Source: Nitrospirota bacterium (GTDB lineage Bacteria; Nitrospirota; 9FT-COMBO-42-15; HDB-SIOI813). From it: a stretch of DNA of 64,000 nt. The translations under genes were made by a program, and so were the position numbers. Location: positions 62,001 to 126,000 of the forward strand of contig JADZCV010000045.1 of NCBI GenBank assembly GCA_020851375.1, read 5' to 3'. Every line of letters starts with the position of its first letter. Position 1 is the first letter of the stretch. Below are positions 1 to 64,000 of the stretch, piece after piece. A model generated the notes under the pieces. The model made no database searches, was not told where the DNA came from, and worked only from the letters and a program-made list of their open reading frames with translations.

Positions 1-135
1 CTAAATATCAATTCATACTTCTGGTTCGTCTTCAAATAGTATGTCAATAAACCTCTTAAAACGTCATGCTATTGACAGATGTCCAGGTATTTTCATCCTT
101 GTGACTATGGCATTTTGTGCCTCTGCACAGAAAAC

Positions 136-894
136 TCAATCAGACAAATCAGCAATGCCATGCTTTTCAATTAACCTGGCTGTGATTACCCCGACCTTAA
201 CCCTGCTCTCCATCTGTACCGGCATTTTAACGTCATCATCTGTAAACCAGATTATGACGTCTCCCTTATTGACAAGAAGTCCTTCGTATTTAACTAAAGT
301 TTTTACCTTTATGGTATTGAATGTCCCTGCCGGCACACTCACCCTTTCTTTGGCCAGTCCCACGGCCACCAGAGTCCAGTTTTTTCTGCCGTCATTAACC
401 TCAATATTTAATGTCTGACCGGCCTGGATGGGGATCGTGCGGAGATAGTACACGACTGATAATGGATCATGTACCCCTGCTGCAGTGTCAGATACCTGTT
501 TCTTTCCACCTGATTTATGATTAATATACGTTGCAACATTTTTTTCTCTGTCAAAAAGTATCTCTTTGTCACTCCTGTATGAACCTTCCTGCTGTATCGA
601 GCGGTAGCGATACGGCTGCAGATTCGTAACATCAACGTATGACTCAACAACGTCCTTTATTGGATAAAACATTGAGATGAACGAATTGGATTTGACCGTT
701 GAACTTAATTTGAGAACAGGACGATCTTCATACACCGCATTACTGACCTCAAATACAGACGTCCCGCTTTTTACACCATACCAGGATAAATCAAATACGA
801 GACGTTCACCGGAAGAAAACGGAACCGCTGCAGATGAAAGAAGGGAATAAGATACAATGAGGAATATAACAAAATAAGCCGCTATGGATTTTAT
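136..894 (-). CDS. Exported DUF3108 family protein, apparent AUA start
   Basis: Residues after position 50 read as a DUF3108 protein, a family of exported beta-rich envelope proteins without a settled function. The first standard start in frame is GTG at 735, but the frame stays open and coding-like upstream to a stop at 927-925. The upstream stretch, starting at ATA (894-892), encodes Lys-Ser, a long hydrophobic core and a Ser-Ser-Ala-Ala end: a good signal peptide. No ATG, GTG or TTG lies between 924 and 735. The ATA overlaps the UAA stop of the upstream epimerase-family gene (ATAA), as in translational coupling, with a G-rich stretch about 7 nt upstream. From ATA the protein has 252 residues; from GTG 199 without signal peptide. 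Family call is fairly secure, the start is inference. Positions 1-135 downstream show no gene I can support. Confidence 0.7.
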
Positions 895-1832
895 CTTACA
901 ACCCCCATCTTTGTCCTGAAATACTCAATTGTCCTTATAAGCCCGTCTGACAAACCGACAACCGGTTTCCATCCCAGAATACGGATTGCCCGGGAAATAT
1001 CAGGCTGCCTTACCTTCGGATCATCTTCAGGAAGAGGCGCATTAATAATTCTGCTCTTGCTGCCTGTAAGTGATATTATCTCCCGCGCCATATCCACTAC
1101 AGTCATCTCAAGAGGATTTCCTATATTCACAGGCATATTGTAATCAGACATCAATAACCTGTATATGCCGTCAACCATGTCGTCAATATAGCAGAAACTC
1201 CTCGTCTGCATACCATCACCAAATACAGTCACATCCTCACCCCTGAGCGACTGTGCAATAAAGTTGGGGATTGCCCTGCCATCCCTAATCCTCATCCTTG
1301 GACCATAGGTATTAAATATCCTGACAATCCTTGTGTCTACATTGTGATACCGGTGATATGCCATAGTCATTGCCTCGGCAAACCGCTTGGCCTCATCATA
1401 GACTCCACGGGGGCCGACAGGATTTACATTACCCCAGTAGTCCTCATTCTGAGGATGGATCAGAGGATCGCCATATGTCTCTGAGGTTGATGCAAGGAGT
1501 ATTCGTGCCTTTTTCTCCTTTGCGAGACCAAGCACCTTATGGGTACCAAGAGATCCTACCTTGAGTGTCTGTATTGGATATTCCATGTAATCAAGGGGAC
1601 TTGCAGGACTGGCGAAGTGGAGGATGTAGTCAAGATGCCCCTTGATATATATATAATTGGTCACATCATAATTGATGAATAAAAATCTGCTATCCTGAAT
1701 ATGGCATATATTGTCCGCTGAGCCTGTTATGAGGTTATCCATGCATATAACCTCATCTCCTTCAGCAAGGAATCTTTCACAAAGATGCGATCCTATAAAA
1801 CCTGCACCGCCAGTAATCAATACCCTTGACAT
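891..1832 (-). CDS. UDP-glucuronate decarboxylase (UDP-xylose synthase) type epimerase
   Basis: An extended short-chain dehydrogenase of 313 residues, the usual length for bacterial UDP-xylose synthases. These oxidise UDP-glucuronate at C4 with bound NAD, decarboxylate it and reduce it to UDP-xylose. Visible: the NAD-binding ITGGAGFIG near residue 6, a STSETYG segment near 115, and the catalytic YDEAK (Tyr145, Lys149) in the [15 protein letters not shown] context typical of the UXS branch rather than of galactose epimerases. The start is backed by AAGGAGG 7 nt upstream of the ATG. The stop overlaps the proposed start of the DUF3108 gene. It could supply pentose for surface or flagellin glycans. 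A related UDP-sugar epimerase remains possible. Confidence 0.85.
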
Positions 1833-1844
1833 AGATGATCCTCC

Positions 1845-1930
1845 TTCACCTTAAAATCCCCCTGTGTACCTGTCATTCCCGATGTCTTTGTGAACCCTTA
1901 TAAGACCCGGTAAATAGTGGTTCACTTTAA
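1845..1930. repeat. Short degenerate copy of a GTCATTCCC intergenic element
   Basis: The stretch opens with TTCACCTTAAAAT, has ACCTGTCATTCCC about 20 nt further on, and closes with GGTTCACTTTAA. The same left end, core start and right end occur in the fuller elements at 23317-23515 and about 48060-48230. This copy lacks the palindromic middle, so it looks like a decayed or internally deleted member. It fills the gap between the TPR gene and the UDP-xylose synthase gene. Confidence 0.45.
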
Positions 1931-1948
1931 CACCCACGAAGGCTGCTA

Positions 1949-2710
1949 CTACTTTTTGCCCCTGGCTGCCGCCTCTGGTTTTACGTCTTCCTGTTTATGT
2001 TCCCCTGTCTGTACCGGCACATCTCCCTTCAATACTGTCAACCGGGCCTTTGCCTCCTGACCCCATGAGGAGGCCACATAGCTCTTTGTCAGATTTTCGT
2101 ACTGTTCCATTGCTGAGGCTTTATCACCTGATGCCTCATATACCCTTCCTGTCTCATAAACTGCCCTGTCAGCAGCAAAAGTATCTTTCATGGAAACCAC
2201 ATTCCTGTAGGCTGCAATTGCATTGCTGTAATCCCCCTTGTCAGTATATGCTGCCCCGAGATTTAAATATACGAGTGGCAGAATGCCCTCATCCCCTGGA
2301 TACTTTTCAATAAAACTCCTGTAACTTCTTATGGCATCGTCATACTGTCCAAGCGCTGAATAGCTGTTTCCGATATAATACAGGGCAACAGGAGCACTCT
2401 TGCTTCCTGAATATTTATCAGCAATCTCCTGGAATGATGAAATTGATTCTGTGTACTTCCCTTCAAGGAAAAGATTATATGCCTTATATTGCAGGACAGA
2501 GGCAGCTCTATCCCACCTGGCAGAGAGCAGTCTGTACGACACTGCTACAGCTCCAATAATTACTATCGCAGAGACAACTATAATGGCAGCCAGCCTGTAT
2601 TTTTCCAGGGCACCGGAAGACCTGGATTTAATGTCCTGTAATATCTCCTGCAGGTCTTCGGCTTCTTTTGTTACCTCTGTTTTCCTCGTCACACGCTTTT
2701 TTATTTTCAC
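1949..2710 (-). CDS. Membrane-anchored tetratricopeptide repeat protein
   Basis: A 253-residue protein with a charged cytoplasmic N-terminus of about 40 residues, one transmembrane helix (about 40-60) and three to four TPR units from about 75 to 220. The first repeats carry the usual Gly, Tyr and Ala pattern, for example ALYYIGNSYSALGQYDDAI. The tail is Lys/Glu-rich. Topology and repeats resemble YfgM/BamD-like scaffold proteins of the envelope, but no specific family can be named. I start at GTG 2710, 7 nt after AAGGGG; a TTG at 2713 is the alternative. A consensus-like sigma-70 promoter lies upstream at 2759-2787. Confidence 0.7.
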   Translation of the reverse strand: MKIKKRVTRKTEVTKEAEDLQEILQDIKSRSSGALEKYRLAAIIVVSAIVIIGAVAVSYRLLSARWDRAASVLQYKAYNLFLEGKYTESISSFQEIADKYSGSKSAPVALYYIGNSYSALGQYDDAIRSYRSFIEKYPGDEGILPLVYLNLGAAYTDKGDYSNAIAAYRNVVSMKDTFAADRAVYETGRVYEASGDKASAMEQYENLTKSYVASSWGQEAKARLTVLKGDVPVQTGEHKQEDVKPEAAARGKK

Positions 2711-2758
2711 CAATTCACCCCTTGATTAGGATTTAAATAACTACGCCTAAACTTAGAA

Positions 2759-2787
2759 ATACTATGTAATTCGACTTTTCTTGTCAA
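2759..2787 (-). promoter_or_regulatory. Sigma-70-type promoter for the TPR gene
   Basis: On the minus strand TTGACA (2787-2782) is separated by 17 nt from TAGTAT (2764-2759). The -35 is perfect and the -10 matches 4 of 6. Transcription would start near 2752, giving a leader of about 40 nt before the TPR start. A plus-strand TTGTCA (2781-2786) overlaps the same bases, so the divergent GAF gene may share the site. Confidence 0.6.
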
Positions 2788-2815
2788 GTAGCTAATTATA
2801 TGATATTTTTTATAC

Positions 2816-3613
2816 GTGAAGGAATCCCTTAAGGACCATACAATCATAGAAAAAAAGAGATGGGAACTACTTGGTCTCGAAATAGGGGTGCTTTTTTTAC
2901 TCACCACAACCGTCATTATATTGTCGCTAATTGAGCACCAATATTTGACTGTCTTCTTTTTATTAATTCTCACCACAATATTCTCAGTATACATAATCAA
3001 CAAGCAGCGTGAGCTAAAGAGGTTAGACACACACCTTACTGAAGAGCAGTTGAGAAATATCGAAGAGAAAATGAGGGCATCATCACTTCAGGAAAGGTTA
3101 AAAGAAGCAACGATGCTTTATAAAGTAGGCCGCATAACCGTCTCATCTTTGACTCTCCAAAAGAAACTCGATAAGATGTTATCCCTTGCTTACAGTATGG
3201 TCAGGGCTGACAGGGCATCTGTAATGCTGATTAATGAAAGGATGGAGACATTCGTGGTTGCAAGCTTTATTGGCATAGACCTGGACGTAATGCAGACCCG
3301 TCAGCAAAGGGTTGATGAGGGGGTGGCCGGATGGGTTTGTGAGCACAGAACACACCTGTTCCTCACCGGCAGGGTCAGCGATGAGAGATTCCATAATTTC
3401 CGGAAAAAGACTGAGGATATCTCTGCGGCGATATGCCTGCCAATAAAATTGAAAGGAAAGGTCATAGGAGTGCTGAATCTGAGTTATCTGAATGACCCGG
3501 ACAGGGTCTTTACAGAACATGACCTGAGACTCCTGTCTATCATTGCAAGGTATGTATCAACTGCTATCGAACAAACACAGATCTCTTTAAAAAAACAGCT
3601 GGTTAACGCTTAA
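2816..3613 (+). CDS. Membrane-anchored GAF domain protein
   Basis: 265 residues: two transmembrane helices (about 20-42 and 46-62), a charged coiled-coil linker (about 62-100) and one GAF domain (about 110-255) with the typical CLPIKLKGKVIGVLNLS strand-turn segment. GAF domains bind small ligands or mediate dimer contacts; there is no kinase, cyclase or other output, so it may partner a separate effector. The start is GTG at 2816 with no Shine-Dalgarno. A possible TTGTCA (2781)-17-TATTTT (2804) promoter would put the transcript start almost on the GTG, so the mRNA may be leaderless. Its 3' end overlaps convergent tatC by 27 nt. Confidence 0.75.
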   Translation: MKESLKDHTIIEKKRWELLGLEIGVLFLLTTTVIILSLIEHQYLTVFFLLILTTIFSVYIINKQRELKRLDTHLTEEQLRNIEEKMRASSLQERLKEATMLYKVGRITVSSLTLQKKLDKMLSLAYSMVRADRASVMLINERMETFVVASFIGIDLDVMQTRQQRVDEGVAGWVCEHRTHLFLTGRVSDERFHNFRKKTEDISAAICLPIKLKGKVIGVLNLSYLNDPDRVFTEHDLRLLSIIARYVSTAIEQTQISLKKQLVNA

Positions 3614-4369
3614 GTCCTTTCTTGTTTTAGCATCCCTGCAGAATATTCTTGCCCCGATTATTCCAAGTTCATACAAGGCTATCAGAGGCCCGGCCATCAT
3701 CAACTGATTAAATACATCAGGTGTCGGCGTTAAAACGGCTGCAACCACGAAGTTGATAAGTATGGCATACTTACGATTTCTTGTTAAAAATGATATTGTC
3801 AGGATTCCCATTTTTGTCAGGAAAATTATGGCAATCGGAAGTTCAAAAATAAGACCAAATGCAAGCATGAATTTCACGACAAAATCCATATACGAACCTA
3901 TTGATATCATGGGAGTCAGATTTGCCGTCTTGTATGTCATCAGAAAATCAAGTGCATACCTTAGTATGACAAAATAACAGAAGATTACGCCCAGGGCAAA
4001 AGATATTACACCTGCTGCAATAAACAGCAGTGCGTATTTCCTTTCAGTTTTATAAAACCCCGGCGAAATAAATTTCCACAACTGATACAATATTACAGGC
4101 AGGGCAACCAGGAATCCGGCAATAAGCGCAATTTTGAAATTTGCCCAGAGCGCCTCGGCAGGGGATAAGAATACAAAGACATGCTTCTGATCACTGCTTA
4201 TAAGGTCTGTTAGAGCCTTAAGCAGCCCTTCTGAGAAGTAAAACGAAGCGACAAATCCGACTGCTATCGCTATAACTGAAATAATCAGACAAGTTCTAAG
4301 CTCTGAAAGGTGCTCAACAAGAGACATCTTCTTGTCTGAAGCAGGCTCATTTGTATTATCAGTGTCCAT
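3587..4369 (-). CDS. tatC: Twin-arginine translocase subunit TatC
   Basis: TatC is the inner-membrane receptor for twin-arginine signal peptides and works with TatA/TatB to export folded proteins. This 260-residue protein has the family length, six hydrophobic helices, the N-terminal EHLSELR signature (about residues 19-25), the conserved Phe/Glu in GLIFELP and the LTPTPDVFNQ segment before the last helices. No tatA or tatB is beside it. It is followed upstream by a DUF465 gene and the rimI-tsaB group on the same strand. The final 27 nt overlap the convergent GAF gene. Confidence 0.95.
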   Translation of the reverse strand: MDTDNTNEPASDKKMSLVEHLSELRTCLIISVIAIAVGFVASFYFSEGLLKALTDLISSDQKHVFVFLSPAEALWANFKIALIAGFLVALPVILYQLWKFISPGFYKTERKYALLFIAAGVISFALGVIFCYFVILRYALDFLMTYKTANLTPMISIGSYMDFVVKFMLAFGLIFELPIAIIFLTKMGILTISFLTRNRKYAILINFVVAAVLTPTPDVFNQLMMAGPLIALYELGIIGARIFCRDAKTRKDLSVNQLFF

Positions 4370-4395
4370 TAATATTTCTTCTTTTATGAATTACG

Positions 4396-4635
4396 CTATT
4401 TTACTGATTTCTGCTTGATCTCTTCTTTACGATATATCTTCAACATCATATCCTTTGCGAGAAGCTTCTCTTTCTGAAGATTCTTCCGTATAATCTCCTC
4501 TTCAGGTGTAAGCACATGCTTTCTGTTAAGACTGCGTATTTCCCGCTCAAGCTTGTCATGTTTCTCCTCCCAGAGCAGGTACTCATCATTCTCCCTTCGA
4601 AGTTTTTCTTCCAGTGCTATATGTTTTTCTTTCAT
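4396..4635 (-). CDS. DUF465 (YdcH-like) small coiled-coil protein
   Basis: A 79-residue, highly charged helical protein. The arrangement of a His-x-x-Leu-x3-Ile-x2-Leu helix, a short LTPEEE turn and a Leu/Lys-rich second helix with KEKLLAKD matches the DUF465/YdcH family: short helical hairpins of unknown function. It lies between tatC (26 nt) and rimI (27 nt), so it is probably co-transcribed. A GGGGGG-rich Shine-Dalgarno precedes the ATG. Confidence 0.75.
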   Translation of the reverse strand: MKEKHIALEEKLRRENDEYLLWEEKHDKLEREIRSLNRKHVLTPEEEIIRKNLQKEKLLAKDMMLKIYRKEEIKQKSVK

Positions 4636-4662
4636 AAGCCCCCCCTGTCTTTCATCATATAA

Positions 4663-5121
4663 CTATAATCCAATTGCCATTACCAGTGCATCTTCCACAG
4701 GATTCCTGTAGTATTTAGTCCTGCTTACAATAACATGAAAACCAAACTTTCTGTATAATTCCTGCGCAGCCGTATTAGACCGCCTGACCTCCAGCAATAC
4801 GGTTTTCACACCACTGTTCTTCCAGTAATCCAGGGCTGACAGCAGGATTTTTGAAGCAATGCCTTTTCTTCTGTAATCCTTATGCACTGCAAGATTAAGG
4901 ATATGGGCCTCGTCCACTACACTCCAGAAACAGATATAACCTGTCAACCGCCCTGAACCTGACTTTACCCCCCACATGTGTGAAAATGTGTTATACAATT
5001 CTGAATAAAACATATCAACGGTCCAGGGGTCAGAAAACGCCTCCTTTTCTATTTCCATGACCTGAGAAAGGTCATCTTCCTCTATATCTTCAATTACCAG
5101 GTTATCACCCTCTGGCTTCAA
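4663..5121 (-). CDS. rimI: Ribosomal protein S18 alanine N-acetyltransferase RimI
   Basis: A GNAT-fold acetyltransferase that in RimI acetylates the N-terminal alanine of S18. Seen: an N-terminal EEDDLSQVMEIEKEAF segment, the acetyl-CoA loop KDYRRKGIASKIL, and LLEVRRSNTAAQELYRKFGF, strongly RimI-like. It follows tsaB directly, a very common pairing. The open frame extends to 5208, but that part is out-of-frame tsaB sequence. The likely start is TTG at 5121 or CTG at 5100; the latter has the better Shine-Dalgarno (GAGGGTG, 5 nt away) and would nearly abut the tsaB stop. No ATG is available near the domain start. Confidence 0.85.
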   Translation of the reverse strand: MKPEGDNLVIEDIEEDDLSQVMEIEKEAFSDPWTVDMFYSELYNTFSHMWGVKSGSGRLTGYICFWSVVDEAHILNLAVHKDYRRKGIASKILLSALDYWKNSGVKTVLLEVRRSNTAAQELYRKFGFHVIVSRTKYYRNPVEDALVMAIGL

Positions 5122-5794
5122 ATTTAATCTCAGCCTCAGACTTCCTGATATAGACAGGAACAAGGTTTCCGGACCCTGCCATTCCCTTACGGAAGTTGTG
5201 CAGTCCAATCATTGCAACTGATATACCTGAAGGCAATACTGCATTAGCCGGCGCGAAGTACCCCAGACCGCCGGCTTGTTTCTCTATCATATGCCTGTAC
5301 ACATATACGGCATCTCCTGTAAATACTACTGGCTCATGAATATTATCCATGAGCAGATCCGGTGACATCACCCTGTCACCGGTTAACCTGATAAGACTTC
5401 CATCGTCTCCATATTTAAAGAGGGCCGTATATACCTCATTTTTCTTTGCATCCAGGATAGGGCATATAAGATTCCGGCAAAATGGGATGTTATATGCAAG
5501 CGCCTCCATGGTTGATACCGGGACAACACTCTTTCCCGTGGCCATCCCAAGCCCCTTCGCAGTGCCAAGACCTATTCTCAAACCGGTAAAAGAACCCGGG
5601 CCTATTGATATTGCCAGACAATCTATATGCTCCAGGCTTATCCTGACACTTTCCATCAGACCTGCAACAGCGTCCATCAGCCGTTCAGAATGAGTCGTCT
5701 CAACGTTCAGACTGATCTGACCAAGAGGTCTGTTATCATCAATAATACCAACACTCCCCATCATTGTAGATGTGTCAATTCCCAGAACCTTCAT
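5105..5794 (-). CDS. tsaB: tRNA threonylcarbamoyladenosine biosynthesis protein TsaB
   Basis: TsaB (YeaZ) is the scaffold partner of TsaD in t6A modification of ANN-decoding tRNAs. The actin-like ASKHA fold is visible: KVLGIDTST at the N-terminus, THSERLM, and the hallmark SIGPGSFTGLRIGLGTAKGL near residue 65. Length is about 229 residues from ATG 5794, chosen because the family starts just before the first strand; an in-frame ATG at 5806 would add four residues. It overlaps the preceding lipoprotein gene by 20 nt and rimI by up to 17 nt, a tightly coupled set. Confidence 0.92.
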   Translation of the reverse strand: MKVLGIDTSTMMGSVGIIDDNRPLGQISLNVETTHSERLMDAVAGLMESVRISLEHIDCLAISIGPGSFTGLRIGLGTAKGLGMATGKSVVPVSTMEALAYNIPFCRNLICPILDAKKNEVYTALFKYGDDGSLIRLTGDRVMSPDLLMDNIHEPVVFTGDAVYVYRHMIEKQAGGLGYFAPANAVLPSGISVAMIGLHNFRKGMAGSGNLVPVYIRKSEAEIKFEARG

Positions 5795-6500
5795 CACCCG
5801 CCCCATCCTGATTAAATTCTATCTTTCTGAAACTAACCCTGCCGGCCTTGCTTCCACTCCCATTGAATATTAAAATATTAAACGGCATCATTATGCCCCT
5901 GATATCCCTTAAATCACTGTACCGCGCCTCAAAAAGCAGTACACCCTGTTTATGAGGATTATCGGAATATAACTCCTTTTTTACTATCACCATCTGCAAT
6001 TTGTCAATCCACCACCGTCTTACAGGATATGAACTCTTCCCGGAACTCATTAACTGACTGACAATATAATACTCGTGAGACTCCTCTGTAAACCAGGTGA
6101 AATCATCCTGACTATCACTCCCATAAAAGTCCAGCACATCCCGCACGAGTTCCGGATTCATCATATCCCCGGCAGGTAAACCTTCGATCTGATTATTGTC
6201 AAGGCCTTCCCGGACATTTATGTCAAACATTGTAAAACCGGAAGGAGTAAGACCGGTAAGCCTGAAAAACCCTCCTCTTTCAAAATTCAGATATGCATCA
6301 ATTGACGGTGCAGCAATTTCAGGTGATGTCAATTTTAACTCTGCCTTGATGACTGGTATACCTGAAGCCCTCTCTATAAGGTATTCTATAGCCTTCCTGT
6401 CTGCGCTTACAGACAGGTCAACAGATGATCTTACTGCGGTACAAGATTGGGAAAATAATACAAAGAAAAGCAGTATTATCAGAGGTGCGGCATTCTTCAT
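5775..6500 (-). CDS. LolB-like / DUF4292 outer-membrane lipoprotein
   Basis: A 241-residue protein with a short hydrophobic signal peptide ending in a Phe-Ser-Gln-Ser-Cys lipobox (Cys20), so it is probably lipidated. The mature part has the alternating strand pattern of LolA/LolB-like or DUF4292 proteins: an N-terminal helix, ELKLTSPE, then a run of strands ending with MMPFNILIFN. LolB inserts lipoproteins into the outer membrane; whether this paralogue does the same cannot be read from the sequence. Its start overlaps the radA stop by one base (TGATG) and its end overlaps tsaB. Confidence 0.65.
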   Translation of the reverse strand: MKNAAPLIILLFFVLFSQSCTAVRSSVDLSVSADRKAIEYLIERASGIPVIKAELKLTSPEIAAPSIDAYLNFERGGFFRLTGLTPSGFTMFDINVREGLDNNQIEGLPAGDMMNPELVRDVLDFYGSDSQDDFTWFTEESHEYYIVSQLMSSGKSSYPVRRWWIDKLQMVIVKKELYSDNPHKQGVLLFEARYSDLRDIRGIMMPFNILIFNGSGSKAGRVSFRKIEFNQDGAGDEGSGN

Positions 6501-7849
6501 CAGGAAAACATTGCATCAATAGCGCTCTTCACTGTTGACACTCCAATAACTTCTACTATGTTTAATGACATCTGTGATGCATTGCGCTCTGGTATTATAC
6601 AGCGTTTAAAACCCAACTTTGCCGCCTCCCTGACCCTGACATCAGCAGAAGTCACTCCACGCACTTCTCCGCCAAGGCCGACCTCCCCGAACACCACCGT
6701 TTCCGGGTCAACAGGAATCTCCCTGAAACTTGATGTCAGGGCTGCAATAATGCCCAGATCAATAGCAGGTTCGTCCAGTTCAAGACCACCAACAACATTG
6801 ACAAATATGTCCTGTCCCTGTATGTGTATGCCTACCCTCTTATCAAGCACACCGACGAGCAGCAAGAGTCTGTTATAGTCAACCCCAATTGCCCCCCTTT
6901 TGGGAATACCAAAGGGGGATGCACTGACGAGGGCCTGTATCTCGGTCAGTATAGGCCTGCTGCCTTCAATACTCGATACTACGACTGAACCTGCGGAACC
7001 GGCAGTCCTCTCTGAAAGGAACAGGCTGGAGGGATTTGACACCTCACCGAGCCCTCCTTCCCTCATTTCAAAAACCCCTATTTCATGTGTGGAGCCAAAC
7101 CGGTTCTTAACTGCCCTCAGGATTCTGTAAGGATGCCCCCGGTCACCTTCAAAGTATAAGACAGTATCAACAATATGCTCGAGTACCCGCGGCCCGGCTA
7201 TAGTTCCGTCCTTTGTCACATGACCTACAAGAAATACTGGCACATTATGTTTCTTGGCATAATTCATCAATATTGAGGCTGTTTCGCGCACCTGACTTAC
7301 ACTGCCAGGAGCAGAAGAGATGCCTGCAGTAAACATAGTCTGGATCGAATCAACTATAATGGCATTGTAGGCAGACTTCCCGAGGTGAACCAGGATATCG
7401 TCAACTGAGGTCTCAGACACTATATAGAGCCCGTCTGAAGAAACATCAAGCCGTTCTGAACGCAGTTTAATCTGTGACGGAGATTCTTCGCCGGATATGT
7501 ACAGAACGCTTCCTGAAACACCTGCCACCCTCTCGGCAACCTGAAGGAGAAGAGTTGACTTGCCTATGCCGGGGTCTCCGCCAATCAGGACTACAGAACC
7601 CGGAACAATACCGCCGCCAAGAACCCGGTCGAACTCCCCGAGTCCGGTCATGACTCTTACACCCTTCTCATATTCAATTTCGCCGAGAATAAGCGGGACA
7701 ATCTCTGAATCACGCCTTCCGGAAACAGGTGAGGCGTTTACTGTTTCTTCAGCTATCGTATTCCATCCATTACAATCAGGGCATCGTCCCAGCCACTTTG
7801 GTGAACTATAACCACAGGTCTGACATATAAAGAGACTCTTGATTTTCAT
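6500..7849 (-). CDS. radA: DNA repair protein RadA
   Basis: RadA (Sms) is a RecA-like ATPase and branch-migration helicase in recombination. The 449-residue length is standard. Seen in order: a four-Cys zinc finger (CQTCGY and CPDCNGW, residues 9-27), Walker A GGDPGIGKST near residue 90, the RadA-specific KNRFG motif, and a C-terminal Lon-protease-like domain without the protease serine. It precedes the lipoprotein-tsaB-rimI group and follows a PilZ gene by about 20 nt. Confidence 0.96.
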   Translation of the reverse strand: MKIKSLFICQTCGYSSPKWLGRCPDCNGWNTIAEETVNASPVSGRRDSEIVPLILGEIEYEKGVRVMTGLGEFDRVLGGGIVPGSVVLIGGDPGIGKSTLLLQVAERVAGVSGSVLYISGEESPSQIKLRSERLDVSSDGLYIVSETSVDDILVHLGKSAYNAIIVDSIQTMFTAGISSAPGSVSQVRETASILMNYAKKHNVPVFLVGHVTKDGTIAGPRVLEHIVDTVLYFEGDRGHPYRILRAVKNRFGSTHEIGVFEMREGGLGEVSNPSSLFLSERTAGSAGSVVVSSIEGSRPILTEIQALVSASPFGIPKRGAIGVDYNRLLLLVGVLDKRVGIHIQGQDIFVNVVGGLELDEPAIDLGIIAALTSSFREIPVDPETVVFGEVGLGGEVRGVTSADVRVREAAKLGFKRCIIPERNASQMSLNIVEVIGVSTVKSAIDAMFS

Positions 7850-7870
7850 ATTCTGATTCTGATCTAAATC

Positions 7871-8230
7871 TTATACCCCTCCATCAGCCTTACCGCCCAG
7901 AGTCCTTGATACAAGATCGCTGATCTTTTTTTTATCTTTCAGGGAAATCCTGATAAATTTTATACCCATGCCAGGGGCAATATCTCCTGCAAATTCCTTC
8001 CGTGCCCATACTACCACACCTTCTATAACCGTCTTGTCTGTATCACCAGGAAGGAACAGCTCAACAGTAACGACCTCGTTGGCAGACATTGGATGGAATG
8101 TCTCTATGAAGAGACCTCCACCTCCTATAGTAGAGGTGAACCCCTCCTCAATCACGATACTATCAGGACTGTGGTATTTAATCGAAAGGGAAAGAGGTGC
8201 GCGTAAGAACCTTCGCCTGTCACTATTCAT
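7871..8230 (-). CDS. PilZ domain protein (possible c-di-GMP receptor)
   Basis: A single PilZ domain of 119 residues. The N-terminal RRRFLR fits the arginine c-di-GMP-binding motif, and TSTIGGGGLFIET occupies the second motif. That motif is normally Asp/Asn-x-Ser-x-x-Gly and here has Phe in place of the Asp/Asn, so binding may be weakened. The rest (GVVVWARKE and GMGIKFI) matches the single-domain PilZ group seen in myxobacteria and relatives. It sits between purF and radA, downstream of a GGDEF protein in the same apparent transcription unit. Confidence 0.8.
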   Translation of the reverse strand: MNSDRRRFLRAPLSLSIKYHSPDSIVIEEGFTSTIGGGGLFIETFHPMSANEVVTVELFLPGDTDKTVIEGVVVWARKEFAGDIAPGMGIKFIRISLKDKKKISDLVSRTLGGKADGGV

Positions 8231-8244
8231 GCGTTAGTAAGTTA

Positions 8245-9621
8245 TCAAACATCAAAAAGACCAAGTTGATTGATTTCATCATCACTAAATGGTATTGGAT
8301 AGCTGCCATTAAAACATGCCACGCAGAATTTGTCCGGCGGGTTACTGACAGCTCTTAACATCCCCTCAATACTGAGATATGCAAGGGTATCCGCAGTTAA
8401 TTGCCTGCCTATTTCATCCACACCCATCTTAGACGCAACAAGCTCTCTCCTTGTCGGAGTGTCTATACCGTAAAAACACGAATATTTCACCGGCGGCGAT
8501 GCAATCCGCATGTGCACCTCGCTTGCACCGGCCTCCCGCAACATTGTAACAATCTTCTTGCTTGTGGTGCCCCTGACAATAGAATCATCAACGACTATAA
8601 CCCTTTTACCCTTTAAGACTTCCTTGACAGGATTTAACTTGAGTCTTACACCGAAGTTTCTTATAGACTGCTTGGGAACTATAAATGTCCTGCCGACATA
8701 GTGACTCCTTATTAGTCCATTGTCAAAAGGTATACCGCTGGCCTCAGCAAATCCCATGGCTGCAGGTGTCCCTGAGTCCGGAACCGGAATAACGATATCT
8801 GCCTCTACGACAGACTCTCTTGCCAGCTCCATACCCATCTTCTTTCTTATAATATTAACACTTTCACCATATACATAGCTGTCGGGACGCGCAAAGTAGA
8901 TATGTTCGAAAATACAATAAGCCTCATTTGCCTTTTCAAACGGCATATATGAGGTAAGACCGTTGTTATTGATAACCACAACTTCACCAGGCAGAATGTC
9001 CCGGATAAAACGAGCCCCAATCAACTCAAATGAGCTTGTCTCAGAAGAGAGTACAAATGAACCATTGAGTTCACCCAGTGACAGCGGCCGGAAACCATAG
9101 GCATCTCTTACACCGATCATCTCCTTTTCCGTTAAAATGAGGAGTGAGTATGCACCCTTTACCTTTCTCAGTGCATCAATTAACCTGTCAAGTATAGTCC
9201 TCTCCCTCGAAAGGGCTATCAGGTGAACTATGACCTCACTGTCAATTGTAGACTGGAATATTGAACCATGCGCCTCAAGCTCGCTCCTTAGAAATGACGC
9301 ATTGACCAGATTGCCATTATGTGCCAGGGCGAGGGAGCCCATTGCAAAGTTGACGACTACAGGCTGTACGTTTTCAATTATGCTCTCGCCATAAGTTGAA
9401 TATCTGTTATGACCTATGGCGCTCATCCCCTTAAGACGCGAGAAGTTGTCATCCTTGAATATCTCTGAAACAAGTCCCATTCCCTTTTTGCAATAAAGCT
9501 TGCTTCCATCAGAAGAAACTATGCCGGACCCTTCCTGCCCCCTGTGCTGGAGTCCGTGGAGTCCAAGATAAGTGAGGTTTGCCGCCTCATTGTGATTATA
9601 TACGCCGAATATTCCACACAT
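8245..9621 (-). CDS. purF: Amidophosphoribosyltransferase PurF
   Basis: Catalyses the first committed step of purine synthesis: PRPP plus glutamine to phosphoribosylamine. Starting at ATG 9621 puts the catalytic Cys at position 2 (MCGIFGV), as required for the Ntn glutaminase; the longer frame to 9669 overlaps purL and would bury it. AGGAAT precedes this ATG. The C-terminal half has the PRPP loop VIVVDDSIVRGTT. Cysteines in YCIFE, SCFYGID and FCVAC fit the four ligands of the [4Fe-4S] cluster of Bacillus-type PurF, so the enzyme is probably oxygen-sensitive. It follows purL by 8 nt. Confidence 0.95.
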   Translation of the reverse strand: MCGIFGVYNHNEAANLTYLGLHGLQHRGQEGSGIVSSDGSKLYCKKGMGLVSEIFKDDNFSRLKGMSAIGHNRYSTYGESIIENVQPVVVNFAMGSLALAHNGNLVNASFLRSELEAHGSIFQSTIDSEVIVHLIALSRERTILDRLIDALRKVKGAYSLLILTEKEMIGVRDAYGFRPLSLGELNGSFVLSSETSSFELIGARFIRDILPGEVVVINNNGLTSYMPFEKANEAYCIFEHIYFARPDSYVYGESVNIIRKKMGMELARESVVEADIVIPVPDSGTPAAMGFAEASGIPFDNGLIRSHYVGRTFIVPKQSIRNFGVRLKLNPVKEVLKGKRVIVVDDSIVRGTTSKKIVTMLREAGASEVHMRIASPPVKYSCFYGIDTPTRRELVASKMGVDEIGRQLTADTLAYLSIEGMLRAVSNPPDKFCVACFNGSYPIPFSDDEINQLGLFDV

Positions 9622-9629
9622 GTGTATTC

Positions 9630-11849
9630 CTATTCTTCCCCAAGATACGCCGGAATTGCACGTTTCCATACGTCAGCCATGCGGCTCACTGGCAAATCAA
9701 TGACTGTCGTTGTCTTATGTCTGATCACGAGCCTTTCTCCGGTAACTTTTCCTATTACCGTAAAAGGGGTCATCATTTTCCGGGCGACTTCATTCAAATC
9801 TTTAACCCTCTCAGGGTTGACTGTAATTATAATCCTTGACTGACTTTCGCCAAAGAGAAGGGCATCCACTCTGATTTCATCGGTAAGTTCAATTATTGCA
9901 CCATGATTTCCATTGCCTTCAGAATGCATACAACACTCGGCAAGGGCTACTGCAAGCCCACCCTCTGACGTATCATGCGCTGATTTAATTATACCCTCTT
10001 TTATCCCATAAAGACAAAGTTCCTGCACCTTTTTTTCCAGATCCAGGTCAAGGAACGGAGGGAGCCCCCGCACTTTATAGTGTATCTCCCGAAGGTACTC
10101 GCTCATACCAAGTTCTTCGAGGCTATTGCCTAACAGGATAACAACATCCCCTTCCTTCTTGAAATAATGTGTCATGAACCTTGATATATCGTCAATAACG
10201 CCTGCCATTCCTATTATTGGAGTAGGATAAATTGATATATCGTTGGTCTCATTATAGAAGCTTACGTTGCCGCTGATAACAGGTATGTTGAATTTTCTGC
10301 AGGCAGCGGATATACCCTCTATGGCCTGCTGAAATTGCCACATAATCTCAGGCCTTTCGGGATTTCCAAAATTAAGGCAATCTGTCAGACCAACCGGTTC
10401 GCCTCCGGCACAAGTTATATTTCTGGCCGCCTCCGCAACAGCTATTGCACCACCTGCGTGCGGATCAGAGAAGCAGTAACGGCTGTTGCAATCAGCAGTC
10501 ATTGCTATACCTTTGTTAGTCCCCTTTATCCTGATAACCGCAGAATCAGACCCGGGAACAACGACAGTGTCAGTCCGGACCATATGGTCATATTGCCTGA
10601 ATACCCATTCCTTGGAAGCAATTGTCGGGGAAGCCAGGAGTGTCAGAAGTACATTTCCAGGGTCCTGTGGAACAGGCAGATTTTCCATGTCAAGATCATG
10701 AAGGATGTCAAGATAAGGCGGAGGGGACGTTTTTCTGTCATAAAGCGGGGCCTCATCTGTAAGGGAATCTATCGGGATATCTGCCGTCACATCGCCATTG
10801 TTGATAACCCGTATCCTCCTTGTATCCGTAACCTTTCCAATTACTACTGCGTCAAGGTCCCACTTATGAAATATCTCCATAACATCTTTTTCTTTTTCAG
10901 GTACAGTCACTATTAGCATACGTTCCTGAGACTCTGACAGCATTACCTCGTAAGGGGTCATACCGGCTTCTCTCACAGGGACCAGGTCAATATGAATATC
11001 AATCCCGGTCCCTGCCCTTCCGGCCATCTCACAGGATGAACTTGTCAGCCCAGCCGCACCCATATCCTGTATTCCTACTATAAGCCCCTTGTGCATGACC
11101 TCGAGGCAGGCCTCGAGCAGGAGTTTTTCTGTAAACGGGTCGCCTACCTGAACAGTGGGCCTTTTAGCCTCAGAGGTTTCATCAAAGACGTCAGAGGCCA
11201 TTGTAGCGCCATGGATTCCATCCCTGCCTGTCTTTGAGCCGACATAAATGACAGGGTTGCCAACACCGCTTGCCACCCCTTTAAAAATCCTGTCCTTCCT
11301 GACTATTCCAAGGGCAAATACATTTACAAGGATGTTATTGTTGTATATCTCATCGAAATATATTTCACCGCCAACGGTCGGCACCCCGATACAATTTCCA
11401 TAACCTGCTATGCCGCTTACCACCCCTGAGAAAAGATGCCTGTTACGGGGCACTTTTATATCGCCGAAACGAAGCGAATCAAGTATCGCCACCGGTCTTG
11501 CGCCCATAGTGAATATATCCCTCAGAATGCCCCCAACGCCTGTTGCAGCGCCCTGATATGGTTCTATAAATGACGGATGGTTGTGGCTTTCCATCTTAAA
11601 GACAGCTGCAAGACCATCCCCAAGGTCTATTACGCCGGCATTCTCACCTGGCCCCTGCAATACCCTGTCGCCTTTTGTTGGGAATTTCCTCAGGTGTATC
11701 CTTGAGCTCTTGTAACTGCAGTGCTCACTCCACATTACAGAGAAGATGCCCAACTCCACAATCCCAGGCTCCCGGCCAAGGATCTTTAATATCCTCTGGT
11801 ATTCTTCATCTGTAAATCCGTGTGACTCAATTATTTCTCTTGATATCAA
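9630..11849 (-). CDS. purL: Phosphoribosylformylglycinamidine synthase subunit PurL
   Basis: The synthetase subunit of the three-part FGAM synthase, which converts FGAR, ATP and ammonia to FGAM. The 739-residue length is that of the small PurL that works with PurQ and PurS, both present here. Seen: the N-terminal [11 protein letters not shown], the KMESHNHPS nucleotide-binding region, [14 protein letters not shown], and [14 protein letters not shown] near the C-terminus. It follows purQ by 13 nt and precedes purF by 8 nt. Confidence 0.96.
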
Positions 11850-11862
11850 GATTCTCCCTCAG

Positions 11863-12570
11863 CTATGACCTGTTAGTCATCTTTTCAACATAATATATCA
11901 TTGACTCAAAAAGGGTATACCCGTCCGTTCCGCCAAGTATCTGCTCCCCGCATCGTTCTGGATGAGGCATCATGCCGAGGACGTTTCCTTTGTCATTACA
12001 TATACCTGCGATATTACCTACTGATCCGTTTGGATTGGCAGCTTCATCTATCTCTCCGTTTTGTCTGGAATATCTGAATATGATCTGATTGTTCTTTTTC
12101 AGGTGAGAGTATGTTTCGCTGTCAACATAATAATTGCCTTCAGCGTGGGCTATAGGCATTTTGGCAACCTGGTTTTCAAAGTACCTGAGGGTAAACGGGG
12201 TGTTGATATTATCAACCCTCAGGTAGACGTTTTTACAGATAAACTTTAAGGATTTGTTTCTCAGCATGACACCAGGCAGAAGTCCTGCCTCAAGAAGGAT
12301 CTGGAAACCGTTGCATATACCAAGGACAAGCCCTCCCCTCCCTGCAAATTCCTTTAACGATGTCATGACAGGAGAAAGACAAGCCATCGCCCCTGTCCTG
12401 AGATAGTCGCCATACGAGAATCCGCCGGGCAGGATAACAGCATCATATTGAGAGAGGTCTTTTTCCTTGTGCCAGACAAAACTTGCAGGCCTGCCTAATA
12501 CATTCTTTACGATGTTATAGCAATCATGGTCACAATTAGAACCTGGAAATACAATTATTGCAAATTTCAT
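11863..12570 (-). CDS. purQ: Phosphoribosylformylglycinamidine synthase glutaminase subunit PurQ
   Basis: A class I glutamine amidotransferase that feeds ammonia to PurL. The catalytic Cys is in LGICNGFQ (Cys86), with the His/Glu pair in MMPHPE near residue 205. The N-terminal FPGSNCDHD is typical of PurQ. Length 235 residues is normal. About 50 nt upstream ends the receiver-like gene of the signalling cassette, which separates purQ from purS and purB. Confidence 0.96.
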
Positions 12571-12620
12571 ATTTTAAGTGGTATCTTCTCTGTTTGAGTA
12601 TTATATCAGGAATCAAACTT

Positions 12621-13283
12621 TTACGGCAAGACCAAATTGCACTGCTGCGTTTTACTTATAAAATCCCTGATTGCATCATTGAAATAATCAGGCAGATCTG
12701 GTGGGTTTGTGTGTACACAGAATCTCTGCCTGTATATTGCCATACCTTTTTCGATTTCATCCTTCAGGATGTCATAAAAAGTGCCATCTGCTGCACCCTT
12801 GTATGCCGCATCAGAGTTATAAATAATTATATCGGATACTATTGCCCTGGCCAGCCTGCTTGCATCTTCGTTTAACTGAACCACCCCATCCGTTTGTTTA
12901 CATGGAATACCATGTGAACAATATTTGTAAACTGCCGGAAGGAGACCTGTGCTGAGGAGGTCAATTTCAATCACCTCATCAACATGCTCAATCTCATCCT
13001 TTTCCTGCTGCATGGAATTTCCGGTAACCAGGATAATCCTGGTATCACTGAACCGCTCAATACCCTTAATTATCCTCCATGTTTTTTTCCCCATAATCTC
13101 AGGAAGTCCTGAATCTGCAATTACGGCTACAGGCATATACGTTTCAATCAGACTGAATATCATGCGTTGATTTAACGCAGAAATAAGCGTAAAGCCTTCA
13201 GGTCCAAGTATGGAGGCGATAAGCCCGTTCAAACCGTCATCATCTGTACATATAATAATTGTGTCTTCTGATACGCCGTTCAT
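12621..13283 (-). CDS. Degenerate receiver-like domain protein with helical C-terminus
   Basis: A 220-residue protein. The N-terminal 120 residues resemble a response-regulator receiver: acidic TDDDG near 13, a candidate phospho-Asp in VIADSGLPE and Thr in LVTGN. The conserved Lys near the end of the domain seems to be missing, so phosphorylation may be altered or lost. The C-terminal half, with EDASRLARAIVSDIIIYNSD and GTFYDILKDEIEKG, resembles a helical module I have seen associated with signalling proteins of deltaproteobacteria but cannot name. The gene overlaps the CheW gene by 4 nt (ATGA), so it belongs to the cassette. Confidence 0.6.
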   Translation of the reverse strand: MNGVSEDTIIICTDDDGLNGLIASILGPEGFTLISALNQRMIFSLIETYMPVAVIADSGLPEIMGKKTWRIIKGIERFSDTRIILVTGNSMQQEKDEIEHVDEVIEIDLLSTGLLPAVYKYCSHGIPCKQTDGVVQLNEDASRLARAIVSDIIIYNSDAAYKGAADGTFYDILKDEIEKGMAIYRQRFCVHTNPPDLPDYFNDAIRDFISKTQQCNLVLP

Positions 13284-13771
13284 GTCTTCTCCATACTGGT
13301 TTCAATCAGCAGAATCAACCTGCTGTTGTAATCCATGGCAGCCCTGTAAAACCTCAGGTTTTCTTTTCCGATAAATTCGGGAACCGGGCGGAAACTTTCC
13401 GGGGAAATTGAAACAACCCCGCTTGTTGAATCAACAAGCATTCCGACAAGCATATCATTAAAATTGACAATAAGTATACGCGTGTTGACCTTCACTGTGG
13501 TGGCTGTTAGTCCAATATATTCCATGAAATCAATAATTGGAATGACAGTGCCCCTTAATGACAATACACCCCTTACATATGAAAATGTGTTGGGGACCTC
13601 TGTCACATCCACATAGTGGATCACTTCCACAATAATTGCGGCATCCATTGCATATTCCTGACCTGAAACACTGAAAATGAGGTATTTATCCGACTGGAAT
13701 TCGGAAACTTCTGCAGTGCAGTCTGACAAAGAGTCCCTGTCTTTTTCATCTACGCCTGGAGCGTAATTCAT
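13280..13771 (-). CDS. CheW-like adaptor of the purine-operon signalling cassette
   Basis: A 163-residue single CheW domain (about 25-160), with strands such as KYLIFSVSGQEYAM and the central GVLSLRGTVIPIIDF segment diagnostic for CheW. CheW proteins couple receptors to CheA kinases. Its partner should be the CheA encoded two genes upstream. No chemoreceptor gene lies in this cassette, so the input may be the DUF4388 protein or a receptor elsewhere. It is 15 nt after the GGDEF gene and overlaps the receiver-like gene by 4 nt. Confidence 0.88.
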   Translation of the reverse strand: MNYAPGVDEKDRDSLSDCTAEVSEFQSDKYLIFSVSGQEYAMDAAIIVEVIHYVDVTEVPNTFSYVRGVLSLRGTVIPIIDFMEYIGLTATTVKVNTRILIVNFNDMLVGMLVDSTSGVVSISPESFRPVPEFIGKENLRFYRAAMDYNSRLILLIETSMEKT

Positions 13772-13786
13772 AGCTGTCTCAAGAGA

Positions 13787-14713
13787 TCACCGGCCGCTGC
13801 CGTATGCAACGCGGTTTCTTCCTTCACGTTTTGCCTTATACAATGCCTGATCAGCCTTGTTTATGAGGGCATCACACCCATCCTTGGTATCATCAGGGAA
13901 TGTTGATACGCCAATGCTTGCAGTTACCTGCCTTCCTCCGTTTAGTTCTATCAGCAGGGGATTTTCTTCAATCAGCCTTCGGATACGTTCCGCAACTATA
14001 TGTGATCCTATAACTGTATTCTGTGAAAGGACAATGATAAACTCATCCCCTCCGTACCTTACTGCAAAATCATATCCCCTCAACATTACCTGCAGGAGTC
14101 TTGCGACTTCCCGTATGATTTCATCGCCGCGCTGATGCCCGAACGTGTCGTTAATGTCCTTAAAATTATCAATATCAAGAATAATAAGGGAAAGCTTCAG
14201 ATTGAATCTCTCACTCCTGTTATACTCCCTTCTGAGTGTACCATACAAATATCTCTGATTATATAAACCGGTCAGGGAATCCACGACACTCACATGTTCC
14301 AGCTCTGTAATCTTTGCCTTGAGCTCTTTCTGAAGGCCTTTTAATCTTAGTAAGATATTTACTCTTAGAGCAAGTTCGTGAGGATGAAAGGGCTTCGTCA
14401 TGTAGTCAATTGCACCACTCTCCAGCCCCCTGATCTTGTCATATATCCCCCTGTTGGCAGACAACATTATGACCATTAGGTCATCAAACCTTTTTTCCCT
14501 GCTCAGCATTTCCATCAATCTGAAACCATCCATCCCAGGCATCATTACATCACAGATCATCATGTCAATCTCTTCTCTGGATAAGATCTTTATGGCGCTG
14601 AAACCGTCATTGGCCTCGAAATAGTTTTCAAAAAGATTTGCATTCCTGAGACTTTCCTTTACCTTCTGTCTCATAAGGTGGGAATCATCAATTATCAGGA
14701 CACTGTTATTCAT
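13787..14713 (-). CDS. Response regulator with GGDEF diguanylate cyclase domain
   Basis: 308 residues: an N-terminal receiver (about 1-122, phospho-Asp in MMICDVMMPGMDG, Lys in MTKPFHPHE) and a GGDEF domain (about 145-305). The active-site loop is intact (RYGGDEF) and an RxxD inhibitory site (RGYD) sits five residues before it, so the enzyme should make c-di-GMP from two GTP with product inhibition. The layout is PleD/WspR-like. The CheA just upstream is the likely phosphodonor, making this the output of the cassette. Confidence 0.93.
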   Translation of the reverse strand: MNNSVLIIDDSHLMRQKVKESLRNANLFENYFEANDGFSAIKILSREEIDMMICDVMMPGMDGFRLMEMLSREKRFDDLMVIMLSANRGIYDKIRGLESGAIDYMTKPFHPHELALRVNILLRLKGLQKELKAKITELEHVSVVDSLTGLYNQRYLYGTLRREYNRSERFNLKLSLIILDIDNFKDINDTFGHQRGDEIIREVARLLQVMLRGYDFAVRYGGDEFIIVLSQNTVIGSHIVAERIRRLIEENPLLIELNGGRQVTASIGVSTFPDDTKDGCDALINKADQALYKAKREGRNRVAYGSGR

Positions 14714-14782
14714 TCTTACGACTTTTCGGAAGCTGACTGATAATCTTAAGAAATAATGGCTTCGTACAACGTCCCTGCGTTG

Positions 14783-16756
14783 TCAGAAAGGAACCCGGCT
14801 GCAGAATGTCCTGTCTGTCAGGCCGGCTATATCAATTACAGGCACAATTTTCTGTGTATCTATCTCAGCAAAACCTGCTATACACGGAACATCCTTAAGT
14901 AATTTGCCGGGATGTTTAACAAGTATCTCTCTCTGGCCATACAGTTTGTCAACTATTATACCCATTTTCTTCTGTGCCAGGCCGGCAATTATGACGTATC
15001 TGTCCTTTTGAAGGGTATCCGCAACCGCTGCTCCGTGATATTTCATAACATCATTCAATCTGACAAGCGGCAGATAATCCCCCCTGAGATTAATGCACTC
15101 CCTATCCCTTATAATCTTTATATCACACTCTCTCAACCTCAAATTCTCTGATATGGAATTTAAAGGTATTGCAAATTCTTTTCCTGAAGCGGATACTATT
15201 AATGCCCTCACTATCAGCAGGGATACCGGAATGGTAATCCTGAATATGGTTCCTTTTCCGTAAGTTGTCTCAACATCTATCATACCGGACAAAGCCTCAA
15301 TGTTTCGTGCCACAACATCAAGACCAACCCCCCTTCCGGATACGTCATCAGTTGTATCTTTAGTGGTAAAGCCAGGCTTGAAGAGCACCTGCATGAGACT
15401 TCTTTCATCCCTTTCATCAGCCATGATCAGGCCCATTCCAAGCGCAGAGTTGTATATAGAATCGAAATTTAACCCTCTGCCATCATCTTCAATTTCAATA
15501 ACAACATTGCTGTCCTTCTGCACGGCGCTAACTCTTATAATTCCGTCAGGATCCTTGCCTCTTTCCCTGCGCACTTTTTCATCCTCTATACCGTGGTCAA
15601 TTGCATTACGTATTAAGTGCATAAGCGGGTCTGCAAGCTCTTCTATCATAGACCTGTCAAGCCTCGTATCTCCGCCGGAAACTTCAAGACTTACCTTCCT
15701 GGACAACTCCTTTGACAACAAATCCACTATTCTGAATAGCCTTTCAAACAGCACTCCTACTGGCACCAATCGGATATCCAGAAGCCCGTCGCGCAGCGCT
15801 GCAATCTTCCTGTTCAGCAATTTATTACATCTGTTAACGTCAAGAAATGTTACATTGTAGCCGTATTTAATCTTTATGTCATTTATTGAGTGAGTCATGG
15901 AGCTGTTTAATAATAATATATCACCAACAGTATTCAGAAGATCTTCGAGCCGTTCAATGTCAACTCTCACAGTTTTTGTTATACTCTTTGCAGAATGAGG
16001 CGCAGCCTCAGGGACATCTGTGTCTTTCACCTCCATAATCCGGGTTACGGAGACGATGGCAGGGTGAGATATAGTATTATTGTCCGAAGAGAACAGTATC
16101 TCAAAAGACATCATGTCATCAGAAGAAAAACCGGATACAGGGATAACTGCAATGATCTCCCCGCAACCAGTCAGATACTCCCTTAATCCTGACATCTCCC
16201 CGTCTACACAGTCAATCTGCATGTGTGCCATAAGACTGTATATCCTGCGACCCTGCTTATGAGACGCCATAACCCTGTATTGTTCGAAATCCGAGAGTTT
16301 GGCAGCTAACTCATGTGGCATCCTGCTGTTAATATTTGCACCTGTATCATCCTGAATCCTGACTTTAAGAAGCTTGCCAATCCTTTCGACTGCAGGAGCT
16401 ATGTCGGAATACTCATTCCCCTGTTCATTTATATCATTCAGAAGTGCAGTAAATTTGTCCGCTACCTCGAACAAAGCATCTACAACATCATAATTTAACT
16501 TAATCCTGCCGAACCTCAGGGAATCCAGTAAATCTTCAAGTCTGTGACTTAAGGAACTGATTCTTGAAAAACCGGTTACATCAGATATGCCTTTTAAGGT
16601 ATGGATCCCGCGAAACAATGCATTAACGACGTCAGGATCGTGCACCTTCGCTGAATTACAGGATGTCTTGAGGATACAGAGGTTTTTGTTGAGGTGTTGG
16701 ATAATATCTTCTGCCTCTGTCAGAAACTCTTTATAGTCATTTCCCGGGTTACTCAT
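14783..16756 (-). CDS. CheA-type histidine kinase of the purine-operon cassette
   Basis: A 657-residue CheA. The N-terminal Hpt domain has the phospho-His in GIHTLKGIS. Then come a variable region, a dimerisation helix pair, a HATPase with LMHLIRNAIDHGIED and DVSGRGVGLDVV, and a C-terminal CheW-like domain. It lacks a receiver, unlike many alternative-function CheAs. It differs from the flagellar CheA at 58465-60249 in the Hpt and linker. The start overlaps the DUF4388 stop by 8 nt. The likely phosphoacceptor is the receiver-GGDEF protein 70 nt downstream. Confidence 0.92.
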   Translation of the reverse strand: MSNPGNDYKEFLTEAEDIIQHLNKNLCILKTSCNSAKVHDPDVVNALFRGIHTLKGISDVTGFSRISSLSHRLEDLLDSLRFGRIKLNYDVVDALFEVADKFTALLNDINEQGNEYSDIAPAVERIGKLLKVRIQDDTGANINSRMPHELAAKLSDFEQYRVMASHKQGRRIYSLMAHMQIDCVDGEMSGLREYLTGCGEIIAVIPVSGFSSDDMMSFEILFSSDNNTISHPAIVSVTRIMEVKDTDVPEAAPHSAKSITKTVRVDIERLEDLLNTVGDILLLNSSMTHSINDIKIKYGYNVTFLDVNRCNKLLNRKIAALRDGLLDIRLVPVGVLFERLFRIVDLLSKELSRKVSLEVSGGDTRLDRSMIEELADPLMHLIRNAIDHGIEDEKVRRERGKDPDGIIRVSAVQKDSNVVIEIEDDGRGLNFDSIYNSALGMGLIMADERDERSLMQVLFKPGFTTKDTTDDVSGRGVGLDVVARNIEALSGMIDVETTYGKGTIFRITIPVSLLIVRALIVSASGKEFAIPLNSISENLRLRECDIKIIRDRECINLRGDYLPLVRLNDVMKYHGAAVADTLQKDRYVIIAGLAQKKMGIIVDKLYGQREILVKHPGKLLKDVPCIAGFAEIDTQKIVPVIDIAGLTDRTFCSRVPF

Positions 16757-17780
16757 TTTGAGGTTTTGAAGCTGTCAACGCTATACCTGCAATCCTGACA
16801 AAGGCCTCAAGGGCTGACGTGTCGTCTATCTTGCTCCTTCCAGGCAGGTTGTCACCGTATAATACGGCCGTTACCTCTTTACCTTCAATCAATGGCGCTA
16901 TGAAAACCTCCTCAGGCACACCTTCACCCAGATGTTTTACGATATAGGAGTTCCAGTCTGTCTCAGGAAGCAGCCCCCTGTATGCCTGCAGGTTTTCCAT
17001 CGCATTTTTAATTACCGAAGGTTTATCAACAGGAATACGTAAATCCTTTATCCTTTTTTCTGTTGCCCCCATTGATATACCAACCTGCCCAAACCCAATT
17101 GCGCTGCCTCCTTTGATTTTAAAGATGACAGCCCTGCCCAGCGATTCACCGGCAATCCTGAGGATCATAACCAGCATCTCTGTGCGAACACACGGGATCC
17201 TGAGCTCTTCAATCAGCGAAACAATGGTATCGGAACGAGATCCGGAATTGCCGGCCGGCGTTTCAGAAGTATTTTTCTCATCCACAGACGATATAACCTT
17301 CTTTCCTTCATCTCTCAGTCTCGTCCCTTCAAGAAGTATGTACTCAGTACTGACGCTTATGCCCTGGGACACATATGGCATTGGCTGTTCAGGCTCAAAA
17401 CGAAAGACCCCTTCGTCCCATGAAAGCATCTCATAAATAACCTCTTTGACCAGCGACTGTATAAGGTTTTCAAGGACATCTTTGCCGATAAATTTATTCT
17501 CTGTCAGAATGGAACCTAACGGTTCATACACCTTCCTGTCCTTTTGGATCCTGAGTGCGATTTCAAGGTCGTCTTCCTTTAACTTACCTTCCCTGATCAG
17601 CCTCTCTCCCAGCATTTCTTTCCCCTGCATGGAGGCATAAAGTATCTGACCTTCATGAAAAACCACCCGCCCTTTACCGGCCTGGCTTTCCAAATTTAAA
17701 ACACCGCTTTTTTTACTTATGTGGACTATCTGAAGTATGTCAGGAAGGCTGAGATCTGATAAATGTCCTTCAAGGCTCAT
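16749..17780 (-). CDS. DUF4388 (PATAN) domain protein with GAF-like C-terminus
   Basis: 343 residues. The first 150 form a DUF4388/PATAN domain (GHLSDLSLPDILQIVHISKK, then GVLNLE, GRVVFHEGQILYA and EGVFRFE). After a low-complexity linker (about 165-195) the rest looks like a GAF-type sensor fold with IAPLIEGKEVTAVLYGDN. PATAN domains occur in two-component and small-GTPase signalling in many bacteria. As the first gene of the cassette and with no receptor nearby, it is a candidate input or scaffold for the CheA. It follows purS by 30 nt. Confidence 0.75.
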   Translation of the reverse strand: MSLEGHLSDLSLPDILQIVHISKKSGVLNLESQAGKGRVVFHEGQILYASMQGKEMLGERLIREGKLKEDDLEIALRIQKDRKVYEPLGSILTENKFIGKDVLENLIQSLVKEVIYEMLSWDEGVFRFEPEQPMPYVSQGISVSTEYILLEGTRLRDEGKKVISSVDEKNTSETPAGNSGSRSDTIVSLIEELRIPCVRTEMLVMILRIAGESLGRAVIFKIKGGSAIGFGQVGISMGATEKRIKDLRIPVDKPSVIKNAMENLQAYRGLLPETDWNSYIVKHLGEGVPEEVFIAPLIEGKEVTAVLYGDNLPGRSKIDDTSALEAFVRIAGIALTASKPQNE

Positions 17781-17810
17781 AATTTAAGGATTCCGGGAAT
17801 AAATCAAGAC

Positions 17811-18053
17811 TTATTTTTTAATCTCATATCGGAAATCCTCTACGATAGTATTAGCAAGAAGATTATTGCACATCTCTTTAATCTGAGACTCAATATCTGC
17901 CCCTGTGGTATTGTCAAGGCTAAGCTCAATATACTTGCCTATCCTGACATCATTAACTGCAGAATATCCAAGGGTATGCAATGAATGCTTTACTGCCTTA
18001 CCCTGAGGGTCCAGAATCCCCTCCTTGAGCGTAACATAGACGTTTACCTTCAA
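17811..18053 (-). CDS. purS: Phosphoribosylformylglycinamidine synthase subunit PurS
   Basis: An 80-residue protein matching PurS throughout: MKVNVYVTLKEGILDPQGKA at the N-terminus, then the ALxxLGY-type segment HSLHTLGYSAVNDVRIGKY. PurS bridges PurQ and PurL in the three-part FGAM synthase. The start is TTG at 18053 with GGAGGGTGA just upstream. Unusually, purS is parted from purQ-purL by the five-gene signalling cassette, and sits 37 nt after purB. Confidence 0.95.
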   Translation of the reverse strand: MKVNVYVTLKEGILDPQGKAVKHSLHTLGYSAVNDVRIGKYIELSLDNTTGADIESQIKEMCNNLLANTIVEDFRYEIKK

Positions 18054-18090
18054 ATCACCCTCCCTCCGGCAGCCGGATCATTCAGGCCGC

Positions 18091-19386
18091 CTATTTTCCG
18101 TATACCCTGTTGAAAATATAATCTACATTCTTTAAATGGTACCCGATATCAAAGCATGATCTGACCTCAGCCTCACTCAACAACTGCATTACATCAGCAT
18201 CATCCAGAAGGAGCTTCTGAAAATCCGCACCAATGTTCCATGCATTCATGGCATTTTTCTGTACCAATCTGTATGCCTTATCTCTGTCCATCCCCTTTCT
18301 CACCAGTTCAAGAAGCACACGCTGTGAATTTATAAGTCCGTGGGTCAGATTAAGGTTCTTTATCATATTTTCAGGATACACAACCATGTCCCTTATAATA
18401 TTTATCAATCTGTTAAGCATATAGTCAATAAGAATCGTGCTGTCAGGCATTATAACCCGCTCGACAGAAGAATGACTGATGTCACGCTCATGCCATAACG
18501 GTATATTTTCGAGAGCTGCAAGGCAATTTGAACGGACAATCCTTGCGAGTCCGCTTATATTTTCACAACCCACAGGATTTCTCTTGTGAGGCATCGCGGA
18601 TGAACCTTTCTGCCCTTTGGTAAAAGGCTCCTCAACCTCCAGCACCTCTGTCCGCTGAAGGTGCCTTATCTCTGTTGCGAATTTATCAAGGCTGCCGGCT
18701 GTTATGGCAAGTGTACACATAAATTCAGCGTGTCTGTCCCTCTGCATTATCTGAGTTGATACCGGTGCAGGTTTCAATCCAAGTTTGTTGCAAACATACT
18801 CTTCCACATACGGAGGTATATTGGCAAAAGTGCCCACAGCACCTGAGATCTTGCCGTAAGAAATGCCGTCCCGGGCGTTTAACAGACGTACAATATTCCT
18901 TTTTGTCTCCTCGTACCATAATGCCATCTTGAGTCCAAACGTTACAGGCTCTGCATGTATGCCGTGAGACCGGCCCATCATCACAGTATCTTTGTACGCA
19001 TATGCCTTCTCCTTCAGAACCTCCAAAAGCCTGTTAAGATCATCAAGTATGATGTCTGAAGCATCCCTCAGCTGAAGTGCAAGCCCCGTGTCAAGGACAT
19101 CTGAAGAAGTTAATCCAAGATGTAGGTACTTGGCCTCATCACCGATGCACTCGGATACAGCAGTCAAAAAGGCTATAACATCATGTTTTACATCAAGCTC
19201 AATCTCGTTGATCCGCTCTGTATTTATAACGGCCTTCTCTTTTATCACACGGAGGGCAGATTCAGGTATCTCACCTTTTTGCGACAAAGCCTCACAGGCC
19301 AGGATTTCAATTGCAAGCCATTTTTTAAACTTGTTCTCAGGCTCCCATACCTGCTTCATCCCCGGAAGTGAATATCTTTCAATCAT
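18091..19386 (-). CDS. purB: Adenylosuccinate lyase PurB
   Basis: Cleaves SAICAR to AICAR and adenylosuccinate to AMP, releasing fumarate. The 431-residue length is normal. Seen: MIERYSLPGMKQVWEPENK at the N-terminus, the GRSHGIHAEP catalytic His region and the superfamily signature GSSAMPHKRNP with the flexible-loop Ser. The start overlaps the nusB stop by 4 nt (ATGA) and has GGAAAGG upstream. Confidence 0.96.
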   Translation of the reverse strand: MIERYSLPGMKQVWEPENKFKKWLAIEILACEALSQKGEIPESALRVIKEKAVINTERINEIELDVKHDVIAFLTAVSECIGDEAKYLHLGLTSSDVLDTGLALQLRDASDIILDDLNRLLEVLKEKAYAYKDTVMMGRSHGIHAEPVTFGLKMALWYEETKRNIVRLLNARDGISYGKISGAVGTFANIPPYVEEYVCNKLGLKPAPVSTQIMQRDRHAEFMCTLAITAGSLDKFATEIRHLQRTEVLEVEEPFTKGQKGSSAMPHKRNPVGCENISGLARIVRSNCLAALENIPLWHERDISHSSVERVIMPDSTILIDYMLNRLINIIRDMVVYPENMIKNLNLTHGLINSQRVLLELVRKGMDRDKAYRLVQKNAMNAWNIGADFQKLLLDDADVMQLLSEAEVRSCFDIGYHLKNVDYIFNRVYGK

Positions 19387-19823
19387 ATGATCCTTTCCTG
19401 TAATTTATCTGAAAGTAAATCCTGGTGATCCTTCACTATCCTGTCAAGTATCCCGTTGACGAAGGAGCCCGACTCTTCTTCACCAAATCTCTTTGCAATT
19501 TCAATAGCCTCGTTTATAGTAACTTTTACAGGTATCTCCTTAATATAGAGCAGTTCAAACACGGACATCCTCAGTATATTACGATCAACAATAGCCATCC
19601 TTTCAATGCTCCAGTTGCTGGCTGACAGCCTGATCTTTTCATCTATCAAACCGAGATTCTTTATCACGCCCTCAACTATATTATTGGCAAATTCCACAAT
19701 GTTTGCCGGCACATCTTTGTCTGCCCAAAAACCGGCCGTGAGGCCGGCAGACTGATGACTTACATCAAACTGATACAACATCTGTAATGCATATTCCCTT
19801 GATTTTCTCCGGTATCCCATCAT
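19383..19823 (-). CDS. nusB: Transcription antitermination factor NusB
   Basis: NusB binds boxA RNA together with NusE to prevent premature termination on rRNA operons. This 146-residue all-helical protein shows the family pattern: RKSREYALQMLYQFDV at the start, DRNILRMSVFELLYI, and the C-terminal INEAIEIAKRFGEEESGSFV-type helix. It follows ribH by 9 nt, a common neighbour, and overlaps purB by 4 nt. Confidence 0.95.
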   Translation of the reverse strand: MMGYRRKSREYALQMLYQFDVSHQSAGLTAGFWADKDVPANIVEFANNIVEGVIKNLGLIDEKIRLSASNWSIERMAIVDRNILRMSVFELLYIKEIPVKVTINEAIEIAKRFGEEESGSFVNGILDRIVKDHQDLLSDKLQERII

Positions 19824-19832
19824 ACGGCCTGA

Positions 19833-20303
19833 TTATTTGGAAAGCAGTTTATACAGGTTGGCCATCTCAATCGCCTGCAGTGCGGCATCCCATCCCCTGT
19901 TTCTGTTCTTTGTGCCTGCCCTCTCTATGGCCTGATCCACACTGTCAGTGGTCAGAACACCATAAATAACGGGAATCCCGCTGTCCAGGGCAATACCCGC
20001 TATGCCCTTCGTCACTTCTGCAGAGATATACTCGAAGTGAGGCGTTGCACCCCGTATAACTGCGCCAAGACAGACAATGGCATTGTACTTGTCAGACGCA
20101 GCCATTTTCTTTGCAACCATGGGGATCTCAAAAGACCCTGGCACCCTGACGACTGTGATGTTATTGTCCTCCACATTACACTGTTTGAAGGCATCCATGG
20201 CTCCTGTCAGCAGCCTGCTCGTTATAAAATCATTAAACCTGCTCACAACAACTCCAAACTTTAAACCCTTCCCGGCTATTGCACCCTCAATTGGTTCAGG
20301 CAT
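19833..20303 (-). CDS. ribH: 6,7-dimethyl-8-ribityllumazine synthase RibH
   Basis: Condenses the ribityl-diaminouracil with the butanone phosphate made by RibBA to give lumazine, the penultimate riboflavin step. Seen: [30 protein letters not shown] and [15 protein letters not shown], with the catalytic His in the last. I start at ATG 20303, preceded by GGAGG with 5 nt spacing; an in-frame GTG two codons upstream is less likely. It follows ribBA by 17 nt. Confidence 0.96.
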
Positions 20304-20320
20304 AAACACCTCCTATAAAT

Positions 20321-21520
20321 TTATATTTTACTTAGCATGTGTCCCAGTTTTCTCTTCTTAGCCGTCAGGTAATCAATGTTTTCTTTGTGTGGAACAACCT
20401 CTATTGGAACGCGCTCTGCCACATCCAGTCCGAACCCTTCCAGACCCACAATTTTTCTTGGGTTGTTTGTCATCAGCCTTAAGTGTCTTACATTCAGGTC
20501 AACCAGTATCTGAGCGCCTACGCCATATTCCCGCAGAACAGGCCTGTTCCCCCCGATAACGCACTCCTTTGCACCCTCCTCTTCATTATCCTGCATCTTA
20601 TATAATGATATCTTGCCTATCAGTGTTTCCCTCAGGTCATGATTAATATACAGGAGTATGCCGGCCCCTTCCTTCTCAATTATCTCCATAGCCTTATGGA
20701 GCTGTTCACCGCAGTCACATCTCCGGGACATGAAGATATCCCCTGTAATGCAGGCAGAGTGGACACGAACAAGGACATTCTTAAGGCTGCTGACATCCCC
20801 TTTAATCAGGGCAAGGTGTACATTATGGTCAAGCTCATCTTCATACACTATAACCTTGAAATCGCCGAATTCCGTCGGCAGTCTCGAATCAGTCACTCTC
20901 CGTATGAATGACTCCTTCTGCAGCCTGTACTCTATCAGGTCCTTCACTGTTACAATCCTGAGATGGTATTCTCCTGCAAACCTGATCAGGTCCGGAAGCC
21001 TCGACATAGTCCCATCTTCATTCATAATCTCGCAAATAACACCGGATGGGTTCAGCCCTGCAAGCGACGAAAGGTCAACTGACCCTTCGGTCTGCCCTGC
21101 CCTTTTAAGGACGCCCCCCTTTTGAGCCCTGATGGGGAATATATGCCCGGGCCTGGCCAGATCAGCCGGCCTCGTCTCAGGGTCTATTGTCTTTAGTATT
21201 GTTAAAGCCCTGTCGTGCGCCGATATGCCGGTTGTAATCCCATGCCTCGCATCTATTGAAACTGTGAAGGCTGTGCCAAAAGGGGCTGTGTTGTCCGTTG
21301 TCATAGGCAGAAGTGAAAGTTCCTCGACACGTTCAGCTGTCAGTGTCAGGCATATCAGCCCCCTGCCGAATTTTGCCATGAAATTAATCGCCTCAGGTGT
21401 CACCTTTTCAGCTGCCATGACAAGGTCGCCTTCATTTTCACGGTCCTCATCATCCACCAGAATGACCATCCTGCCCTGCCTTATATCTTCGATAGCCTCT
21501 TCAATGGAATTAAGCCCCAT
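20321..21520 (-). CDS. ribBA: Bifunctional DHBP synthase / GTP cyclohydrolase II RibBA
   Basis: The N-terminal half (about 1-200) is 3,4-dihydroxy-2-butanone-4-phosphate synthase with [16 protein letters not shown]; the C-terminal half (about 205-399) is GTP cyclohydrolase II with the zinc-binding Cys set in [19 protein letters not shown]. It supplies both precursors for ribH just downstream and consumes GTP. The start overlaps the cysE end by 11 nt. No FMN riboswitch was seen upstream, which would be inside cysE. Confidence 0.96.
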
Positions 21521-22154
21521 TTTTCCTTCTCCTTACCTGCTCCTTAATATCCTCCAACTCCCTCTCGATCCTTTCAATCCTGTCCGCTATAGGATCAGGA
21601 AGGTGGACATGATCCATCATCGCTTCCGTCTTCCGTCTTCCACCCTGTTTCACAACACGGCCGGGAACTCCTACCACTGTGGAATCCGCTGGAACAGACT
21701 CAAGAACTACAGAATTGGCCCCCACCTTCACATTGTCACCAATTACTATATTTCCAAGCACCTTGGCGCCTACTCCCACTACGATGTTATTACCAAGCGT
21801 GGGATGTCTTTTTCCCTTCTCCTTGCCGGTTCCCCCTAATGTCACACCCTGAAAAAGGGTAACATGATTGCCGATTACCGTGGTCTCGCCTATTACAACA
21901 CCCATTCCATGATCTATAAAAAAAGACGAACCAATCTTTGCCCCGGGATGTATTTCAATGCCTGTCAGAAATCTGCTCAGGTGTGATATTATCCTCGGCA
22001 GGAGCGGTATATCCCGTCTCCATAACCAGTGAGCCATCCTGTGAAACACGACTGCATGAAAACCGGGATATGTGAGTACAACCTCCATCTTCCCGGACGC
22101 AGCAGGATCTCTCTCGAAAACTGCATATAAATCCTTCCTTATATTGTCAAACAT
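21510..22154 (-). CDS. cysE: Serine O-acetyltransferase CysE
   Basis: Acetylates serine with acetyl-CoA for cysteine synthesis. A left-handed beta-helix of hexapeptide repeats is clear: [19 protein letters not shown], then [20 protein letters not shown] and GANSVVL. I start at ATG 22154 ([18 protein letters not shown] follows), overlapping ispF by 8 nt. The frame stays open to a GTG at 22193, which lies deeper in ispF but has AGGAAAGG before it. The C-terminal tail after the repeats is helical and charged. Confidence 0.92.
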
Positions 22155-22620
22155 AGGATAGAAGACAAACTGCGTATGCAGATATCCCTTCACCCTTTCC
22201 TAATGCCCCAATACCTTCACTGGTCGTTGCCTTTACATTTACCTGCTTCACATCAATCTCCAGGGCAACTGCTATATTGCTTATCATTGAATCCCTGTAC
22301 GGAAGGATCCTGGGGGCCTCAGCAATGACAACAGAGTCCAGATTCGAGATCCTGAAACCTTTTTGTTTAATTATGTCCCTCGTCCTCTTTAACAATTCAA
22401 TACTTGAAATGCCTTTTAAGGACGCATCCGTATTGGGGAAATGCATGCCGATGTCTCCTTCGCCGGCTGCGCCAAGCATAGCGTCACAGATTGCGTGAAG
22501 CAATACATCTGCATCTGAATGCCCTGACAATTTTCTGTGAAAGGGGATGCAGACATTGCCCAGTATAACTGAATTGCCCTCTTCGAATCTGTGGATATCA
22601 AACCCAATGCCTGCCCTCAT
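22147..22620 (-). CDS. ispF: 2-C-methyl-D-erythritol 2,4-cyclodiphosphate synthase IspF
   Basis: Cyclises the CDP-methylerythritol phosphate in the MEP isoprenoid pathway. The 157-residue protein has the metal-binding GFDIHRF (Asp8, His10), [13 protein letters not shown] (second His) and the [11 protein letters not shown] segment. It overlaps ispD by 4 nt and cysE by 8 nt. ispD-ispF pairing is widespread. Confidence 0.96.
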
Positions 22621-23321
22621 TTTATGCTCTTTTTCTTCTGAATCATCAATATAACTTCAGCAAACAGAAGGTCTTCCTTTGTAGTAATCTTTATATTTTC
22701 AGGGGTTCCTTCCATTATCTTAACCCTATAGCCAAGCCTTTCCACCAGTGATGACTCGTCCGTACCTGAGAATTTATCATTATATGCCCTTAAATATGCC
22801 TCTTCCAAAATCCGTCTCTTGAATACCTGCGGTGTCTGTGCATTCCAGAGTGTGGAGCGGTCTGGTGTTGATCTGATGATACCATCCTCTCCGACATCTT
22901 TAATCGTATCCCTGACCGGGACTGCTGTCACAACACCGTCAGCAAACATTGCAAGTTTTACAGCTTCACTTAAGGTCCCTGGAGAAACAAACGGCCTCAC
23001 GCCGTCATGCACAACCACGATATCCGTGTCTTCATCAAGCTCCTTAATGCCGCTATAAACCGAGTCCTGCCGCCTGTCCCCGCCAATCACAATCTTTAAG
23101 ACCTTCTTATAGCCATACTTCTCAACAACCTCTTTGAGGCAATAGTCTTCTTCCCCGGACCTCGAGATTACAAGAACCTGATGTACCTCGGGGCATTTTT
23201 CAAAGACATCCAGCGTATGTGCCAGTACCGGTTTGTTTTCGATACGGATAAAATGCTTGGGAACAGTATGGACCATCCGCTTACCTTTTCCCGCTGCTGG
23301 TATTATGGCCGTTACCTTCAT
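22617..23321 (-). CDS. ispD: 2-C-methyl-D-erythritol 4-phosphate cytidylyltransferase IspD
   Basis: Transfers CMP to methylerythritol phosphate in the MEP pathway. Seen: the CTP-binding IIPAAGKGKRM, VVHDGVRPFVS and TPQVFKRRILEEAY. 234 residues. The Shine-Dalgarno and the first codons lie at the edge of the repeat at 23317-23515, and closely match the leader and first codons of flgM (AATAGGAGCATTTT then ATGAA). Confidence 0.96.
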   Translation of the reverse strand: MKVTAIIPAAGKGKRMVHTVPKHFIRIENKPVLAHTLDVFEKCPEVHQVLVISRSGEEDYCLKEVVEKYGYKKVLKIVIGGDRRQDSVYSGIKELDEDTDIVVVHDGVRPFVSPGTLSEAVKLAMFADGVVTAVPVRDTIKDVGEDGIIRSTPDRSTLWNAQTPQVFKRRILEEAYLRAYNDKFSGTDESSLVERLGYRVKIMEGTPENIKITTKEDLLFAEVILMIQKKKSIK

Positions 23322-23515
23322 CTGAAAATGCTCCTATTCACCTGTCATTCCCACGGAACCTGTCCCCGCAGGATTTAAGCGGGGAGTGGCAATCCAGAAC
23401 CAGGCCCCGGTCTGGATTCCCGCTTACGCGGGAATGACGTTTTCATGAACCCTGGTGAGCCTGAGCTGTTAGCGTGCCGAACAGCCGACGGGCTCATGAC
23501 GGTTCATCTGAAAAT
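23317..23515. repeat. Palindromic GTCATTCCC intergenic element (fullest copy)
   Basis: A 199-bp stretch between degQ and ispD. Its core (23344-23439) is bounded by GTCATTCCC and GGGAATGAC inverted ends and contains smaller hairpins (CCCCGC/GCGGGG, AATCCAGA/TCTGGATT and CCCGC/GCGGG). A 13-bp direct repeat, TTCATCTGAAAAT, flanks the whole at 23317-23329 and 23503-23515. A near-identical core with similar ends sits before flgM (48086-48182). It looks like a small non-autonomous mobile element or REP-type sequence; no coding is present. Confidence 0.8.
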
Positions 23516-23546
23516 CCCTGTCATTTTTTGCTGTTAAGTCCCTCTG

Positions 23547-25046
23547 TTACTGTGACAGTGTAATATAAATCGTCATTCCGTCACGATATACAAGCATTAA
23601 GACGCTATCGCCTTTTTTTACTTCCTCTGCCGCTTTGCTAAAATCTTTCACCGTCCTTACATCCTTCCTGTTTATCTGCAGGATGACATCACCCGGCTTG
23701 AGTCCGTACCCCTGGGCAGGAGAATCCGCAGCAACACCTGAGACAACAACACCTTTAATCTTGTCAGGGATATCGAGCCTCTCCCTCAATTCAGTTGTAA
23801 GGCCCTGAACTGTTACCCCCTGGAAGATCCCTTCCGGACTGCCTTCCCCGCTCTCTCCTTTGGCCAGATCAGCAGGCAGTTCTCCGATAACAACTTTCAG
23901 CAATTCGGTACGTCCGTCGCGAATGACCCTGACATCAATCGTTTTTCCAACAGGTGTCTGTGCAACCATATTTCTAAGATGAGAATTATTTTCCACTTCC
24001 TTGCCATTATATTGCAATATTACATCCCCCCGCTGAAGCCCTGCCTTGTCAGCCGGACTTCCATCCATTACATCACTGATTAGGGCGCCTGTGTTGTTAC
24101 TCAGTTTAAACTGTTTTGCAAGCTCCGGCGTAATGTCCTGTATATAGACACCAAGCCAGCCTCTTGTAACTTTCCCTTCTTTTACCAGACTATCCATAAC
24201 AGATTTTGCCATATTGCTTGGCACAGCGAAGCCGATACCCATGTAACCACCGCTTCTTGTAAATATAGCTGTATTTATTCCTATCAGCTCACCCCTTATG
24301 TTTACGAGCGCCCCGCCCGAATTGCCCGGATTAATGGCAGCATCTGTCTGAATAAAATCCTCATAGTCAGCAATGCCTACATTAGCCCTCCCCTTGGCGC
24401 TTATGATGCCGCTTGTAACTGTCTGATTCAACCCAAACGGGCTGCCTATCGCAAGTACGAACTCCCCAACCTCTATCTGATCAGAATCCCCCCACACAAT
24501 AGCCGGAAGTTCGCTGGCCTTTATCTTGATAATCGCCAGATCAGTCTTTGGATCAGCCCCGACAATCTTGCCTGCATACTCCTTCCTGTCTGACAACACC
24601 ACCTTTATCTCATCAGCGCCTTCAACCACATGATTATTTGTTACTATATATCCGTCATCTGTAACAATAACGCCTGAACCAAGACTCTGCTCTTTGTATT
24701 TCCTGGGCGTATCATGTTCCCTTAAAAATTCGTCACCAAAGAAGCGTCTGAAAAAGGGGTCCTGGAAAAAGGGAGATACAGGCCCCCTTTCCATGCCTCT
24801 TAAAGACTTTGTTGTTGAAATGTTTACAACTGCAGGAGTTACCCGTTTAGAAATCTCGACAAAGGCCCTTTCAGTCTCAGCAAGCTGCTGAGTTATTTTA
24901 GGCGGAATTGGCTGAACTTTGGCCTGACCGATTGGAATCCATCCGAGATTTGAAGAAACAATGACTCCCGCAATTACGCCAATTGAAATAAGTATGGTAG
25001 CGATAACTACATTCTTCTTATCGAACTTTTTTATAAACCCATCCAT
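23547..25046 (-). CDS. Periplasmic Do/DegQ-type serine protease (HtrA)
   Basis: About 499 residues: an N-terminal signal anchor (about 10-35), a trypsin-like domain with the His (TNNHVVEGADE), Asp (PKTDLAIIKI) and Ser (GNSGGALVN) triad, then two PDZ domains. This is the classic Do-type protease and chaperone of the periplasm. I start at ATG 25046, 6 nt after GGAGG; the GTG at 25052 directly abuts it. A consensus-like promoter lies at 25082-25111. Confidence 0.95.
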   Translation of the reverse strand: MDGFIKKFDKKNVVIATILISIGVIAGVIVSSNLGWIPIGQAKVQPIPPKITQQLAETERAFVEISKRVTPAVVNISTTKSLRGMERGPVSPFFQDPFFRRFFGDEFLREHDTPRKYKEQSLGSGVIVTDDGYIVTNNHVVEGADEIKVVLSDRKEYAGKIVGADPKTDLAIIKIKASELPAIVWGDSDQIEVGEFVLAIGSPFGLNQTVTSGIISAKGRANVGIADYEDFIQTDAAINPGNSGGALVNIRGELIGINTAIFTRSGGYMGIGFAVPSNMAKSVMDSLVKEGKVTRGWLGVYIQDITPELAKQFKLSNNTGALISDVMDGSPADKAGLQRGDVILQYNGKEVENNSHLRNMVAQTPVGKTIDVRVIRDGRTELLKVVIGELPADLAKGESGEGSPEGIFQGVTVQGLTTELRERLDIPDKIKGVVVSGVAADSPAQGYGLKPGDVILQINRKDVRTVKDFSKAAEEVKKGDSVLMLVYRDGMTIYITLSQ

Positions 25047-25081
25047 AGACACCCTCCTCAGAATTTAATGACTTAGTTTAC

Positions 25082-25111
25082 ATTATATTATTATTCAGAT
25101 TAAATTGTAAA
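25082..25111 (-). promoter_or_regulatory. Sigma-70-type promoter for the Do-type protease gene
   Basis: On the minus strand TTTACA (25111-25106) and a perfect TATAAT (25087-25082) are 18 nt apart in an AT-rich stretch. The start point near 25075 would give a leader of about 30 nt with GAGGAGG before the ATG. It stands back to back with the bioA gene. Confidence 0.6.
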
Positions 25112-25161
25112 GACGACTTCAGATATTGACATTGCAGTTGTTTTTAGGATAGTTTTCATTC

Positions 25162-26535
25162 ATGGACAATAAAGTTTCATCACTGGAAGATAAGGACAAG
25201 AGATACATATGGCACCCCTTTACCCAGATGAAAGAATGGCTGGCCGATACCCCCCTGATTATAGAAAAGGGGAATGCATCATATATATACGATACTAAAG
25301 GCAGAAAATATATAGACGGTGTTTCTTCCATATGGGTTAATGTTCATGGTCACAGAAAGAAGGAAATTGACAGGGCTATTGAAGGACAACTAAAAAAAAT
25401 CGCTCACACCACCCTGCTCGGCCTTTCAAACATACCATCCATTCAACTGGCTGAAAAACTGATCAACCTTGCGCACGATTCAGGACTGCATTGCATGTCA
25501 AAGGTGTTTTATTCAGATAACGGGTCAACAGCAGTTGAAGTGGGCCTGAAAATGGCATTCCACTACTGGCAGATCAGGGGGGGGAGACATAAGAAGAAGA
25601 CAAAGTTTATTGCCCTGGAAAATGCATATCATGGAGATACTATAGGGTCAGTAAGCCTCGGGGGGATAGACCTTTTTCACAAGATATACAAACCCATCTT
25701 ATTTGAAACCATCAGGATCCCGTCACCTGACTGCTACAGATGTCCCATGGGGAAGGTCTACCCTGATTGCAGTCTTGCCTGTGCCTCAGAGGCTGATAAG
25801 GTGTTAAGGAAACACCATAGTGAGACAGCCGCCATTATTGTTGAGCCGGTTGTCCAGGCTGCTGCAGGCCTGATCGTAGCGCCGCCAGGTTATCTGGGAA
25901 GGATATACTCAATTTGCAGAAAATACGATATCCTGTTTATTGCAGATGAGGTTGCTACAGGTTTTGGGCGGACCGGCCGGATGTTCGCATGCGAACATGA
26001 CGGGATTGATCCTGATATAATGGCAGTAGCCAAGGGGATTACCGGCGGGTATCTGCCGCTTGCCGCCACACTTGTAACCGAAGACTTACACAGTGCATTC
26101 CTTGGAGAGTACAAAGAGTTCAAGTCTTTCTTTCATGGCCATAGTTACACCGGAAACCCTCTGGGATGCGCGGCAGCCATAGCCAATATTGATTTATTTG
26201 AAAGGGATAAAGTCCTTGAGCATGTCAGAGAAAAGGGCATCCTCCTTGAGAAACTGCTTTCCCCATTGAAGGACCACCCTCATGTCGGAGATATAAGACA
26301 AAAGGGGCTGATGGCGGGGATTGAGCTTGTACAGGATAAACGTGCAAAAACACCATTCCCGCTGGAGGATAAAATGGGGTTCCGTGTCTGTCTCAGGGCA
26401 AGGGAAATGGGACTGATGCTGAGACCGATCGGTAATGTAATTATATTAATGCCGCCCCTCAGCATATCGTCAAATACCATAAGAAAGATGACATCCATAA
26501 TTTCTGCAGCAATTGAGTCCACCCTACCGGCATAA
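25162..26535 (+). CDS. bioA: Adenosylmethionine-8-amino-7-oxononanoate aminotransferase BioA
   Basis: A PLP-dependent class III aminotransferase of the biotin pathway, converting KAPA to DAPA with SAM as amino donor. The N-terminal WHPFTQMKEW is characteristic of BioA, the PLP Lys is in VAKGITGG, and GHSYTGNPLGCAAA is present; 457 residues. No other biotin genes are in the window. Upstream, TTGACA at 25126-25131 followed after 17 nt by ATAGTT could be a promoter, but its start point would fall on the ATG, so I do not list it separately. Confidence 0.94.
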   Translation: MDNKVSSLEDKDKRYIWHPFTQMKEWLADTPLIIEKGNASYIYDTKGRKYIDGVSSIWVNVHGHRKKEIDRAIEGQLKKIAHTTLLGLSNIPSIQLAEKLINLAHDSGLHCMSKVFYSDNGSTAVEVGLKMAFHYWQIRGGRHKKKTKFIALENAYHGDTIGSVSLGGIDLFHKIYKPILFETIRIPSPDCYRCPMGKVYPDCSLACASEADKVLRKHHSETAAIIVEPVVQAAAGLIVAPPGYLGRIYSICRKYDILFIADEVATGFGRTGRMFACEHDGIDPDIMAVAKGITGGYLPLAATLVTEDLHSAFLGEYKEFKSFFHGHSYTGNPLGCAAAIANIDLFERDKVLEHVREKGILLEKLLSPLKDHPHVGDIRQKGLMAGIELVQDKRAKTPFPLEDKMGFRVCLRAREMGLMLRPIGNVIILMPPLSISSNTIRKMTSIISAAIESTLPA

Positions 26536-26614
26536 GGCCACATAATTTTTTTCTTGATATCATTATGGCTAATATGTTATCAATACTGATTGTTAATTTT
26601 AGAGGAGGGATTCA

Positions 26615-26986
26615 TTGACAAGGACAATACAGTACTATATTGACAGGCATGCAAAAAAGACCTTAAAACAGATAAACAGCAAGCTCAGACGGTTTGTGTT
26701 ATGCAACTTTAACCAGAAATACATAGAAGAAAAGCAGAAGGCGCGATATGGAGACTGCTTTCAGTGCGGCAAGTGCTGCAGTCTGATACTCAAGTGTCCA
26801 TTCCTTGAAGGAACTGACGGAAATACGAGGTGTGCAATATATAATACAGGCAGGCCAAAGCAGTGTGAGGCCTTTCCTATTGATCACAAGGACTTGCATG
26901 ACGTTGATTTCCTGTGCGGATATTTTTTCAGTGAGGAGTTGAAAAACAGGTCCGAATCCAAAATTCATATGGAACTAAATTACTGA
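26615..26986 (+). CDS. YkgJ-type Cys-cluster protein
   Basis: A 123-residue protein of the zinc- or iron-chelating CxCC family. The pattern CFQCGKCC near residue 50, then KCPFLE, RCAIY and QCEAFP gives the typical eight-Cys cluster. The family's role is unsettled. The start is TTG at 26615 with a strong AGAGGAGGG 5-6 nt before it. It lies 79 nt after bioA and ends one base before the end of the convergent nicotinate phosphoribosyltransferase gene. Confidence 0.85.
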   Translation: MTRTIQYYIDRHAKKTLKQINSKLRRFVLCNFNQKYIEEKQKARYGDCFQCGKCCSLILKCPFLEGTDGNTRCAIYNTGRPKQCEAFPIDHKDLHDVDFLCGYFFSEELKNRSESKIHMELNY

Positions 26987-28177
26987 TTATAACCGGAACC
27001 GGTCATTTTGAATCTGTTTCAGGACATAATCCCTTATCTCACCTGCCGAAGGTCTTTCTCCTATAATCTTTCCCCCCTCCACATGAGAAAGCAGTATGTC
27101 CCTTAACAGTCCGCCACAGGAACAATCATGGCCTTGTGAATCTTCTCCCGGGATTGCAGTCAATGGTATCATTATCGAATTATAACAAAGGTCACATCTG
27201 AGAACCCTCTTTGAGCCAGACATCTTACCCCTTTTTGCAACGGGTTTCCGGTCTACCTCAACGATATCCATTGCAAAATCCACGACATCTGCATCGCTTA
27301 TGGCAGTCCCTACCCCATATGCATCAACAACGGGATTGAGCTCTGCTATCGTATCTTCATCGAGGCCGCCGCTCGCGAACAACTTCACGTGTTTAAAGCC
27401 TCTCAGATCCAGCTCCCACCGGACTTCCTGGAGAATCCTGAAAAAGTTTCCCCTCCTGCTTCCAGGTGTATCGAGTCTCACCCCATACAGGTCCCTGCCC
27501 ATGGCCTCTGCAACTGCAATCGTCTCAAACTTTTCATCTCCAAAGGTATCAACCAGTGCTACCCTGTTTACTGCAGGGTCAATAACTTCATGAAATGCCC
27601 TGGTAGCATCAACTGAATTCCCCATGAGTATAATAAGTGCATGCGGCATAGTGCCGACTGGATCTGCCCCTATCAATTCCCCGCTCACCAGGACCGACAC
27701 GCCGTCACAGCCCCCTATATAAGCGTTCCTCTCAATCATAGGGGCTATCGCAGGGTGCATCCTCCTTGCCCCAAAGCTTATTATACGCCTGTCTCCTGCC
27801 GCCTTCCTGCATCTGGCTGCCTTTGTCGCAATACCCGATGCCTGACACAAGAAACCAAGCACTGCTGTCTCATACACACCGAAATCAGTATACATGCCCT
27901 CTATCTCGAGGACAGGCTGATATGGGTGGAAGACCGTTCCTTCCGGCATTGCACGCACATTAATCTTCATACCCTCAAACAGGCGCGAACATTCCTCGAG
28001 TCCGGCAAATACACCCCACTCACTGCCACTCGGAAGTCCCTTGGCTATGAATTCCGCCTTGACCCATTTATCTATGCCCCTGGCCTTGAGTATCTTCATA
28101 GTACGATCAAAATAAACATCTGTCACTCTTCCGGCCTTTATATCATCAAAATCTGCTGTAAACATCCTGCGATCCAT
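26987..28177 (-). CDS. pncB: Nicotinate phosphoribosyltransferase (archaeal-type)
   Basis: Makes nicotinate mononucleotide from nicotinate and PRPP in NAD salvage. The 396-residue protein has the TIM-barrel-like core with SFGARRMHP, VDTFGDEK, VRLDTPGSRRGNF and the phosphate-binding FASGGLDE. The C-terminal cysteines in LRCDLCYN and HDCSCGG suggest the zinc-ribbon seen in Thermoplasma-type enzymes. It directly follows a nicotinamidase gene (end to start adjacent), completing nicotinamide to NaMN. Convergent with the YkgJ-type gene with no spacer. Confidence 0.9.
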   Translation of the reverse strand: MDRRMFTADFDDIKAGRVTDVYFDRTMKILKARGIDKWVKAEFIAKGLPSGSEWGVFAGLEECSRLFEGMKINVRAMPEGTVFHPYQPVLEIEGMYTDFGVYETAVLGFLCQASGIATKAARCRKAAGDRRIISFGARRMHPAIAPMIERNAYIGGCDGVSVLVSGELIGADPVGTMPHALIILMGNSVDATRAFHEVIDPAVNRVALVDTFGDEKFETIAVAEAMGRDLYGVRLDTPGSRRGNFFRILQEVRWELDLRGFKHVKLFASGGLDEDTIAELNPVVDAYGVGTAISDADVVDFAMDIVEVDRKPVAKRGKMSGSKRVLRCDLCYNSIMIPLTAIPGEDSQGHDCSCGGLLRDILLSHVEGGKIIGERPSAGEIRDYVLKQIQNDRFRL

Positions 28178-28777
28178 TTAAGGTCCCCCCTGCCACATTA
28201 AATCTTCATATACCGTCTCAACAGCACCTGCCCCGAGCATCTCGTCTATAGCCCTTTCGCTGTCGCCTGGATTGACATCCACGCCCCTCGAGGCATCTGA
28301 CAGGTAGAAGACCTCAAACCCGGAATGCAATGCATCCAGAACTGTGCTCCTCACGCAATAGTCAACAGCCAATCCACCTATGAAAAGCCTCTTTATACCT
28401 GCCTTCCTTAACTGTTCCGCAAGTGCAGTGCCCTGAAAAGCTGAATAAGCATCCTTATCAACTGCCGTCCCCTTTTCAATAATCACCTTCTTCTCAGGCA
28501 TTATAAGACCCGTATGCAACTCAGCTCCGCGCGTATTCTGAACACAATGCTCAGGCCATATCCCCCCGGCTGACCTGAAGGATGAATGATTGAGCGGATG
28601 CCAGTCCCTTGAAAAATATATATGCATACCTACTTCGCTGAATTTTCTTATATACAAATTCATTACCGGGACAACCGCATCACCATCAGGCACAGGCAGT
28701 GCCCCGCCCTGGCAGAAGTCATTCTGTATATCTACGGCAATAAGTGCCGAACCGGCTGTAACTCTAACACCCGTCAT
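28178..28777 (-). CDS. pncA: Nicotinamidase PncA
   Basis: Hydrolyses nicotinamide to nicotinate. An isochorismatase-fold protein of 199 residues with the Asp in AVDIQNDFCQGGALPV, the Lys in EKGTAVDKDAYSAF and the nucleophilic Cys in GLAVDYCVRST, plus a His-rich metal site (SRDWHPLNHSSF). It abuts the phosphoribosyltransferase gene and its start overlaps the end of the hybrid kinase by 14 nt, so all three are probably co-transcribed. Confidence 0.94.
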   Translation of the reverse strand: MTGVRVTAGSALIAVDIQNDFCQGGALPVPDGDAVVPVMNLYIRKFSEVGMHIYFSRDWHPLNHSSFRSAGGIWPEHCVQNTRGAELHTGLIMPEKKVIIEKGTAVDKDAYSAFQGTALAEQLRKAGIKRLFIGGLAVDYCVRSTVLDALHSGFEVFYLSDASRGVDVNPGDSERAIDEMLGAGAVETVYEDLMWQGGP

Positions 28778-30845
28778 TATTCATTATACCTTCAACTTTT
28801 TCCAGAAGTTCTTCAATATTATACGGCTTGATAATATAATTCCCGCCGATCTTCTTAATCAGTGCATCAACCTTTCCCCCAAGCACATCACCTGTAGAGA
28901 AAAGCATCTTCTTCTCCATATATGGCTTATTCCTGCTCACCCATTCATATACACCGGCACCGTCTGTACCCGGCATCTTAAAATCGCATATAACAATGTC
29001 ATAATCTTCAGTGCTTAGCCTTTCAATAGCCTCATTTCCGGAATTGACACCAATTACCTTATACCTGTCTCCCAATATATGCCTCATTACATCAAGCTGG
29101 TCATCCTCATCATCAACAACAAGCACCATTTTTAACCTGATGTTCGCGGGACAGGCAATATCATTTGCTGAGTCCTCAATTACGTTATTCGCAGTATCGT
29201 CAGACGTCGTTATTGGCAGCCTCAAAGCAAACCGGGTTTTTCCGGCCTCACTGCTGACTGTTATGTCACCGCCATGCTCACGGATTATTCCATAGCAGAG
29301 GCTCAAACCAAGCCCTGTACCCTTGCCGACTTCCTTGCTCGTATAGAACGGATCGAATATTTTGCCAATGACGTCGCCTGGTATTTCAGGTCCGTTATTG
29401 ACAATGTCAATACCGATTTCTTTATTAATTAGATATGATTTGACTTCCAGTATTCCACCAGTTCCGCCCTTTTCTTCAATGGCATCACAGGCATTATTAA
29501 TTATATTTACAAATACCTGCTCTATCTGCCTTTCATCCGCATATATCATTGGCAAAGTATCATCAAACTCATGCCTTACAGAGATGGCAGCAGAAGATAT
29601 CCTGTAGTTAAGCAGGGTCAATACATTCTGAACAATAATATTGAGGTTGACGGGACTCTTCCGGGGCTTGTCCTGCCTTGAGAATCGCAGCAATGATTCA
29701 ACAATACGCCTGGCTCCTGTGGCAGACCGGTTAACTGTCTTTATAAGCTTTAATTCATTCTCAGCCATGGGTGACTGCTGCAGGAGTTCTGAATAGACTA
29801 ATATCGGGAGAAGCCTGTTATTGAGTTCATGTGCAATGCCTGAGACAAAGGTGACAAGAGACGCAAGCTTTTCAGACTGAAACAACCGTTTTTCGAGCAT
29901 CTTCTGCTCTGTAATGTCCTTGGCAACTCCAAGCAGACCCACAATGCCCTCGCTACTGCTCCTCAGAGGGGCAAAACTGCATAGTGTCTGCCATACGGTG
30001 CCGTCTTTGCCTTTAAGGTCCATTTCAAGTGTCTTCTTTCCTCCCTGCTTCAGTACCTGTACAAAGGCCCTTATAGCCCTTTCATTCATCAAGAGGGTAT
30101 CAAACAGCTGACCTACAAGTTCATTTTTCGTGTAACCGAGGTCTTCTACCCTTTTATTAAGAAAAATGAACTTCCCATCATTGTCAATAGTAAAAATAAT
30201 GTCACTCGCATTTTCAAATATGTTCTTAAGGTATTCGTGTGACTCTTCTATCTCCCTGGTCCTCTCCAGGACTGTTATTTGCAGGTCTTTGTTTAATAGT
30301 TCAAGGTCCTTCTGAAGCCTGACAAGATTAATAAGATGTCCGACTGTTGTGGAAAGTATGGAGAAGACCTTTTCATGGTGCTTGCTGAAAAATTTACGCT
30401 TACTGTGGGAAAGATTCAATACACCCAGCCCTTTGCCGCCTGCTGAAACAGGCAGACAGAGCAATGATCCTATGTCAACTGCTGAATTTAACCTCATAAA
30501 TCTGGCATCATTATCCACATCTGATATCAGTATCGGGGTATTGTTTTTAGCAACCATACCTGCTACGCCTTCCCCGACCCTGAATGCCCTGTTAAATACA
30601 TCTTCGTTTCTCGCTGTATCAGTAGTTGATACGCCGGCCTGATTCACCACATAATTACCGCTATCATCGAGGAGCATAATTGAACAATGTTCAAGACCAA
30701 GTTCGTCGGACAGTATTTTCACAACCCCATCACATATCGTCTTCACATCAGACTTTTTGTTAAGCATTGCAACAATGCGCTGAAAGGCGGAAAGGCTCTG
30801 CATGACATCGCTGTAGAACTGCGGCAATTCTGAATGAATATCCAC
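28764..30845 (-). CDS. Hybrid histidine kinase: GAF-PAS-HisKA-HATPase-receiver
   Basis: 693 residues with no transmembrane helix, so cytoplasmic. Domains: GAF (about 20-175), coiled coil, PAS (about 205-320), HisKA with the phospho-His in GIAHELNN, HATPase with NIINNACDAIEE and GTGLGLSLCYGII, and a C-terminal receiver (phospho-Asp in VICDFKMPGTDG). The start is GTG at 30845 with GAGGAG 5 nt upstream. There is no DNA-binding partner next to it; downstream are pncA and pncB. Output is unknown. Confidence 0.9.
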   Translation of the reverse strand: MDIHSELPQFYSDVMQSLSAFQRIVAMLNKKSDVKTICDGVVKILSDELGLEHCSIMLLDDSGNYVVNQAGVSTTDTARNEDVFNRAFRVGEGVAGMVAKNNTPILISDVDNDARFMRLNSAVDIGSLLCLPVSAGGKGLGVLNLSHSKRKFFSKHHEKVFSILSTTVGHLINLVRLQKDLELLNKDLQITVLERTREIEESHEYLKNIFENASDIIFTIDNDGKFIFLNKRVEDLGYTKNELVGQLFDTLLMNERAIRAFVQVLKQGGKKTLEMDLKGKDGTVWQTLCSFAPLRSSSEGIVGLLGVAKDITEQKMLEKRLFQSEKLASLVTFVSGIAHELNNRLLPILVYSELLQQSPMAENELKLIKTVNRSATGARRIVESLLRFSRQDKPRKSPVNLNIIVQNVLTLLNYRISSAAISVRHEFDDTLPMIYADERQIEQVFVNIINNACDAIEEKGGTGGILEVKSYLINKEIGIDIVNNGPEIPGDVIGKIFDPFYTSKEVGKGTGLGLSLCYGIIREHGGDITVSSEAGKTRFALRLPITTSDDTANNVIEDSANDIACPANIRLKMVLVVDDEDDQLDVMRHILGDRYKVIGVNSGNEAIERLSTEDYDIVICDFKMPGTDGAGVYEWVSRNKPYMEKKMLFSTGDVLGGKVDALIKKIGGNYIIKPYNIEELLEKVEGIMNNDGC

Positions 30846-30878
30846 TCTGACTCCTCACATAACCTGTTTTCCATACTG

Positions 30879-30907
30879 ATATTAACCCAAAACTATTTAT
30901 CTCACAA
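30879..30907 (-). promoter_or_regulatory. Possible promoter for the hybrid kinase-pncA-pncB unit
   Basis: On the minus strand TTGTGA (30907-30902) lies 17 nt before TAATAT (30884-30879), giving a start point near 30872 and a leader of about 27 nt. Hexamer matches are moderate (4 of 6 each). The rest of the 253-bp gap (30846-31098) shows nothing else I can support. Confidence 0.35.
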
Positions 30908-31098
30908 GTCAAACGAATGCAATGCATAAGAACTGGATTGGATTTAACAATTTAGAAATTGAAGACAACCGGGGATACCCTGGCAAATAGAATGACTGTT
31001 GGTGTTAACCATGCAGCAGTACTGGCATTGCGGAATGGGCACCAGACACATCTAACAGCGTTTCTGAACCAGGGACGATGGTACTTGCGGGCTCAGGC

Positions 31099-31548
31099 TT
31101 AACAGCGCTGACCGGATACTGTCATGTCCACCTGTTTTACCACCAATCTTTGCTTAAGTTCAGATAAACCATTTTTACCTTCTAAAAGAAGCGGGTTCAA
31201 CTCATACTCAATAAGGTCTGCAAGGGTTATCCAATCCTTTCCTTCAAAGACCGGGAGCATCTCCTTGAAGATATCTACGGATTTATCCCATGACGAAAGG
31301 GATTCCGGGGAAATCTCAAACTGACCCAGACCATTTTTCAATTCCCTGATAAAATCCATGAGGTCACTGAGATTGTCCATCAGGGCTGTAATCTCATTAA
31401 AGACCTTCTCATTCTGTTCCATCCTGAGAAAATTGGCACAATCTATTAATCTCCCGCTGATCTGCCCTATAATCTCACACGTGCTGACAATGCCGTCATT
31501 TATAGCCGTCAGCAATTCTTCCCTTTTTTTAACATCTATGATTGCCAC
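31099..31548 (-). CDS. Small helical protein of the glycosylation island, unknown function
   Basis: 149 residues, predominantly helical, no signal peptide, no transmembrane segment, two Cys in the body and one at the end. I do not recognise a family. It starts 2 nt after the GT9 gene and ends the island. The helical C-terminal extension of that GT9 (about 430-557) and the tail of the adjacent CgeB-type protein are similar in character, with heptad-like Leu/Ile spacing, so the small protein may dock onto these enzymes. That link is inference only. Confidence 0.6.
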   Translation of the reverse strand: MAIIDVKKREELLTAINDGIVSTCEIIGQISGRLIDCANFLRMEQNEKVFNEITALMDNLSDLMDFIRELKNGLGQFEISPESLSSWDKSVDIFKEMLPVFEGKDWITLADLIEYELNPLLLEGKNGLSELKQRLVVKQVDMTVSGQRC

Positions 31549-31550
31549 AT

Positions 31551-33224
31551 TTATCTCCTTTCTGAAATTAAATTGCTATTATCATTAACCAGCTCAATAA
31601 GCTGAATCATTACAGATAACTGGTTTATAAGATTATTGTACATGGTGCATGCTGCTCCTGCCAACTCTGCCACATCTGCACCTTCGAGACTTTCTCTCCC
31701 GAACTTAAAATAAATCACAATGGGACGCAGGGCAATATGGGTAAAGCCAATGGTCTCTATCTCCTGATCAATAAGCGGCACATCCGCCCAGACGTCTTTA
31801 ATCTTTGCGACATCATAATTTTCCCTCTTTGCCTCTTCTGCAATCAGGCAAACTTTTTCAAGCGCCCTGCCGGCCAATTCCTCAAGCCTCCTGAGGGCAT
31901 TCATCTCATCATGAATTATCCCCTCTTTCTCAGATGTGGAATGGGGGAATTCAGATGAATTCAACGGGGTGATGGTGTTATCATTACATTCAAGGGTCTG
32001 CAGCCACACCCGTCTGTAAAGATGACGGAAAAAGTCATCCCTGGTAACAGGCCGTTTGATCATTGGAACATACTCTAATAATCCATCATCAGAAAAGAGC
32101 GCCTCATAAACCTGCATACCTTCCCAGAAAGGGGAATCATCAACCTCTGTTACACTACTGTCATTTTTAATCATCTCTATAATCCGGCAGACGCCATCCA
32201 CACTGACAGTGTCATTACAAATCATGTCCTGACATTTAACATGAAAACTGCACGGGTGGCAGGGGACAGTGGATTCAATGACGATATGTCCTTTCCCATA
32301 TGGGCCGGTCTCACGGAAATAGGCCGCACCGAGGGATATTCCCATAACCCTTGTCCCCACAGCAGTGGCAATATGCATTGTACCTGAATCATTAGAAACA
32401 AGAAGATGGCAACATTTAAGATATGCAGCAAGCTCCTTCAATGATGTATTGCCGGCCATATTGATTACCCCGCTTCCTCCCCCCATCTTTATTGCTTCAC
32501 CCAGCGCCCTTTCGCTGCCTGAACCAAAGACTATAACTTTTGCCCCAAGCCTTCCCGTCAGTCTCCCTGCCAGTTCGGCATATCGGTCTGTGGCCCACAT
32601 CTTGTGCCTGTCACTTGCTCCCGGCTGAAATCCTATTATAAAATCGCCATCCCTGACCCCTGCCTTCCTTAATTGCGACCTTGCTGTATCAAATACATCT
32701 TCCGGAACTTCAAGAAAAAGACCTTTTACTTTTGGTGCGGCCCCTCCGGCCTTGATATATATGTCACACAGATGAAAAGGGTTATAAATCCTTCCGGGGA
32801 CAATATTAAAGAAATACCTCAGCCATGGATGTTTTATCAGGGAATGTCCTTTATTATCCGCAATAAATCCCCTGAACTCCTTCGCCCGGATAAGGGACAT
32901 GATGGCAGCACTAACCGTGGTATGAGTGAAGTTTATTACACAGTCATATGTAACACTGTTAATATCCGTCAGAATCTCTTCCATATATCTGTATTTGCTG
33001 ACAAGACCGGGAAACTCACCCCGCCCTCCCACTATGAATCCATCCATATTGAAGCTTATGAGCCTGTCTACAAACGGGATATAGTTACATATCTCTGCAA
33101 AGGCGGAGTTTATAAGAAGCGTAATCCTTACATCAGGGAAGGCGTCTTTCAGGCCTGCCATCACAGGGGTAGTTTGAACAAGATCTCCCATACGTGTCAG
33201 ATTGATTATAAGGACATTTTCCAT
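31551..33224 (-). CDS. Glycosyltransferase family 9 (heptosyltransferase-like) with helical tail
   Basis: 557 residues. The first 350 match ADP-heptose:LPS heptosyltransferase-type GT9: NLTRMGDLVQTTPVMAGLK at the N-terminus, FQPGASDRHKMWATDRYAELA, and VSNDSGTMHIATAVGTRVMGI. After it come about 200 extra residues, mostly helical, absent from standard heptosyltransferases (about 340 residues). It sits in the putative flagellin-glycosylation island, so its acceptor may be flagellin glycan rather than LPS. Spacings to both neighbours are 2-3 nt. Confidence 0.85.
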   Translation of the reverse strand: MENVLIINLTRMGDLVQTTPVMAGLKDAFPDVRITLLINSAFAEICNYIPFVDRLISFNMDGFIVGGRGEFPGLVSKYRYMEEILTDINSVTYDCVINFTHTTVSAAIMSLIRAKEFRGFIADNKGHSLIKHPWLRYFFNIVPGRIYNPFHLCDIYIKAGGAAPKVKGLFLEVPEDVFDTARSQLRKAGVRDGDFIIGFQPGASDRHKMWATDRYAELAGRLTGRLGAKVIVFGSGSERALGEAIKMGGGSGVINMAGNTSLKELAAYLKCCHLLVSNDSGTMHIATAVGTRVMGISLGAAYFRETGPYGKGHIVIESTVPCHPCSFHVKCQDMICNDTVSVDGVCRIIEMIKNDSSVTEVDDSPFWEGMQVYEALFSDDGLLEYVPMIKRPVTRDDFFRHLYRRVWLQTLECNDNTITPLNSSEFPHSTSEKEGIIHDEMNALRRLEELAGRALEKVCLIAEEAKRENYDVAKIKDVWADVPLIDQEIETIGFTHIALRPIVIYFKFGRESLEGADVAELAGAACTMYNNLINQLSVMIQLIELVNDNSNLISERR

Positions 33225-33227
33225 TGC

Positions 33228-35042
33228 TCAATCCTTCTTTGCAGCAAACTGCCTGCCGATCTCATTAATCAATACAAATACTTTATCCGCCCGTGAAAGT
33301 TCACCCACGCCGGATGCCATATCATCAACGATATCAGTCATTGCAATCGCCCCTCTGTTTCTGAACCGCTCCAGATACAGCCCCAGTTCAGTATGCCTGC
33401 CGGCCTCTTCAATAAGACCTTCCACATCTTCTTTTCCCGAATCCCACGAAGGACGTTCATATCCCTTTTCAAAGATAAACTCAAACATCTTCTCCATCCT
33501 CTGTTCATACGTATGTTCTCTTAAGACCCTTTCCCTGCCTCTTGCCGATATCTCAGCCCCTGCCTCAGGGTTATTGAGATAGTATCTGATTTTTTCCCTT
33601 GCATCATTCAGATCTTTGAAGCAAATAATCTCATGACCTGCATTGAAGAGCTCAGACATTTCAGACCTGTAATCCACTAATTGGAAAGATCCGCAGGATG
33701 CTATCTCGAATGTCCTTGGATTAACAAAGTCACCGTAAGGATTAACCCCTTCATGATATGCGGACGAATGGAGGTTCATATTTATCCCTGAGGCATTAAA
33801 TATCCTTACGGATTCTTCAGTATCTATCCATTCACCGCCTCTTTGAATATGGCTCAGCAATGGCATGCCAACACACCACTCGCTCCCCCATATCTTAAGA
33901 TCAAAATCGAGCAATCCGCTGAAGAAAAACTTCCTGTTATGGTAGCCCGATCCTACAAAGGATATATCACTTCCGTAGGTGTCCATTTCCTTCTTTGACA
34001 TGTCAAGTCTTCGGTGAATGTCCGGGGAAGCAGCCAGGGGAAGATACGAGTAGTTCCTGACACCCGCAGCCGCCAATTTTTCAAAGAACTCATTCCTCTG
34101 GATTGTGAAGAAATAGTCATAAAGGGGAGCTATCCTCTCCCAGTACTTCATAAGCCTGAAGTCCTCAACAAACCAGAAGGCGGTGGGTATCCTGTTCTCT
34201 CTAAGCTTCTGCAGACTGGTTTCCGTTAAAGGGGCCTGAGCAAGGGCGAATACGAGGTCTGGCTTGAACTCCGCACATCTCGCTATGGCGGCCTCTGACA
34301 GAAAGGAGAGCAACATGGAGCGCAGTTGATTCTGATGGGCATTTTCACTTGTTATCCCGGAGATGGACTGAAAGAGATCGTTATACTTGCTATTGTCAAC
34401 ATAATCAACCTGGTGACCCAGTTTCTTCAAGGCAGAGACGCAGTATCCTGCAACAGGGAGAGAGCCGCCGTATATGGGCCCTGCCACCATGATCTTCAAG
34501 CCACTCTTCACAGACTGACGTAATCTTAGTTTCGCAAGGAGACCGTTAAAATAGGCGCCACTGATCGCAACAGACGGACCATGCTCTGCTATAGTAAAGC
34601 CTTTGGGCAAAACAGGCATACTATCCCCTGTTACCAGTTTCACTCTTGAGAGTACAGGGGTTAAATCAACATTTTCCAGTGCGGTTTTCAGGATATCGAG
34701 CCTGGGTTCAAAGACAATGATATCCATTCCTGATATCCGGCAAATATCGAGTTCGCAAAGCCTTGCAACATGATACCCAAGTCCAAATCCGAGGACGACC
34801 ACTGCAGATCCCATTTCTACCTTTTCCCTCTGATACTCAACCCACCCGGCAGCCTCCTTTTCAGGGTCATAGAGGCTGTGCAGAGTTATATCCCCTGACT
34901 TCATTGAAGGCATCCCTGTCTTTGATACATATAGTTTCAGATCATCACCGGCTCTTGCGTTGATAACTGCAGATACAAGTACAGGGTCATTATTCTTCAT
35001 GACCTCTATGTTATTCCTGAATATATGGCTATTCGCAGACAT
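33228..35042 (-). CDS. CgeB-type glycosyltransferase with Maf-like N-terminal module (604 aa)
   Basis: Two parts. Residues about 30-200 contain LHSLYDPEKEAAGW and VVLGFGLGYHVARL, the same motifs as in Maf/DUF115 flagellin glycosyltransferases and in the 562-residue protein at 37826. Residues about 200-530 form a CgeB/GT-B glycosyltransferase (PTAFWFVEDFRLM, YLPLAASP, ISFVGSGYHNRK, and ending FEIASCGSFQLVDYR). A helical C-terminus follows. Flagellin or surface glycosylation is the best guess from these motifs and the neighbouring flagellin genes. Confidence 0.75.
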   Translation of the reverse strand: MSANSHIFRNNIEVMKNNDPVLVSAVINARAGDDLKLYVSKTGMPSMKSGDITLHSLYDPEKEAAGWVEYQREKVEMGSAVVVLGFGLGYHVARLCELDICRISGMDIIVFEPRLDILKTALENVDLTPVLSRVKLVTGDSMPVLPKGFTIAEHGPSVAISGAYFNGLLAKLRLRQSVKSGLKIMVAGPIYGGSLPVAGYCVSALKKLGHQVDYVDNSKYNDLFQSISGITSENAHQNQLRSMLLSFLSEAAIARCAEFKPDLVFALAQAPLTETSLQKLRENRIPTAFWFVEDFRLMKYWERIAPLYDYFFTIQRNEFFEKLAAAGVRNYSYLPLAASPDIHRRLDMSKKEMDTYGSDISFVGSGYHNRKFFFSGLLDFDLKIWGSEWCVGMPLLSHIQRGGEWIDTEESVRIFNASGINMNLHSSAYHEGVNPYGDFVNPRTFEIASCGSFQLVDYRSEMSELFNAGHEIICFKDLNDAREKIRYYLNNPEAGAEISARGRERVLREHTYEQRMEKMFEFIFEKGYERPSWDSGKEDVEGLIEEAGRHTELGLYLERFRNRGAIAMTDIVDDMASGVGELSRADKVFVLINEIGRQFAAKKD

Positions 35043-35053
35043 GTTTTCCTGAA

Positions 35054-37804
35054 TTATCCTCTTGAAGATACCATACTGATTTTACTTTTTAGCTCAATGG
35101 CATCACTTCTTTCCGGTTCAAAGAGGAGAAGTTTATCAATACTATCGAGCGCTTTGTCAGGCTGACCCATCCTGTAGCAGACATCCGCATGCCGGTACAG
35201 AGAATCCGCATCAGCCGGATGCTGCTCCAAATACTCCTCCAGGATATCAATCGCCTTACCAAAATCTCCGGAATCAATTGCAGTATTCATGGCGTCATAC
35301 ATCTTTTTATTTCCGGCCTTTTCTGCCTTAACCAGGTATTGAATCACGAAGAGGTCTTTCAGTTCTTCGTGTGAAACCCCCCTGAGCTTCACCCTCCCAA
35401 AGGATATCTCCTCTGAAAACGGGGCATTCAGAGAAGTGTAACCTGGATCCATATTAACAGCTATCCCGGTTATCTCAAACCCTGCCTCTTTAAACAGTGT
35501 ATCTATATCTTTTTTTGCAAAGAATCTCAGATGGGTTTTATCAAGGATACCATGGTCCTGATACTTCCATTCCCCTTCAACAAGCATGTTTATTACGCCG
35601 TAGTATCTGACATTCGGGATACTTGCGATTATGGTGCCTGAATCAGCAAGATACCGGTTGAATCTCCTGAGGGCTATTAATGGTTCCTTAAGATGTTCCA
35701 GTACATCGGCACATATAATACAGTCAAAATAGCCTTCCTCATAAGGAAGTTCCAGAAACTCTGCATCTCCCTGTAAAACGCGTGACAGGTTCTCTTTTGC
35801 CCTTTCACTCGCCGCAGGATCAACCTCAATACCAACAACTTCAGCAGCCCCCCTGTCCAGCAACCGTTTTCCGAGGATACCCTCTCCGCAACCGACATCC
35901 AGAATCCTCATGGCTTCCACAGGTACGAGTGCCTCAACTTCTCTTCTTCCCTGACGAAAGTAATCCCTGCCAATGGCCTCATCTGTTCCTTTTTGATTCT
36001 GAACAGAGGACTGTAACAATTCTTCAAACAACTGTCCAACCTTCATGGCTATTTTATTTGAGTCATATTCCCTGATAGCCCTTTCCATCCCTTTCTTTCT
36101 CAACTCCATCCTATGTTCCCCGTTATTTAAAAGTCCTTTTATTGCCTGATAAAGGCCCCTCGGATCGTTAGACTGAACAAGGATACCGGCATCACCCACC
36201 ACCTCAGGAATAGAGCCGGAACAGGTTGATATGACCGGAAGACCGCAGGCCATCGCCTCTATCAGGACCATACCGAACTGTTCCTTCCATGTCCTTGCAG
36301 AGATACTTGGCAGGACAAAAATATCGGCCATGTTAAACATCTCATGCATCCTGTGGTATGGGTAGCTTTCCATGAATGTAAAAAGGTGTTCTAAACCAAG
36401 TTCCCTGACCCTGTTTTTAACACATTCTGATTCCGGGCCTTTACCTACAATAAGAAATCTTACGGCATCATTTTCCATATGACAATCAAGCTCAAGCAGC
36501 CCGGCTGCATAAAGCAGGTCATAAATCCCCTTTTCCCAAACCATCCGTCCTGTAAATAGAATAACCTTTTCACTTTTGCCGATTCCCAATTCCCTTCTTA
36601 ACCTTGTACCCGACTCTTCATCAGGTCTGAATCTGTCTATATTTATTCCCATTGGGATAACAGATATCTTCTCCTCCGGAACCCCCTCCAGTATCAAAGC
36701 GTCCTTTGCCCTTTCCGTGACCGCAATAAAGTGATCCACCATCTGCCGGTTAAACCGCTTCATCTCTCTCATCTGCCCGTCTTCTTCGTAGGCAAAGGGG
36801 ATGTTTTCCCACTCGAGGGCAACAATCCTCTTCCCGAATTTCTGTTTCATAATAGCAGCCTGATATGTGAATATCCATGTAATATCAGCAGTATAAATAA
36901 TATCCTTATCCAGGAGTTCAGCCTCAAGGCCAACCATATAGGCAGGATTTTTGGGGTGGGGAGGAAGTTTAACTATTGGAACATTTATATGGGATATGTC
37001 AAAACTGGGTTGATTTGTTGTATATGATGTGATGTCAAAGGATTTGCAAAGCGGTTCATAGTTCTGCATCTCCCAGAGATTCAGATTAGGCCCTCTTAAA
37101 ATTGCAACCCCTGGGAGTCCGGATCTCTTCTCAGGAGGATACGGAGGAACCCAACTGCTGACTCTGGACCTTGACGGTCTTAACTGGACATCATAGTCCC
37201 TGTAGATTAGTTCTTCCGGGGAATTGAAACCGGCTTCTTCAATCTGTGAATATTGCTCACCTTTGTTCCATAACCTTTTTTTATCGAGTAAACCATAATG
37301 TACAATGTATGCATCCCACTGTCTGGCTAATCCACCCTCAAGTCCTTTCAATATTTCATGTACCCGCCCTTCCCATCTGGCTACTTTGAGGTTACGCCAT
37401 ATTCTCGGAATATTTTCATAGTTATCCGCACTATTTGAATAATATTTTTCATCTCCAACAAGATTACACTGACGGATAAAATAGCCGGCTGTATCAGGCG
37501 GGGTTGATTCAAGCACGGCCCTTATATTTTCCTCAATAATCTGAGAAAATGCCTCATCTGCATCAAGGCGCACCACCCAGTCTCCGGAACAATTATCAAG
37601 AGAGATCTGCCGCTGTTTCCCAAAATGGCCTTCCCATGCCTGTTGTATAAGCACAACTTTACCGTGTGATCTGAGTATATCCAGCGTGCCGTCCGTACTC
37701 CCACCGTCCACAACAACTATTTCGTCGGCAAAGGTACATGAACTCAGCGCCCTTGCTATATTCTTTTCCTCATTCAGTGTAATCATTGAAATGGATATCT
37801 TCAT
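35054..37804 (-). CDS. GT2-GT4-methyltransferase-TPR fusion protein (916 aa)
   Basis: Four modules in one chain. GT2 (about 1-205, KdtX/WaaE-like, VVVDGGSTDGT and RLDADE); GT4 (about 230-605, VILFTGRMVWEKGI, EQFGMVLIEAMACGLPVI); class I methyltransferase (about 630-800, ILDVGCGEGILGKRLL, CADVLEHL); TPR repeats (about 840-910, DADSLYRHADVCYRMGQPDK). Each active-site motif looks intact. Such fusions are known in myxobacterial-style glycan clusters, but this exact order is not one I recognise. It would add two sugars and a methyl group to one glycan chain. Spacing to neighbours is 11 and 21 nt. Confidence 0.85.
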   Translation of the reverse strand: MKISISMITLNEEKNIARALSSCTFADEIVVVDGGSTDGTLDILRSHGKVVLIQQAWEGHFGKQRQISLDNCSGDWVVRLDADEAFSQIIEENIRAVLESTPPDTAGYFIRQCNLVGDEKYYSNSADNYENIPRIWRNLKVARWEGRVHEILKGLEGGLARQWDAYIVHYGLLDKKRLWNKGEQYSQIEEAGFNSPEELIYRDYDVQLRPSRSRVSSWVPPYPPEKRSGLPGVAILRGPNLNLWEMQNYEPLCKSFDITSYTTNQPSFDISHINVPIVKLPPHPKNPAYMVGLEAELLDKDIIYTADITWIFTYQAAIMKQKFGKRIVALEWENIPFAYEEDGQMREMKRFNRQMVDHFIAVTERAKDALILEGVPEEKISVIPMGINIDRFRPDEESGTRLRRELGIGKSEKVILFTGRMVWEKGIYDLLYAAGLLELDCHMENDAVRFLIVGKGPESECVKNRVRELGLEHLFTFMESYPYHRMHEMFNMADIFVLPSISARTWKEQFGMVLIEAMACGLPVISTCSGSIPEVVGDAGILVQSNDPRGLYQAIKGLLNNGEHRMELRKKGMERAIREYDSNKIAMKVGQLFEELLQSSVQNQKGTDEAIGRDYFRQGRREVEALVPVEAMRILDVGCGEGILGKRLLDRGAAEVVGIEVDPAASERAKENLSRVLQGDAEFLELPYEEGYFDCIICADVLEHLKEPLIALRRFNRYLADSGTIIASIPNVRYYGVINMLVEGEWKYQDHGILDKTHLRFFAKKDIDTLFKEAGFEITGIAVNMDPGYTSLNAPFSEEISFGRVKLRGVSHEELKDLFVIQYLVKAEKAGNKKMYDAMNTAIDSGDFGKAIDILEEYLEQHPADADSLYRHADVCYRMGQPDKALDSIDKLLLFEPERSDAIELKSKISMVSSRG

Positions 37805-37825
37805 TAATTCCTCCAGACCAGCAGT

Positions 37826-39514
37826 TCAGGAATATCGCCTCTTCATGCTGTCAGTCAACATTTTTATTCTGTGTACGTATGTATGCTCCCTCACAACCCT
37901 TTCTCTCCCACGTTCAGCTATGCGCATTCTTTCCTGAGGATTTTTCAGGTAAAACTTCAAAAGATCTGGAATCTCCTCCTTGTCTTTATAAGTAATGACC
38001 TCCTTACCTGTATCGAAGAGATCTCTTAACGCATCCTGGTCATCCGTTAAAAGGAATGCCCCGCAGGCAGGCACATCAAAGACCCTCTGATTAACGGCTC
38101 TCCCCATCTGCAGATTCGTAGCGTTGAAATTTATCTTGCAGGCATTGTAGAAAAGCGGGAGTTCTCTGTAATAATTCAGCGGTGGCCTGATACTGAAATC
38201 TCTGCTTAAGAGTTCGTGCCAGCCCTTATCCCCGTGAATCCCCGGTCTGTATTCTCTAAACATCTCCATACAGGAGAGTCTGTACAGAAGTGTTGCCCTC
38301 CAGAGCACAGCGGCCTCAAGATCGAGTCTTTCCAGGACAGGAAGAACCTTTATTTTCTCCTGCTCATCCTTATTCAATATTCTCAGTGAATCATCGAAGG
38401 ACCCGCGCAGGACACTTTTGTACTGCGCTAACCTTTCGACAATTGCGTGGAGTTCAAAGGGCACCTTTTCCAGTTTATCAGCTACCGGCTCAACCATAGA
38501 GTTGCCTGCAAAACCGATATCCGAACTGAATCTGTTCAGGTCCTTTTGGCTTAATTCAAGAGGTTTGAACACGTCAGTATCCGTAGCAAGAGGAAGATAT
38601 TCGACCAGTTCAAAACCCATGTCCTTCATATCGCTTATGTATCCCTTATCCCATAAGAAGAGAGTGACACAGGGAGACACATTCCTGTCAAACGCCCTGA
38701 CAATAAGATTCGGGCTGTCAACATACCAAGATGCCACTGGCATATCTATGGATTTGAAAAATGATGTTAAAACCCCATCCTCATCAAAACCAAGATGGTT
38801 TACTGTAAGGAACATATCCGGTTTGAACTCAAGGATGCTGCTCAACAAACGCGACACAATGACCTCTCCATTCTCGCCTTTCCTTACAGGAACCTTTGAA
38901 ACCTTGTGACCAAGCCTTCTTATAGCCTTATCCAGTTCAGAAGTCAGGAAATAACCAAAATCTATAAGGGCTATCTTCGTAATCTCCTCTTTAAACTTGG
39001 GATATCTGAGCCTCTCCCAGAATCTGACTGATACCGTTTTTTTTAAAGAGCTCAGGACAGGATTGTAGTAACCAGGGAGTGCTGAAATGGCCGGCAACAG
39101 GGGGAAAAAGGCAAGAGGAGGCATGCCGGCCTTCATCTGAAATCTGGCAATTTCCTTAATAGCCTCATCAGAAGGTAATCCAACTATGAATCTGACTCTA
39201 TCTTCAATCTCTCCAGTCCTTCCGTGTTTCATTGCCAATTCGTATATCTCATGACTTGACTCAACCACGATAATCATGGCTTTCGGAAACCTGCTGATAA
39301 GTGCCGCCAGATGATATCCAAGCCCTAATCCCAGGATGACAAGGATGCCTATACCGTCAAATGAAAAGGCATCCGCAATAGTCTTTGCCTCAGCCTCCGG
39401 GTCGTATATACTATGGACTGCTTTTGAGGATCCATCACCTGAGATCATTCTCATTGACGGCCTTCCGCTCTTTGCCTCAATAACGGATATAGTATAATAA
39501 TTGTCAGTAGTCAT
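37826..39514 (-). CDS. CgeB-type glycosyltransferase with Maf-like N-terminal module (562 aa)
   Basis: Paralogue in layout of the 604-residue protein. N-terminal module with VHSIYDPEAEA and ILGLGLGYHLAALI; then a GT-B fold with PVASWYVDSPNLIV, EYLPLATDTDVFKP, IGFAGNSMVEP and RVFDVPACGAFLLTDD. No transmembrane segment. The ATG lies 3 nt after the stop of the relic reading frame at 39518, the spacing of an intact operon, which suggests the upstream gene was once functional. Acceptor is inferred to be flagellin. Confidence 0.75.
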   Translation of the reverse strand: MTTDNYYTISVIEAKSGRPSMRMISGDGSSKAVHSIYDPEAEAKTIADAFSFDGIGILVILGLGLGYHLAALISRFPKAMIIVVESSHEIYELAMKHGRTGEIEDRVRFIVGLPSDEAIKEIARFQMKAGMPPLAFFPLLPAISALPGYYNPVLSSLKKTVSVRFWERLRYPKFKEEITKIALIDFGYFLTSELDKAIRRLGHKVSKVPVRKGENGEVIVSRLLSSILEFKPDMFLTVNHLGFDEDGVLTSFFKSIDMPVASWYVDSPNLIVRAFDRNVSPCVTLFLWDKGYISDMKDMGFELVEYLPLATDTDVFKPLELSQKDLNRFSSDIGFAGNSMVEPVADKLEKVPFELHAIVERLAQYKSVLRGSFDDSLRILNKDEQEKIKVLPVLERLDLEAAVLWRATLLYRLSCMEMFREYRPGIHGDKGWHELLSRDFSIRPPLNYYRELPLFYNACKINFNATNLQMGRAVNQRVFDVPACGAFLLTDDQDALRDLFDTGKEVITYKDKEEIPDLLKFYLKNPQERMRIAERGRERVVREHTYVHRIKMLTDSMKRRYS

Positions 39515-39517
39515 AAA

Positions 39518-39923
39518 TTATCTCTGCATAGTATGAAGAAGCCTGGCCACTTCAGTATCACCAGGGCATAAACTGAGATATGTGATTTCTGTCCAGGGTA
39601 TGGCTGCAGAGATCAATTCCTGTTACATTCAATTTATAATGGTACGCAACACAATTAAAGAACCATCCGGTTCCGCTACCGGCATCTGCAATGCGCTTTG
39701 GTTCAGCACTATCCAATGCCTTGTGGACAGCATGATAATTCTTTTTAATGGGGTTATATGTCCTAAGGCTACTTACAAAACTCTGCACAGAATCAGAATA
39801 GTTAAATGGCATTTCATTATAAAACGCATTTACCCTGTCCGTTATAAGGTCCCTGCTGTCAAGTGAGACTTTCGATCCACTGATTTTTGTGGATGGCGTC
39901 TTGCTTTTAATCATGATCCTCAT
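39518..39923 (-). pseudogene. Truncated SAM methyltransferase with out-of-frame C-terminal relic
   Basis: The frame from 39923 gives 121 residues: an N-terminal region, then SAM motif I (ADAGSGTGWFFN, TGIDLCSHTLD) and an early stop at 39558, so most of the methyltransferase domain is missing. In the +1 frame a coding-like tail of about 34 codons (about 39620-39518) ends in ITYLSLCPGDTEVARLL and stops 3 nt before the next gene. The best reading is an internal deletion with frame loss that joined a methyltransferase head to a gene tail. A sigma-54 site stands just upstream, so the region is still transcribed. A functional 121-residue protein is not excluded. Confidence 0.6.
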
Positions 39924-39928
39924 GAATA

Positions 39929-39944
39929 AGCAAATACCTTGCCA
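39929..39944 (-). promoter_or_regulatory. Sigma-54-type promoter for the glycosylation island
   Basis: On the minus strand TGGCAAG-N4-TTGCT, matching the -24/-12 consensus TGGCACG-N4-TTGCW at all but one base with exact spacing. The start point would be near 39918, slightly inside the listed methyltransferase start (39923), so translation may begin at the ATG 39914 or the leader is very short. No enhancer-binding protein gene lies in the window. Confidence 0.65.
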
Positions 39945-40011
39945 TATTTTTATTGTGCTGTTATGGTGTCTTGGTTACCTTGAAAAGATGGAAGAGACGA
40001 ATATATGCGGG

Positions 40012-40377
40012 TTATGCACTGATATCAAGCGTGTCGCTTTTTTGATGATAAGTGATGTTTCTGGAAAAGGTTTTGGCCTTCCGGACGGCCTCCAGTCTAT
40101 GGGAGATTGAATTCAGTTCATTCTTCAGGAAGTTTTGCATTTCCGTATCAATCGTAAGTATTTTTTCTATATGGACTCTGATTTCATGGGAGAAATCACC
40201 CGCCTCATGATCATCCTTGTATAGAGCGTCAAGATTCTGAATCTCATTGATGATTATCTGACGTTTTTCGGGATATTCTAACGCTGCTTCAAACCTTTCT
40301 TCCCTGAGGGCATTTAACTGATCCTCTGCCAGTCCGAGGAGGTTTTTGTACAGGCTGCAGACTCTTTCACTGCTCAT
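40012..40377 (-). CDS. fliT: FliT-like flagellar chaperone
   Basis: A 121-residue helical protein directly after fliS (4 nt overlap, ATGA), the standard place for FliT. The N-terminal SLYKNLLGLAEDQLNALREE helix with mixed charge and the length fit FliT, which chaperones the FliD cap and can restrain the master regulator in enterics. Sequence conservation in this family is low, so the call rests largely on position. Confidence 0.65.
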   Translation of the reverse strand: MSSERVCSLYKNLLGLAEDQLNALREERFEAALEYPEKRQIIINEIQNLDALYKDDHEAGDFSHEIRVHIEKILTIDTEMQNFLKNELNSISHRLEAVRKAKTFSRNITYHQKSDTLDISA

Positions 40378-40790
40378 ACCCTGAGATCCATCCCGGCAGA
40401 GATTGCCTCTTTGGGAATATCAACCGTGTTATCCCTGCCTAACTCTTTCCATGCAGACCTCAATAGATCAAGGACCTTTTCAGCCTCGTTAAGCGACCTT
40501 TCGTCGTTTTTCATGTTTGCAGTGATTAGCCTGTCCTGGACAAAATCATAGAGCCTGCTGAGATTTTTAGAGATATTCCCGCCTGCCTCCATGTCGAGCG
40601 AGCTCATTAGCTCGCCAACCACTGAGGAGGCCTTGCCGATATAAAGTCCCTTACCTGCAATGTCACCAAGCTCCATCCTCTTTCTTGCAACCCTGATAAA
40701 ATTGATGGCTCCGTCATACAGCATTGAAATAATCTTTACCCTGTCTGATGTATTAACTTCTGCCTTCCTGTACTCTGATAATTGTTGCAT
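40374..40790 (-). CDS. fliS: Flagellin export chaperone FliS
   Basis: 138 residues, a four-helix FliS that binds the flagellin C-terminus to prevent premature polymerisation. Seen: EVNTSDRVKIISMLYDGAIN near the N-terminus and LSRLYDFVQDRLITAN. It follows fliD by 25 nt and overlaps the FliT-like gene by 4 nt. Confidence 0.95.
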   Translation of the reverse strand: MQQLSEYRKAEVNTSDRVKIISMLYDGAINFIRVARKRMELGDIAGKGLYIGKASSVVGELMSSLDMEAGGNISKNLSRLYDFVQDRLITANMKNDERSLNEAEKVLDLLRSAWKELGRDNTVDIPKEAISAGMDLRV

Positions 40791-40815
40791 TCTTTATATC
40801 TCCCTATTATTGTCT

Positions 40816-42210
40816 TTATTTATTCCATTGTGTAATCTGACTGCTCAAAAATGTCCCCTGTGACGTTAGTCCGTTCAGAAGTGTCTCCAATGATGAAAAT
40901 CTTTTTCGCAGATCGTCCTCTATTTTATTCAATCTTGTTTCGAGGGAAGTTATATTACCTGCAATATTATTAACAACAGTTTGAAGTCCACTTTTTCTGA
41001 TAGTCAGGGCGCCATCAGTAGATTTAGTGACGGTATCGGAGTAACTCCACATCAGGTTGGCTATGCCGGTCGTGGTCGTTGCAAATAGCTTGACTACATC
41101 ATCTATCTTTGATGCAAGCTTGTCACCCAATGTTGTGCTGTTTACAGAAAGTGTCCCATCCTTTGAGTTGGTAGTTATGCCAATCTTTGTAAGGGAATCC
41201 ACATCAGATGAAGCGGCTGAAACTGTACTTATGGCCAGCTCTTTCAATCTTCTTACCACATCCCTTGCCGTTGCATCTCCGAATAAAGGTCCTCCGGTCC
41301 TGGAAGTGCTGTCCCATGTCGACTTTGAAGCTACATAATTAATTACATCGTTGTAGGCCTTTACAAAGTCCTCGATCTTTTTCTTTATTGAGTCTGTATC
41401 GTTTGTAACTGCAACAGTAACAGAGCTTGTGGATTCCTTTTTCAGGGTGATGGTTAAACCAGCAACAACACCTGATACTGTATTTGAGCTGCTTGTTATA
41501 TCAATGCCATTTATCCTGAGCATAGCATCCTGGGCAGTCTGATTCGTCGTAAATGAGCTGCTGGTAAAATTTACTGTACTGCCTGTGCCATCCAGGGTTG
41601 TTCCGGCATCAATGCTGATGGTCTTTGCGCTTCCGCTGTCATTACCAGTAAGCGCCAGCTTATAAACAGAACCATCATATATTACCGTAGCAGTAACCCC
41701 GGGGTTACCTGAGTCGCTGTTGACAAGGTCCCTGAGACCCTCAAGGGTCGTGCCATTTGCAACGGTAATTGATCTCTGGGTGCCTGCATAGGTATACTGA
41801 AAGACCTTGCCGGAGCCGCTGTCATTTACGCTTGTTGTAAGGGCGACAGTGCCTGCCGTATGCGATTTCTGTTCTGTCTGCGCGAGCTGTATCTTTCCTG
41901 CAGTAGAATGAGATGCTATTGTATAGCTGCCGGCAGGTGAAGAGTTCGTAGCCGAGGCATCTAAAACAGTGCTATCACTGACCGATGCCTTCTTTGCATA
42001 AAAGTTGGATGTTGTCTTCAGTGAATCAGCAGCTGTCTTAAACGCAGAAACCTTTGACGCAAGGTCACTGTAAGCCGTTATTTTATCATTGTAGGCAGTC
42101 TTTTTACTTTGCAGAAGTGATACTGGACGGCGTTCTAACTCCATAAGCTTGGAGATAATTTCATCAGAATTAATACCGGAACTCAGACCGGAAACAGAAA
42201 AAGTAGACAT
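40816..42210 (-). CDS. fliD: Flagellar filament capping protein FliD
   Basis: The cap that inserts flagellin subunits at the filament tip (HAP2). 464 residues, with the N-terminal domain FSVSGLSSGINSDEIISKLM, a Ser/Thr-rich central region and a C-terminal coiled coil (NKIEDDLRKRFSSLETLLNG). AGGGGTGTAAGG lies upstream of the ATG. The flaG gene is 29 nt before it. Confidence 0.95.
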   Translation of the reverse strand: MSTFSVSGLSSGINSDEIISKLMELERRPVSLLQSKKTAYNDKITAYSDLASKVSAFKTAADSLKTTSNFYAKKASVSDSTVLDASATNSSPAGSYTIASHSTAGKIQLAQTEQKSHTAGTVALTTSVNDSGSGKVFQYTYAGTQRSITVANGTTLEGLRDLVNSDSGNPGVTATVIYDGSVYKLALTGNDSGSAKTISIDAGTTLDGTGSTVNFTSSSFTTNQTAQDAMLRINGIDITSSSNTVSGVVAGLTITLKKESTSSVTVAVTNDTDSIKKKIEDFVKAYNDVINYVASKSTWDSTSRTGGPLFGDATARDVVRRLKELAISTVSAASSDVDSLTKIGITTNSKDGTLSVNSTTLGDKLASKIDDVVKLFATTTTGIANLMWSYSDTVTKSTDGALTIRKSGLQTVVNNIAGNITSLETRLNKIEDDLRKRFSSLETLLNGLTSQGTFLSSQITQWNK

Positions 42211-42239
42211 CCTTACACCCCTTCATCCTGCAAAATAAC

Positions 42240-42602
42240 CTAAGCAACTACATCCAATATATGCATGTTATATTCTTTGATCTTCCTGGATAGCTCAACA
42301 AGCTCAGCCGAAGGTATCTGCCTGATGACTTCCCCGCTCTCTTTATCAATTACCTTGACTGTTACGGCATCTGACTCACTATCAACCTCAAATCGAATGG
42401 TCCTGCTGTAAAAGCGTTCAAGATCGGAAATAGCATTTGATATCTCTGCTTTTTTATTTTCCTGATTTGCCCTCTCCTCCGCCACAGGTGCCACCGGGGT
42501 CTCTTTGACCCCATATCCCGTATTTTTATCTGTCTTTAACGGAACAGCGTAGTCATGCACTCCCACTGCTTTTAAATCAACATTGTTATTTTCGTTCATC
42601 AT
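42240..42602 (-). CDS. flaG: FlaG family protein
   Basis: 120 residues with the FlaG signature in the C-terminal half: LERFYSRTIRFEVDSES, VKVIDKESGEVIRQIPSAEL. FlaG affects filament length in several species. It stands between fliC and fliD, 78 nt after fliC, separated from it by the hairpin at 42621-42650. Confidence 0.9.
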   Translation of the reverse strand: MMNENNNVDLKAVGVHDYAVPLKTDKNTGYGVKETPVAPVAEERANQENKKAEISNAISDLERFYSRTIRFEVDSESDAVTVKVIDKESGEVIRQIPSAELVELSRKIKEYNMHILDVVA

Positions 42603-42620
42603 AGCTGACTCCAGGGATAT

Positions 42621-42650
42621 ATGGGGAAGGCCTTACAAGACCCTCCCCAT
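42621..42650 (-). terminator. Stable hairpin between fliC and flaG (attenuator/terminator-like)
   Basis: On the minus strand ATGGGGAGGG and CCTTCCCCAT form an imperfect 10-bp stem with about a 10-nt loop that can pair further (CTTGTAAG). No U-run follows, so it is not a classic intrinsic terminator; it may partially stop or stabilise the fliC mRNA while letting flaG-fliD-fliS-fliT be read through. No promoter was found between fliC and flaG. Confidence 0.5.
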
Positions 42651-42680
42651 ACCCTTATGTTCCGCATTCAGCCTGATTCA

Positions 42681-43535
42681 CTACTTCAAGAGCTGAAGCG
42701 CCATCTGTGGAATCGTATTAGCCTGGGATAAAACAGCCATTGATGCCTGTGTCAGTATCTGGTTTTTAGTAAATACGGCTGTCTCATAGGCAAAATCAGC
42801 ATCCCTGATACGTGACTCTGCAGCTGAGAAATTCTCAGAAGCTACCCTCAGATTGGAGATGGTTATCTCCAGTCTGTTCTGAGCAGCGCCAATGTCACCT
42901 CTCTTACCTGCGACGTTTGAGATTGCACTGTCAATCATGGATAGCGCAGCGGCTGCACTTGCAACAACAGAGATGGTTAGAGACGCACCTGTAAGTCCAA
43001 GTGCACTCTGAGAGTGCAGAGATGCTGCACCACTGAGTCCTGAAAGAACATTTACCGTATTGCCACTTGCATTCTGGAATCCCACCTGCAGTGAAATCCC
43101 TGTCGAACTGAGTGAACCATTCAGCAGTTTAGTACCGTTAAATTCTGTAATATCGGCAATCCTGTTTATCTCAGCCGTCAATGCCTGATATTCCTGGTCA
43201 AGTTTTCCCCTTTCGGTATCGCCAAGGCTGCCATTGGCCGACTGTTGTGCGAGCTCCCTCATCCTGATCAGGATGTTGCTTATCTCGCCCATGGCGCCTT
43301 CTGCCACCTGTGTAAGACTCGTCCCATCCTGAGAGTTTCTAACAGCCTGGTTGATGCTGCGTACGTGAGCCCTTAACTTCTCAGATATGGCAAGGCCTGC
43401 TGCATCATCCTTTGCGGAATTAATCCTCAGACCTGACGACAGTCTCTCTATGGAAAGTTTCAGAGCTTCGTTGTTTTTGGTAAGATTTCTTTGAGCAGTC
43501 AATGATGCTAAGTTCGTGTTTATAACTAATGACAT
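42681..43535 (-). CDS. fliC: Flagellin FliC
   Basis: A 284-residue flagellin with the conserved D0/D1 ends: MSLVINTNLASLTAQRNL at the N-terminus, SSGLRINSAKDDAAGLAISE, and a C-terminus with RIRDADFAYETAVFTKNQIL and PQMALQLL. The variable centre is short (about residues 140-190), so the surface-exposed domain is small. It is the only flagellin gene seen. Upstream lie a sigma-28 promoter and a 118-nt leader with CsrA sites; csrA-fliW precede on the same strand. Confidence 0.97.
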   Translation of the reverse strand: MSLVINTNLASLTAQRNLTKNNEALKLSIERLSSGLRINSAKDDAAGLAISEKLRAHVRSINQAVRNSQDGTSLTQVAEGAMGEISNILIRMRELAQQSANGSLGDTERGKLDQEYQALTAEINRIADITEFNGTKLLNGSLSSTGISLQVGFQNASGNTVNVLSGLSGAASLHSQSALGLTGASLTISVVASAAAALSMIDSAISNVAGKRGDIGAAQNRLEITISNLRVASENFSAAESRIRDADFAYETAVFTKNQILTQASMAVLSQANTIPQMALQLLK

Positions 43536-43540
43536 GTTTT

Positions 43541-43550
43541 ATCCTCCCTG
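43541..43550 (-). promoter_or_regulatory. Predicted CsrA site 2 over the fliC Shine-Dalgarno
   Basis: The fliC Shine-Dalgarno on the minus strand is CAGGGAGGAT, 6 nt before the ATG, and contains two GGA triplets with AGGAT, the core recognised by CsrA. With the hairpin at 43583-43598 it reproduces the two-site arrangement of the Bacillus hag leader, in which CsrA blocks ribosome access until FliW removes it. Confidence 0.55.
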
Positions 43551-43582
43551 TTTTATTGTTAATACCAGCTCTGTGCTGGTAT

Positions 43583-43598
43583 TGGGCATCCTTGCCCA
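43583..43598 (-). promoter_or_regulatory. Predicted CsrA-binding hairpin in the fliC leader
   Basis: Minus-strand TGGGC-AAGGAT-GCCCA: a 5-bp GC-rich stem displaying AAGGAT in the loop. That is the optimal CsrA ligand (A-N-GGA in a hexaloop). A second hairpin (43561-43583, AATACCAGC and GCTGGTATT, 9-bp stem) follows before the Shine-Dalgarno. Both are inside the predicted leader. Confidence 0.65.
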
Positions 43599-43617
43599 TG
43601 TTAGTCACTCTTTTCTT

Positions 43618-43628
43618 TCACCTCCTTT
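43618..43628 (-). promoter_or_regulatory. Extended Shine-Dalgarno far upstream of fliC (leader ORF or standby site)
   Basis: AAAGGAGGTGA on the minus strand is fully complementary to the usual 16S rRNA 3' end but lies about 83 nt before the fliC ATG. A GTG at 43608, 9 nt downstream, opens a 62-codon frame (to 43420) that runs through the CsrA hairpin and overlaps fliC out of frame. It might be a leader peptide, a ribosome standby site or another CsrA contact. Confidence 0.5.
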
Positions 43629-43660
43629 TATATTTTTATTTGCTTTTTATATCTCATTTT

Positions 43661-43687
43661 TTTTCGGTTTCATACAAAGAAACTTTA
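43661..43687 (-). promoter_or_regulatory. Sigma-28 (FliA) promoter of fliC
   Basis: On the minus strand TAAAGTTT (43687-43680), an 11-nt spacer and ACCGAAAA (43668-43661). The -35 is a perfect match to the FliA consensus TAAAGTTT-N11-GCCGATAA and the -10 matches 6 of 8. Start near 43654, giving a leader of about 118 nt. Confidence 0.8.
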
Positions 43688-43753
43688 GACGTCATTTTAT
43701 TCCATTGTGACATTGAGGGTGAGCTGCGGAAGTATCTTGTACCGGGATGTTTT

Positions 43754-44206
43754 CTACGGATTGAGGACAGGACTGTCCTGAAATACAGGATACCTGAGTG
43801 GATATCTTTCATCTAAGAGCACTATCTGTTTTGCCTCCCTCGTCCTGAGATTTACAATAAGAGGTCCCTGCAGATTTGCTGTCATCAACTCCGGTAACTC
43901 ATTGGGTATAGTTACGATCACAATGATACAAAGGTCGTCCGTACCTGCTATATTAAGTTCTCTGACGTTGTGCTCCTCTATGTCACGAACATAATCATAG
44001 CTGAATAGCAATGGGTCTATTACCACAAATACAAGATCAGGATCATCAACAGCCTGAAGCCATTTGAAGGGGACATCAGGATTATTCATATGGTTTAACA
44101 AAACGTAGCGCTTTACATCAGGAAAGCCAAGCAGGCCACTATGAAATATCATGATCTTATTTTCGTCTATGTCAATCTCGCCAAATCTGGTTGTGCAGAG
44201 TTTCAT
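43754..44206 (-). CDS. fliW: Flagellar assembly factor FliW
   Basis: 150 residues with family motifs [20 protein letters not shown] near the N-terminus, the [17 protein letters not shown] stretch and [10 protein letters not shown]. FliW binds either flagellin or CsrA; when flagellin is exported, free FliW takes CsrA off the flagellin mRNA. It overlaps csrA by 4 nt and lies 219 nt upstream of fliC. Confidence 0.96.
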
Positions 44207-44457
44207 ATACCCCCTTCATTTCCTTTTCTTTTATCTATCCACAGCGTGAAGAGTCTTTGCAGATTCTCTGTGGTTGATGCTGCAGCCTTTATATTTTCGG
44301 CTTTTATCTTTTCATAGACCTCATCACGATGAACCTGGGTATTCTTCGGGGCTTCTATCCCAATCCTGACCTGATTCCCTTTTATCTCCAGGATGACAAA
44401 ACTTATATCCTCCCCAATCCTTACCCCCTCACCTGACTTCCTTGTCAGAATTAGCAT
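44203..44457 (-). CDS. csrA: Carbon storage regulator CsrA
   Basis: 84 residues: [44 protein letters not shown], with the RNA-binding Arg and an extended C-terminal helix (about 60-84) of the kind that FliW contacts. An RNA-binding translational repressor; its likely target here is the fliC leader. It is 35 nt after flgL and overlaps fliW by 4 nt. Confidence 0.97.
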
Positions 44458-44492
44458 CTTTCCCCTCCGTGGCTTTTCAGAGCATAATCATT

Positions 44493-45386
44493 TTACCTCA
44501 GAAAATCTAAAATGGAAAGCTGAAGCACCCTGGCAGCTGTTGCCCTGGATGCCTCCAGCATACTTTGCTGCAAGGTCATGTCTGATATGATTTTAGTAAT
44601 ATCTGCATCTTCAGTATCACTCTTGTATTTTGCAAGATCAAACTGTAATTTATCAAAATGGTTCTTTGCCGTCTCCAGCCTGTTTAACCTGGCACCAATC
44701 CCGGCACGTGCATTGTTAACCTGGTCCATTCCGGCTTCAAGGTCAGTCATTGCACCCTCAATCCCGTTAACATCATTATTCTCCATTGCCGTTTTCAGAT
44801 TATTCAATGTTGCAAGGATGTCTGTCCCGTCAGTCGCAGAACCAAAGACATCATAACCCGGCACATTGATTGATATGGTGCTGCCTGTATCTATCTCAAT
44901 GTCCATTTTGCCGCCAGGAGAAGCAGTACCGTTATAACTGTCTGTAAAATCATAAGGAGCGGCATCCGTTCTGAGACCGGAAAAGATATATCTGTCATCA
45001 TATTTCGTATTTGCAATTTGCCTCACCTGTTCATATAACTGCTGCACCTCCTTAGCCATGGATCTTCTGTCAGCAGCGTTGTTACTCCCGTTGAGGGCAA
45101 ATATGGCAAGCTCTTTTACCCGAATAAAATTATCCTGTGTCGCTGATACGGCAGTCTCCGTTGCATTCAGGAAGGCTGTGGCATTATTTATGTTCCGCTG
45201 ATATTGTTCTGTCCTGGATATGGCTGTATTATAGTCCAGGATCTTTGTGGCCCCGGCCGGGTCATCTGAAGGTTTTATAATCCTCCTGCCGGATGAGGCG
45301 CTATTCTGATATTCCAGAAGCTTCTCCATATTCCGGTGCAGGTTTCCCATAACAGTATTAAACATCTCTTTATTTGAAACACGCAT
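44493..45386 (-). CDS. flgL: Flagellar hook-filament junction protein FlgL
   Basis: HAP3, which joins hook and filament; 297 residues. The flagellin-like N-terminus (MFNTVMGNLHRNMEKLLEYQ, then GRRIIKPSDDPAGATKIL) and C-terminus (MTLQQSMLEASRATAARVLQ) are clear. It is 31 nt after flgK. Confidence 0.95.
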   Translation of the reverse strand: MRVSNKEMFNTVMGNLHRNMEKLLEYQNSASSGRRIIKPSDDPAGATKILDYNTAISRTEQYQRNINNATAFLNATETAVSATQDNFIRVKELAIFALNGSNNAADRRSMAKEVQQLYEQVRQIANTKYDDRYIFSGLRTDAAPYDFTDSYNGTASPGGKMDIEIDTGSTISINVPGYDVFGSATDGTDILATLNNLKTAMENNDVNGIEGAMTDLEAGMDQVNNARAGIGARLNRLETAKNHFDKLQFDLAKYKSDTEDADITKIISDMTLQQSMLEASRATAARVLQLSILDFLR

Positions 45387-45417
45387 TGTCCTGTCCTCAG
45401 GTTACCTTGTGTTTATT

Positions 45418-47100
45418 CTATTTAATAATCCCTAACAAGGCGTCAAATAATTCATTACCAATTGTAATTAGTCTGGCTGATGCCTCATATGCAAGCTGAT
45501 ATTTCATCAGGTTTGTCATCTCCTCATCGAGTGACACACCTGATACGGACTCTCTCATATTGCGAAGATGTTCAGATGAAAACTCCTGCGCCGAATACTG
45601 GTTCTTAATGTATTGCGACCTGACTCCTATATCCCCCACCATAGACCCGTAATAACTGCTGAAGCTTGAATTACCGTCAATAATAAGGGCATCCTGCAGG
45701 GCTATGAGGTCAAGTGCATTCCTGTTGTCTCCCTTGTTGCCGGTTGCAGTGACAGCCGCGGCTATTTTATCCCTCTCGTTCACATCTATAGCCACTTCAA
45801 TATCTCTCGCACTATTTTTGTGTGCGCTTATGTTGTACCCATCACCGGATGCAAAGGCTCCCGACAACGTGAAGCTGAGACCTTCAAATGTAAATGCAGC
45901 CGGACCCGAATAAGCGGCTGATGTTGAAGCATTAGTAGCTGTATTTGTCAGGGTGTAGTTTCCGCCTGAGAATTCAAGCATATAATTATTAAATGTCAGG
46001 GCAGAAGGGTCATCAATCGTAATACTCAGGTTCCCCGTTCCGGTGTTGGTGCTATGAGATTTAATTTCACCAAGATCCACCGACAATTCGTCTCCGACTT
46101 CATAGCCGGGGGAAAACAGGTTCAACCCCGTTGATCCATCAAGCCCAAATCCGGTTCTGTGCACCTGATTAATGGCATTCGCTACTGATGCAGCAAATCT
46201 GTCAAGCTCATTAATTGCATCAACGGTCTCAGTATCCCTGATCGCAAGAAATCCATTTATTCTGCCGCCGGAGACCCTGTCTGTAATATCAAGCGAATTT
46301 GTGCCATCAGGAGACCATGCAATATTGTAGTAGCCGTTGTTATCGGCATTGCTCACAGTATTGAGTCCCCATGTATTACCCTTTTCGACCAGTGTAGCCA
46401 TTCCTCCGCCAATTACAGTGACCTGTCCGGAATCATCTTCAAAATATTGAATATCTATCTTCTCAGCCAGATCATTCAGGAGTCTTCCCCGCATGTCCCT
46501 GATATCATTTGCATTCTTGCCTGTCGCCTCTGCCCTCTGTATCTGAGTATTAAGGGAGGCAATTTGAGAGGCGAGCCTGTTTACGTCGGTAACGGTCTGT
46601 TTAATCTGGCTATTCATATCCTTCTGCAGCTGTTCCAGACTGTTGTACATACTATGCATCTCATTCGTGACTGCATCAGCCCTTGATAGTACGGAAACCC
46701 TTTCAGCAGTGCCTGCAGGGTTTGCAGACAAATCCTGCATGGAATTAAAAAACTGATCCAGCAGTTGATTTAATCCGCTGCCGTCAGTATGGTAGAAGAG
46801 GTCTTCGATTTTGGAAATACCGTTCTTTTGAACATCCAGATTTCCCAGCATCTCTTTGCTGTCTGTAAGCTGTCCCTCAATGAAGCTGTCATACCTCCGA
46901 ATGATAGCCGATACATTTACGCCTGTCCCTGTCTGTCCTGGATTACTGCTAAGGGGCATGCCTTCTTCAAGAATAACTTCCTGACGCGAATAGCCTTCTG
47001 TGTTGACATTTGCAATATTGTGAGATGTCACCTGCATGGCCACCTGCTGGGCCATCATACCATGCTTGCCAATATTGAATATGTTGATTATGCCGCTCAT
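45418..47100 (-). CDS. flgK: Flagellar hook-associated protein FlgK
   Basis: HAP1, about 560 residues. Seen: INIFNIGKHGMMAQQVAMQV and SHNIANVNTEGYSRQEV at the N-terminus, and MTNLMKYQLAYEASARLITI at the C-terminus. I start at ATG 47100, with AAGGGG 5 nt upstream; the longer frame to 47118 overlaps the end of flgN. Confidence 0.95.
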   Translation of the reverse strand: MSGIINIFNIGKHGMMAQQVAMQVTSHNIANVNTEGYSRQEVILEEGMPLSSNPGQTGTGVNVSAIIRRYDSFIEGQLTDSKEMLGNLDVQKNGISKIEDLFYHTDGSGLNQLLDQFFNSMQDLSANPAGTAERVSVLSRADAVTNEMHSMYNSLEQLQKDMNSQIKQTVTDVNRLASQIASLNTQIQRAEATGKNANDIRDMRGRLLNDLAEKIDIQYFEDDSGQVTVIGGGMATLVEKGNTWGLNTVSNADNNGYYNIAWSPDGTNSLDITDRVSGGRINGFLAIRDTETVDAINELDRFAASVANAINQVHRTGFGLDGSTGLNLFSPGYEVGDELSVDLGEIKSHSTNTGTGNLSITIDDPSALTFNNYMLEFSGGNYTLTNTATNASTSAAYSGPAAFTFEGLSFTLSGAFASGDGYNISAHKNSARDIEVAIDVNERDKIAAAVTATGNKGDNRNALDLIALQDALIIDGNSSFSSYYGSMVGDIGVRSQYIKNQYSAQEFSSEHLRNMRESVSGVSLDEEMTNLMKYQLAYEASARLITIGNELFDALLGIIK

Positions 47101-47102
47101 TA

Positions 47103-47600
47103 CTACCCCTTTTTGCATACTAACGTACCGACCACAGTCTCCTGGCCTATACGTCCGGACGCGTGATACACAGGCAACTGACTTACAAGACGATTCAGAA
47201 ATGATAAAGAATTCCTTGTATAGTTTATTGCCCTGTCCGCAAGTATTCCATTTATCTGATTAATCTCCTTTATGCTCTCCACTAATGACCTTAAATTTGA
47301 CCGGCATGCCTCCATCCCCTTTTTGTATCTTAGCGGCGCCTTGTCTATTACAACAGACAGTGTTGCAGCAGGATCTGCCTGATTATTATCATGTATCTCT
47401 GAAATAAGCTCAGCCCTTGCATCCTCCAGTACCCTGAGATTAAAAATAATCGTCTCCTTCTGATTGTGGCACTCGTATAGTTTATCCAGAGACAGGTCTA
47501 TCATACACTGCCTTTCCCTCTGGAGCAGAGAAAGAAAATCCCTGAACAGTGTTACTTCTCTTTCCAGTATTTCAAGGAGGTCTGAATATTTATCGTCCAA
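47103..47600 (-). CDS. flgN: FlgN-type flagellar export chaperone
   Basis: 165 residues, helical, charged, between flgM and flgK as usual for FlgN, the chaperone for FlgK and FlgL. The N-terminal LEREVTLFRDFLSLLQRERQ and following ERxxL pattern fit the family. The stop is 2 nt before the flgK ATG. Confidence 0.85.
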   Translation of the reverse strand: MDDKYSDLLEILEREVTLFRDFLSLLQRERQCMIDLSLDKLYECHNQKETIIFNLRVLEDARAELISEIHDNNQADPAATLSVVIDKAPLRYKKGMEACRSNLRSLVESIKEINQINGILADRAINYTRNSLSFLNRLVSQLPVYHASGRIGQETVVGTLVCKKG

Positions 47601-47633
47601 TGATTATTCTCCTGACAGCAAAACAAAATAATG

Positions 47634-47772
47634 TTCACTCGAAATTCTTGGTTCAAATCCCCCCTCTCCCCCCTTTACTAAAGGGGGGAAACTAATTTCC
47701 CCCTTTGTAAAAGGGGGACTAAGGGGGATTTTATCATCTGCCTTTGCGAGAACTGGCTCATGACAGTTCACT
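47634..47772. repeat. AATCCCCC-type repeat between flgN and flgM
   Basis: The centre (47655-47732) is an inverted repeat bounded by AAATCCCCC and GGGGGATTT, with two runs of CCCCCTTT / AAAGGGGG in the middle that would fold to strong hairpins. Its outer edges (TTCACTCGAAAT at 47634 and CTCATGACAGTTCAC at 47758-47772) match the edges of the GTCATTCCC elements, so a different core seems to have been placed in the same outer frame. The flgM stop lies within the right edge. Confidence 0.6.
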
Positions 47773-48063
47773 TATTAATCGGGATGCTATATCTTCAGCA
47801 CTTACATTATATGCACCCATCAACATTTGATTACTGATAAAATTGACTTTATCTTCCCTAATTTCAGGCAGCCTGTTGAGAATATTCCTTATATGGCTGA
47901 ACTCCTTAGCCCGCTGAGATATCTGAACATTACTGCCGGTTGATATATCACATATCCCCCTTGCTCCATACGGAACGTCAGGTTTTTTTTCGATAACCGA
48001 TGATTTACCGGTTCCATTGCTGTCAGGGATATTTATCTCAGCTATCATAGCCGTAATCTTCAT
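47758..48063 (-). CDS. flgM: Anti-sigma-28 factor FlgM
   Basis: 101 residues. The conserved C-terminal half (ISQRAKEFSHIRNILNRLPE, DKVNFISNQMLMGAYNVSAEDIA split over it) matches FlgM, which holds FliA until it is exported after hook completion. The N-terminus is disordered. Its Shine-Dalgarno and first codons sit at the left edge of the 48060-48230 repeat, as in ispD. Confidence 0.9.
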   Translation of the reverse strand: MKITAMIAEINIPDSNGTGKSSVIEKKPDVPYGARGICDISTGSNVQISQRAKEFSHIRNILNRLPEIREDKVNFISNQMLMGAYNVSAEDIASRLISELS

Positions 48064-48230
48064 CTTAAAATGCTCCTATCTACGTGTCATTCCCACGGAA
48101 CTTGTCCCCGCAGGACTTAAGCGGGGAGTGGGAATCCAGAACCAGGCCATCGGTCTGGATTCCCGCTTACGCGGGGATGACGTTTCCAGAAACCCTGGTT
48201 AGCCTGAGGCTCATGACAGTTCACCTGAAA
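48064..48230. repeat. Palindromic GTCATTCCC intergenic element (second copy)
   Basis: The core (48086-48182) is nearly identical to 23344-23439: GTCATTCCC, the CCCCGC/GCGGGG hairpin, AATCCAGA/TCTGGATT, CCCGCTTACGCGGG and GATGAC at the end. The left edge (CTTAAAATGCTCCTAT) reaches the flgM start codon and the right edge ends in CTCATGACAGTTCACCTGAAAT. The element separates flgM from its presumed promoter at 48260-48286. Confidence 0.8.
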
Positions 48231-48259
48231 TACCTTTCCCTGCTATCTTTTTTAGCTTA

Positions 48260-48286
48260 ATATCGGCTGTTGCTGGCATTTTGTTG
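48260..48286 (-). promoter_or_regulatory. Possible sigma-28 promoter for flgM-flgN-flgK-flgL
   Basis: On the minus strand GCCGATAT (48267-48260) matches the FliA -10 at 7 of 8 bases. Exactly 11 nt upstream is CAACAAAA (48286-48279), a poor -35. The position between flgJ and flgM suits a late-class promoter. The start would be about 190 nt from flgM, with the repeat element in the leader. Confidence 0.45.
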
Positions 48287-48295
48287 ATAAGGGAT

Positions 48296-48589
48296 TTACT
48301 CCTTTTTCTCTGTATCAGCCGTCCATTGTCTTATCAATAGCTGGGATAGCCCCATAGCCCCGCTGTTCGCAATTCCTTCCGCTACCTTCTCATCCATTAG
48401 AGAAGTATATATTTCACCACCTGCCCCAGGATCCATAAGACCGCTTTTGGGGATTGTGTCCCGCATTTTCTTTAACAGATAGGCGACAAAGTATGCCTCA
48501 AATTCCTTTGCTGCCTTTTCATATCCCTTGACATCCTTATTCTTTGTCAGGTCCTGTATCTGATTAGTTTGTATCTGTCCTGCGTTCAT
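48296..48589 (-). CDS. flgJ: Rod-binding protein FlgJ (N-terminal domain only)
   Basis: 97 residues with the rod-capping domain: KEFEAYFVAYLLKKMRDTIP and GGEIYTSLMDEKVAEGIANS. There is no C-terminal muramidase, as in many non-enteric flagella, so the peptidoglycan hydrolase must be encoded elsewhere. It follows flgI by 31 nt. Confidence 0.93.
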   Translation of the reverse strand: MNAGQIQTNQIQDLTKNKDVKGYEKAAKEFEAYFVAYLLKKMRDTIPKSGLMDPGAGGEIYTSLMDEKVAEGIANSGAMGLSQLLIRQWTADTEKKE

Positions 48590-48620
48590 CTTAATATCTC
48601 CACTGATTCTTCAAACGATT

Positions 48621-49721
48621 TTATATGATCTCAAGATCTGCCTGCAGTGCCCCTCCTGCCTTAATAGCCTGGAGAATAGCTATCAGGTCGCGCGGGGTCA
48701 CACCCACAGAATTTAGCGCCCTCACTACCTCATCAACAGTAACACCGGACTGTAAAACTATCAGCCGCGCCTCCTGTTCATCAACTGATACATCCTTCTG
48801 AGGCACAACTACGGTCTGACCCTTTGAAAAAGGCCCTGGCTGAGATACGTCCGTCTGTGTTTTAACCTGAATAGTAAGGTTTCCATGAGATATTGCTACT
48901 GTTGATATACGCACATTCTCTCCCATAACAACAGTCCCAGTCCGCTCATTAAGGATTATCTTAGCCGGGGCATCTACCCTGACATCCAGATTCTCAACTG
49001 CCGCAATAAGCTCAACAGCCCTGTTTTCATATTCCTGTGGTATAGAAATAACTATTGTACCGGCGTCCCTGGCATGAGCTATTCCCTCCTTCAGATTCTG
49101 ATTTACTACGCCGGCAAGCCTGACAGCAGTACTGAAGTCATTGTTTCGCAGGGTAATAGTCAGTTCCTTTTTTACGTTCAAATCCATAGCTACTTCACGT
49201 TCTATGATCGCGCCATCTGCAATCCGTCCGACGGTTGCATGGTTTTTTTGCACACTGTCTCCGCCCCCTCCTCCTATGTATCCGCCGAGTGAGACAGGCC
49301 CCTGAGCGATTGCATAAACCATATCATTAGCTCCTTTTAAAGGAGTAAACAGGAGAGTTCCTCCCTGAAGACTGGAAGCATCACCAATGGATGAGACGAT
49401 TACATCTATGCGGCCTCCTTTTTTTGCGAAAGGCGGGAGTTTTGCCGTAACCATAACTGCAGCAACGTTCTTTACACTGACAGCCGACGGATCAATGGTT
49501 ATACCCATCCTCGTCAACATTGCAGTCACGCTGCGTATGGTAAACTCAGTACCCTTTTTGTCACCAGTGCCATTAAGTCCAATAATCAAGCCATATCCCA
49601 TCAACTGATTGTCCCGGACGCCGCCAACACTGGCAATGTCTTTAACACGCGCTGCCTCCAGCGGAGCTGCGAGAGTAAGCATCAACGATACTGTAATTAC
49701 TGAAGCAATTATTTTATTCAT
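48621..49721 (-). CDS. flgI: Flagellar P-ring protein FlgI
   Basis: 366 residues with a Sec signal peptide (about 1-23, ending AAPLEAA) and the mature start ARVKDIASVGGVRDNQLMGY typical of FlgI; later VNQNLKEGI and the C-terminal GVTPRDLIAILQAIKAGGAL. FlgI forms the periplasmic P ring, which supports a diderm envelope. Preceded by flgH (22 nt). Confidence 0.96.
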   Translation of the reverse strand: MNKIIASVITVSLMLTLAAPLEAARVKDIASVGGVRDNQLMGYGLIIGLNGTGDKKGTEFTIRSVTAMLTRMGITIDPSAVSVKNVAAVMVTAKLPPFAKKGGRIDVIVSSIGDASSLQGGTLLFTPLKGANDMVYAIAQGPVSLGGYIGGGGGDSVQKNHATVGRIADGAIIEREVAMDLNVKKELTITLRNNDFSTAVRLAGVVNQNLKEGIAHARDAGTIVISIPQEYENRAVELIAAVENLDVRVDAPAKIILNERTGTVVMGENVRISTVAISHGNLTIQVKTQTDVSQPGPFSKGQTVVVPQKDVSVDEQEARLIVLQSGVTVDEVVRALNSVGVTPRDLIAILQAIKAGGALQADLEII

Positions 49722-49743
49722 AATGTTAAACCAGCCTGTTCGC

Positions 49744-50403
49744 CTAAAATGGCCATACCTTGTCTATAATCCTTACAAACCATCCTACTTTCTGTTTGTC
49801 ACCTATTACACCGTCACCTGTATACGTTATCCTTGCGTCTGATATGTATGTAGAAAGAACCATGTTGCCAGGGCCTATATCTTCAGGCCTGACTGTACCG
49901 CTGAGAGATATGAGCTGGGTTTCGTTGTTGACAATAACTTCCCTCCTTCCGTCTATTACGAGGTTTCCATTTGGAAGCCTGTCAATTACCTTTGCAGTCA
50001 GGACTGCTGTGAGGTCACTGCTCCTCGAGGTTGACCCTGAACCATCATGCGACTCAGAGGTCTCTGCACCCACCCCTGCCTGTGATAATTTATCAGATGA
50101 CATGCCAAAAAAAGCTGATATAGACGTAGAAAGGTTTGAGTCCTTCGCTGTTTTAGTGGATGCATTCTTTTTACCGCTGGAGCTTTCAACTATCCGCACT
50201 GTAACCACATCACCGACATTGTGGGCCTTCAAATCACCGAATAGAAAACCATTTTGCCTCTCTTCAGACCATAGAGAACCGTCACTATCCTCACTTGATG
50301 CCCTGCCAGATGACACCGCTGCAATCTGACGTTTATCATCTGCATCACACCATCCTGGGAGCAAACTGATTATAAGAACCCCAATGACTATAAGATATTT
50401 CAT
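49744..50403 (-). CDS. flgH: Flagellar L-ring protein FlgH
   Basis: 219 residues. SEERQNGFLFGDLKAHNVGD, RRLP-type VIDRLPNGNLVIDGRREV and TVRPEDI-type GTVRPEDIGPGNMVLSTYI are the FlgH core. The signal peptide ends in Leu-Leu-Pro-Gly-Trp-Cys: the Trp before Cys is unusual for a lipobox, so lipidation, normal for FlgH, is uncertain here. It is 12 nt after flgA. Confidence 0.93.
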   Translation of the reverse strand: MKYLIVIGVLIISLLPGWCDADDKRQIAAVSSGRASSEDSDGSLWSEERQNGFLFGDLKAHNVGDVVTVRIVESSSGKKNASTKTAKDSNLSTSISAFFGMSSDKLSQAGVGAETSESHDGSGSTSRSSDLTAVLTAKVIDRLPNGNLVIDGRREVIVNNETQLISLSGTVRPEDIGPGNMVLSTYISDARITYTGDGVIGDKQKVGWFVRIIDKVWPF

Positions 50404-50415
50404 TTCATCTCCTCT

Positions 50416-51141
50416 TTACCACCTGACACTGACAGTACCGTCCGCAACAACTTCGCCAATGACCTCTTTCCTGGACTGCATGTTTGTTATCCTGACAGGA
50501 CGCCCTCTGAAGCCGTCTTCACCGGCAATACCCATTGCAGTTACTCTAAGCATGTCTGAGTCTGCAATAATAAACACCTTGTCTCCTCTCTTAAACAACG
50601 GGGGCTCTTCCAGGACATTTTCAGTCAGGATTGAATTGGCCGCCACAAACCTCTTAACCCTCTTTCCGGATACTTGCCCTATGTCGTCAAGATACCCTCC
50701 CGGCAATCTCGATAACTCCCTTCTTCCTATATAAAAGTCACTGTCATTCAGTACCTGTCTCTCTTTGAGCGGTTTTGATGATAGAACCACGTCTACCCAG
50801 ACCCCGATCTCAGCAGTAACCCATGAAGACTGGACTTTATTGTCAGTACCTGTTATTTCCAGCATGAACGAAGTCCTTCCGGTCATTGAAGCCCCTGAAG
50901 CCGGTTTCAGGTGATACCGTCCGTCAGGAGGCATTGTAATATTGTTTGCTACATTAACATTCTTCACTGTTACCTGTTCCTCTGTCCATGGTGTGTTCTC
51001 AATTACATACGCCTTTATTATCTTTCCAATGTCCCCTGACTGCAATGAGCCGGATGAATCCGCAGCAAAGACAACGCTGTTGCCTGCTAAAATAATACCG
51101 GACAATGACAGAGCTGCTATTAAAAGAAATATCCTCTTCAT
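50416..51141 (-). CDS. flgA: Flagellar P-ring assembly chaperone FlgA
   Basis: 241 residues with a signal peptide (about 1-25, ending VVFA) and a C-terminal SAF domain: LPGGYLDDIGQVSGKRVKRF, IADSDMLRVTAMGIAGEDG. FlgA helps assemble FlgI in the periplasm. It follows flgG by 7 nt; the order flgF-flgG-flgA-flgH-flgI-flgJ is that of Desulfobacterota and Nitrospirota. Confidence 0.92.
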   Translation of the reverse strand: MKRIFLLIAALSLSGIILAGNSVVFAADSSGSLQSGDIGKIIKAYVIENTPWTEEQVTVKNVNVANNITMPPDGRYHLKPASGASMTGRTSFMLEITGTDNKVQSSWVTAEIGVWVDVVLSSKPLKERQVLNDSDFYIGRRELSRLPGGYLDDIGQVSGKRVKRFVAANSILTENVLEEPPLFKRGDKVFIIADSDMLRVTAMGIAGEDGFRGRPVRITNMQSRKEVIGEVVADGTVSVRW

Positions 51142-51148
51142 TTTTTAA

Positions 51149-51937
51149 TTACCTTTTGACCTCATTGGCAGTACGCATCATCTCATCAGCTGTCTGAATG
51201 GCCTTTGAATTAATTTCATAGGCACGCTGCCCTATTATCATATTAACCAGCTCTTCAGCAATATTTACATTGGATGCCTCAAGAAATCCCTGGGCAATTG
51301 TACCAAAACCTGCATCACCTGGTGCGCCTGTCTGGGCTTCCCCTGATGCATCAGTCGGGATAAAGAGGTTTCTTCCAAGGGCATTGAGCCCCGACGGATT
51401 CGAAAATCTTGCAAGCTGTAAAGTCCCTACTTCTACAGGCACAGGACTCCCGGACTGCAATACTGAAATTGTCCCGTTGGCACTTACAGATATATTTAGT
51501 GCATCTGAGGGTATTGTAATGGATGGTTCTACAGTATAACCGTCTGACGTTACCATCCTTCCACTGCTGTCCTTCTTGAATGAACCTCCCCTCGTATAGC
51601 CTACTGTCCCATCAGGCATCAGTACCTGGAAAAATCCATCACCTTCTATAGCAAGGTCAAGCGCATTCTGGGTATTCTGGAAATCACCCTGGGAAAATAT
51701 CTTTTGAACCGAAGCCGGCCTTACGCCTGAGCCGATCTGTATGCCTGCAGGCACCTGAGTGTCTGAACCTGACGGCGCCCCTGCGCTCCTTACCGTCTGA
51801 TACAGGAGGTCCTGAAAATCTCCGCGGCTCTTTTTAAAACCGGCTGTGTTGACATTTGCAAGGTTATTTGAAATCACATCAATATTAAGTTGTTGAGCCT
51901 CCATACCCGTTGCTGAAATATATAGCGCCCGCAGCAT
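51149..51937 (-). CDS. flgG: Distal rod protein FlgG
   Basis: 262 residues. [20 protein letters not shown] and [20 protein letters not shown] at the N-terminus, [19 protein letters not shown], and the C-terminal [20 protein letters not shown] mark FlgG. It is 15 nt after flgF. Confidence 0.97.
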
Positions 51938-51952
51938 AATAAATCCCTCCTT

Positions 51953-52678
51953 TTATACCCTGCCAACCTCGTTGGCTTTTGCTGACATCTCATCCAATGT
52001 GGTCATTACCTTTTGATACGACTCATATCCGCGTAATACACTTATCATTGATGCCATCTCTTTAACTGAATTGACATTTGACATTTCAATAGCCCCCTGC
52101 AGGACTTTATAACCCTCGGCAGTCTTCTCCCCGGTGCCCGAGAACAGGTTATTCTGATCCTTTTGAAGCATATATGGCTTATCAAAATCCACTATCCTGA
52201 TCCTGGCTACCTCACTTCCATCAACAGACACCCTGCCTTCAGCATCTATTGATATCTTCCCCTCCTCCACTACAATAGGCCCCCCCTCACCCATTACCAT
52301 ATGGCCGTCAACAGTCGTAAGGGCATTGGATGAATCAAGGACAAAATTACCACTCCTTGTGTAACGTGCCCCTTGCGGTGTGTCTACTACAAAAAACCCC
52401 TCACCCTCTATGGCAAGGTCTAAAACATTCCCAGTCTGCCTGATAACGCCTGTATTGAAATCAGTAAACACACTGTCAATCACTGTGTAATACTTGTCTT
52501 TTACAGGTGATGCTGTTGCAGTAGTACTGGTTGAATCAGGCACATCAACCCTGAAAACAGGCCTGTCTGCCTTGTAACCTGCTGTGTTGATATTTGCAAC
52601 ATTATTGGCAATAATAGTCAGGAGGTTTTCATAGGCCACCCCCCCTGAAAGTGCCGGATATATACCTTTGTTCATCAA
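51953..52678 (-). CDS. flgF: Proximal rod protein FlgF
   Basis: 241 residues, FlgG-related but shorter: LSGGVAYENLLTIIANNVAN, DLAIEGEGFFVVDTPQGA and a C-terminus with SMISVLRGYESYQKVMTTLD. First gene of the rod and ring operon, with AAGGAGG before the ATG and a sigma-54-type promoter at 52719-52734. Confidence 0.93.
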   Translation of the reverse strand: MMNKGIYPALSGGVAYENLLTIIANNVANINTAGYKADRPVFRVDVPDSTSTTATASPVKDKYYTVIDSVFTDFNTGVIRQTGNVLDLAIEGEGFFVVDTPQGARYTRSGNFVLDSSNALTTVDGHMVMGEGGPIVVEEGKISIDAEGRVSVDGSEVARIRIVDFDKPYMLQKDQNNLFSGTGEKTAEGYKVLQGAIEMSNVNSVKEMASMISVLRGYESYQKVMTTLDEMSAKANEVGRV

Positions 52679-52718
52679 ACCTCCTTAGAAAAATACTACA
52701 GCCTGACTTCTGACAGTA

Positions 52719-52734
52719 AGCAATCCGCATGCCA
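52719..52734 (-). promoter_or_regulatory. Sigma-54-type promoter of the flgFGAHIJ operon
   Basis: On the minus strand TGGCATG-N4-TTGCT, one mismatch from TGGCACG-N4-TTGCW, exact spacing. Start near 52708, a leader of about 30 nt. The class fits middle flagellar genes. The remainder of the 310-bp gap between flgF and the MerR gene (52735-52948) shows no other feature I can support. Confidence 0.7.
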
Positions 52735-52948
52735 GGACAACCCTGAGATACTCCAACTTAATATGTTTCGTAGTTTCAATTAGTTAGGAGTTATGCTTCA
52801 TTTTATATACACAGCAGCTCTATTGAATACAGGCATTTTCTGCCGGGTGATACAAGCCACTTTTGCCCGGTTTATTCGTCAAACAGTTATGACAACCGTC
52901 GCAATTTGCCTGTCTGCGATCCTGACAGGATTCCTTGTTTCGCTTGTC

Positions 52949-52975
52949 TAAAGTCTCTTTTGACTGAACCGATAC
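52949..52975 (+). promoter_or_regulatory. Sigma-28 promoter of the MerR-motA-motB operon
   Basis: TAAAGTCT (52949-52956), 11 nt, ACCGATAC (52968-52975): 7 of 8 at the -35 and 6 of 8 at the -10 with exact FliA spacing. The start point near 52982 is only about 7 nt before the ATG at 52989, so there is no room for a Shine-Dalgarno and the first gene may be translated as a near-leaderless message. Confidence 0.7.
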
Positions 52976-52988
52976 TTTTAGCGTTATT

Positions 52989-53438
52989 ATGTCAGAGGAT
53001 ACCGACATACAGCCTGTATATACAATACGCGTTGCATCCTCGCTTACAGGCGTATCTTCCGGAACCATACGCGAATATGAACGTCAGGGGCTGTTGCGCA
53101 TCCATAGAGATTCCAGGAATAATCACCGCCTCTTTACTCATGCAGAAATAAAGTGGATAACCCACATATGGCACCTCATACACAGGGAAGGGCTCAACTA
53201 TGAGGGTATCAGGCGGCTTCTTCTGACCACACCATGCTGGAAAGTGCTTAAGTGTCCGGCAGAATTGAGAAATGCCTGCCAGGTCTATATGGACTCTAAA
53301 TCTGCCTGCTGGTCATTGGATGAGCTGCCGAGATGCTGCGTCGCAAACAGCAGAAAATGCCAGACATGCAGGGTTTATGATGCAGCGAGGGAAAATCAGT
53401 ACCTGGTACCGTCAATATTTGTTGAATCAGGAGATTGA
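52989..53438 (+). CDS. MerR-family regulator with Cys-rich C-terminus
   Basis: 149 residues. An N-terminal MerR winged helix (YTIRVASSLTGVSSGTIREY to about residue 80) is followed by a short tail with nine Cys: CWKVLKC, NACQVY, ACWSL, CC and KCQTCRVY. The CW...C...CxVY...CW...CxxC arrangement suggests a metal or Fe-S site, making it a possible metal or redox sensor. It lacks the long dimerisation coiled coil of classic MerR proteins. It precedes motA by 9 nt and is behind a sigma-28 site, so it may tune motor genes. Target unknown. Confidence 0.75.
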   Translation: MSEDTDIQPVYTIRVASSLTGVSSGTIREYERQGLLRIHRDSRNNHRLFTHAEIKWITHIWHLIHREGLNYEGIRRLLLTTPCWKVLKCPAELRNACQVYMDSKSACWSLDELPRCCVANSRKCQTCRVYDAARENQYLVPSIFVESGD

Positions 53439-53447
53439 AGATAGAAA

Positions 53448-54215
53448 ATGGATATTCTCATTCCTCTTGGTATTGTTTTTAGTATAGCTGCTATTCTGAT
53501 AGGGCAGGCCCTTGAGGGCGGACACGTCGGGTCTATCATGCAGTTTACAGCCTTCCTGATCGTTATCGGAGGGACTATCGGGGCTGTCATGGTCAACTAC
53601 CCTCTTAAGCCATTTCTTATGGCATTTAAACTCGCCATAGGGGCAATATTTCCGGGAAAGACTGATTATGAGGGTTTTATTTCTCAACTCGAGAATTTTG
53701 CACAGATTGCAAGAAAAGAGGGCATCCTTGCCCTTGAGTCACGGGTCAAAGATGTTAAAGACCCCTTTCTTGGGAGGGGACTCCAGTACGTAATTGACGG
53801 GACTGAGCCGGAGATGCTCAAAAAGATACTGGAAATTGAGATGTCGTATCAGGAAGAGCGCGAAATGTTGTCAGCAAAGGTATTTGAAACAGCCGGGGGA
53901 TTTGCTCCGACTGTCGGAATCCTTGGGGCAGTCCTGGGATTAATCCATGTCATGGAAAACCTCGCAGACCCGAGTAAACTGGGTGGAGGTATAGCAACGG
54001 CATTTGTTGCAACAGTCTATGGGGTCGGCTCAGCAAACCTCCTCTTTCTGCCGCTTGCCGGAAACATAAAGATAAAAATAAAGAGCAAGACACTTATAAA
54101 GGAGCTCACAATAGAAGGGCTAATCGGAATAGCCACTGGCGAGAATCCGCGTCTGCTTAGAGAAAAATTAGAGGGCTTCATTGAAAAAACAAATAATAAA
54201 CAGACTAAGAAATAA
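53448..54215 (+). CDS. motA: Flagellar motor stator protein MotA
   Basis: 255 residues, four transmembrane helices. Seen: IGQALEGGHVGSIMQ, GGTIGAVMVNYPL, the conserved Pro segment GGFAPTVGILGAVLGLIHVM and AFVATVYGVGSANLLFLP. With MotB it forms the ion channel that drives rotation. Ends 17 nt before motB. Confidence 0.96.
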   Translation: MDILIPLGIVFSIAAILIGQALEGGHVGSIMQFTAFLIVIGGTIGAVMVNYPLKPFLMAFKLAIGAIFPGKTDYEGFISQLENFAQIARKEGILALESRVKDVKDPFLGRGLQYVIDGTEPEMLKKILEIEMSYQEEREMLSAKVFETAGGFAPTVGILGAVLGLIHVMENLADPSKLGGGIATAFVATVYGVGSANLLFLPLAGNIKIKIKSKTLIKELTIEGLIGIATGENPRLLREKLEGFIEKTNNKQTKK

Positions 54216-54232
54216 TCAATAATGGAGCACTG

Positions 54233-54967
54233 ATGTCAAAGAAGAAACATGAAGAACATGAAAATCACGAACGGTGGCTGGTATCTTATGCAGATTTCAT
54301 AACACTATTATTTGCATTTTTCGTAGTAATGTACTCCACATCATCCATAAACGAGGGTAAATACAGGGCTGTTAGCGAATCTGCCCAGGCGGCATTCAAT
54401 CCATCAAGTCTTACTTCAAAGAAAGTCGAGATCGGACCAAAATTATCCTCAGGAGACAGGACGACCGGCAAAGTTGAATATATAGCCGCAATAAAGAATG
54501 TACTGAAGACATTTGAACAGAATAAAAAGGTATCGGTCTTTCAGAACACAAAGGGTATAGTTATCAGGATTACAGATACAGCACTTTTTGATTCCGGAAA
54601 GGCAGAGATCAAGAGTGAGGCATTAGAGACCATTGACCATCTGGCAGGCACCCTCACAGGCATCAAAAGAAATATTCAGATAGAAGGACACACCGACAAC
54701 ATCCCGATCAACAGCCCTGTTTATCCCTCAAACTGGGAACTGTCTTCTTCAAGGGCAACAAGCATAGTGCGCCGTTTTGTCAATATGCGATTGGAACCAT
54801 CCAGCCTTACTGCAATAGGTTACGGTGAGTACCGTCCGATAGCGTCAAACGATACTGAAGAGGGACGCAGCAGAAACAGGAGAGTTGACATCGTTATTTT
54901 AAATGAGAAACAGCAAACCGGCGAAGAACAATTCACAAATCCCTTTGCAAACTTGAAAGTGGAATGA
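54233..54967 (+). CDS. motB: Flagellar motor stator protein MotB
   Basis: 244 residues: HERWLVSYADFITLLFAFF with the essential ion-binding Asp at the start of the single transmembrane helix, then a plug and linker and an OmpA-type peptidoglycan domain (IEGHTDNIPIN, NWELSSSRATSIVRRF, NRRVDIVI). Anchors the stator to the wall. It converges on the small gene at 54991. Confidence 0.96.
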   Translation: MSKKKHEEHENHERWLVSYADFITLLFAFFVVMYSTSSINEGKYRAVSESAQAAFNPSSLTSKKVEIGPKLSSGDRTTGKVEYIAAIKNVLKTFEQNKKVSVFQNTKGIVIRITDTALFDSGKAEIKSEALETIDHLAGTLTGIKRNIQIEGHTDNIPINSPVYPSNWELSSSRATSIVRRFVNMRLEPSSLTAIGYGEYRPIASNDTEEGRSRNRRVDIVILNEKQQTGEEQFTNPFANLKVE

Positions 54968-54990
54968 TTGTTAATACTATTAAGTTTACA

Positions 54991-55296
54991 CTACGCAGTA
55001 ATATCAATGTGATTTGATTTGTCTCCGGTCTCATCCTTATCGCTTTCATCCGCATAATCTTTTTCTTTTTTTTCTGATTCGTGCTGTTGTCCCTTTTCTT
55101 CGTCTCTTACACTTATTTCAACCCTGTCAACCGGTTCCTTATCTTCAATAGTCTTTCCTTTGGTCTCCGCGCTCTTCTGTCCCTCAGATGTATGCCTGGC
55201 TTGTTCTGCCTGTACCTGTTGCTGCTGAACATGCTGAACCCTGTCAACTCCGGCAATATTGGACAGCACCTGCTGTATGTTGGATACGCCTGCCAT
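54991..55296 (-). CDS. Small charged, Gln/Glu/Lys-rich protein of unknown function
   Basis: 101 residues, mostly low-complexity: a Val/Gln-rich N-terminus, a Glu/Lys/Asp-rich body and a VDRVEIS segment that is common in small proteins beside flagellar genes. It starts 6 nt after the chemoreceptor gene, so it ends the chemotaxis operon. Probably disordered. I do not recognise a family and a real product is likely but not certain. Confidence 0.5.
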   Translation of the reverse strand: MAGVSNIQQVLSNIAGVDRVQHVQQQQVQAEQARHTSEGQKSAETKGKTIEDKEPVDRVEISVRDEEKGQQHESEKKEKDYADESDKDETGDKSNHIDITA

Positions 55297-55302
55297 TGTA
55301 AG

Positions 55303-56916
55303 TTATAACCTGAATTGGGAGGTCACGGCCTGTAACTCTGATGCTATTTTAGAAAGTTCGTTTGCGGAATTGCTTGTTTCCCTGACACTGCCTGCAGTCT
55401 CTCTTGTAACAGCAGCTATGCCCTCCATATTTGATGATATATCCCCGGCTGCAGCAGACTGCTGCTCAGAGGCTGCAGCGATCTGATGAATCATATTTGA
55501 TACATTTCTTACTATATCTACTATCCTTGTCAGGCTCTCGCCTGCGCTCGAAGCAAGTTCCACACCTGTCTCAACATCTTTTCTCCCGCTGTTCATTGCA
55601 TCAACCGCCCCCGCTGTCCGCTTCTGAATAAACTCAATCTTATCCCTGATTTCTTTCGTTGATTTTGAAGTCCTCTCAGCAAGTTTTCTGACTTCATCTG
55701 CCACTACAGCAAACCCCTTTCCATGTTCACCGGCCCTCGCTGCCTCGATTGCAGCATTCAGGGCAAGAAGATTGGTCTGGTCCGCAATATCATTTATGAC
55801 AGTTATAATATACCCTATCCGGTCTGAATTCCTTCCAAGCTCTTCAATGGTCTTTGCAGACTCTTCCACATATTTTGCTATTCCCTGCATCCCTGACACT
55901 GTCATGGAAACAACCTCGCCTCCGTTCATTGCCATTTCCGAGGCCTTCCTGGCAAACTCAGCAGCCTGACTCGTATTGCCGGCAACCTGACTTACTGTAG
56001 CACTCATCTGCTCAATGGCAGTAGCGACCTGCGTAACCTGCATGTTCTGATTTTCAGTACCTTTGGATATATGCTCAGAGGTGGCAGACAACTGCATTGC
56101 CGTGAATCCGGCACGTTGAGTTAATTCAGCCGCCCTGGTAAGCACATCAGTTATTTTATCCGCAAATGTATTGAAACTTAGGGCAACTTCCCCTGATTCA
56201 TCCATCCTGTCTGTATCAAGCCTCCGTCGCAGGTCTCCGTCGCCTTCAGCAATTTCTTTAAATACCAATGCCAGATTGTGTAATGGCGAAACGGTCATTC
56301 GAGCTATGAAGTATGCCATAACGAATCCTGTAATTATCATGGCCAGGCTCATAAACGTAAATATCCTGTTATTCCATCCTGTTATGGATTCTATGTCTGA
56401 AATCCTGTTACTGAACATTTCAGAAGTTCTTCGTTTATACAATTCAAGCCGTTCTTTAAGCCCTGATACAGATTCACTGAATCTCGTCATACCGGATTCT
56501 ATCATCTGCGGGTCTCTGCTGATTACTGCCTCTGTTATCAGCCGGCCGTCATGGTTAAACCTTTCAAATAATTCGCTTATTTCTTCAATCTCCCTGATCC
56601 CGGATGCATCACTGATTTTAAGTTCATTGATTGATGCGGTAAATCTGTCTGAGCTCTCTTTGGCCCTGGCCATGATACGGGTATCTGCTGATCCAGCCGT
56701 ATTTGAGTAATAACCCACTATTGCCTGAAATTCGGATAAAAGAATATGTGTATGCTCAAGGCGCAGATAATCTCGGTTCCTGAGTTCATGTGAATGCCTC
56801 TGAATGGCTTTGTTTGAAATAAAGGAAAACAGGGTGGTAGAAACAAACAGGAGAGATAATATGCAGAAACCAAGATATATTTTCTGTCTTATTCGAAGAG
56901 AATTTAAATACCTCAT
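55303..56916 (-). CDS. Methyl-accepting chemotaxis protein
   Basis: 537 residues: a first transmembrane helix (about 12-32), a helical periplasmic sensor (about 35-185, four-helix-bundle type), a second helix (about 188-210), HAMP (about 210-265) and a cytoplasmic signalling domain. The kinase-control tip is intact: [20 protein letters not shown] and [15 protein letters not shown]. No CheR-tethering pentapeptide ends the protein. It follows a CheW gene by a 4-nt overlap (ATGA). Confidence 0.95.
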
Positions 56917-57365
56917 TCCTGGCCTACAATAAGCAGTTCTTCCAGATTCAAGACTGTAATCAGCCTATCTTCCTTTTTACCGATACCCATAATGTACTTG
57001 GAACTGGTATTTTCATCAATAGCAGGACAGGGCTCAAGCTCATCAGGACTGAGATTTATAACATCTATAACAGCATCCACGACCAGGCCTGTCATCCTTG
57101 TCCCGGAATCAACGACAATAATCCTTGATGATTCTGTACATTCTGTGACACTTGTGCCCATTCTGTTCCTTAAGTCTATTACCGGGACTATTTTTCCCCT
57201 GAGGTTTATTACACCTCCGACATAGGAAGGGGCCTTTGGGACCTTTACTGCTCCAATAACTCTTATGATCTCCTGAACCTTCATAATGTGTATACCGCAC
57301 TGTTCATTTCCTACCATAAAGGTAACTATTTGCAATGTATCATCTGCAACTGCATTGTTCTTCAT
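56913..57365 (-). CDS. cheW: Chemotaxis adaptor CheW
   Basis: 150 residues, one CheW domain: [20 protein letters not shown], then [20 protein letters not shown]. Links the chemoreceptor to CheA. Between cheB (34 nt upstream) and mcp (4-nt overlap). Confidence 0.94.
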
Positions 57366-57399
57366 TATGAAAGTATCCTTTCTGTCATACCATGCCCTC

Positions 57400-58449
57400 T
57401 CACAACATATTGATTATTTCATCGGCGATCTTTCCAAGCGGAACTATCTTATCTACTACACCACTGTCTATAGCAGCCTTTGGCATCCCAAATATTATGG
57501 AACTCTCTTCATCCTGGGCAATAACTTTTCCGTTCATTTTCTTGATCATCTTAAGCCCTTCACAGCCATCCTGTCCCATCCCTGTCATAATGACACCAAG
57601 GGCATGTCCTGAATAAGTCTTCGCTACTGATTCCATAGCAACATCCACTGAAGGCATATGTATCATTTTGGGTTCATTGGTCAATCTTATGTGCACATCA
57701 CCTGCCCTGCCCCTTTCAACTGTAAGATGTGAACCTCCCTTTGCAATAAGCGCCAGTCCAGGTTTGATGATGTCGCCATCTTTAGCCTCCCTCACCCCAA
57801 TGTGGCACAACTCACCCATCCTCTCTGCAAAGGATGCAGTAAACAGGGGCAGCATATGCTGCACAACTATAATCCCGGCGGGAAAGTTTCCCGGGAGCCT
57901 TGGCAGCACGTCCTGAAGAGACTTGGGACCTCCTGTCGAGGATCCAATAATTACAATATTAATGCTGTGCGCATCAGGCTTATGCTTGAAGTCATGATTC
58001 AAAACAGAAACAGGTATTGCATCAACTAACCGTTTCATCTTATTTTTACTGCGGCCAAACATCTTTACCTTGCTTACAATTTCATCCTTTATATTGGTAA
58101 TATTAACGATATTTCCTGACAGATGCTTCGGCACATAATCAACAGCTCCAATATCGAGCGCCTTCATGGTCTCCCTTGCCCCTTCTTCAGTAAGGGAGCT
58201 GACCATTATAACAGGCACAGGCATATCCTTCATTACATGCCTCAGTGCATCCAGCCCATTCAGCCGAGGCATCTCAATATCCATTGTAACAACATCAGGA
58301 ACCAGGGACTTTACTTTGCGTACTGCATCCTCACCATCTGACGCCTCCCCGATAACCCTTATATCCGGGTCAGAGTTCAGCATACCGGTAATTGCCTTTC
58401 TCATAAATGCAGAATCATCCACCACAAGAACCCTAACAGGACTGCTCAT
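57400..58449 (-). CDS. cheB: Protein-glutamate methylesterase CheB
   Basis: 349 residues: receiver domain with phospho-Asp in VVTMDIEMPRLNGLDAL, linker, and methylesterase domain with the Ser in IGSSTGGPKSL, His in VVQHM and Asp in TGMGQDGCEG. Removes methyl groups from, and deamidates, chemoreceptors. It follows cheA by 15 nt. Confidence 0.97.
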   Translation of the reverse strand: MSSPVRVLVVDDSAFMRKAITGMLNSDPDIRVIGEASDGEDAVRKVKSLVPDVVTMDIEMPRLNGLDALRHVMKDMPVPVIMVSSLTEEGARETMKALDIGAVDYVPKHLSGNIVNITNIKDEIVSKVKMFGRSKNKMKRLVDAIPVSVLNHDFKHKPDAHSINIVIIGSSTGGPKSLQDVLPRLPGNFPAGIIVVQHMLPLFTASFAERMGELCHIGVREAKDGDIIKPGLALIAKGGSHLTVERGRAGDVHIRLTNEPKMIHMPSVDVAMESVAKTYSGHALGVIMTGMGQDGCEGLKMIKKMNGKVIAQDEESSIIFGMPKAAIDSGVVDKIVPLGKIADEIINML

Positions 58450-58464
58450 TACGAAGGACCTCCC

Positions 58465-60249
58465 CTATGCTGTTGCCAACTCCTTTTGTTTGTAAATCAA
58501 TGATCCGGGGTCAAGTATCAGCCCCACTTTGCCGTCGCCTGTAATAGTTGCGCCAGACACCTCTTTTATATCTGTAAAATATGAACCGACTGGTTTTATT
58601 ACAACCTCTTCCTGATGGCACAACTCATCTACAATGACTCCAACCTTTTTCTCAGCAATATCCATGAGGACAACATACACCCAGTCACGCTCCGCCTCAT
58701 CGCTGGCCAGTTCCAGCGCATCGCTGAGCTTAATAAGAGGAATCAGGCTGTTTCTGACATTAAGGATTCTCTGACCATCAATGATTTTGAGACTGCTCTT
58801 GGGAACCCTGAAAGTCTCATGAATGGAAACAAGGGGAAGCGCATACATCCCGTCATTTACCTTGACCATCAGAACCTGAATTATGGCAAGTGTAAGCGGT
58901 ATTTTAAGCGTCATCTGCGTCCCTTTGCCAACTTCTGAATTTACATCTATTATTCCATTTATACGTCCTATGTTGGTTTTTACGACATCCATCCCGACGC
59001 CTCTGCCTGATATGTCACTAACCTTTTCAGCAGTACTAAAGCCTGGTTCAAAAATATAGTTTATAATCTCTTTGGATGATAATTTAATATCCTGATTTCT
59101 AATAAGACCACGCTCCCGGGCCTTTTTTTCAATAACTGAAGGATCAATACCCTTTCCATCATCCTCAATCTGAATTACTATGGAGTTGCCTTCCTGACAT
59201 GCTTTAAGTCTGATAGTACCTGTCTCAGGTTTTCCATTTTTTACCCTATCCCCGGGTGCCTCAATCCCGTGATCTATGGAATTCCTGATGAGATGAACCA
59301 GAGGGTCATTAAGTTCTTCTATTACTGACTTGTCTATCTCTGTGGCCTCACCAAGCATCTCGAGATTGATCTTTTTATTTGCCTTTCTGGCAATATCGCG
59401 CACCATCCTTGGAAATTTATTAAATACCTTCCTGATTGGCACCATTCTCATCTTCATAACTGACAGCTGAAGGTCTGTCGTGATAAGACTGAGGTTGGAT
59501 GAGGTCTCAAGGAGGGTCTTGATCTTCTCGTCTCCATCGTATAATCCCTCAATATCAGAGAGTATCTTTGTCAGTCTGTTTCTGCTAAGTACCAGTTCAC
59601 CGACGAGATCCATAACGTGATCAAGCCGGTCAGTATCAATTCTCAATGTCTGTTCTTTTTCTTCAACAGCTGCAACAGCCTGTTTTTCCGATACCCTGTC
59701 TGCCGACTCATTTACCGCAGCCGGTTTAACAGGTTTAACAGATTCGGATAGTTCGACCTCCGGAGCCTGAGAAATCACCTGGTTTGCACCTGGCTTCTCT
59801 TCAGCGTTTTCGGATGCATTGGGATCTGATGATGACGAATCAACAAGCGCTGAGTATTCCAGAAGTAATGCCAACTTTCTTTTTATAGTACTTATATCAA
59901 CCTTATCGCCGGAACTATCCTTTATCTCGCTCATCAGGACCTTCAACACGTCAACTGATTCAAGGATTATATCTATGGTCTCAGATGTTGCCTGTATCTC
60001 CTGCTGACGGAGTTTGTTCAATACATTTTCAGACTGATGGGCCACCTCTACAAGACGCGTAAATCCGAGAAATCCGGCAGAACCCTTGATACTATGCACC
60101 GCCCTGAATATCTCATTAATAAGACCCAAATCACCAGGGGCCTCCTCAAGCGTTACAAAACACTTATCAAGCCCTTCAAGCACCTCATCAGTCTCTACAA
60201 CAAAATCCCTTATCAGCTCCTGCATCTCATCCTGCGTCTCGTCCGCCAT
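58465..60249 (-). CDS. cheA: Chemotaxis histidine kinase CheA
   Basis: About 594 residues: Hpt with phospho-His in VHSIKGSAGFLGF, a Pro/Ala/Glu-rich linker (about 150-200), dimerisation helices, HATPase (LVHLIRNSIDHGIE, DISGRGVGMDVVKTN) and a C-terminal CheW-like domain. The receptor-type kinase of the flagellar pathway. I start at ATG 60249, 5 nt after AGGAGG; the frame runs on to 60270. A 149-bp repeat separates it from the CheW-CheZ gene. Confidence 0.96.
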   Translation of the reverse strand: MADETQDEMQELIRDFVVETDEVLEGLDKCFVTLEEAPGDLGLINEIFRAVHSIKGSAGFLGFTRLVEVAHQSENVLNKLRQQEIQATSETIDIILESVDVLKVLMSEIKDSSGDKVDISTIKRKLALLLEYSALVDSSSSDPNASENAEEKPGANQVISQAPEVELSESVKPVKPAAVNESADRVSEKQAVAAVEEKEQTLRIDTDRLDHVMDLVGELVLSRNRLTKILSDIEGLYDGDEKIKTLLETSSNLSLITTDLQLSVMKMRMVPIRKVFNKFPRMVRDIARKANKKINLEMLGEATEIDKSVIEELNDPLVHLIRNSIDHGIEAPGDRVKNGKPETGTIRLKACQEGNSIVIQIEDDGKGIDPSVIEKKARERGLIRNQDIKLSSKEIINYIFEPGFSTAEKVSDISGRGVGMDVVKTNIGRINGIIDVNSEVGKGTQMTLKIPLTLAIIQVLMVKVNDGMYALPLVSIHETFRVPKSSLKIIDGQRILNVRNSLIPLIKLSDALELASDEAERDWVYVVLMDIAEKKVGVIVDELCHQEEVVIKPVGSYFTDIKEVSGATITGDGKVGLILDPGSLIYKQKELATA

Positions 60250-60294
60250 CTCCCCCTCCTGCAATTTCAATTAAAACATGTGTATTCTTAATTT

Positions 60295-60443
60295 TTGCTC
60301 AAAAACGTTCAGATGCAAGGAAAGACATAAGATTTGAGGCGAGGCGTACTGTGTAGTACGTTGAGTCTCATATTTTATGTCTTGACGCCGCACGACCCAT
60401 TGCATTTACTTCGCAGCAATGGGTGCCCGGCGTTTTTCAGCAA
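60295..60443. repeat. 149-bp palindromic element with terminal inverted repeats
   Basis: Ends TTGCTCAAAAACG (60295-60307) and CGTTTTTCAGCAA (60431-60443) are inverted repeats at 12 of 13 bases. Inside are a 16-bp inverted pair (60323-60338 and 60367-60382), a CGTACT/AGTACG hairpin (60345-60360) and a CCCATTGC/GCAATGGG hairpin (60396-60403 and 60416-60423). No ORF. It looks like a MITE or REP-type element placed inside the chemotaxis operon between cheA and the CheW-CheZ gene. Confidence 0.75.
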
Positions 60444-60446
60444 TAA

Positions 60447-61574
60447 TTAATCGAAACCGAATTCCTTTAGTATATTATCCACCACATCCTGCTTCAGTGT
60501 AGGATTACTTGTAAACTGTTTAAGTGAGCTGTCCCCTTCTATTGAATCCTTAGATTTGAGTCCAAAGGTAACAATCAGCTGAAGCAGACGCTTCTCCACA
60601 TCTTCAATAAGACCCACTATCATCTTGATCTTCTGCCCTGTCAGGTCCTGAAAAGAAAGGCTGGTGATAATATCCATCAGTATCTCCCGGTTCTCTGAAA
60701 CGACATTTTTTACTTCCCCGATTGAATTTACAAGATCATTACCCCTTTCTGCAGACTCGGCATGATGAATAATCAGATCATGATTATCAAGCACCTTTTC
60801 AACCTGGCCCATCACTGTATGTGTTGCAGCCTCTGTAGCCCTGGATATTTCCGACAACTGTACAGATGCCTGCGGAATTTTGTCTGAAGCATGTGTTATA
60901 TTTGGTTCAACTGCCTGCATCTTTTTTATGGTTGTATTGATATATCTGGCAATATCACCTAACTGTCCATACAATTCTTCCTTGACTTCATGCTGAAAAT
61001 CACCCTGAGACATTGCCCTTGCCGCATGAACGAGCTGATCTATATCATTAGTGGAACAGTCAGAGACATTAAAGTCTGATTTATTTTCATACGTATTCTG
61101 TACAGTATCTGCAAGACCGCTGCCCTGACCATAGTCCTTAAACAATTGTGCAAGGTCAAGCACTATTGTAATATACCCGTTATTCCTGATAATACCACTT
61201 ATATACTCAGAGCTTATGCTCTTTGTAATCGCCGGGGGATCTTCAAGGCTTTTATCAGAAACTCGCAATACCTCAGATACGGCATCAACAAGAATGCCAA
61301 TTTTATCTCCGTTTAATCCAACTATAATAATTCTCGTATCTTTTGTTATTTCTCCTGCAGGTATTCCAAGTTTTCCCCCGAGGTCAATTACCGGAATGAC
61401 AAGGCCGCGAAGATCTATGACACCCAGGACATTGCCAGGGAGTTCAGGCATCCTGTTGATATGCTCATATCTGTTGATCTCATGTACATCAGCAATATTA
61501 ACCGCAAATTTCTCCCCGCCTACTGAGAACCCCACCAACTGCAATACCCCCTCTGACTGTTTTTGTGCCTGCAT
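60447..61574 (-). CDS. CheW-CheZ fusion: receptor adaptor joined to CheY-P phosphatase
   Basis: About 375 residues. Residues about 5-145 are a CheW domain (VGFSVGGEKFAVNIADVHEI, LGVIDLRGLVIPVIDLGGKL). A HAMP-like helical stretch follows (about 175-215, ARAMSQGDFQHEV), then a CheZ long helical hairpin with SFQDLTGQKIK carrying the catalytic Asp (about 310) and Gln (about 314), and a C-terminal DNILKEFGF like the CheY-docking tail of CheZ. I start at ATG 61574, preceded by AAGGAG; the frame from 61607 overlaps cheY. It would place the CheY-P phosphatase in the receptor array. Confidence 0.88.
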   Translation of the reverse strand: MQAQKQSEGVLQLVGFSVGGEKFAVNIADVHEINRYEHINRMPELPGNVLGVIDLRGLVIPVIDLGGKLGIPAGEITKDTRIIIVGLNGDKIGILVDAVSEVLRVSDKSLEDPPAITKSISSEYISGIIRNNGYITIVLDLAQLFKDYGQGSGLADTVQNTYENKSDFNVSDCSTNDIDQLVHAARAMSQGDFQHEVKEELYGQLGDIARYINTTIKKMQAVEPNITHASDKIPQASVQLSEISRATEAATHTVMGQVEKVLDNHDLIIHHAESAERGNDLVNSIGEVKNVVSENREILMDIITSLSFQDLTGQKIKMIVGLIEDVEKRLLQLIVTFGLKSKDSIEGDSSLKQFTSNPTLKQDVVDNILKEFGFD

Positions 61575-61593
61575 TATATGGCTCCTTGCTACA

Positions 61594-61977
61594 TTATTTA
61601 CCGTCAAATATCTTCTCTATCTTCTCCTTCAGGACATCGGCTGTAAAAGGCTTCACAACATAATTATTGACTCCTGCCTTTATGGCATCCAGTACATTCT
61701 CTTTCTTGGCCTCTGCTGTCACCATGAGTACAGGTACAGAGCTCAGTACATTGTCTGCGCGTATAGCCCTTAACAGGTCAAGTCCGGTCATATTAGGCAT
61801 GTTCCAGTCAGACACCACAAGACCGAACCCACCCTGCCGCAGTCTTGCAAGCGCGCTGTTGCCGTCTTCTGCCTCTTCAATATCCGTGTAACCAATCTGT
61901 TTCAGGATATTCTTCACTATCCTGCGCATAGTGGAAAAATCGTCCACAACGAGCACCTTCATCTTAAGATCTAACAT
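61594..61977 (-). CDS. cheY: Chemotaxis response regulator CheY
   Basis: 127 residues, single receiver: [19 protein letters not shown], phospho-Asp in [16 protein letters not shown], Thr in [11 protein letters not shown], Lys in [11 protein letters not shown]. This is the flagellar-type CheY that binds the motor switch. Just upstream of the CheW-CheZ gene and overlapping the other receiver gene by 14 nt. Confidence 0.95.
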
Positions 61978-62350
61978 ATCTGCACCTCTCCAATATTATT
62001 TTTACCTCTTCTACGAGACTCTCCTTCGTTATAGGCTTTGTCAGAAATGCCGTAGCGCCTTTTTGTATCAATTCAGTCTTTCTTGTGTTGTCATTCTCTG
62101 TTGTTAATATAACCAGTGGAATCTGCATATACGAAGGATTACTGCGCACCCATTCTATCAGCCCTGCACCATCCATCTGCGGCATATTGAGGTCTGAGAT
62201 GATCATATCCACGCCGGATGAAACGAGTTTCTCTATCGCCTCAACCCCATTGCCGGCTGATATTGTCCTGAATCCGGCGCTGCCAAGGTACAGTGATACT
62301 ATTTTCCTCGTTGTCCTGCAATCATCTACCACTAAAATGCTTTTTTCCAT
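61964..62350 (-). CDS. Second single-domain response regulator (CheY-like)
   Basis: 128 residues: [19 protein letters not shown], phospho-Asp in [19 protein letters not shown], Lys in [16 protein letters not shown]. Less like the motor-binding CheY than the next gene; it may act as a phosphate sink or in adaptation, or drive a different output. It overlaps cheY by 14 nt and lies 41 nt after cheR. Confidence 0.9.
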
Positions 62351-62391
62351 AAGACACCCTTTTCCTGCTGTTAGGTTCTTAATTACTATTC

Positions 62392-63246
62392 CTACTTCTG
62401 ATAAATCAGTACGTTATTGGCATTTACGATCTTAAATGCCCTTGATATATTAAACAGCGATTCTGAATGACCTATAAACAGATAACCGCCGGATAACAGA
62501 CTGTTATACAGGCTTGAGATGACTTTCTTCTTGGATGCCTCATCAAAATATATCAGGACATTTCTGCAGAATATGATGTCCATCCCCCTGTACATCCTGA
62601 TGGCAGCGTCATCAGACAGATTTATATTACTGAATCTTACCAGCCTTTTAACATCCGGTTTGATGGCATATTTGCCGCCGCCATTCTTTGTAAAGTACCT
62701 GTCCAGATGCTGCGGGGACAGATTGCGCACGGAATAATCATTATACTCACCCCTTCTTGCCGAGCTCAGCACAGCTTCACTTATATCGCTTCCGTGTATC
62801 TCTATGTCCCAGTCTTTATACTCAGGAGCTGACAGTGTATCCGAAACCATGATGGACAATGTATAAGGCTCCTCTCCTGTAGAACAGGCAGCGCTCCATA
62901 TGCGCAGTTTATTGCTTCCCCTGGCTTTCAGTTTTTTAACAATCTCCGGCAATACAACGGATTCAAAAGCCTGTAACTGGCCAATATCACGGAAAAAAAA
63001 AGTTTCATTTGTAGTTATTATATTAAACAGAAATGTAAACTCTTTTTCCTTTCCGGCATCATGTTTCAGGAAATCTATATACTTGTCAAAGCTCCCATAA
63101 CCGGCATCTTCAATATGCCTCGCGAGCCTGTTTTCAAGTAAATATTTCTTGTTATCCGGAAAGTGCATGCCGCTTCTGCTGTAAATCATGTCCCTGAGTG
63201 AATAAAATGCGTTATCACTCATTTTTACTGTATTAGTAGTTAACAT
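62392..63246 (-). CDS. cheR: Chemotaxis protein methyltransferase CheR
   Basis: 284 residues: an N-terminal helical domain (FYSLRDMIYSRSGMHFPDNK), then a SAM methyltransferase with WSAACSTGEEPYTLSIM and IIFCRNVLIYFDEASK. Methylates chemoreceptor glutamates, opposing CheB. No TPR tail. Its start overlaps the HEAT gene by 14 nt; a later ATG at 63222 is possible since neither has a clear Shine-Dalgarno. Confidence 0.95.
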   Translation of the reverse strand: MLTTNTVKMSDNAFYSLRDMIYSRSGMHFPDNKKYLLENRLARHIEDAGYGSFDKYIDFLKHDAGKEKEFTFLFNIITTNETFFFRDIGQLQAFESVVLPEIVKKLKARGSNKLRIWSAACSTGEEPYTLSIMVSDTLSAPEYKDWDIEIHGSDISEAVLSSARRGEYNDYSVRNLSPQHLDRYFTKNGGGKYAIKPDVKRLVRFSNINLSDDAAIRMYRGMDIIFCRNVLIYFDEASKKKVISSLYNSLLSGGYLFIGHSESLFNISRAFKIVNANNVLIYQK

Positions 63247-64000
63247 ATTTGGATGACATCAGCTTGTTATATGCCTCAACAGCAAAATCCCTGATCTCCT
63301 GATCCTCATCTGAGGCTGCAGCCCGCAGAATATCTTCTGCCTCCTGTGCGCCAAGCTCTCCGAGCGCCCATATTGAACTTTTACGGACTGTGTAATCCTG
63401 GCTTACCGCAAGTCTCATGAAATGAGGAATTGCCCTGATACTTTTCTGCCTGACAAGTCCTTCAATAGCCATTATTTGAATCAGGTCATTATTATTCTCA
63501 AGCAGTTCAATAAGGGTATCAATAGCCCTGTCATCCTTATATTCACTTAATAGTTGAGCCACGACCATTCTGACTTCATCTTTCTCATCATGGGCGGCAA
63601 TTATCAGATTATCAAGCAAACCTTCATCTTTCTGAATGCCAAGGACCTCAAGGCACGCCCGCCTGACTCTCCAGTTTTCGTCATTGAGCAGTCTATTAAT
63701 CTCTTCAGATGAATCAATCCATCGCAATTCTCCGAGCCCCTTTACCACCATTTCTCTTATAGATGGATTCTTACTATAAAGTCCGTTGATAAGCCCGTAA
63801 GCCAGTTCTTCTTTTTTATATCTGAGACCTATCCTGATTAAAGCGCTTACGATCCTTGCAATGACATTGTGATACTCCTCTTTCATTAGCCGCTCTAACA
63901 ACGGCTTTATGGCATCTGCCTCTGCCATCTCTCCAAGCGCTTCCACAGCAGCTTCTCTGATGTGTCCTTCATCACAGGACAATTTGCCGGAAATAAATCT
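63233..64000 (-). CDS. HEAT-repeat protein (5' end beyond the window)
   Basis: At least 255 residues of HEAT/PBS-lyase-type repeats, about 31 residues each, with the pattern VREAAVEALGEM, VRRACLEVLG, VRKSSIWALGELG. The frame is open to the right edge (64000) with repeat-like sequence, so the start lies outside. HEAT proteins form scaffolds; this one is first in the chemotaxis set that I can see and overlaps cheR by 14 nt. Function unknown. Confidence 0.85.
   Translation of the reverse strand, partial: RFISGKLSCDEGHIREAAVEALGEMAEADAIKPLLERLMKEEYHNVIARIVSALIRIGLRYKKEELAYGLINGLYSKNPSIREMVVKGLGELRWIDSSEEINRLLNDENWRVRRACLEVLGIQKDEGLLDNLIIAAHDEKDEVRMVVAQLLSEYKDDRAIDTLIELLENNNDLIQIMAIEGLVRQKSIRAIPHFMRLAVSQDYTVRKSSIWALGELGAQEAEDILRAAASDEDQEIRDFAVEAYNKLMSSKYVNY

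Follow-up and report, generated by a model that had tools for sequence, protein, structure and literature searches.

A chemosensory cassette with a receiver-GGDEF output at a conserved address beside purS in Nitrospirota

Bacterial chemosensory gene clusters have usually been studied next to motility or polysaccharide genes. The Wsp system of Pseudomonas (WspA-F, WspR) couples a CheA-type kinase to a receiver-GGDEF protein that synthesises c-di-GMP; its kinase WspE is a hybrid CheA with a C-terminal receiver (PMC8552884), and the cluster also encodes two CheW proteins, CheR, CheB and the receptor WspA. Cyanobacterial Tax systems with PATAN regulators (PixG, PilG, TaxP) cluster CheA and CheW with a DUF4388-type protein in genomes that have type IV pili, and PATAN regulators of Synechocystis bind the pilus motor PilB1 (PMC10519157, PMC9090330). 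Components of both occur together in the 64,000-nucleotide stretch of Nitrospirota DNA analysed here (the window), where they lie within purine genes, an arrangement for which we find no report in the open-access literature, most subscription papers being outside this coverage.

The genes form one run on the minus strand. The upstream flank is purB (adenylosuccinate lyase; 18091..19386; Pfam Lyase_1, 8e-62, and ADSL_C, 1.5e-25), followed by purS, the conserved neighbour of the cassette (17811..18053; PurS, 3.7e-33). The cassette itself comprises a DUF4388-GAF gene (16749..17780; DUF4388, 1.9e-33, with a GAF-like C-terminal domain), cheA (14783..16756; Hpt, H-kinase_dim, HATPase_c and CheW domains), a receiver-GGDEF gene (13787..14713; Response_reg, 2e-26, and GGDEF, 3.2e-48), cheW (13280..13771; CheW, 2.9e-28) and a degenerate receiver gene (12621..13283; Response_reg at 1e-5, under Pfam's cut-off, with a conserved C-terminal region). 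Downstream lie purQ (11863..12570; GATase_5, 1.1e-45), purL (9630..11849; AIRS and AIRS_C), purF (8245..9621; GATase and Pribosyltran domains) and, 3' of purF, a PilZ-domain gene (7871..8230; PilZ, 2.2e-12). Open reading frames and Pfam matches bear out a preliminary description of this DNA, which had placed the five cassette genes on one strand between purS and purQ, with purB-purS and purQ-purL-purF as flanks and a PilZ gene after purF; the short gaps and overlaps that it had noted inside the cassette measure -8 to +69 nt. From purB onwards, successive gaps are 37 nt to purS, 30 to DUF4388, -8 to cheA, 69 to the GGDEF gene, 15 to cheW, -4 to the degenerate receiver, 50 to purQ, 13 to purL, about 8 to purF and 14 to the PilZ gene. 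The purL-purF value holds after the purF start was reset to the codon preceding the catalytic Cys, which in PurF comes directly after the start Met; In the translation, PurF proper starts MCGIFG, and the purL/purF overlap that seemed present results from a misassigned start codon.

Since the cassette belongs to a long directon, co-transcription with the purine genes is probable; the spacing is compatible with this prediction, and similarly tight spacing is seen in the sister species. A promoter and terminator scan gave matches only moderately above shuffled expectation, mostly intragenic, with one extended -10-like site (12629-12600) just 5' of purQ; the corresponding gap in a genome of the same genus, G001, is only 11 nt. 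Rfam at gathering scores returned no match within the window, and hence no purine-binding riboswitch.

The signalling proteins retain most of the residues on which phosphotransfer and cyclase activity would depend. In CheA, the phosphorylated His (HTLKG), the N box and both G boxes are invariant in 9/9 aligned homologues; the protein ends in its CheW domain, with no Response_reg match in Pfam. The receiver-GGDEF protein, 87% identical to the sister-species copy, keeps the acidic pair, acceptor Asp and Lys, the GGDEF signature and the RxxD inhibition site, and an alignment of nine homologues in which RYGGDEF and RxxD are invariant upholds the earlier view of an intact GGDEF enzyme. The degenerate receiver retains the acceptor Asp and, in this genome, has lost the Lys; some of its relatives (e.g., at L038) bear an N-terminal zinc ribbon, and it is probably a docking or phosphate-sink protein.

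Conservation was read first from purS neighbourhoods and then with a DUF4388 profile over 296 genomes of the phylum, which finds full-length DUF4388 relatives in many families. Within the genus, G001 and G002 match the order exactly, PilZ gene included; G003, from another genus of the family, differs in having no CheW, again with PilZ after purF. G007 and G009 carry purS-CheA-receiver-GGDEF-CheW, and family f3 carries purS-DUF4388-CheY-CheA-receiver-GGDEF-CheW, continuing with a second CheW, a zinc-ribbon receiver, a HEAT-repeat protein, CheR and CheB at L038 and with an MCP at L037. The order is thus conserved in related genomes, as had been proposed, identically in G001 and G002 and as variants in eight other families; its sharing by G001, G002, G003 and those eight families excludes chance and rules out an order unique to this strain. 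DUF4388 and PurS are adjacent in 20 sampled genomes from nine families (f1, f3, f22, f24, f25, f28, f29, f31, f38), and both are present yet apart in 14 genomes from six families (f4, f7, f15, f19, f25, f35). Among the remaining cassette-bearing genomes, most lack a detectable PurS. Where a GGDEF gene occurs in f1, f3 and f29, it occupies the same slot between CheA and CheW. The unlinked DUF4388-CheY-CheA cassettes of the phylum (e.g., L135, L142) have orthologous DUF4388, CheA and CheW, but lie away from purS, with receptor, HEAT protein, CheR and CheB downstream, and an ExeA-like AAA ATPase (L135:13018-13830 and equivalents) replaces GGDEF in the CheA-CheW slot.

Many cassette-bearing genomes of families f5, f6, f20, f21 and f23 have no detectable PurS and so must differ in FGAM synthetase or purine supply. 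Family f2 carries a different DUF4388-like gene directly 5' of ribBA, upstream of the purB-purS block (L043:16781-17593; L044:3069-3899), and in several linked families the nusB-purB interval holds a stand-alone gene, absent from the window, that resembles the N-terminal part of M17 leucyl aminopeptidase (L038:11900-12406; L122:7030-7596; L126:2587-3150).

In a DUF4388+CheA tree, a single branch divides purS-linked from unlinked cassettes (SH-aLRT 100, one change), and one ancient relocation therefore suffices as an explanation. A tree of DUF4388 only, made by a more careful method, unites every linked row in a single clade (100/100); two unlinked f25 genomes also fall within it and are best read as losses of linkage. 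PurS and a related DUF4388 lie on different contigs in f25 genomes G174 and G158. In unlinked families f35 (L171), f4 (L046) and f7 (L049), purS is followed directly by purQ-purL-purF, which suggests that the cassette was inserted between purS and purQ; it probably entered a single time, before at least nine families diverged, a direction that depends on rooting. Families f1 and f25 occupy separate parts of the linked clade, so the embedded arrangement is probably ancestral for it, and the other linked lineages probably lost purQLF from the site, again a direction that rests on rooting. One f25 genome, G292, carries purS-DUF4388-zinc-ribbon receiver-purQ-purL-purF without CheA (L123:7339-9941), either a remnant or a reduced pathway. 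Between families, DUF4388 is 28-41% identical. The cassette-purS arrangement is real, conserved and ancient.

Several linked families carry an MCP within the cassette, and here there is none between purS and purQ. The preliminary description had the cassette lacking its own receptor, which holds for the cassette itself but not for the genome, where another contig encodes an orthologous receptor. This orphan MCP of 716 aa (L161:7491-9641), with a HAMP domain and a weak sCache match, is 40-43% identical over its full length to the cassette receptors of f22, f29 and f31. In a receptor tree, its orthologues from six f1 genomes form one clade with the cassette receptors of f22, f24, f29, f31 and f38 (SH-aLRT 99), separate from this genome's other MCPs included in the tree; in G004, the orthologue is the only MCP found. 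This orthology indicates that the receptor gene was probably moved out of the cluster, not lost. The relocated receptor region (L161:354-9641) adjoins a MetH-like gene and lies about 6 kb from a divergent purC, placing the receptor again near one-carbon and purine metabolism, and similar neighbours recur by size in G001-G004.

DUF4388, which we take to be the PATAN domain, was also matched in Synechococcus elongatus among the control genomes. A structure model of the DUF4388 protein built from 41 homologues (pLDDT 83.7; an earlier model from nine sequences was poor, at 59.9) has an N-terminal domain with four inserted helices (residues about 56-110) and a C-terminal domain that matches GAF structures; the protein scores 32.7 bits against NCBIfam NF053729, with a cut-off of 38. 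By profile, the insertion matches the N-terminal domains of PilF, PilB and MshE (E 6e-18 to 1e-5, best five), which points to it as a relative of the MshEN domain. It resembles that domain in its four helices and in a 24-residue motif I close to the consensus, and its spacing is that of PilF GSPII-C. Motif I (consensus RLGxx(LVI)(LVI)xxG(LVI)(LVI)xxxxLxxxLxxQ, scored over 11 key positions) is kept at 9/11 positions here and at 8 to 11 in GGDEF-bearing cassettes, with mean scores of 10.4 in GGDEF-bearing, 8.9 in other linked and 7.3 in unlinked cassettes, a difference confounded by relatedness. Motif II, in contrast to the MshEN consensus, is degenerate (5/11 key positions here). In PilF, GSPII-A has a similar pattern and reportedly fails to bind c-di-GMP, while GSPII-C binds it (PMC11731258). 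We therefore cut back our reading of the insertion as an MshEN c-di-GMP receptor: with motif II degenerate and the similar GSPII-A non-binding, c-di-GMP binding by the insertion is possible rather than confidently predicted. The PilZ protein is likewise a doubtful c-di-GMP reader, because the second binding motif, (D/N)xSxxG, is missing from four aligned homologues in which RxxxR is invariant.

A second che cluster on the minus strand, at 55300-64000 and past the window end, encodes an MCP, CheW, CheB, CheA, a CheW-like protein, two CheY, CheR and a HEAT protein; FlhA (G000:C45:130205) lies next to it, about 3 kb further on, and this cluster is most likely the flagellar system. FlhA was not found in G004, G011 or G020, all three of which keep the purine-linked cassette, and PilT scores above its curated cut-off in 8/8 genomes tested; these findings together favour type IV pili or another surface function. 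From the gene content, the intact catalytic residues, the conserved order, the single-branch history, the receptor orthology and the presence of pilus genes, we read the locus, with a probability of roughly 0.6, as a predicted non-flagellar chemosensory pathway that controls surface behaviour through type IV pili and c-di-GMP. In this pathway, an sCache-HAMP membrane receptor, encoded elsewhere in the genome and coupled by CheW, would control CheA; CheA would phosphorylate the receiver of the receiver-GGDEF protein, and the phosphorylated protein would make c-di-GMP. The DUF4388-GAF protein may be either a link to the pilus extension motor, the predicted target, or a reader of a nucleotide messenger, and the degenerate receiver would probably dock proteins or drain phosphate as suggested above. 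Counting against this pathway, CheA must pair with a receptor whose gene lies at another place, and there may be cross-talk with the flagellar cluster; neither CheR nor CheB is found among the open reading frames and Pfam matches of the cassette between purS and purQ.

We put at about even odds the view that the cassette landed behind purS by chance and that its address is just an expressed operon, the pathway functioning as described. Linked and unlinked families alike preserve the upstream block ribBA-ribH-nusB-purB-purS, so the position may persist passively, and the separation of PurS and DUF4388 in f25 genomes G174 and G158 fits such an accidental bond. Less easily accommodated are the survival of the purS-cassette junction although most linked lineages lost purQLF there, and the long time elapsed that the 28-41% identity implies.

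That the cassette sits in a purine operon so as to match purine and GTP supply to c-di-GMP synthesis, with purine regulation setting the strength of the pathway, we consider improbable, although 20 genomes of nine families retain the purS junction while receptor, CheY, GGDEF and purQ vary, purines alter the c-di-GMP of Pseudomonas aeruginosa (PMC11197132), and P. fluorescens purine mutants make less biofilm (PMC4715448). In five purS-linked kinase-cassette families (f22, f24, f28, f31 and f38), the stretch read contains no GGDEF gene, and substrate supply is therefore not the general reason for the address; moreover, only DUF4388 and a receiver-like gene remain beside purS in G292, no purine-binding riboswitch was found within the window, and families of the same phylum keep the cassette apart from purine genes. 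The preliminary suggestion that GTP, as precursor of c-di-GMP, explains the location is accordingly weak. A broader version, in which purine gene expression would set the strength of a receptor-CheA-c-di-GMP-pilus circuit, coupling nucleotide supply to surface life, with DUF4388-GAF reading a nucleotide messenger, is speculative and, we think, unlikely; co-expression with growth genes, or plain inertia, accounts for the address equally well. A flagellar chemotaxis role has very little to recommend it, for although this genome has FlhA, the other cluster, with its own MCP, CheW, CheB, CheA, CheY and CheR, already adjoins that gene, the purine-linked cassette persists where FlhA was not found, and a GGDEF protein rather than CheY is its clear output here.

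The gene that most persistently accompanies the cassette encodes a purine-enzyme subunit; this pairing has survived deep divergence, during which receptor, CheY, GGDEF and purQ itself varied. This persistent address makes metabolic coupling of c-di-GMP and pilus signalling accessible to simple genetics, and cassettes with and without GGDEF at one address offer a natural set for comparison.

Set against the described systems, the cassette resembles Wsp in its CheA-type kinase and receiver-GGDEF output, but its CheA has no receiver domain, it has a single CheW and no cheR or cheB, its receptor is encoded elsewhere, and it adds DUF4388-GAF and degenerate receiver proteins and a location inside purine genes; a second CheW, CheR and CheB do occur in the f3 relative at L038. 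Membership in Wsp is ruled out by a CheA lacking the C-terminal receiver of WspE and by a cassette holding neither cheR nor cheB, so the label "Wsp-like", taken as membership, does not stand; the cassette probably works like Wsp at the cyclase step. As in the Tax systems, CheA and CheW cluster with a DUF4388-type protein where type IV pili also occur in the genome, but here the domain joined to DUF4388 is GAF instead of a receiver, and a GGDEF output is present. The locus encodes a known kind of chemosensory pathway that stands out for its unusual, persistent place in the genome, for a cyclase output specific to its lineage and for its relocated receptor.

Follow-up and report, generated by a model that had tools for sequence, protein, structure and literature searches.

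In E. coli, the CheY-P phosphatase CheZ is recruited by the short form of CheA and has DXXXQ as its phosphatase motif, according to the accessible sections of PMC7750401, in agreement with the contrast to enteric cells that the initial annotation of the present locus had drawn. The location of CheZ has been argued to alter responses, on the basis of E. coli experiments and models (excerpts of PMC2673030 and PMC1447658). CheO, which binds both CheA and CheZ, was considered here as another CheZ localiser; the available part of PMC9665402 contains nothing on fusions. The criteria for CheZ in PMC2829493 seem, from the passages at hand, to cap its length at 300, so that fusions of CheW with CheZ would be left out. 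No description of such a fusion was found among open-licence PMC papers, to which the search was confined.

The open reading frame described here, hereafter called cheWZ, lies in a window of 64,000 nucleotides (the whole stretch of DNA that was analysed) from a Nitrospirota bacterium. The coordinates in the initial annotation were right; the strand, which it had not given, is the minus strand (Table 1). On that strand the interval is a single open frame of 375 amino acids; read on the plus strand, it is interrupted by many stop codons. A Shine-Dalgarno-like AAGGAG just 5' of the ATG at 61574 favours that start. Both domains that had been assigned to the protein were recognised in the one frame far above the Pfam gathering cut-offs: the CheW part scored 129.8 bits with PF01584 (cut-off 23.5) and the CheZ part 74.1 bits with PF04344 (cut-off 30.7; E 1.9e-20, in two stretches, of which 280-374 was the best). 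The CheW part also matched PDB entry 2qdl (E 3.3e-26) in a PDB sequence search. The NCBIfam equivalog models for CheW (NF007903, 70.5 bits, cut-off 260) and CheZ (NF008368, 51 bits, cut-off 257) were not reached by CheWZ, nor by four other fusions; these models suit single-domain, enteric-type proteins. Pfam gave no Response_reg match within CheWZ, which thus does not have the architecture of CheV.

Table 1 Features of the cheWZ gene and its operon in the window
Feature	Position	Strand	Extent or content	Evidence
cheWZ gene	60447..61574	(-)	375 aa, ATG 61574, stop 60447; CheW - linker - HAMP-like - CheZ - tail	Open frame, Pfam, Shine-Dalgarno-like sequence
CheW domain	61134..61541	(-)	Residues 12-147	Pfam E 6.8e-38, 2ho9 alignment, model match to CheW structures
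Variable linker	61044..61133	(-)	Residues 148-177	Length and sequence differ among relatives
HAMP-like segment	60918..61043	(-)	Residues 178-219; second helix continues into CheZ	PF00672 E 0.011
CheZ phosphatase domain (predicted)	60453..60977	(-)	Residues 200-374	Pfam, 1kmi_Z alignment, predicted helices 226-276 and 281-338
Catalytic motif FQDLTGQ	60633..60653	(-)	Residues 308-314 (D310, Q314)	E. coli CheZ alignment
C-terminal CheY-docking peptide (predicted)	60453..60491	(-)	Residues 362-374	Aligned to 1kmi_Z C-terminus
cheR	62392..63246	(-)		Pfam
Second single-domain response regulator	61964..62350	(-)		Response_reg E 3.1e-25
cheY	61594..61977	(-)	19 nt upstream of cheWZ	Response_reg E 2.7e-31
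cheA	58465..60249	(-)	ATG 60249; Hpt, dimerisation, ATPase and CheW domains	
cheB	57400..58449	(-)		Pfam
Standalone cheW	56913..57365	(-)		Pfam E 6.6e-37
Chemoreceptor (MCP) gene	55303..56916	(-)		MCPsignal E 5.9e-52

The residues expected of the two domains are present. In the alignment with 2ho9, the E. coli CheW residues E38 and R62, which we take to be interface residues, correspond to E32 and R56 of CheWZ; these two positions do not vary among 16 fusions and show conservation of at least 90 % in a set of 59 rows in which fused and standalone CheW are mixed. Residues 200-374 align with residues 16-214 of the E. coli CheZ structure 1kmi, and the catalytic motif and CheY-docking tail named in the initial annotation were both recovered, D310 and Q314 of the DxxxQ motif falling on D143 and Q147 of the E. 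coli enzyme and the tail on the end of the 1kmi_Z chain. Neither of these two catalytic residues varies across the 16 fusions.

An AF2 model of CheWZ built with 59 alignment rows replaced an earlier one built with 16 rows, which was poor (mean pLDDT 63.8). The newer model has a mean pLDDT of 78.4; most of CheW reaches about 90-97 and the central part of the hairpin 90-96. It consists of a CheW fold, helices 175-189 and 199-222, a long hairpin (226-276 and 281-338) and a helix at 362-371. It matched CheW structures with Z up to 20.7 and 1kmi_Z with Z 9.1 (rmsd 3.2, 120 residues), the latter a weak match of a kind that unrelated helical bundles also reach. Foldseek searches with both models returned only CheW-type domains at E <= 0.001.

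A frame or assembly error uniting two separate genes, which the initial annotation had raised as an objection, is refuted and has virtually no chance of explaining cheWZ. The gene is found whole in four genomes of the same family (G002, G003, G006 and G007, with 81, 64, 59 and 60 % identity, respectively), fusions occur in at least 69 Nitrospirota genomes, among them that of L083, a public contig from the same family, and selection acts on the CheW and CheZ parts alike. In comparison with G002, dN/dS was 0.04 for CheW, 0.036 for CheZ and 0.27 for the linker (taken as residues 150-177), with synonymous sites near saturation, and the CheY-docking tail had zero non-synonymous changes; these ratios point to strong purifying selection on both domains. 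The HAMP-like segment gave 0.17 against G003 and 0.20 against G007, with a value of 0.70 against G006 that was out of line. An origin on a plasmid was also considered and rejected: among 72,556 plasmid records searched at the protein level, 294 had matches, none of which covered 80 % of the query.

The operon reads cheR, REC, cheY, cheWZ, cheA, cheB, cheW, mcp, with gaps that are short or overlapping except for 197 nt between cheWZ and cheA. The standalone CheW and the CheY said to be co-encoded with the fusion are thus both in its operon, identified by Pfam, and the product of this cheY is the probable substrate of CheWZ. The genome (98 % complete) holds two CheA and three MCP genes and one CheZ only, which is the fused one. 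A scan for promoters and terminators revealed nothing standing out, and no internal start for a short CheA stood out in the partner CheA, a scan in which the start of the E. whittamii control scored no better. The 197-nt gap (60250-60446) can fold into strong hairpins (-57.8 kcal/mol, a value without a shuffle control); the corresponding gap of relatives is shorter.

Several observations were made around the operon. A gene for a HEAT-repeat protein, at 63233-63982 of the window and beyond, overlaps cheR, and a frame of 600-654 amino acids, known as a frame only, adjoins cheR in five loci of family f1 (L043-L046 and L048) and was absent from L047, as judged by eye. L047 (1-1827), from a genome of the window's family (G004), has a che cluster reduced to three genes at the end of the contig: cheR, a gene for a 162-amino-acid relative of the fused CheW, and cheB. 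The G004 genome gave no CheZ match. On the minus strand at 13280-17780 the window has a second chemosensory-like cluster, which encodes a CheW-like protein, a REC-GGDEF protein, CheA and one more protein; apart from CheA and CheW, its domains were named by eye. No CheR, CheB, CheZ or receptor was seen beside it.

Between the linker and CheZ, the HAMP family PF00672 matched with 16.5 bits, below its gathering cut-off of 25. Among 12 related proteins, 7 matched HAMP at E <= 0.1, the best at 2.1e-7. The standalone CheZ of family f7 at L049 (1052-1723) has a HAMP match of 31.0 bits, above the same cut-off, directly before a soluble CheZ; this protein and its counterpart L011 align with CheWZ from residue ~175 onward, and the f7 gene occupies the same operon slot as cheWZ (cheY-cheY-cheZ-cheA). 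The simplest history for the fusion of the window's family would be that CheW was added in front of a standalone HAMP-CheZ. The initial annotation was sound as to a genuine fusion, its motif, tail and operon; it had missed the HAMP-like segment, the fact that this is the only CheZ in the genome, the spread through the phylum and the existence of two CheZ lineages.

The taxonomic range, which the initial annotation had proposed to search, was determined in three phyla, a limited number of candidates being scored in each genome. A profile of 16 fusions identified CheW-CheZ fusions in no fewer than 69 of the 295 Nitrospirota genomes, in 15 family codes (up to 6 candidates per genome); this number, counted by eye from the best matches, consists of 66 genomes with one spanning match and of G002, G006 and G019, in which the match was in two pieces within one frame. 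CheZ of any kind was found in 176 of the 295, so CheZ can function without being fused. Fusions were present in 4 of 345 Thermodesulfobacteriota genomes, the genome of L092 being a fifth (up to 5 candidates per genome), and in 0 of 398 Pseudomonadota genomes (up to 4 per genome). A scan of contigs listed 80 loci, 14 of them fused, of which 13 had Nitrospirota titles and L092 was titled Deltaproteobacteria. The architecture is common in Nitrospirota and not peculiar to the organism of the window.

Some loci of Betaproteobacteria appeared fusion-like from the span of their matches (e.g. L130 and L138) and were rejected, having a standalone CheZ beside CheW proteins of 310-360 amino acids, which are probably CheV. 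Two genomes, G159 and G290, each have two CheW-CheZ fusion genes. In Thermodesulfobacteriota, CheZ proteins of 430-540 amino acids, in which something other than CheW makes up a long N-terminal part, were seen at L205-L215 (G465, G619, G514, G341, G377, G340, G558, G410, G536 and G599); one of the four scanned had a weak Hpt match (E 0.009), which may be another route to the addition of domains to CheZ.

The number of fusion events was assessed from a tree of 68 hand-picked CheZ domains (67 of 140 distinct ones and L197) and a tree of 77 hand-picked CheW domains out of 190; groups were named by architecture beforehand, and nested standalone rows joined the tests after the tree had been seen. 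In the CheZ tree a branch with support of 100/99 separates two lineages. Lineage A comprises the fusions of families f1 and f2 and of G347/G383, together with standalone HAMP-CheZ, the CheZ of family f9 and Thermodesulfobacteriota CheZ, and lineage B comprises the fusions of most other families (T1) with long Thermodesulfobacteriota CheZ and most Pseudomonadota CheZ. A clade of all fused CheZ was rejected (AU p 9.8e-18, five nested standalone rows included), and a clade of f1, f2 and G347/G383 was weakly rejected (p 0.027). The clade of f1 and f2 was rejected without the nested L051 and not rejected with it (p 0.108), so that these two families may share one fusion; T1 plus its nested rows was not rejected as one clade (p 0.229). 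In lineage A the fusions precede cheA, occupying the position of a standalone HAMP-CheZ, and T1 fusions are placed between cheA and cheB, as far as can be judged from gene labels that rest on crude motifs, and this gene order agrees with separate fusion events.

From the trees and gene order, at least two CheW-CheZ fusion events are likely, and recurrent fusion appears likelier than a single origin. The alternative history, in which all CheZ proteins, whether fused or standalone, descend from one ancestral fusion through repeated loss of CheW, would be compatible with the function proposed below and is considered unlikely. A single clade of fused CheW domains was not rejected (AU p 0.208), with the consequence that the CheW tree does not decide, and T1-type CheZ in two genomes (L203 and L204, from G343 and G467) lack CheW and have an N-terminus like the fusion linker, an apparent leftover, as if a fusion had been split again. 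However, a single origin conflicts with the rejection of one fused-CheZ clade and with the different operon slots of lineage A and T1 fusions, and it would require many separate losses.

CheW binds receptor tips and the P5 domain of CheA. Judging from its domains and conserved residues, CheWZ is probably a CheY-P phosphatase that enters the receptor array through the adaptor domain which it carries itself and not via a short CheA. The CheW domain would occupy a place in the receptor-kinase array, by which the CheZ phosphatase would be held beside the kinase, and the separate standalone CheW would fill other adaptor sites. The CheZ domain is predicted to form a dimeric helical hairpin whose C-terminal peptide docks CheY-P, and D310 and Q314 would strip the phosphate from it. 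We infer that CheWZ is active as a phosphatase, dimerises through CheZ and becomes part of the array, and that CheY-P is made and destroyed at one site. As adaptor and CheY-P off enzyme are parts of one protein, the receptor array probably contains its own off switch for the motor signal.

The CheZ half could instead be an active phosphatase with the CheW half outside the array, its location depending on a short CheA, on contact between CheZ and CheA, or on neither. Other CheZ proteins do localise without CheW, that of A. caulinodans being polar without CheA (PMC7750401, in the sections available), and the T1-type CheZ of G343 and G467 have no CheW, so that tethering is apparently dispensable there. 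However, the fused CheW evolves as slowly as CheZ in the comparison with G002 and retains residues conserved in standalone CheW, and a CheW half outside the array is decidedly unlikely.

P2 is the CheY-binding domain of CheA. It was not detected in the partner CheA, whereas the control CheA of E. whittamii shows one, and this absence could suit a mainly CheV-like adaptor, the tail of which would gather CheY and speed phosphotransfer from the P2-less CheA, phosphatase activity being minor. P2 domains are divergent, so an absent match is weak evidence; moreover, all 16 fusions retain the catalytic D and Q, and the CheAs adjoining standalone CheZ (L049 and L085) are also without a detected P2, which makes such a role for CheWZ highly improbable. 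For the same lack of specificity, a P2-less CheA was rejected as the cause of the fusion.

The proposal of an array-borne CheY-P phosphatase may be extended further. In a speculative and rather doubtful version, the fusion would have arisen independently at least twice and, in the lineage of the window, CheWZ would be a receptor-gated phosphatase, in which the state of the array passes from CheW through the HAMP-like two-helix unit to the CheZ bundle. Kinase and phosphatase would then be set together by the receptors and, CheZ being dimeric, each CheWZ molecule would bridge two adaptor sites of the lattice.

A phosphatase has apparently been fixed to the adaptor in a whole bacterial group, and apparently more than once, which bears on the old question of how strongly chemotactic signalling depends on where the CheY-P phosphatase is located; a natural fusion of adaptor and phosphatase also offers simple constructs (split versus fused) for that question. 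Surveys that count CheZ by length, or that label such genes CheW, may miss the phosphatase of Nitrospirota.

One close relative in build is the standalone HAMP-CheZ of family f7, which shares with CheWZ the HAMP-CheZ unit and the slot between cheY and cheA and differs in being without a CheW domain. CheV, according to the part of PMC4742279 at hand, similarly uses a CheW domain to bring a signalling domain to the array; its cargo, however, is a receiver that can be phosphorylated and may, as has been suggested, serve as a phosphate sink, whereas that of CheWZ is CheZ, with no receiver detected. In the CheA-CheC/CheX fusions of Leptospirae (excerpt of PMC10542144) a CheY phosphatase is likewise built into an array component, but the phosphatase fold is unrelated to CheZ and is joined to the kinase and not to the adaptor. 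With E. coli CheZ and its short CheA, CheWZ has in common the phosphatase domain, the catalytic pair, the CheY-docking tail and a phosphatase brought to the array, a placement that for CheWZ is presumed from its CheW domain. In E. coli, however, the recruiter is a separate CheA isoform, whereas in CheWZ adaptor and phosphatase share one chain, with a HAMP-like segment before CheZ.
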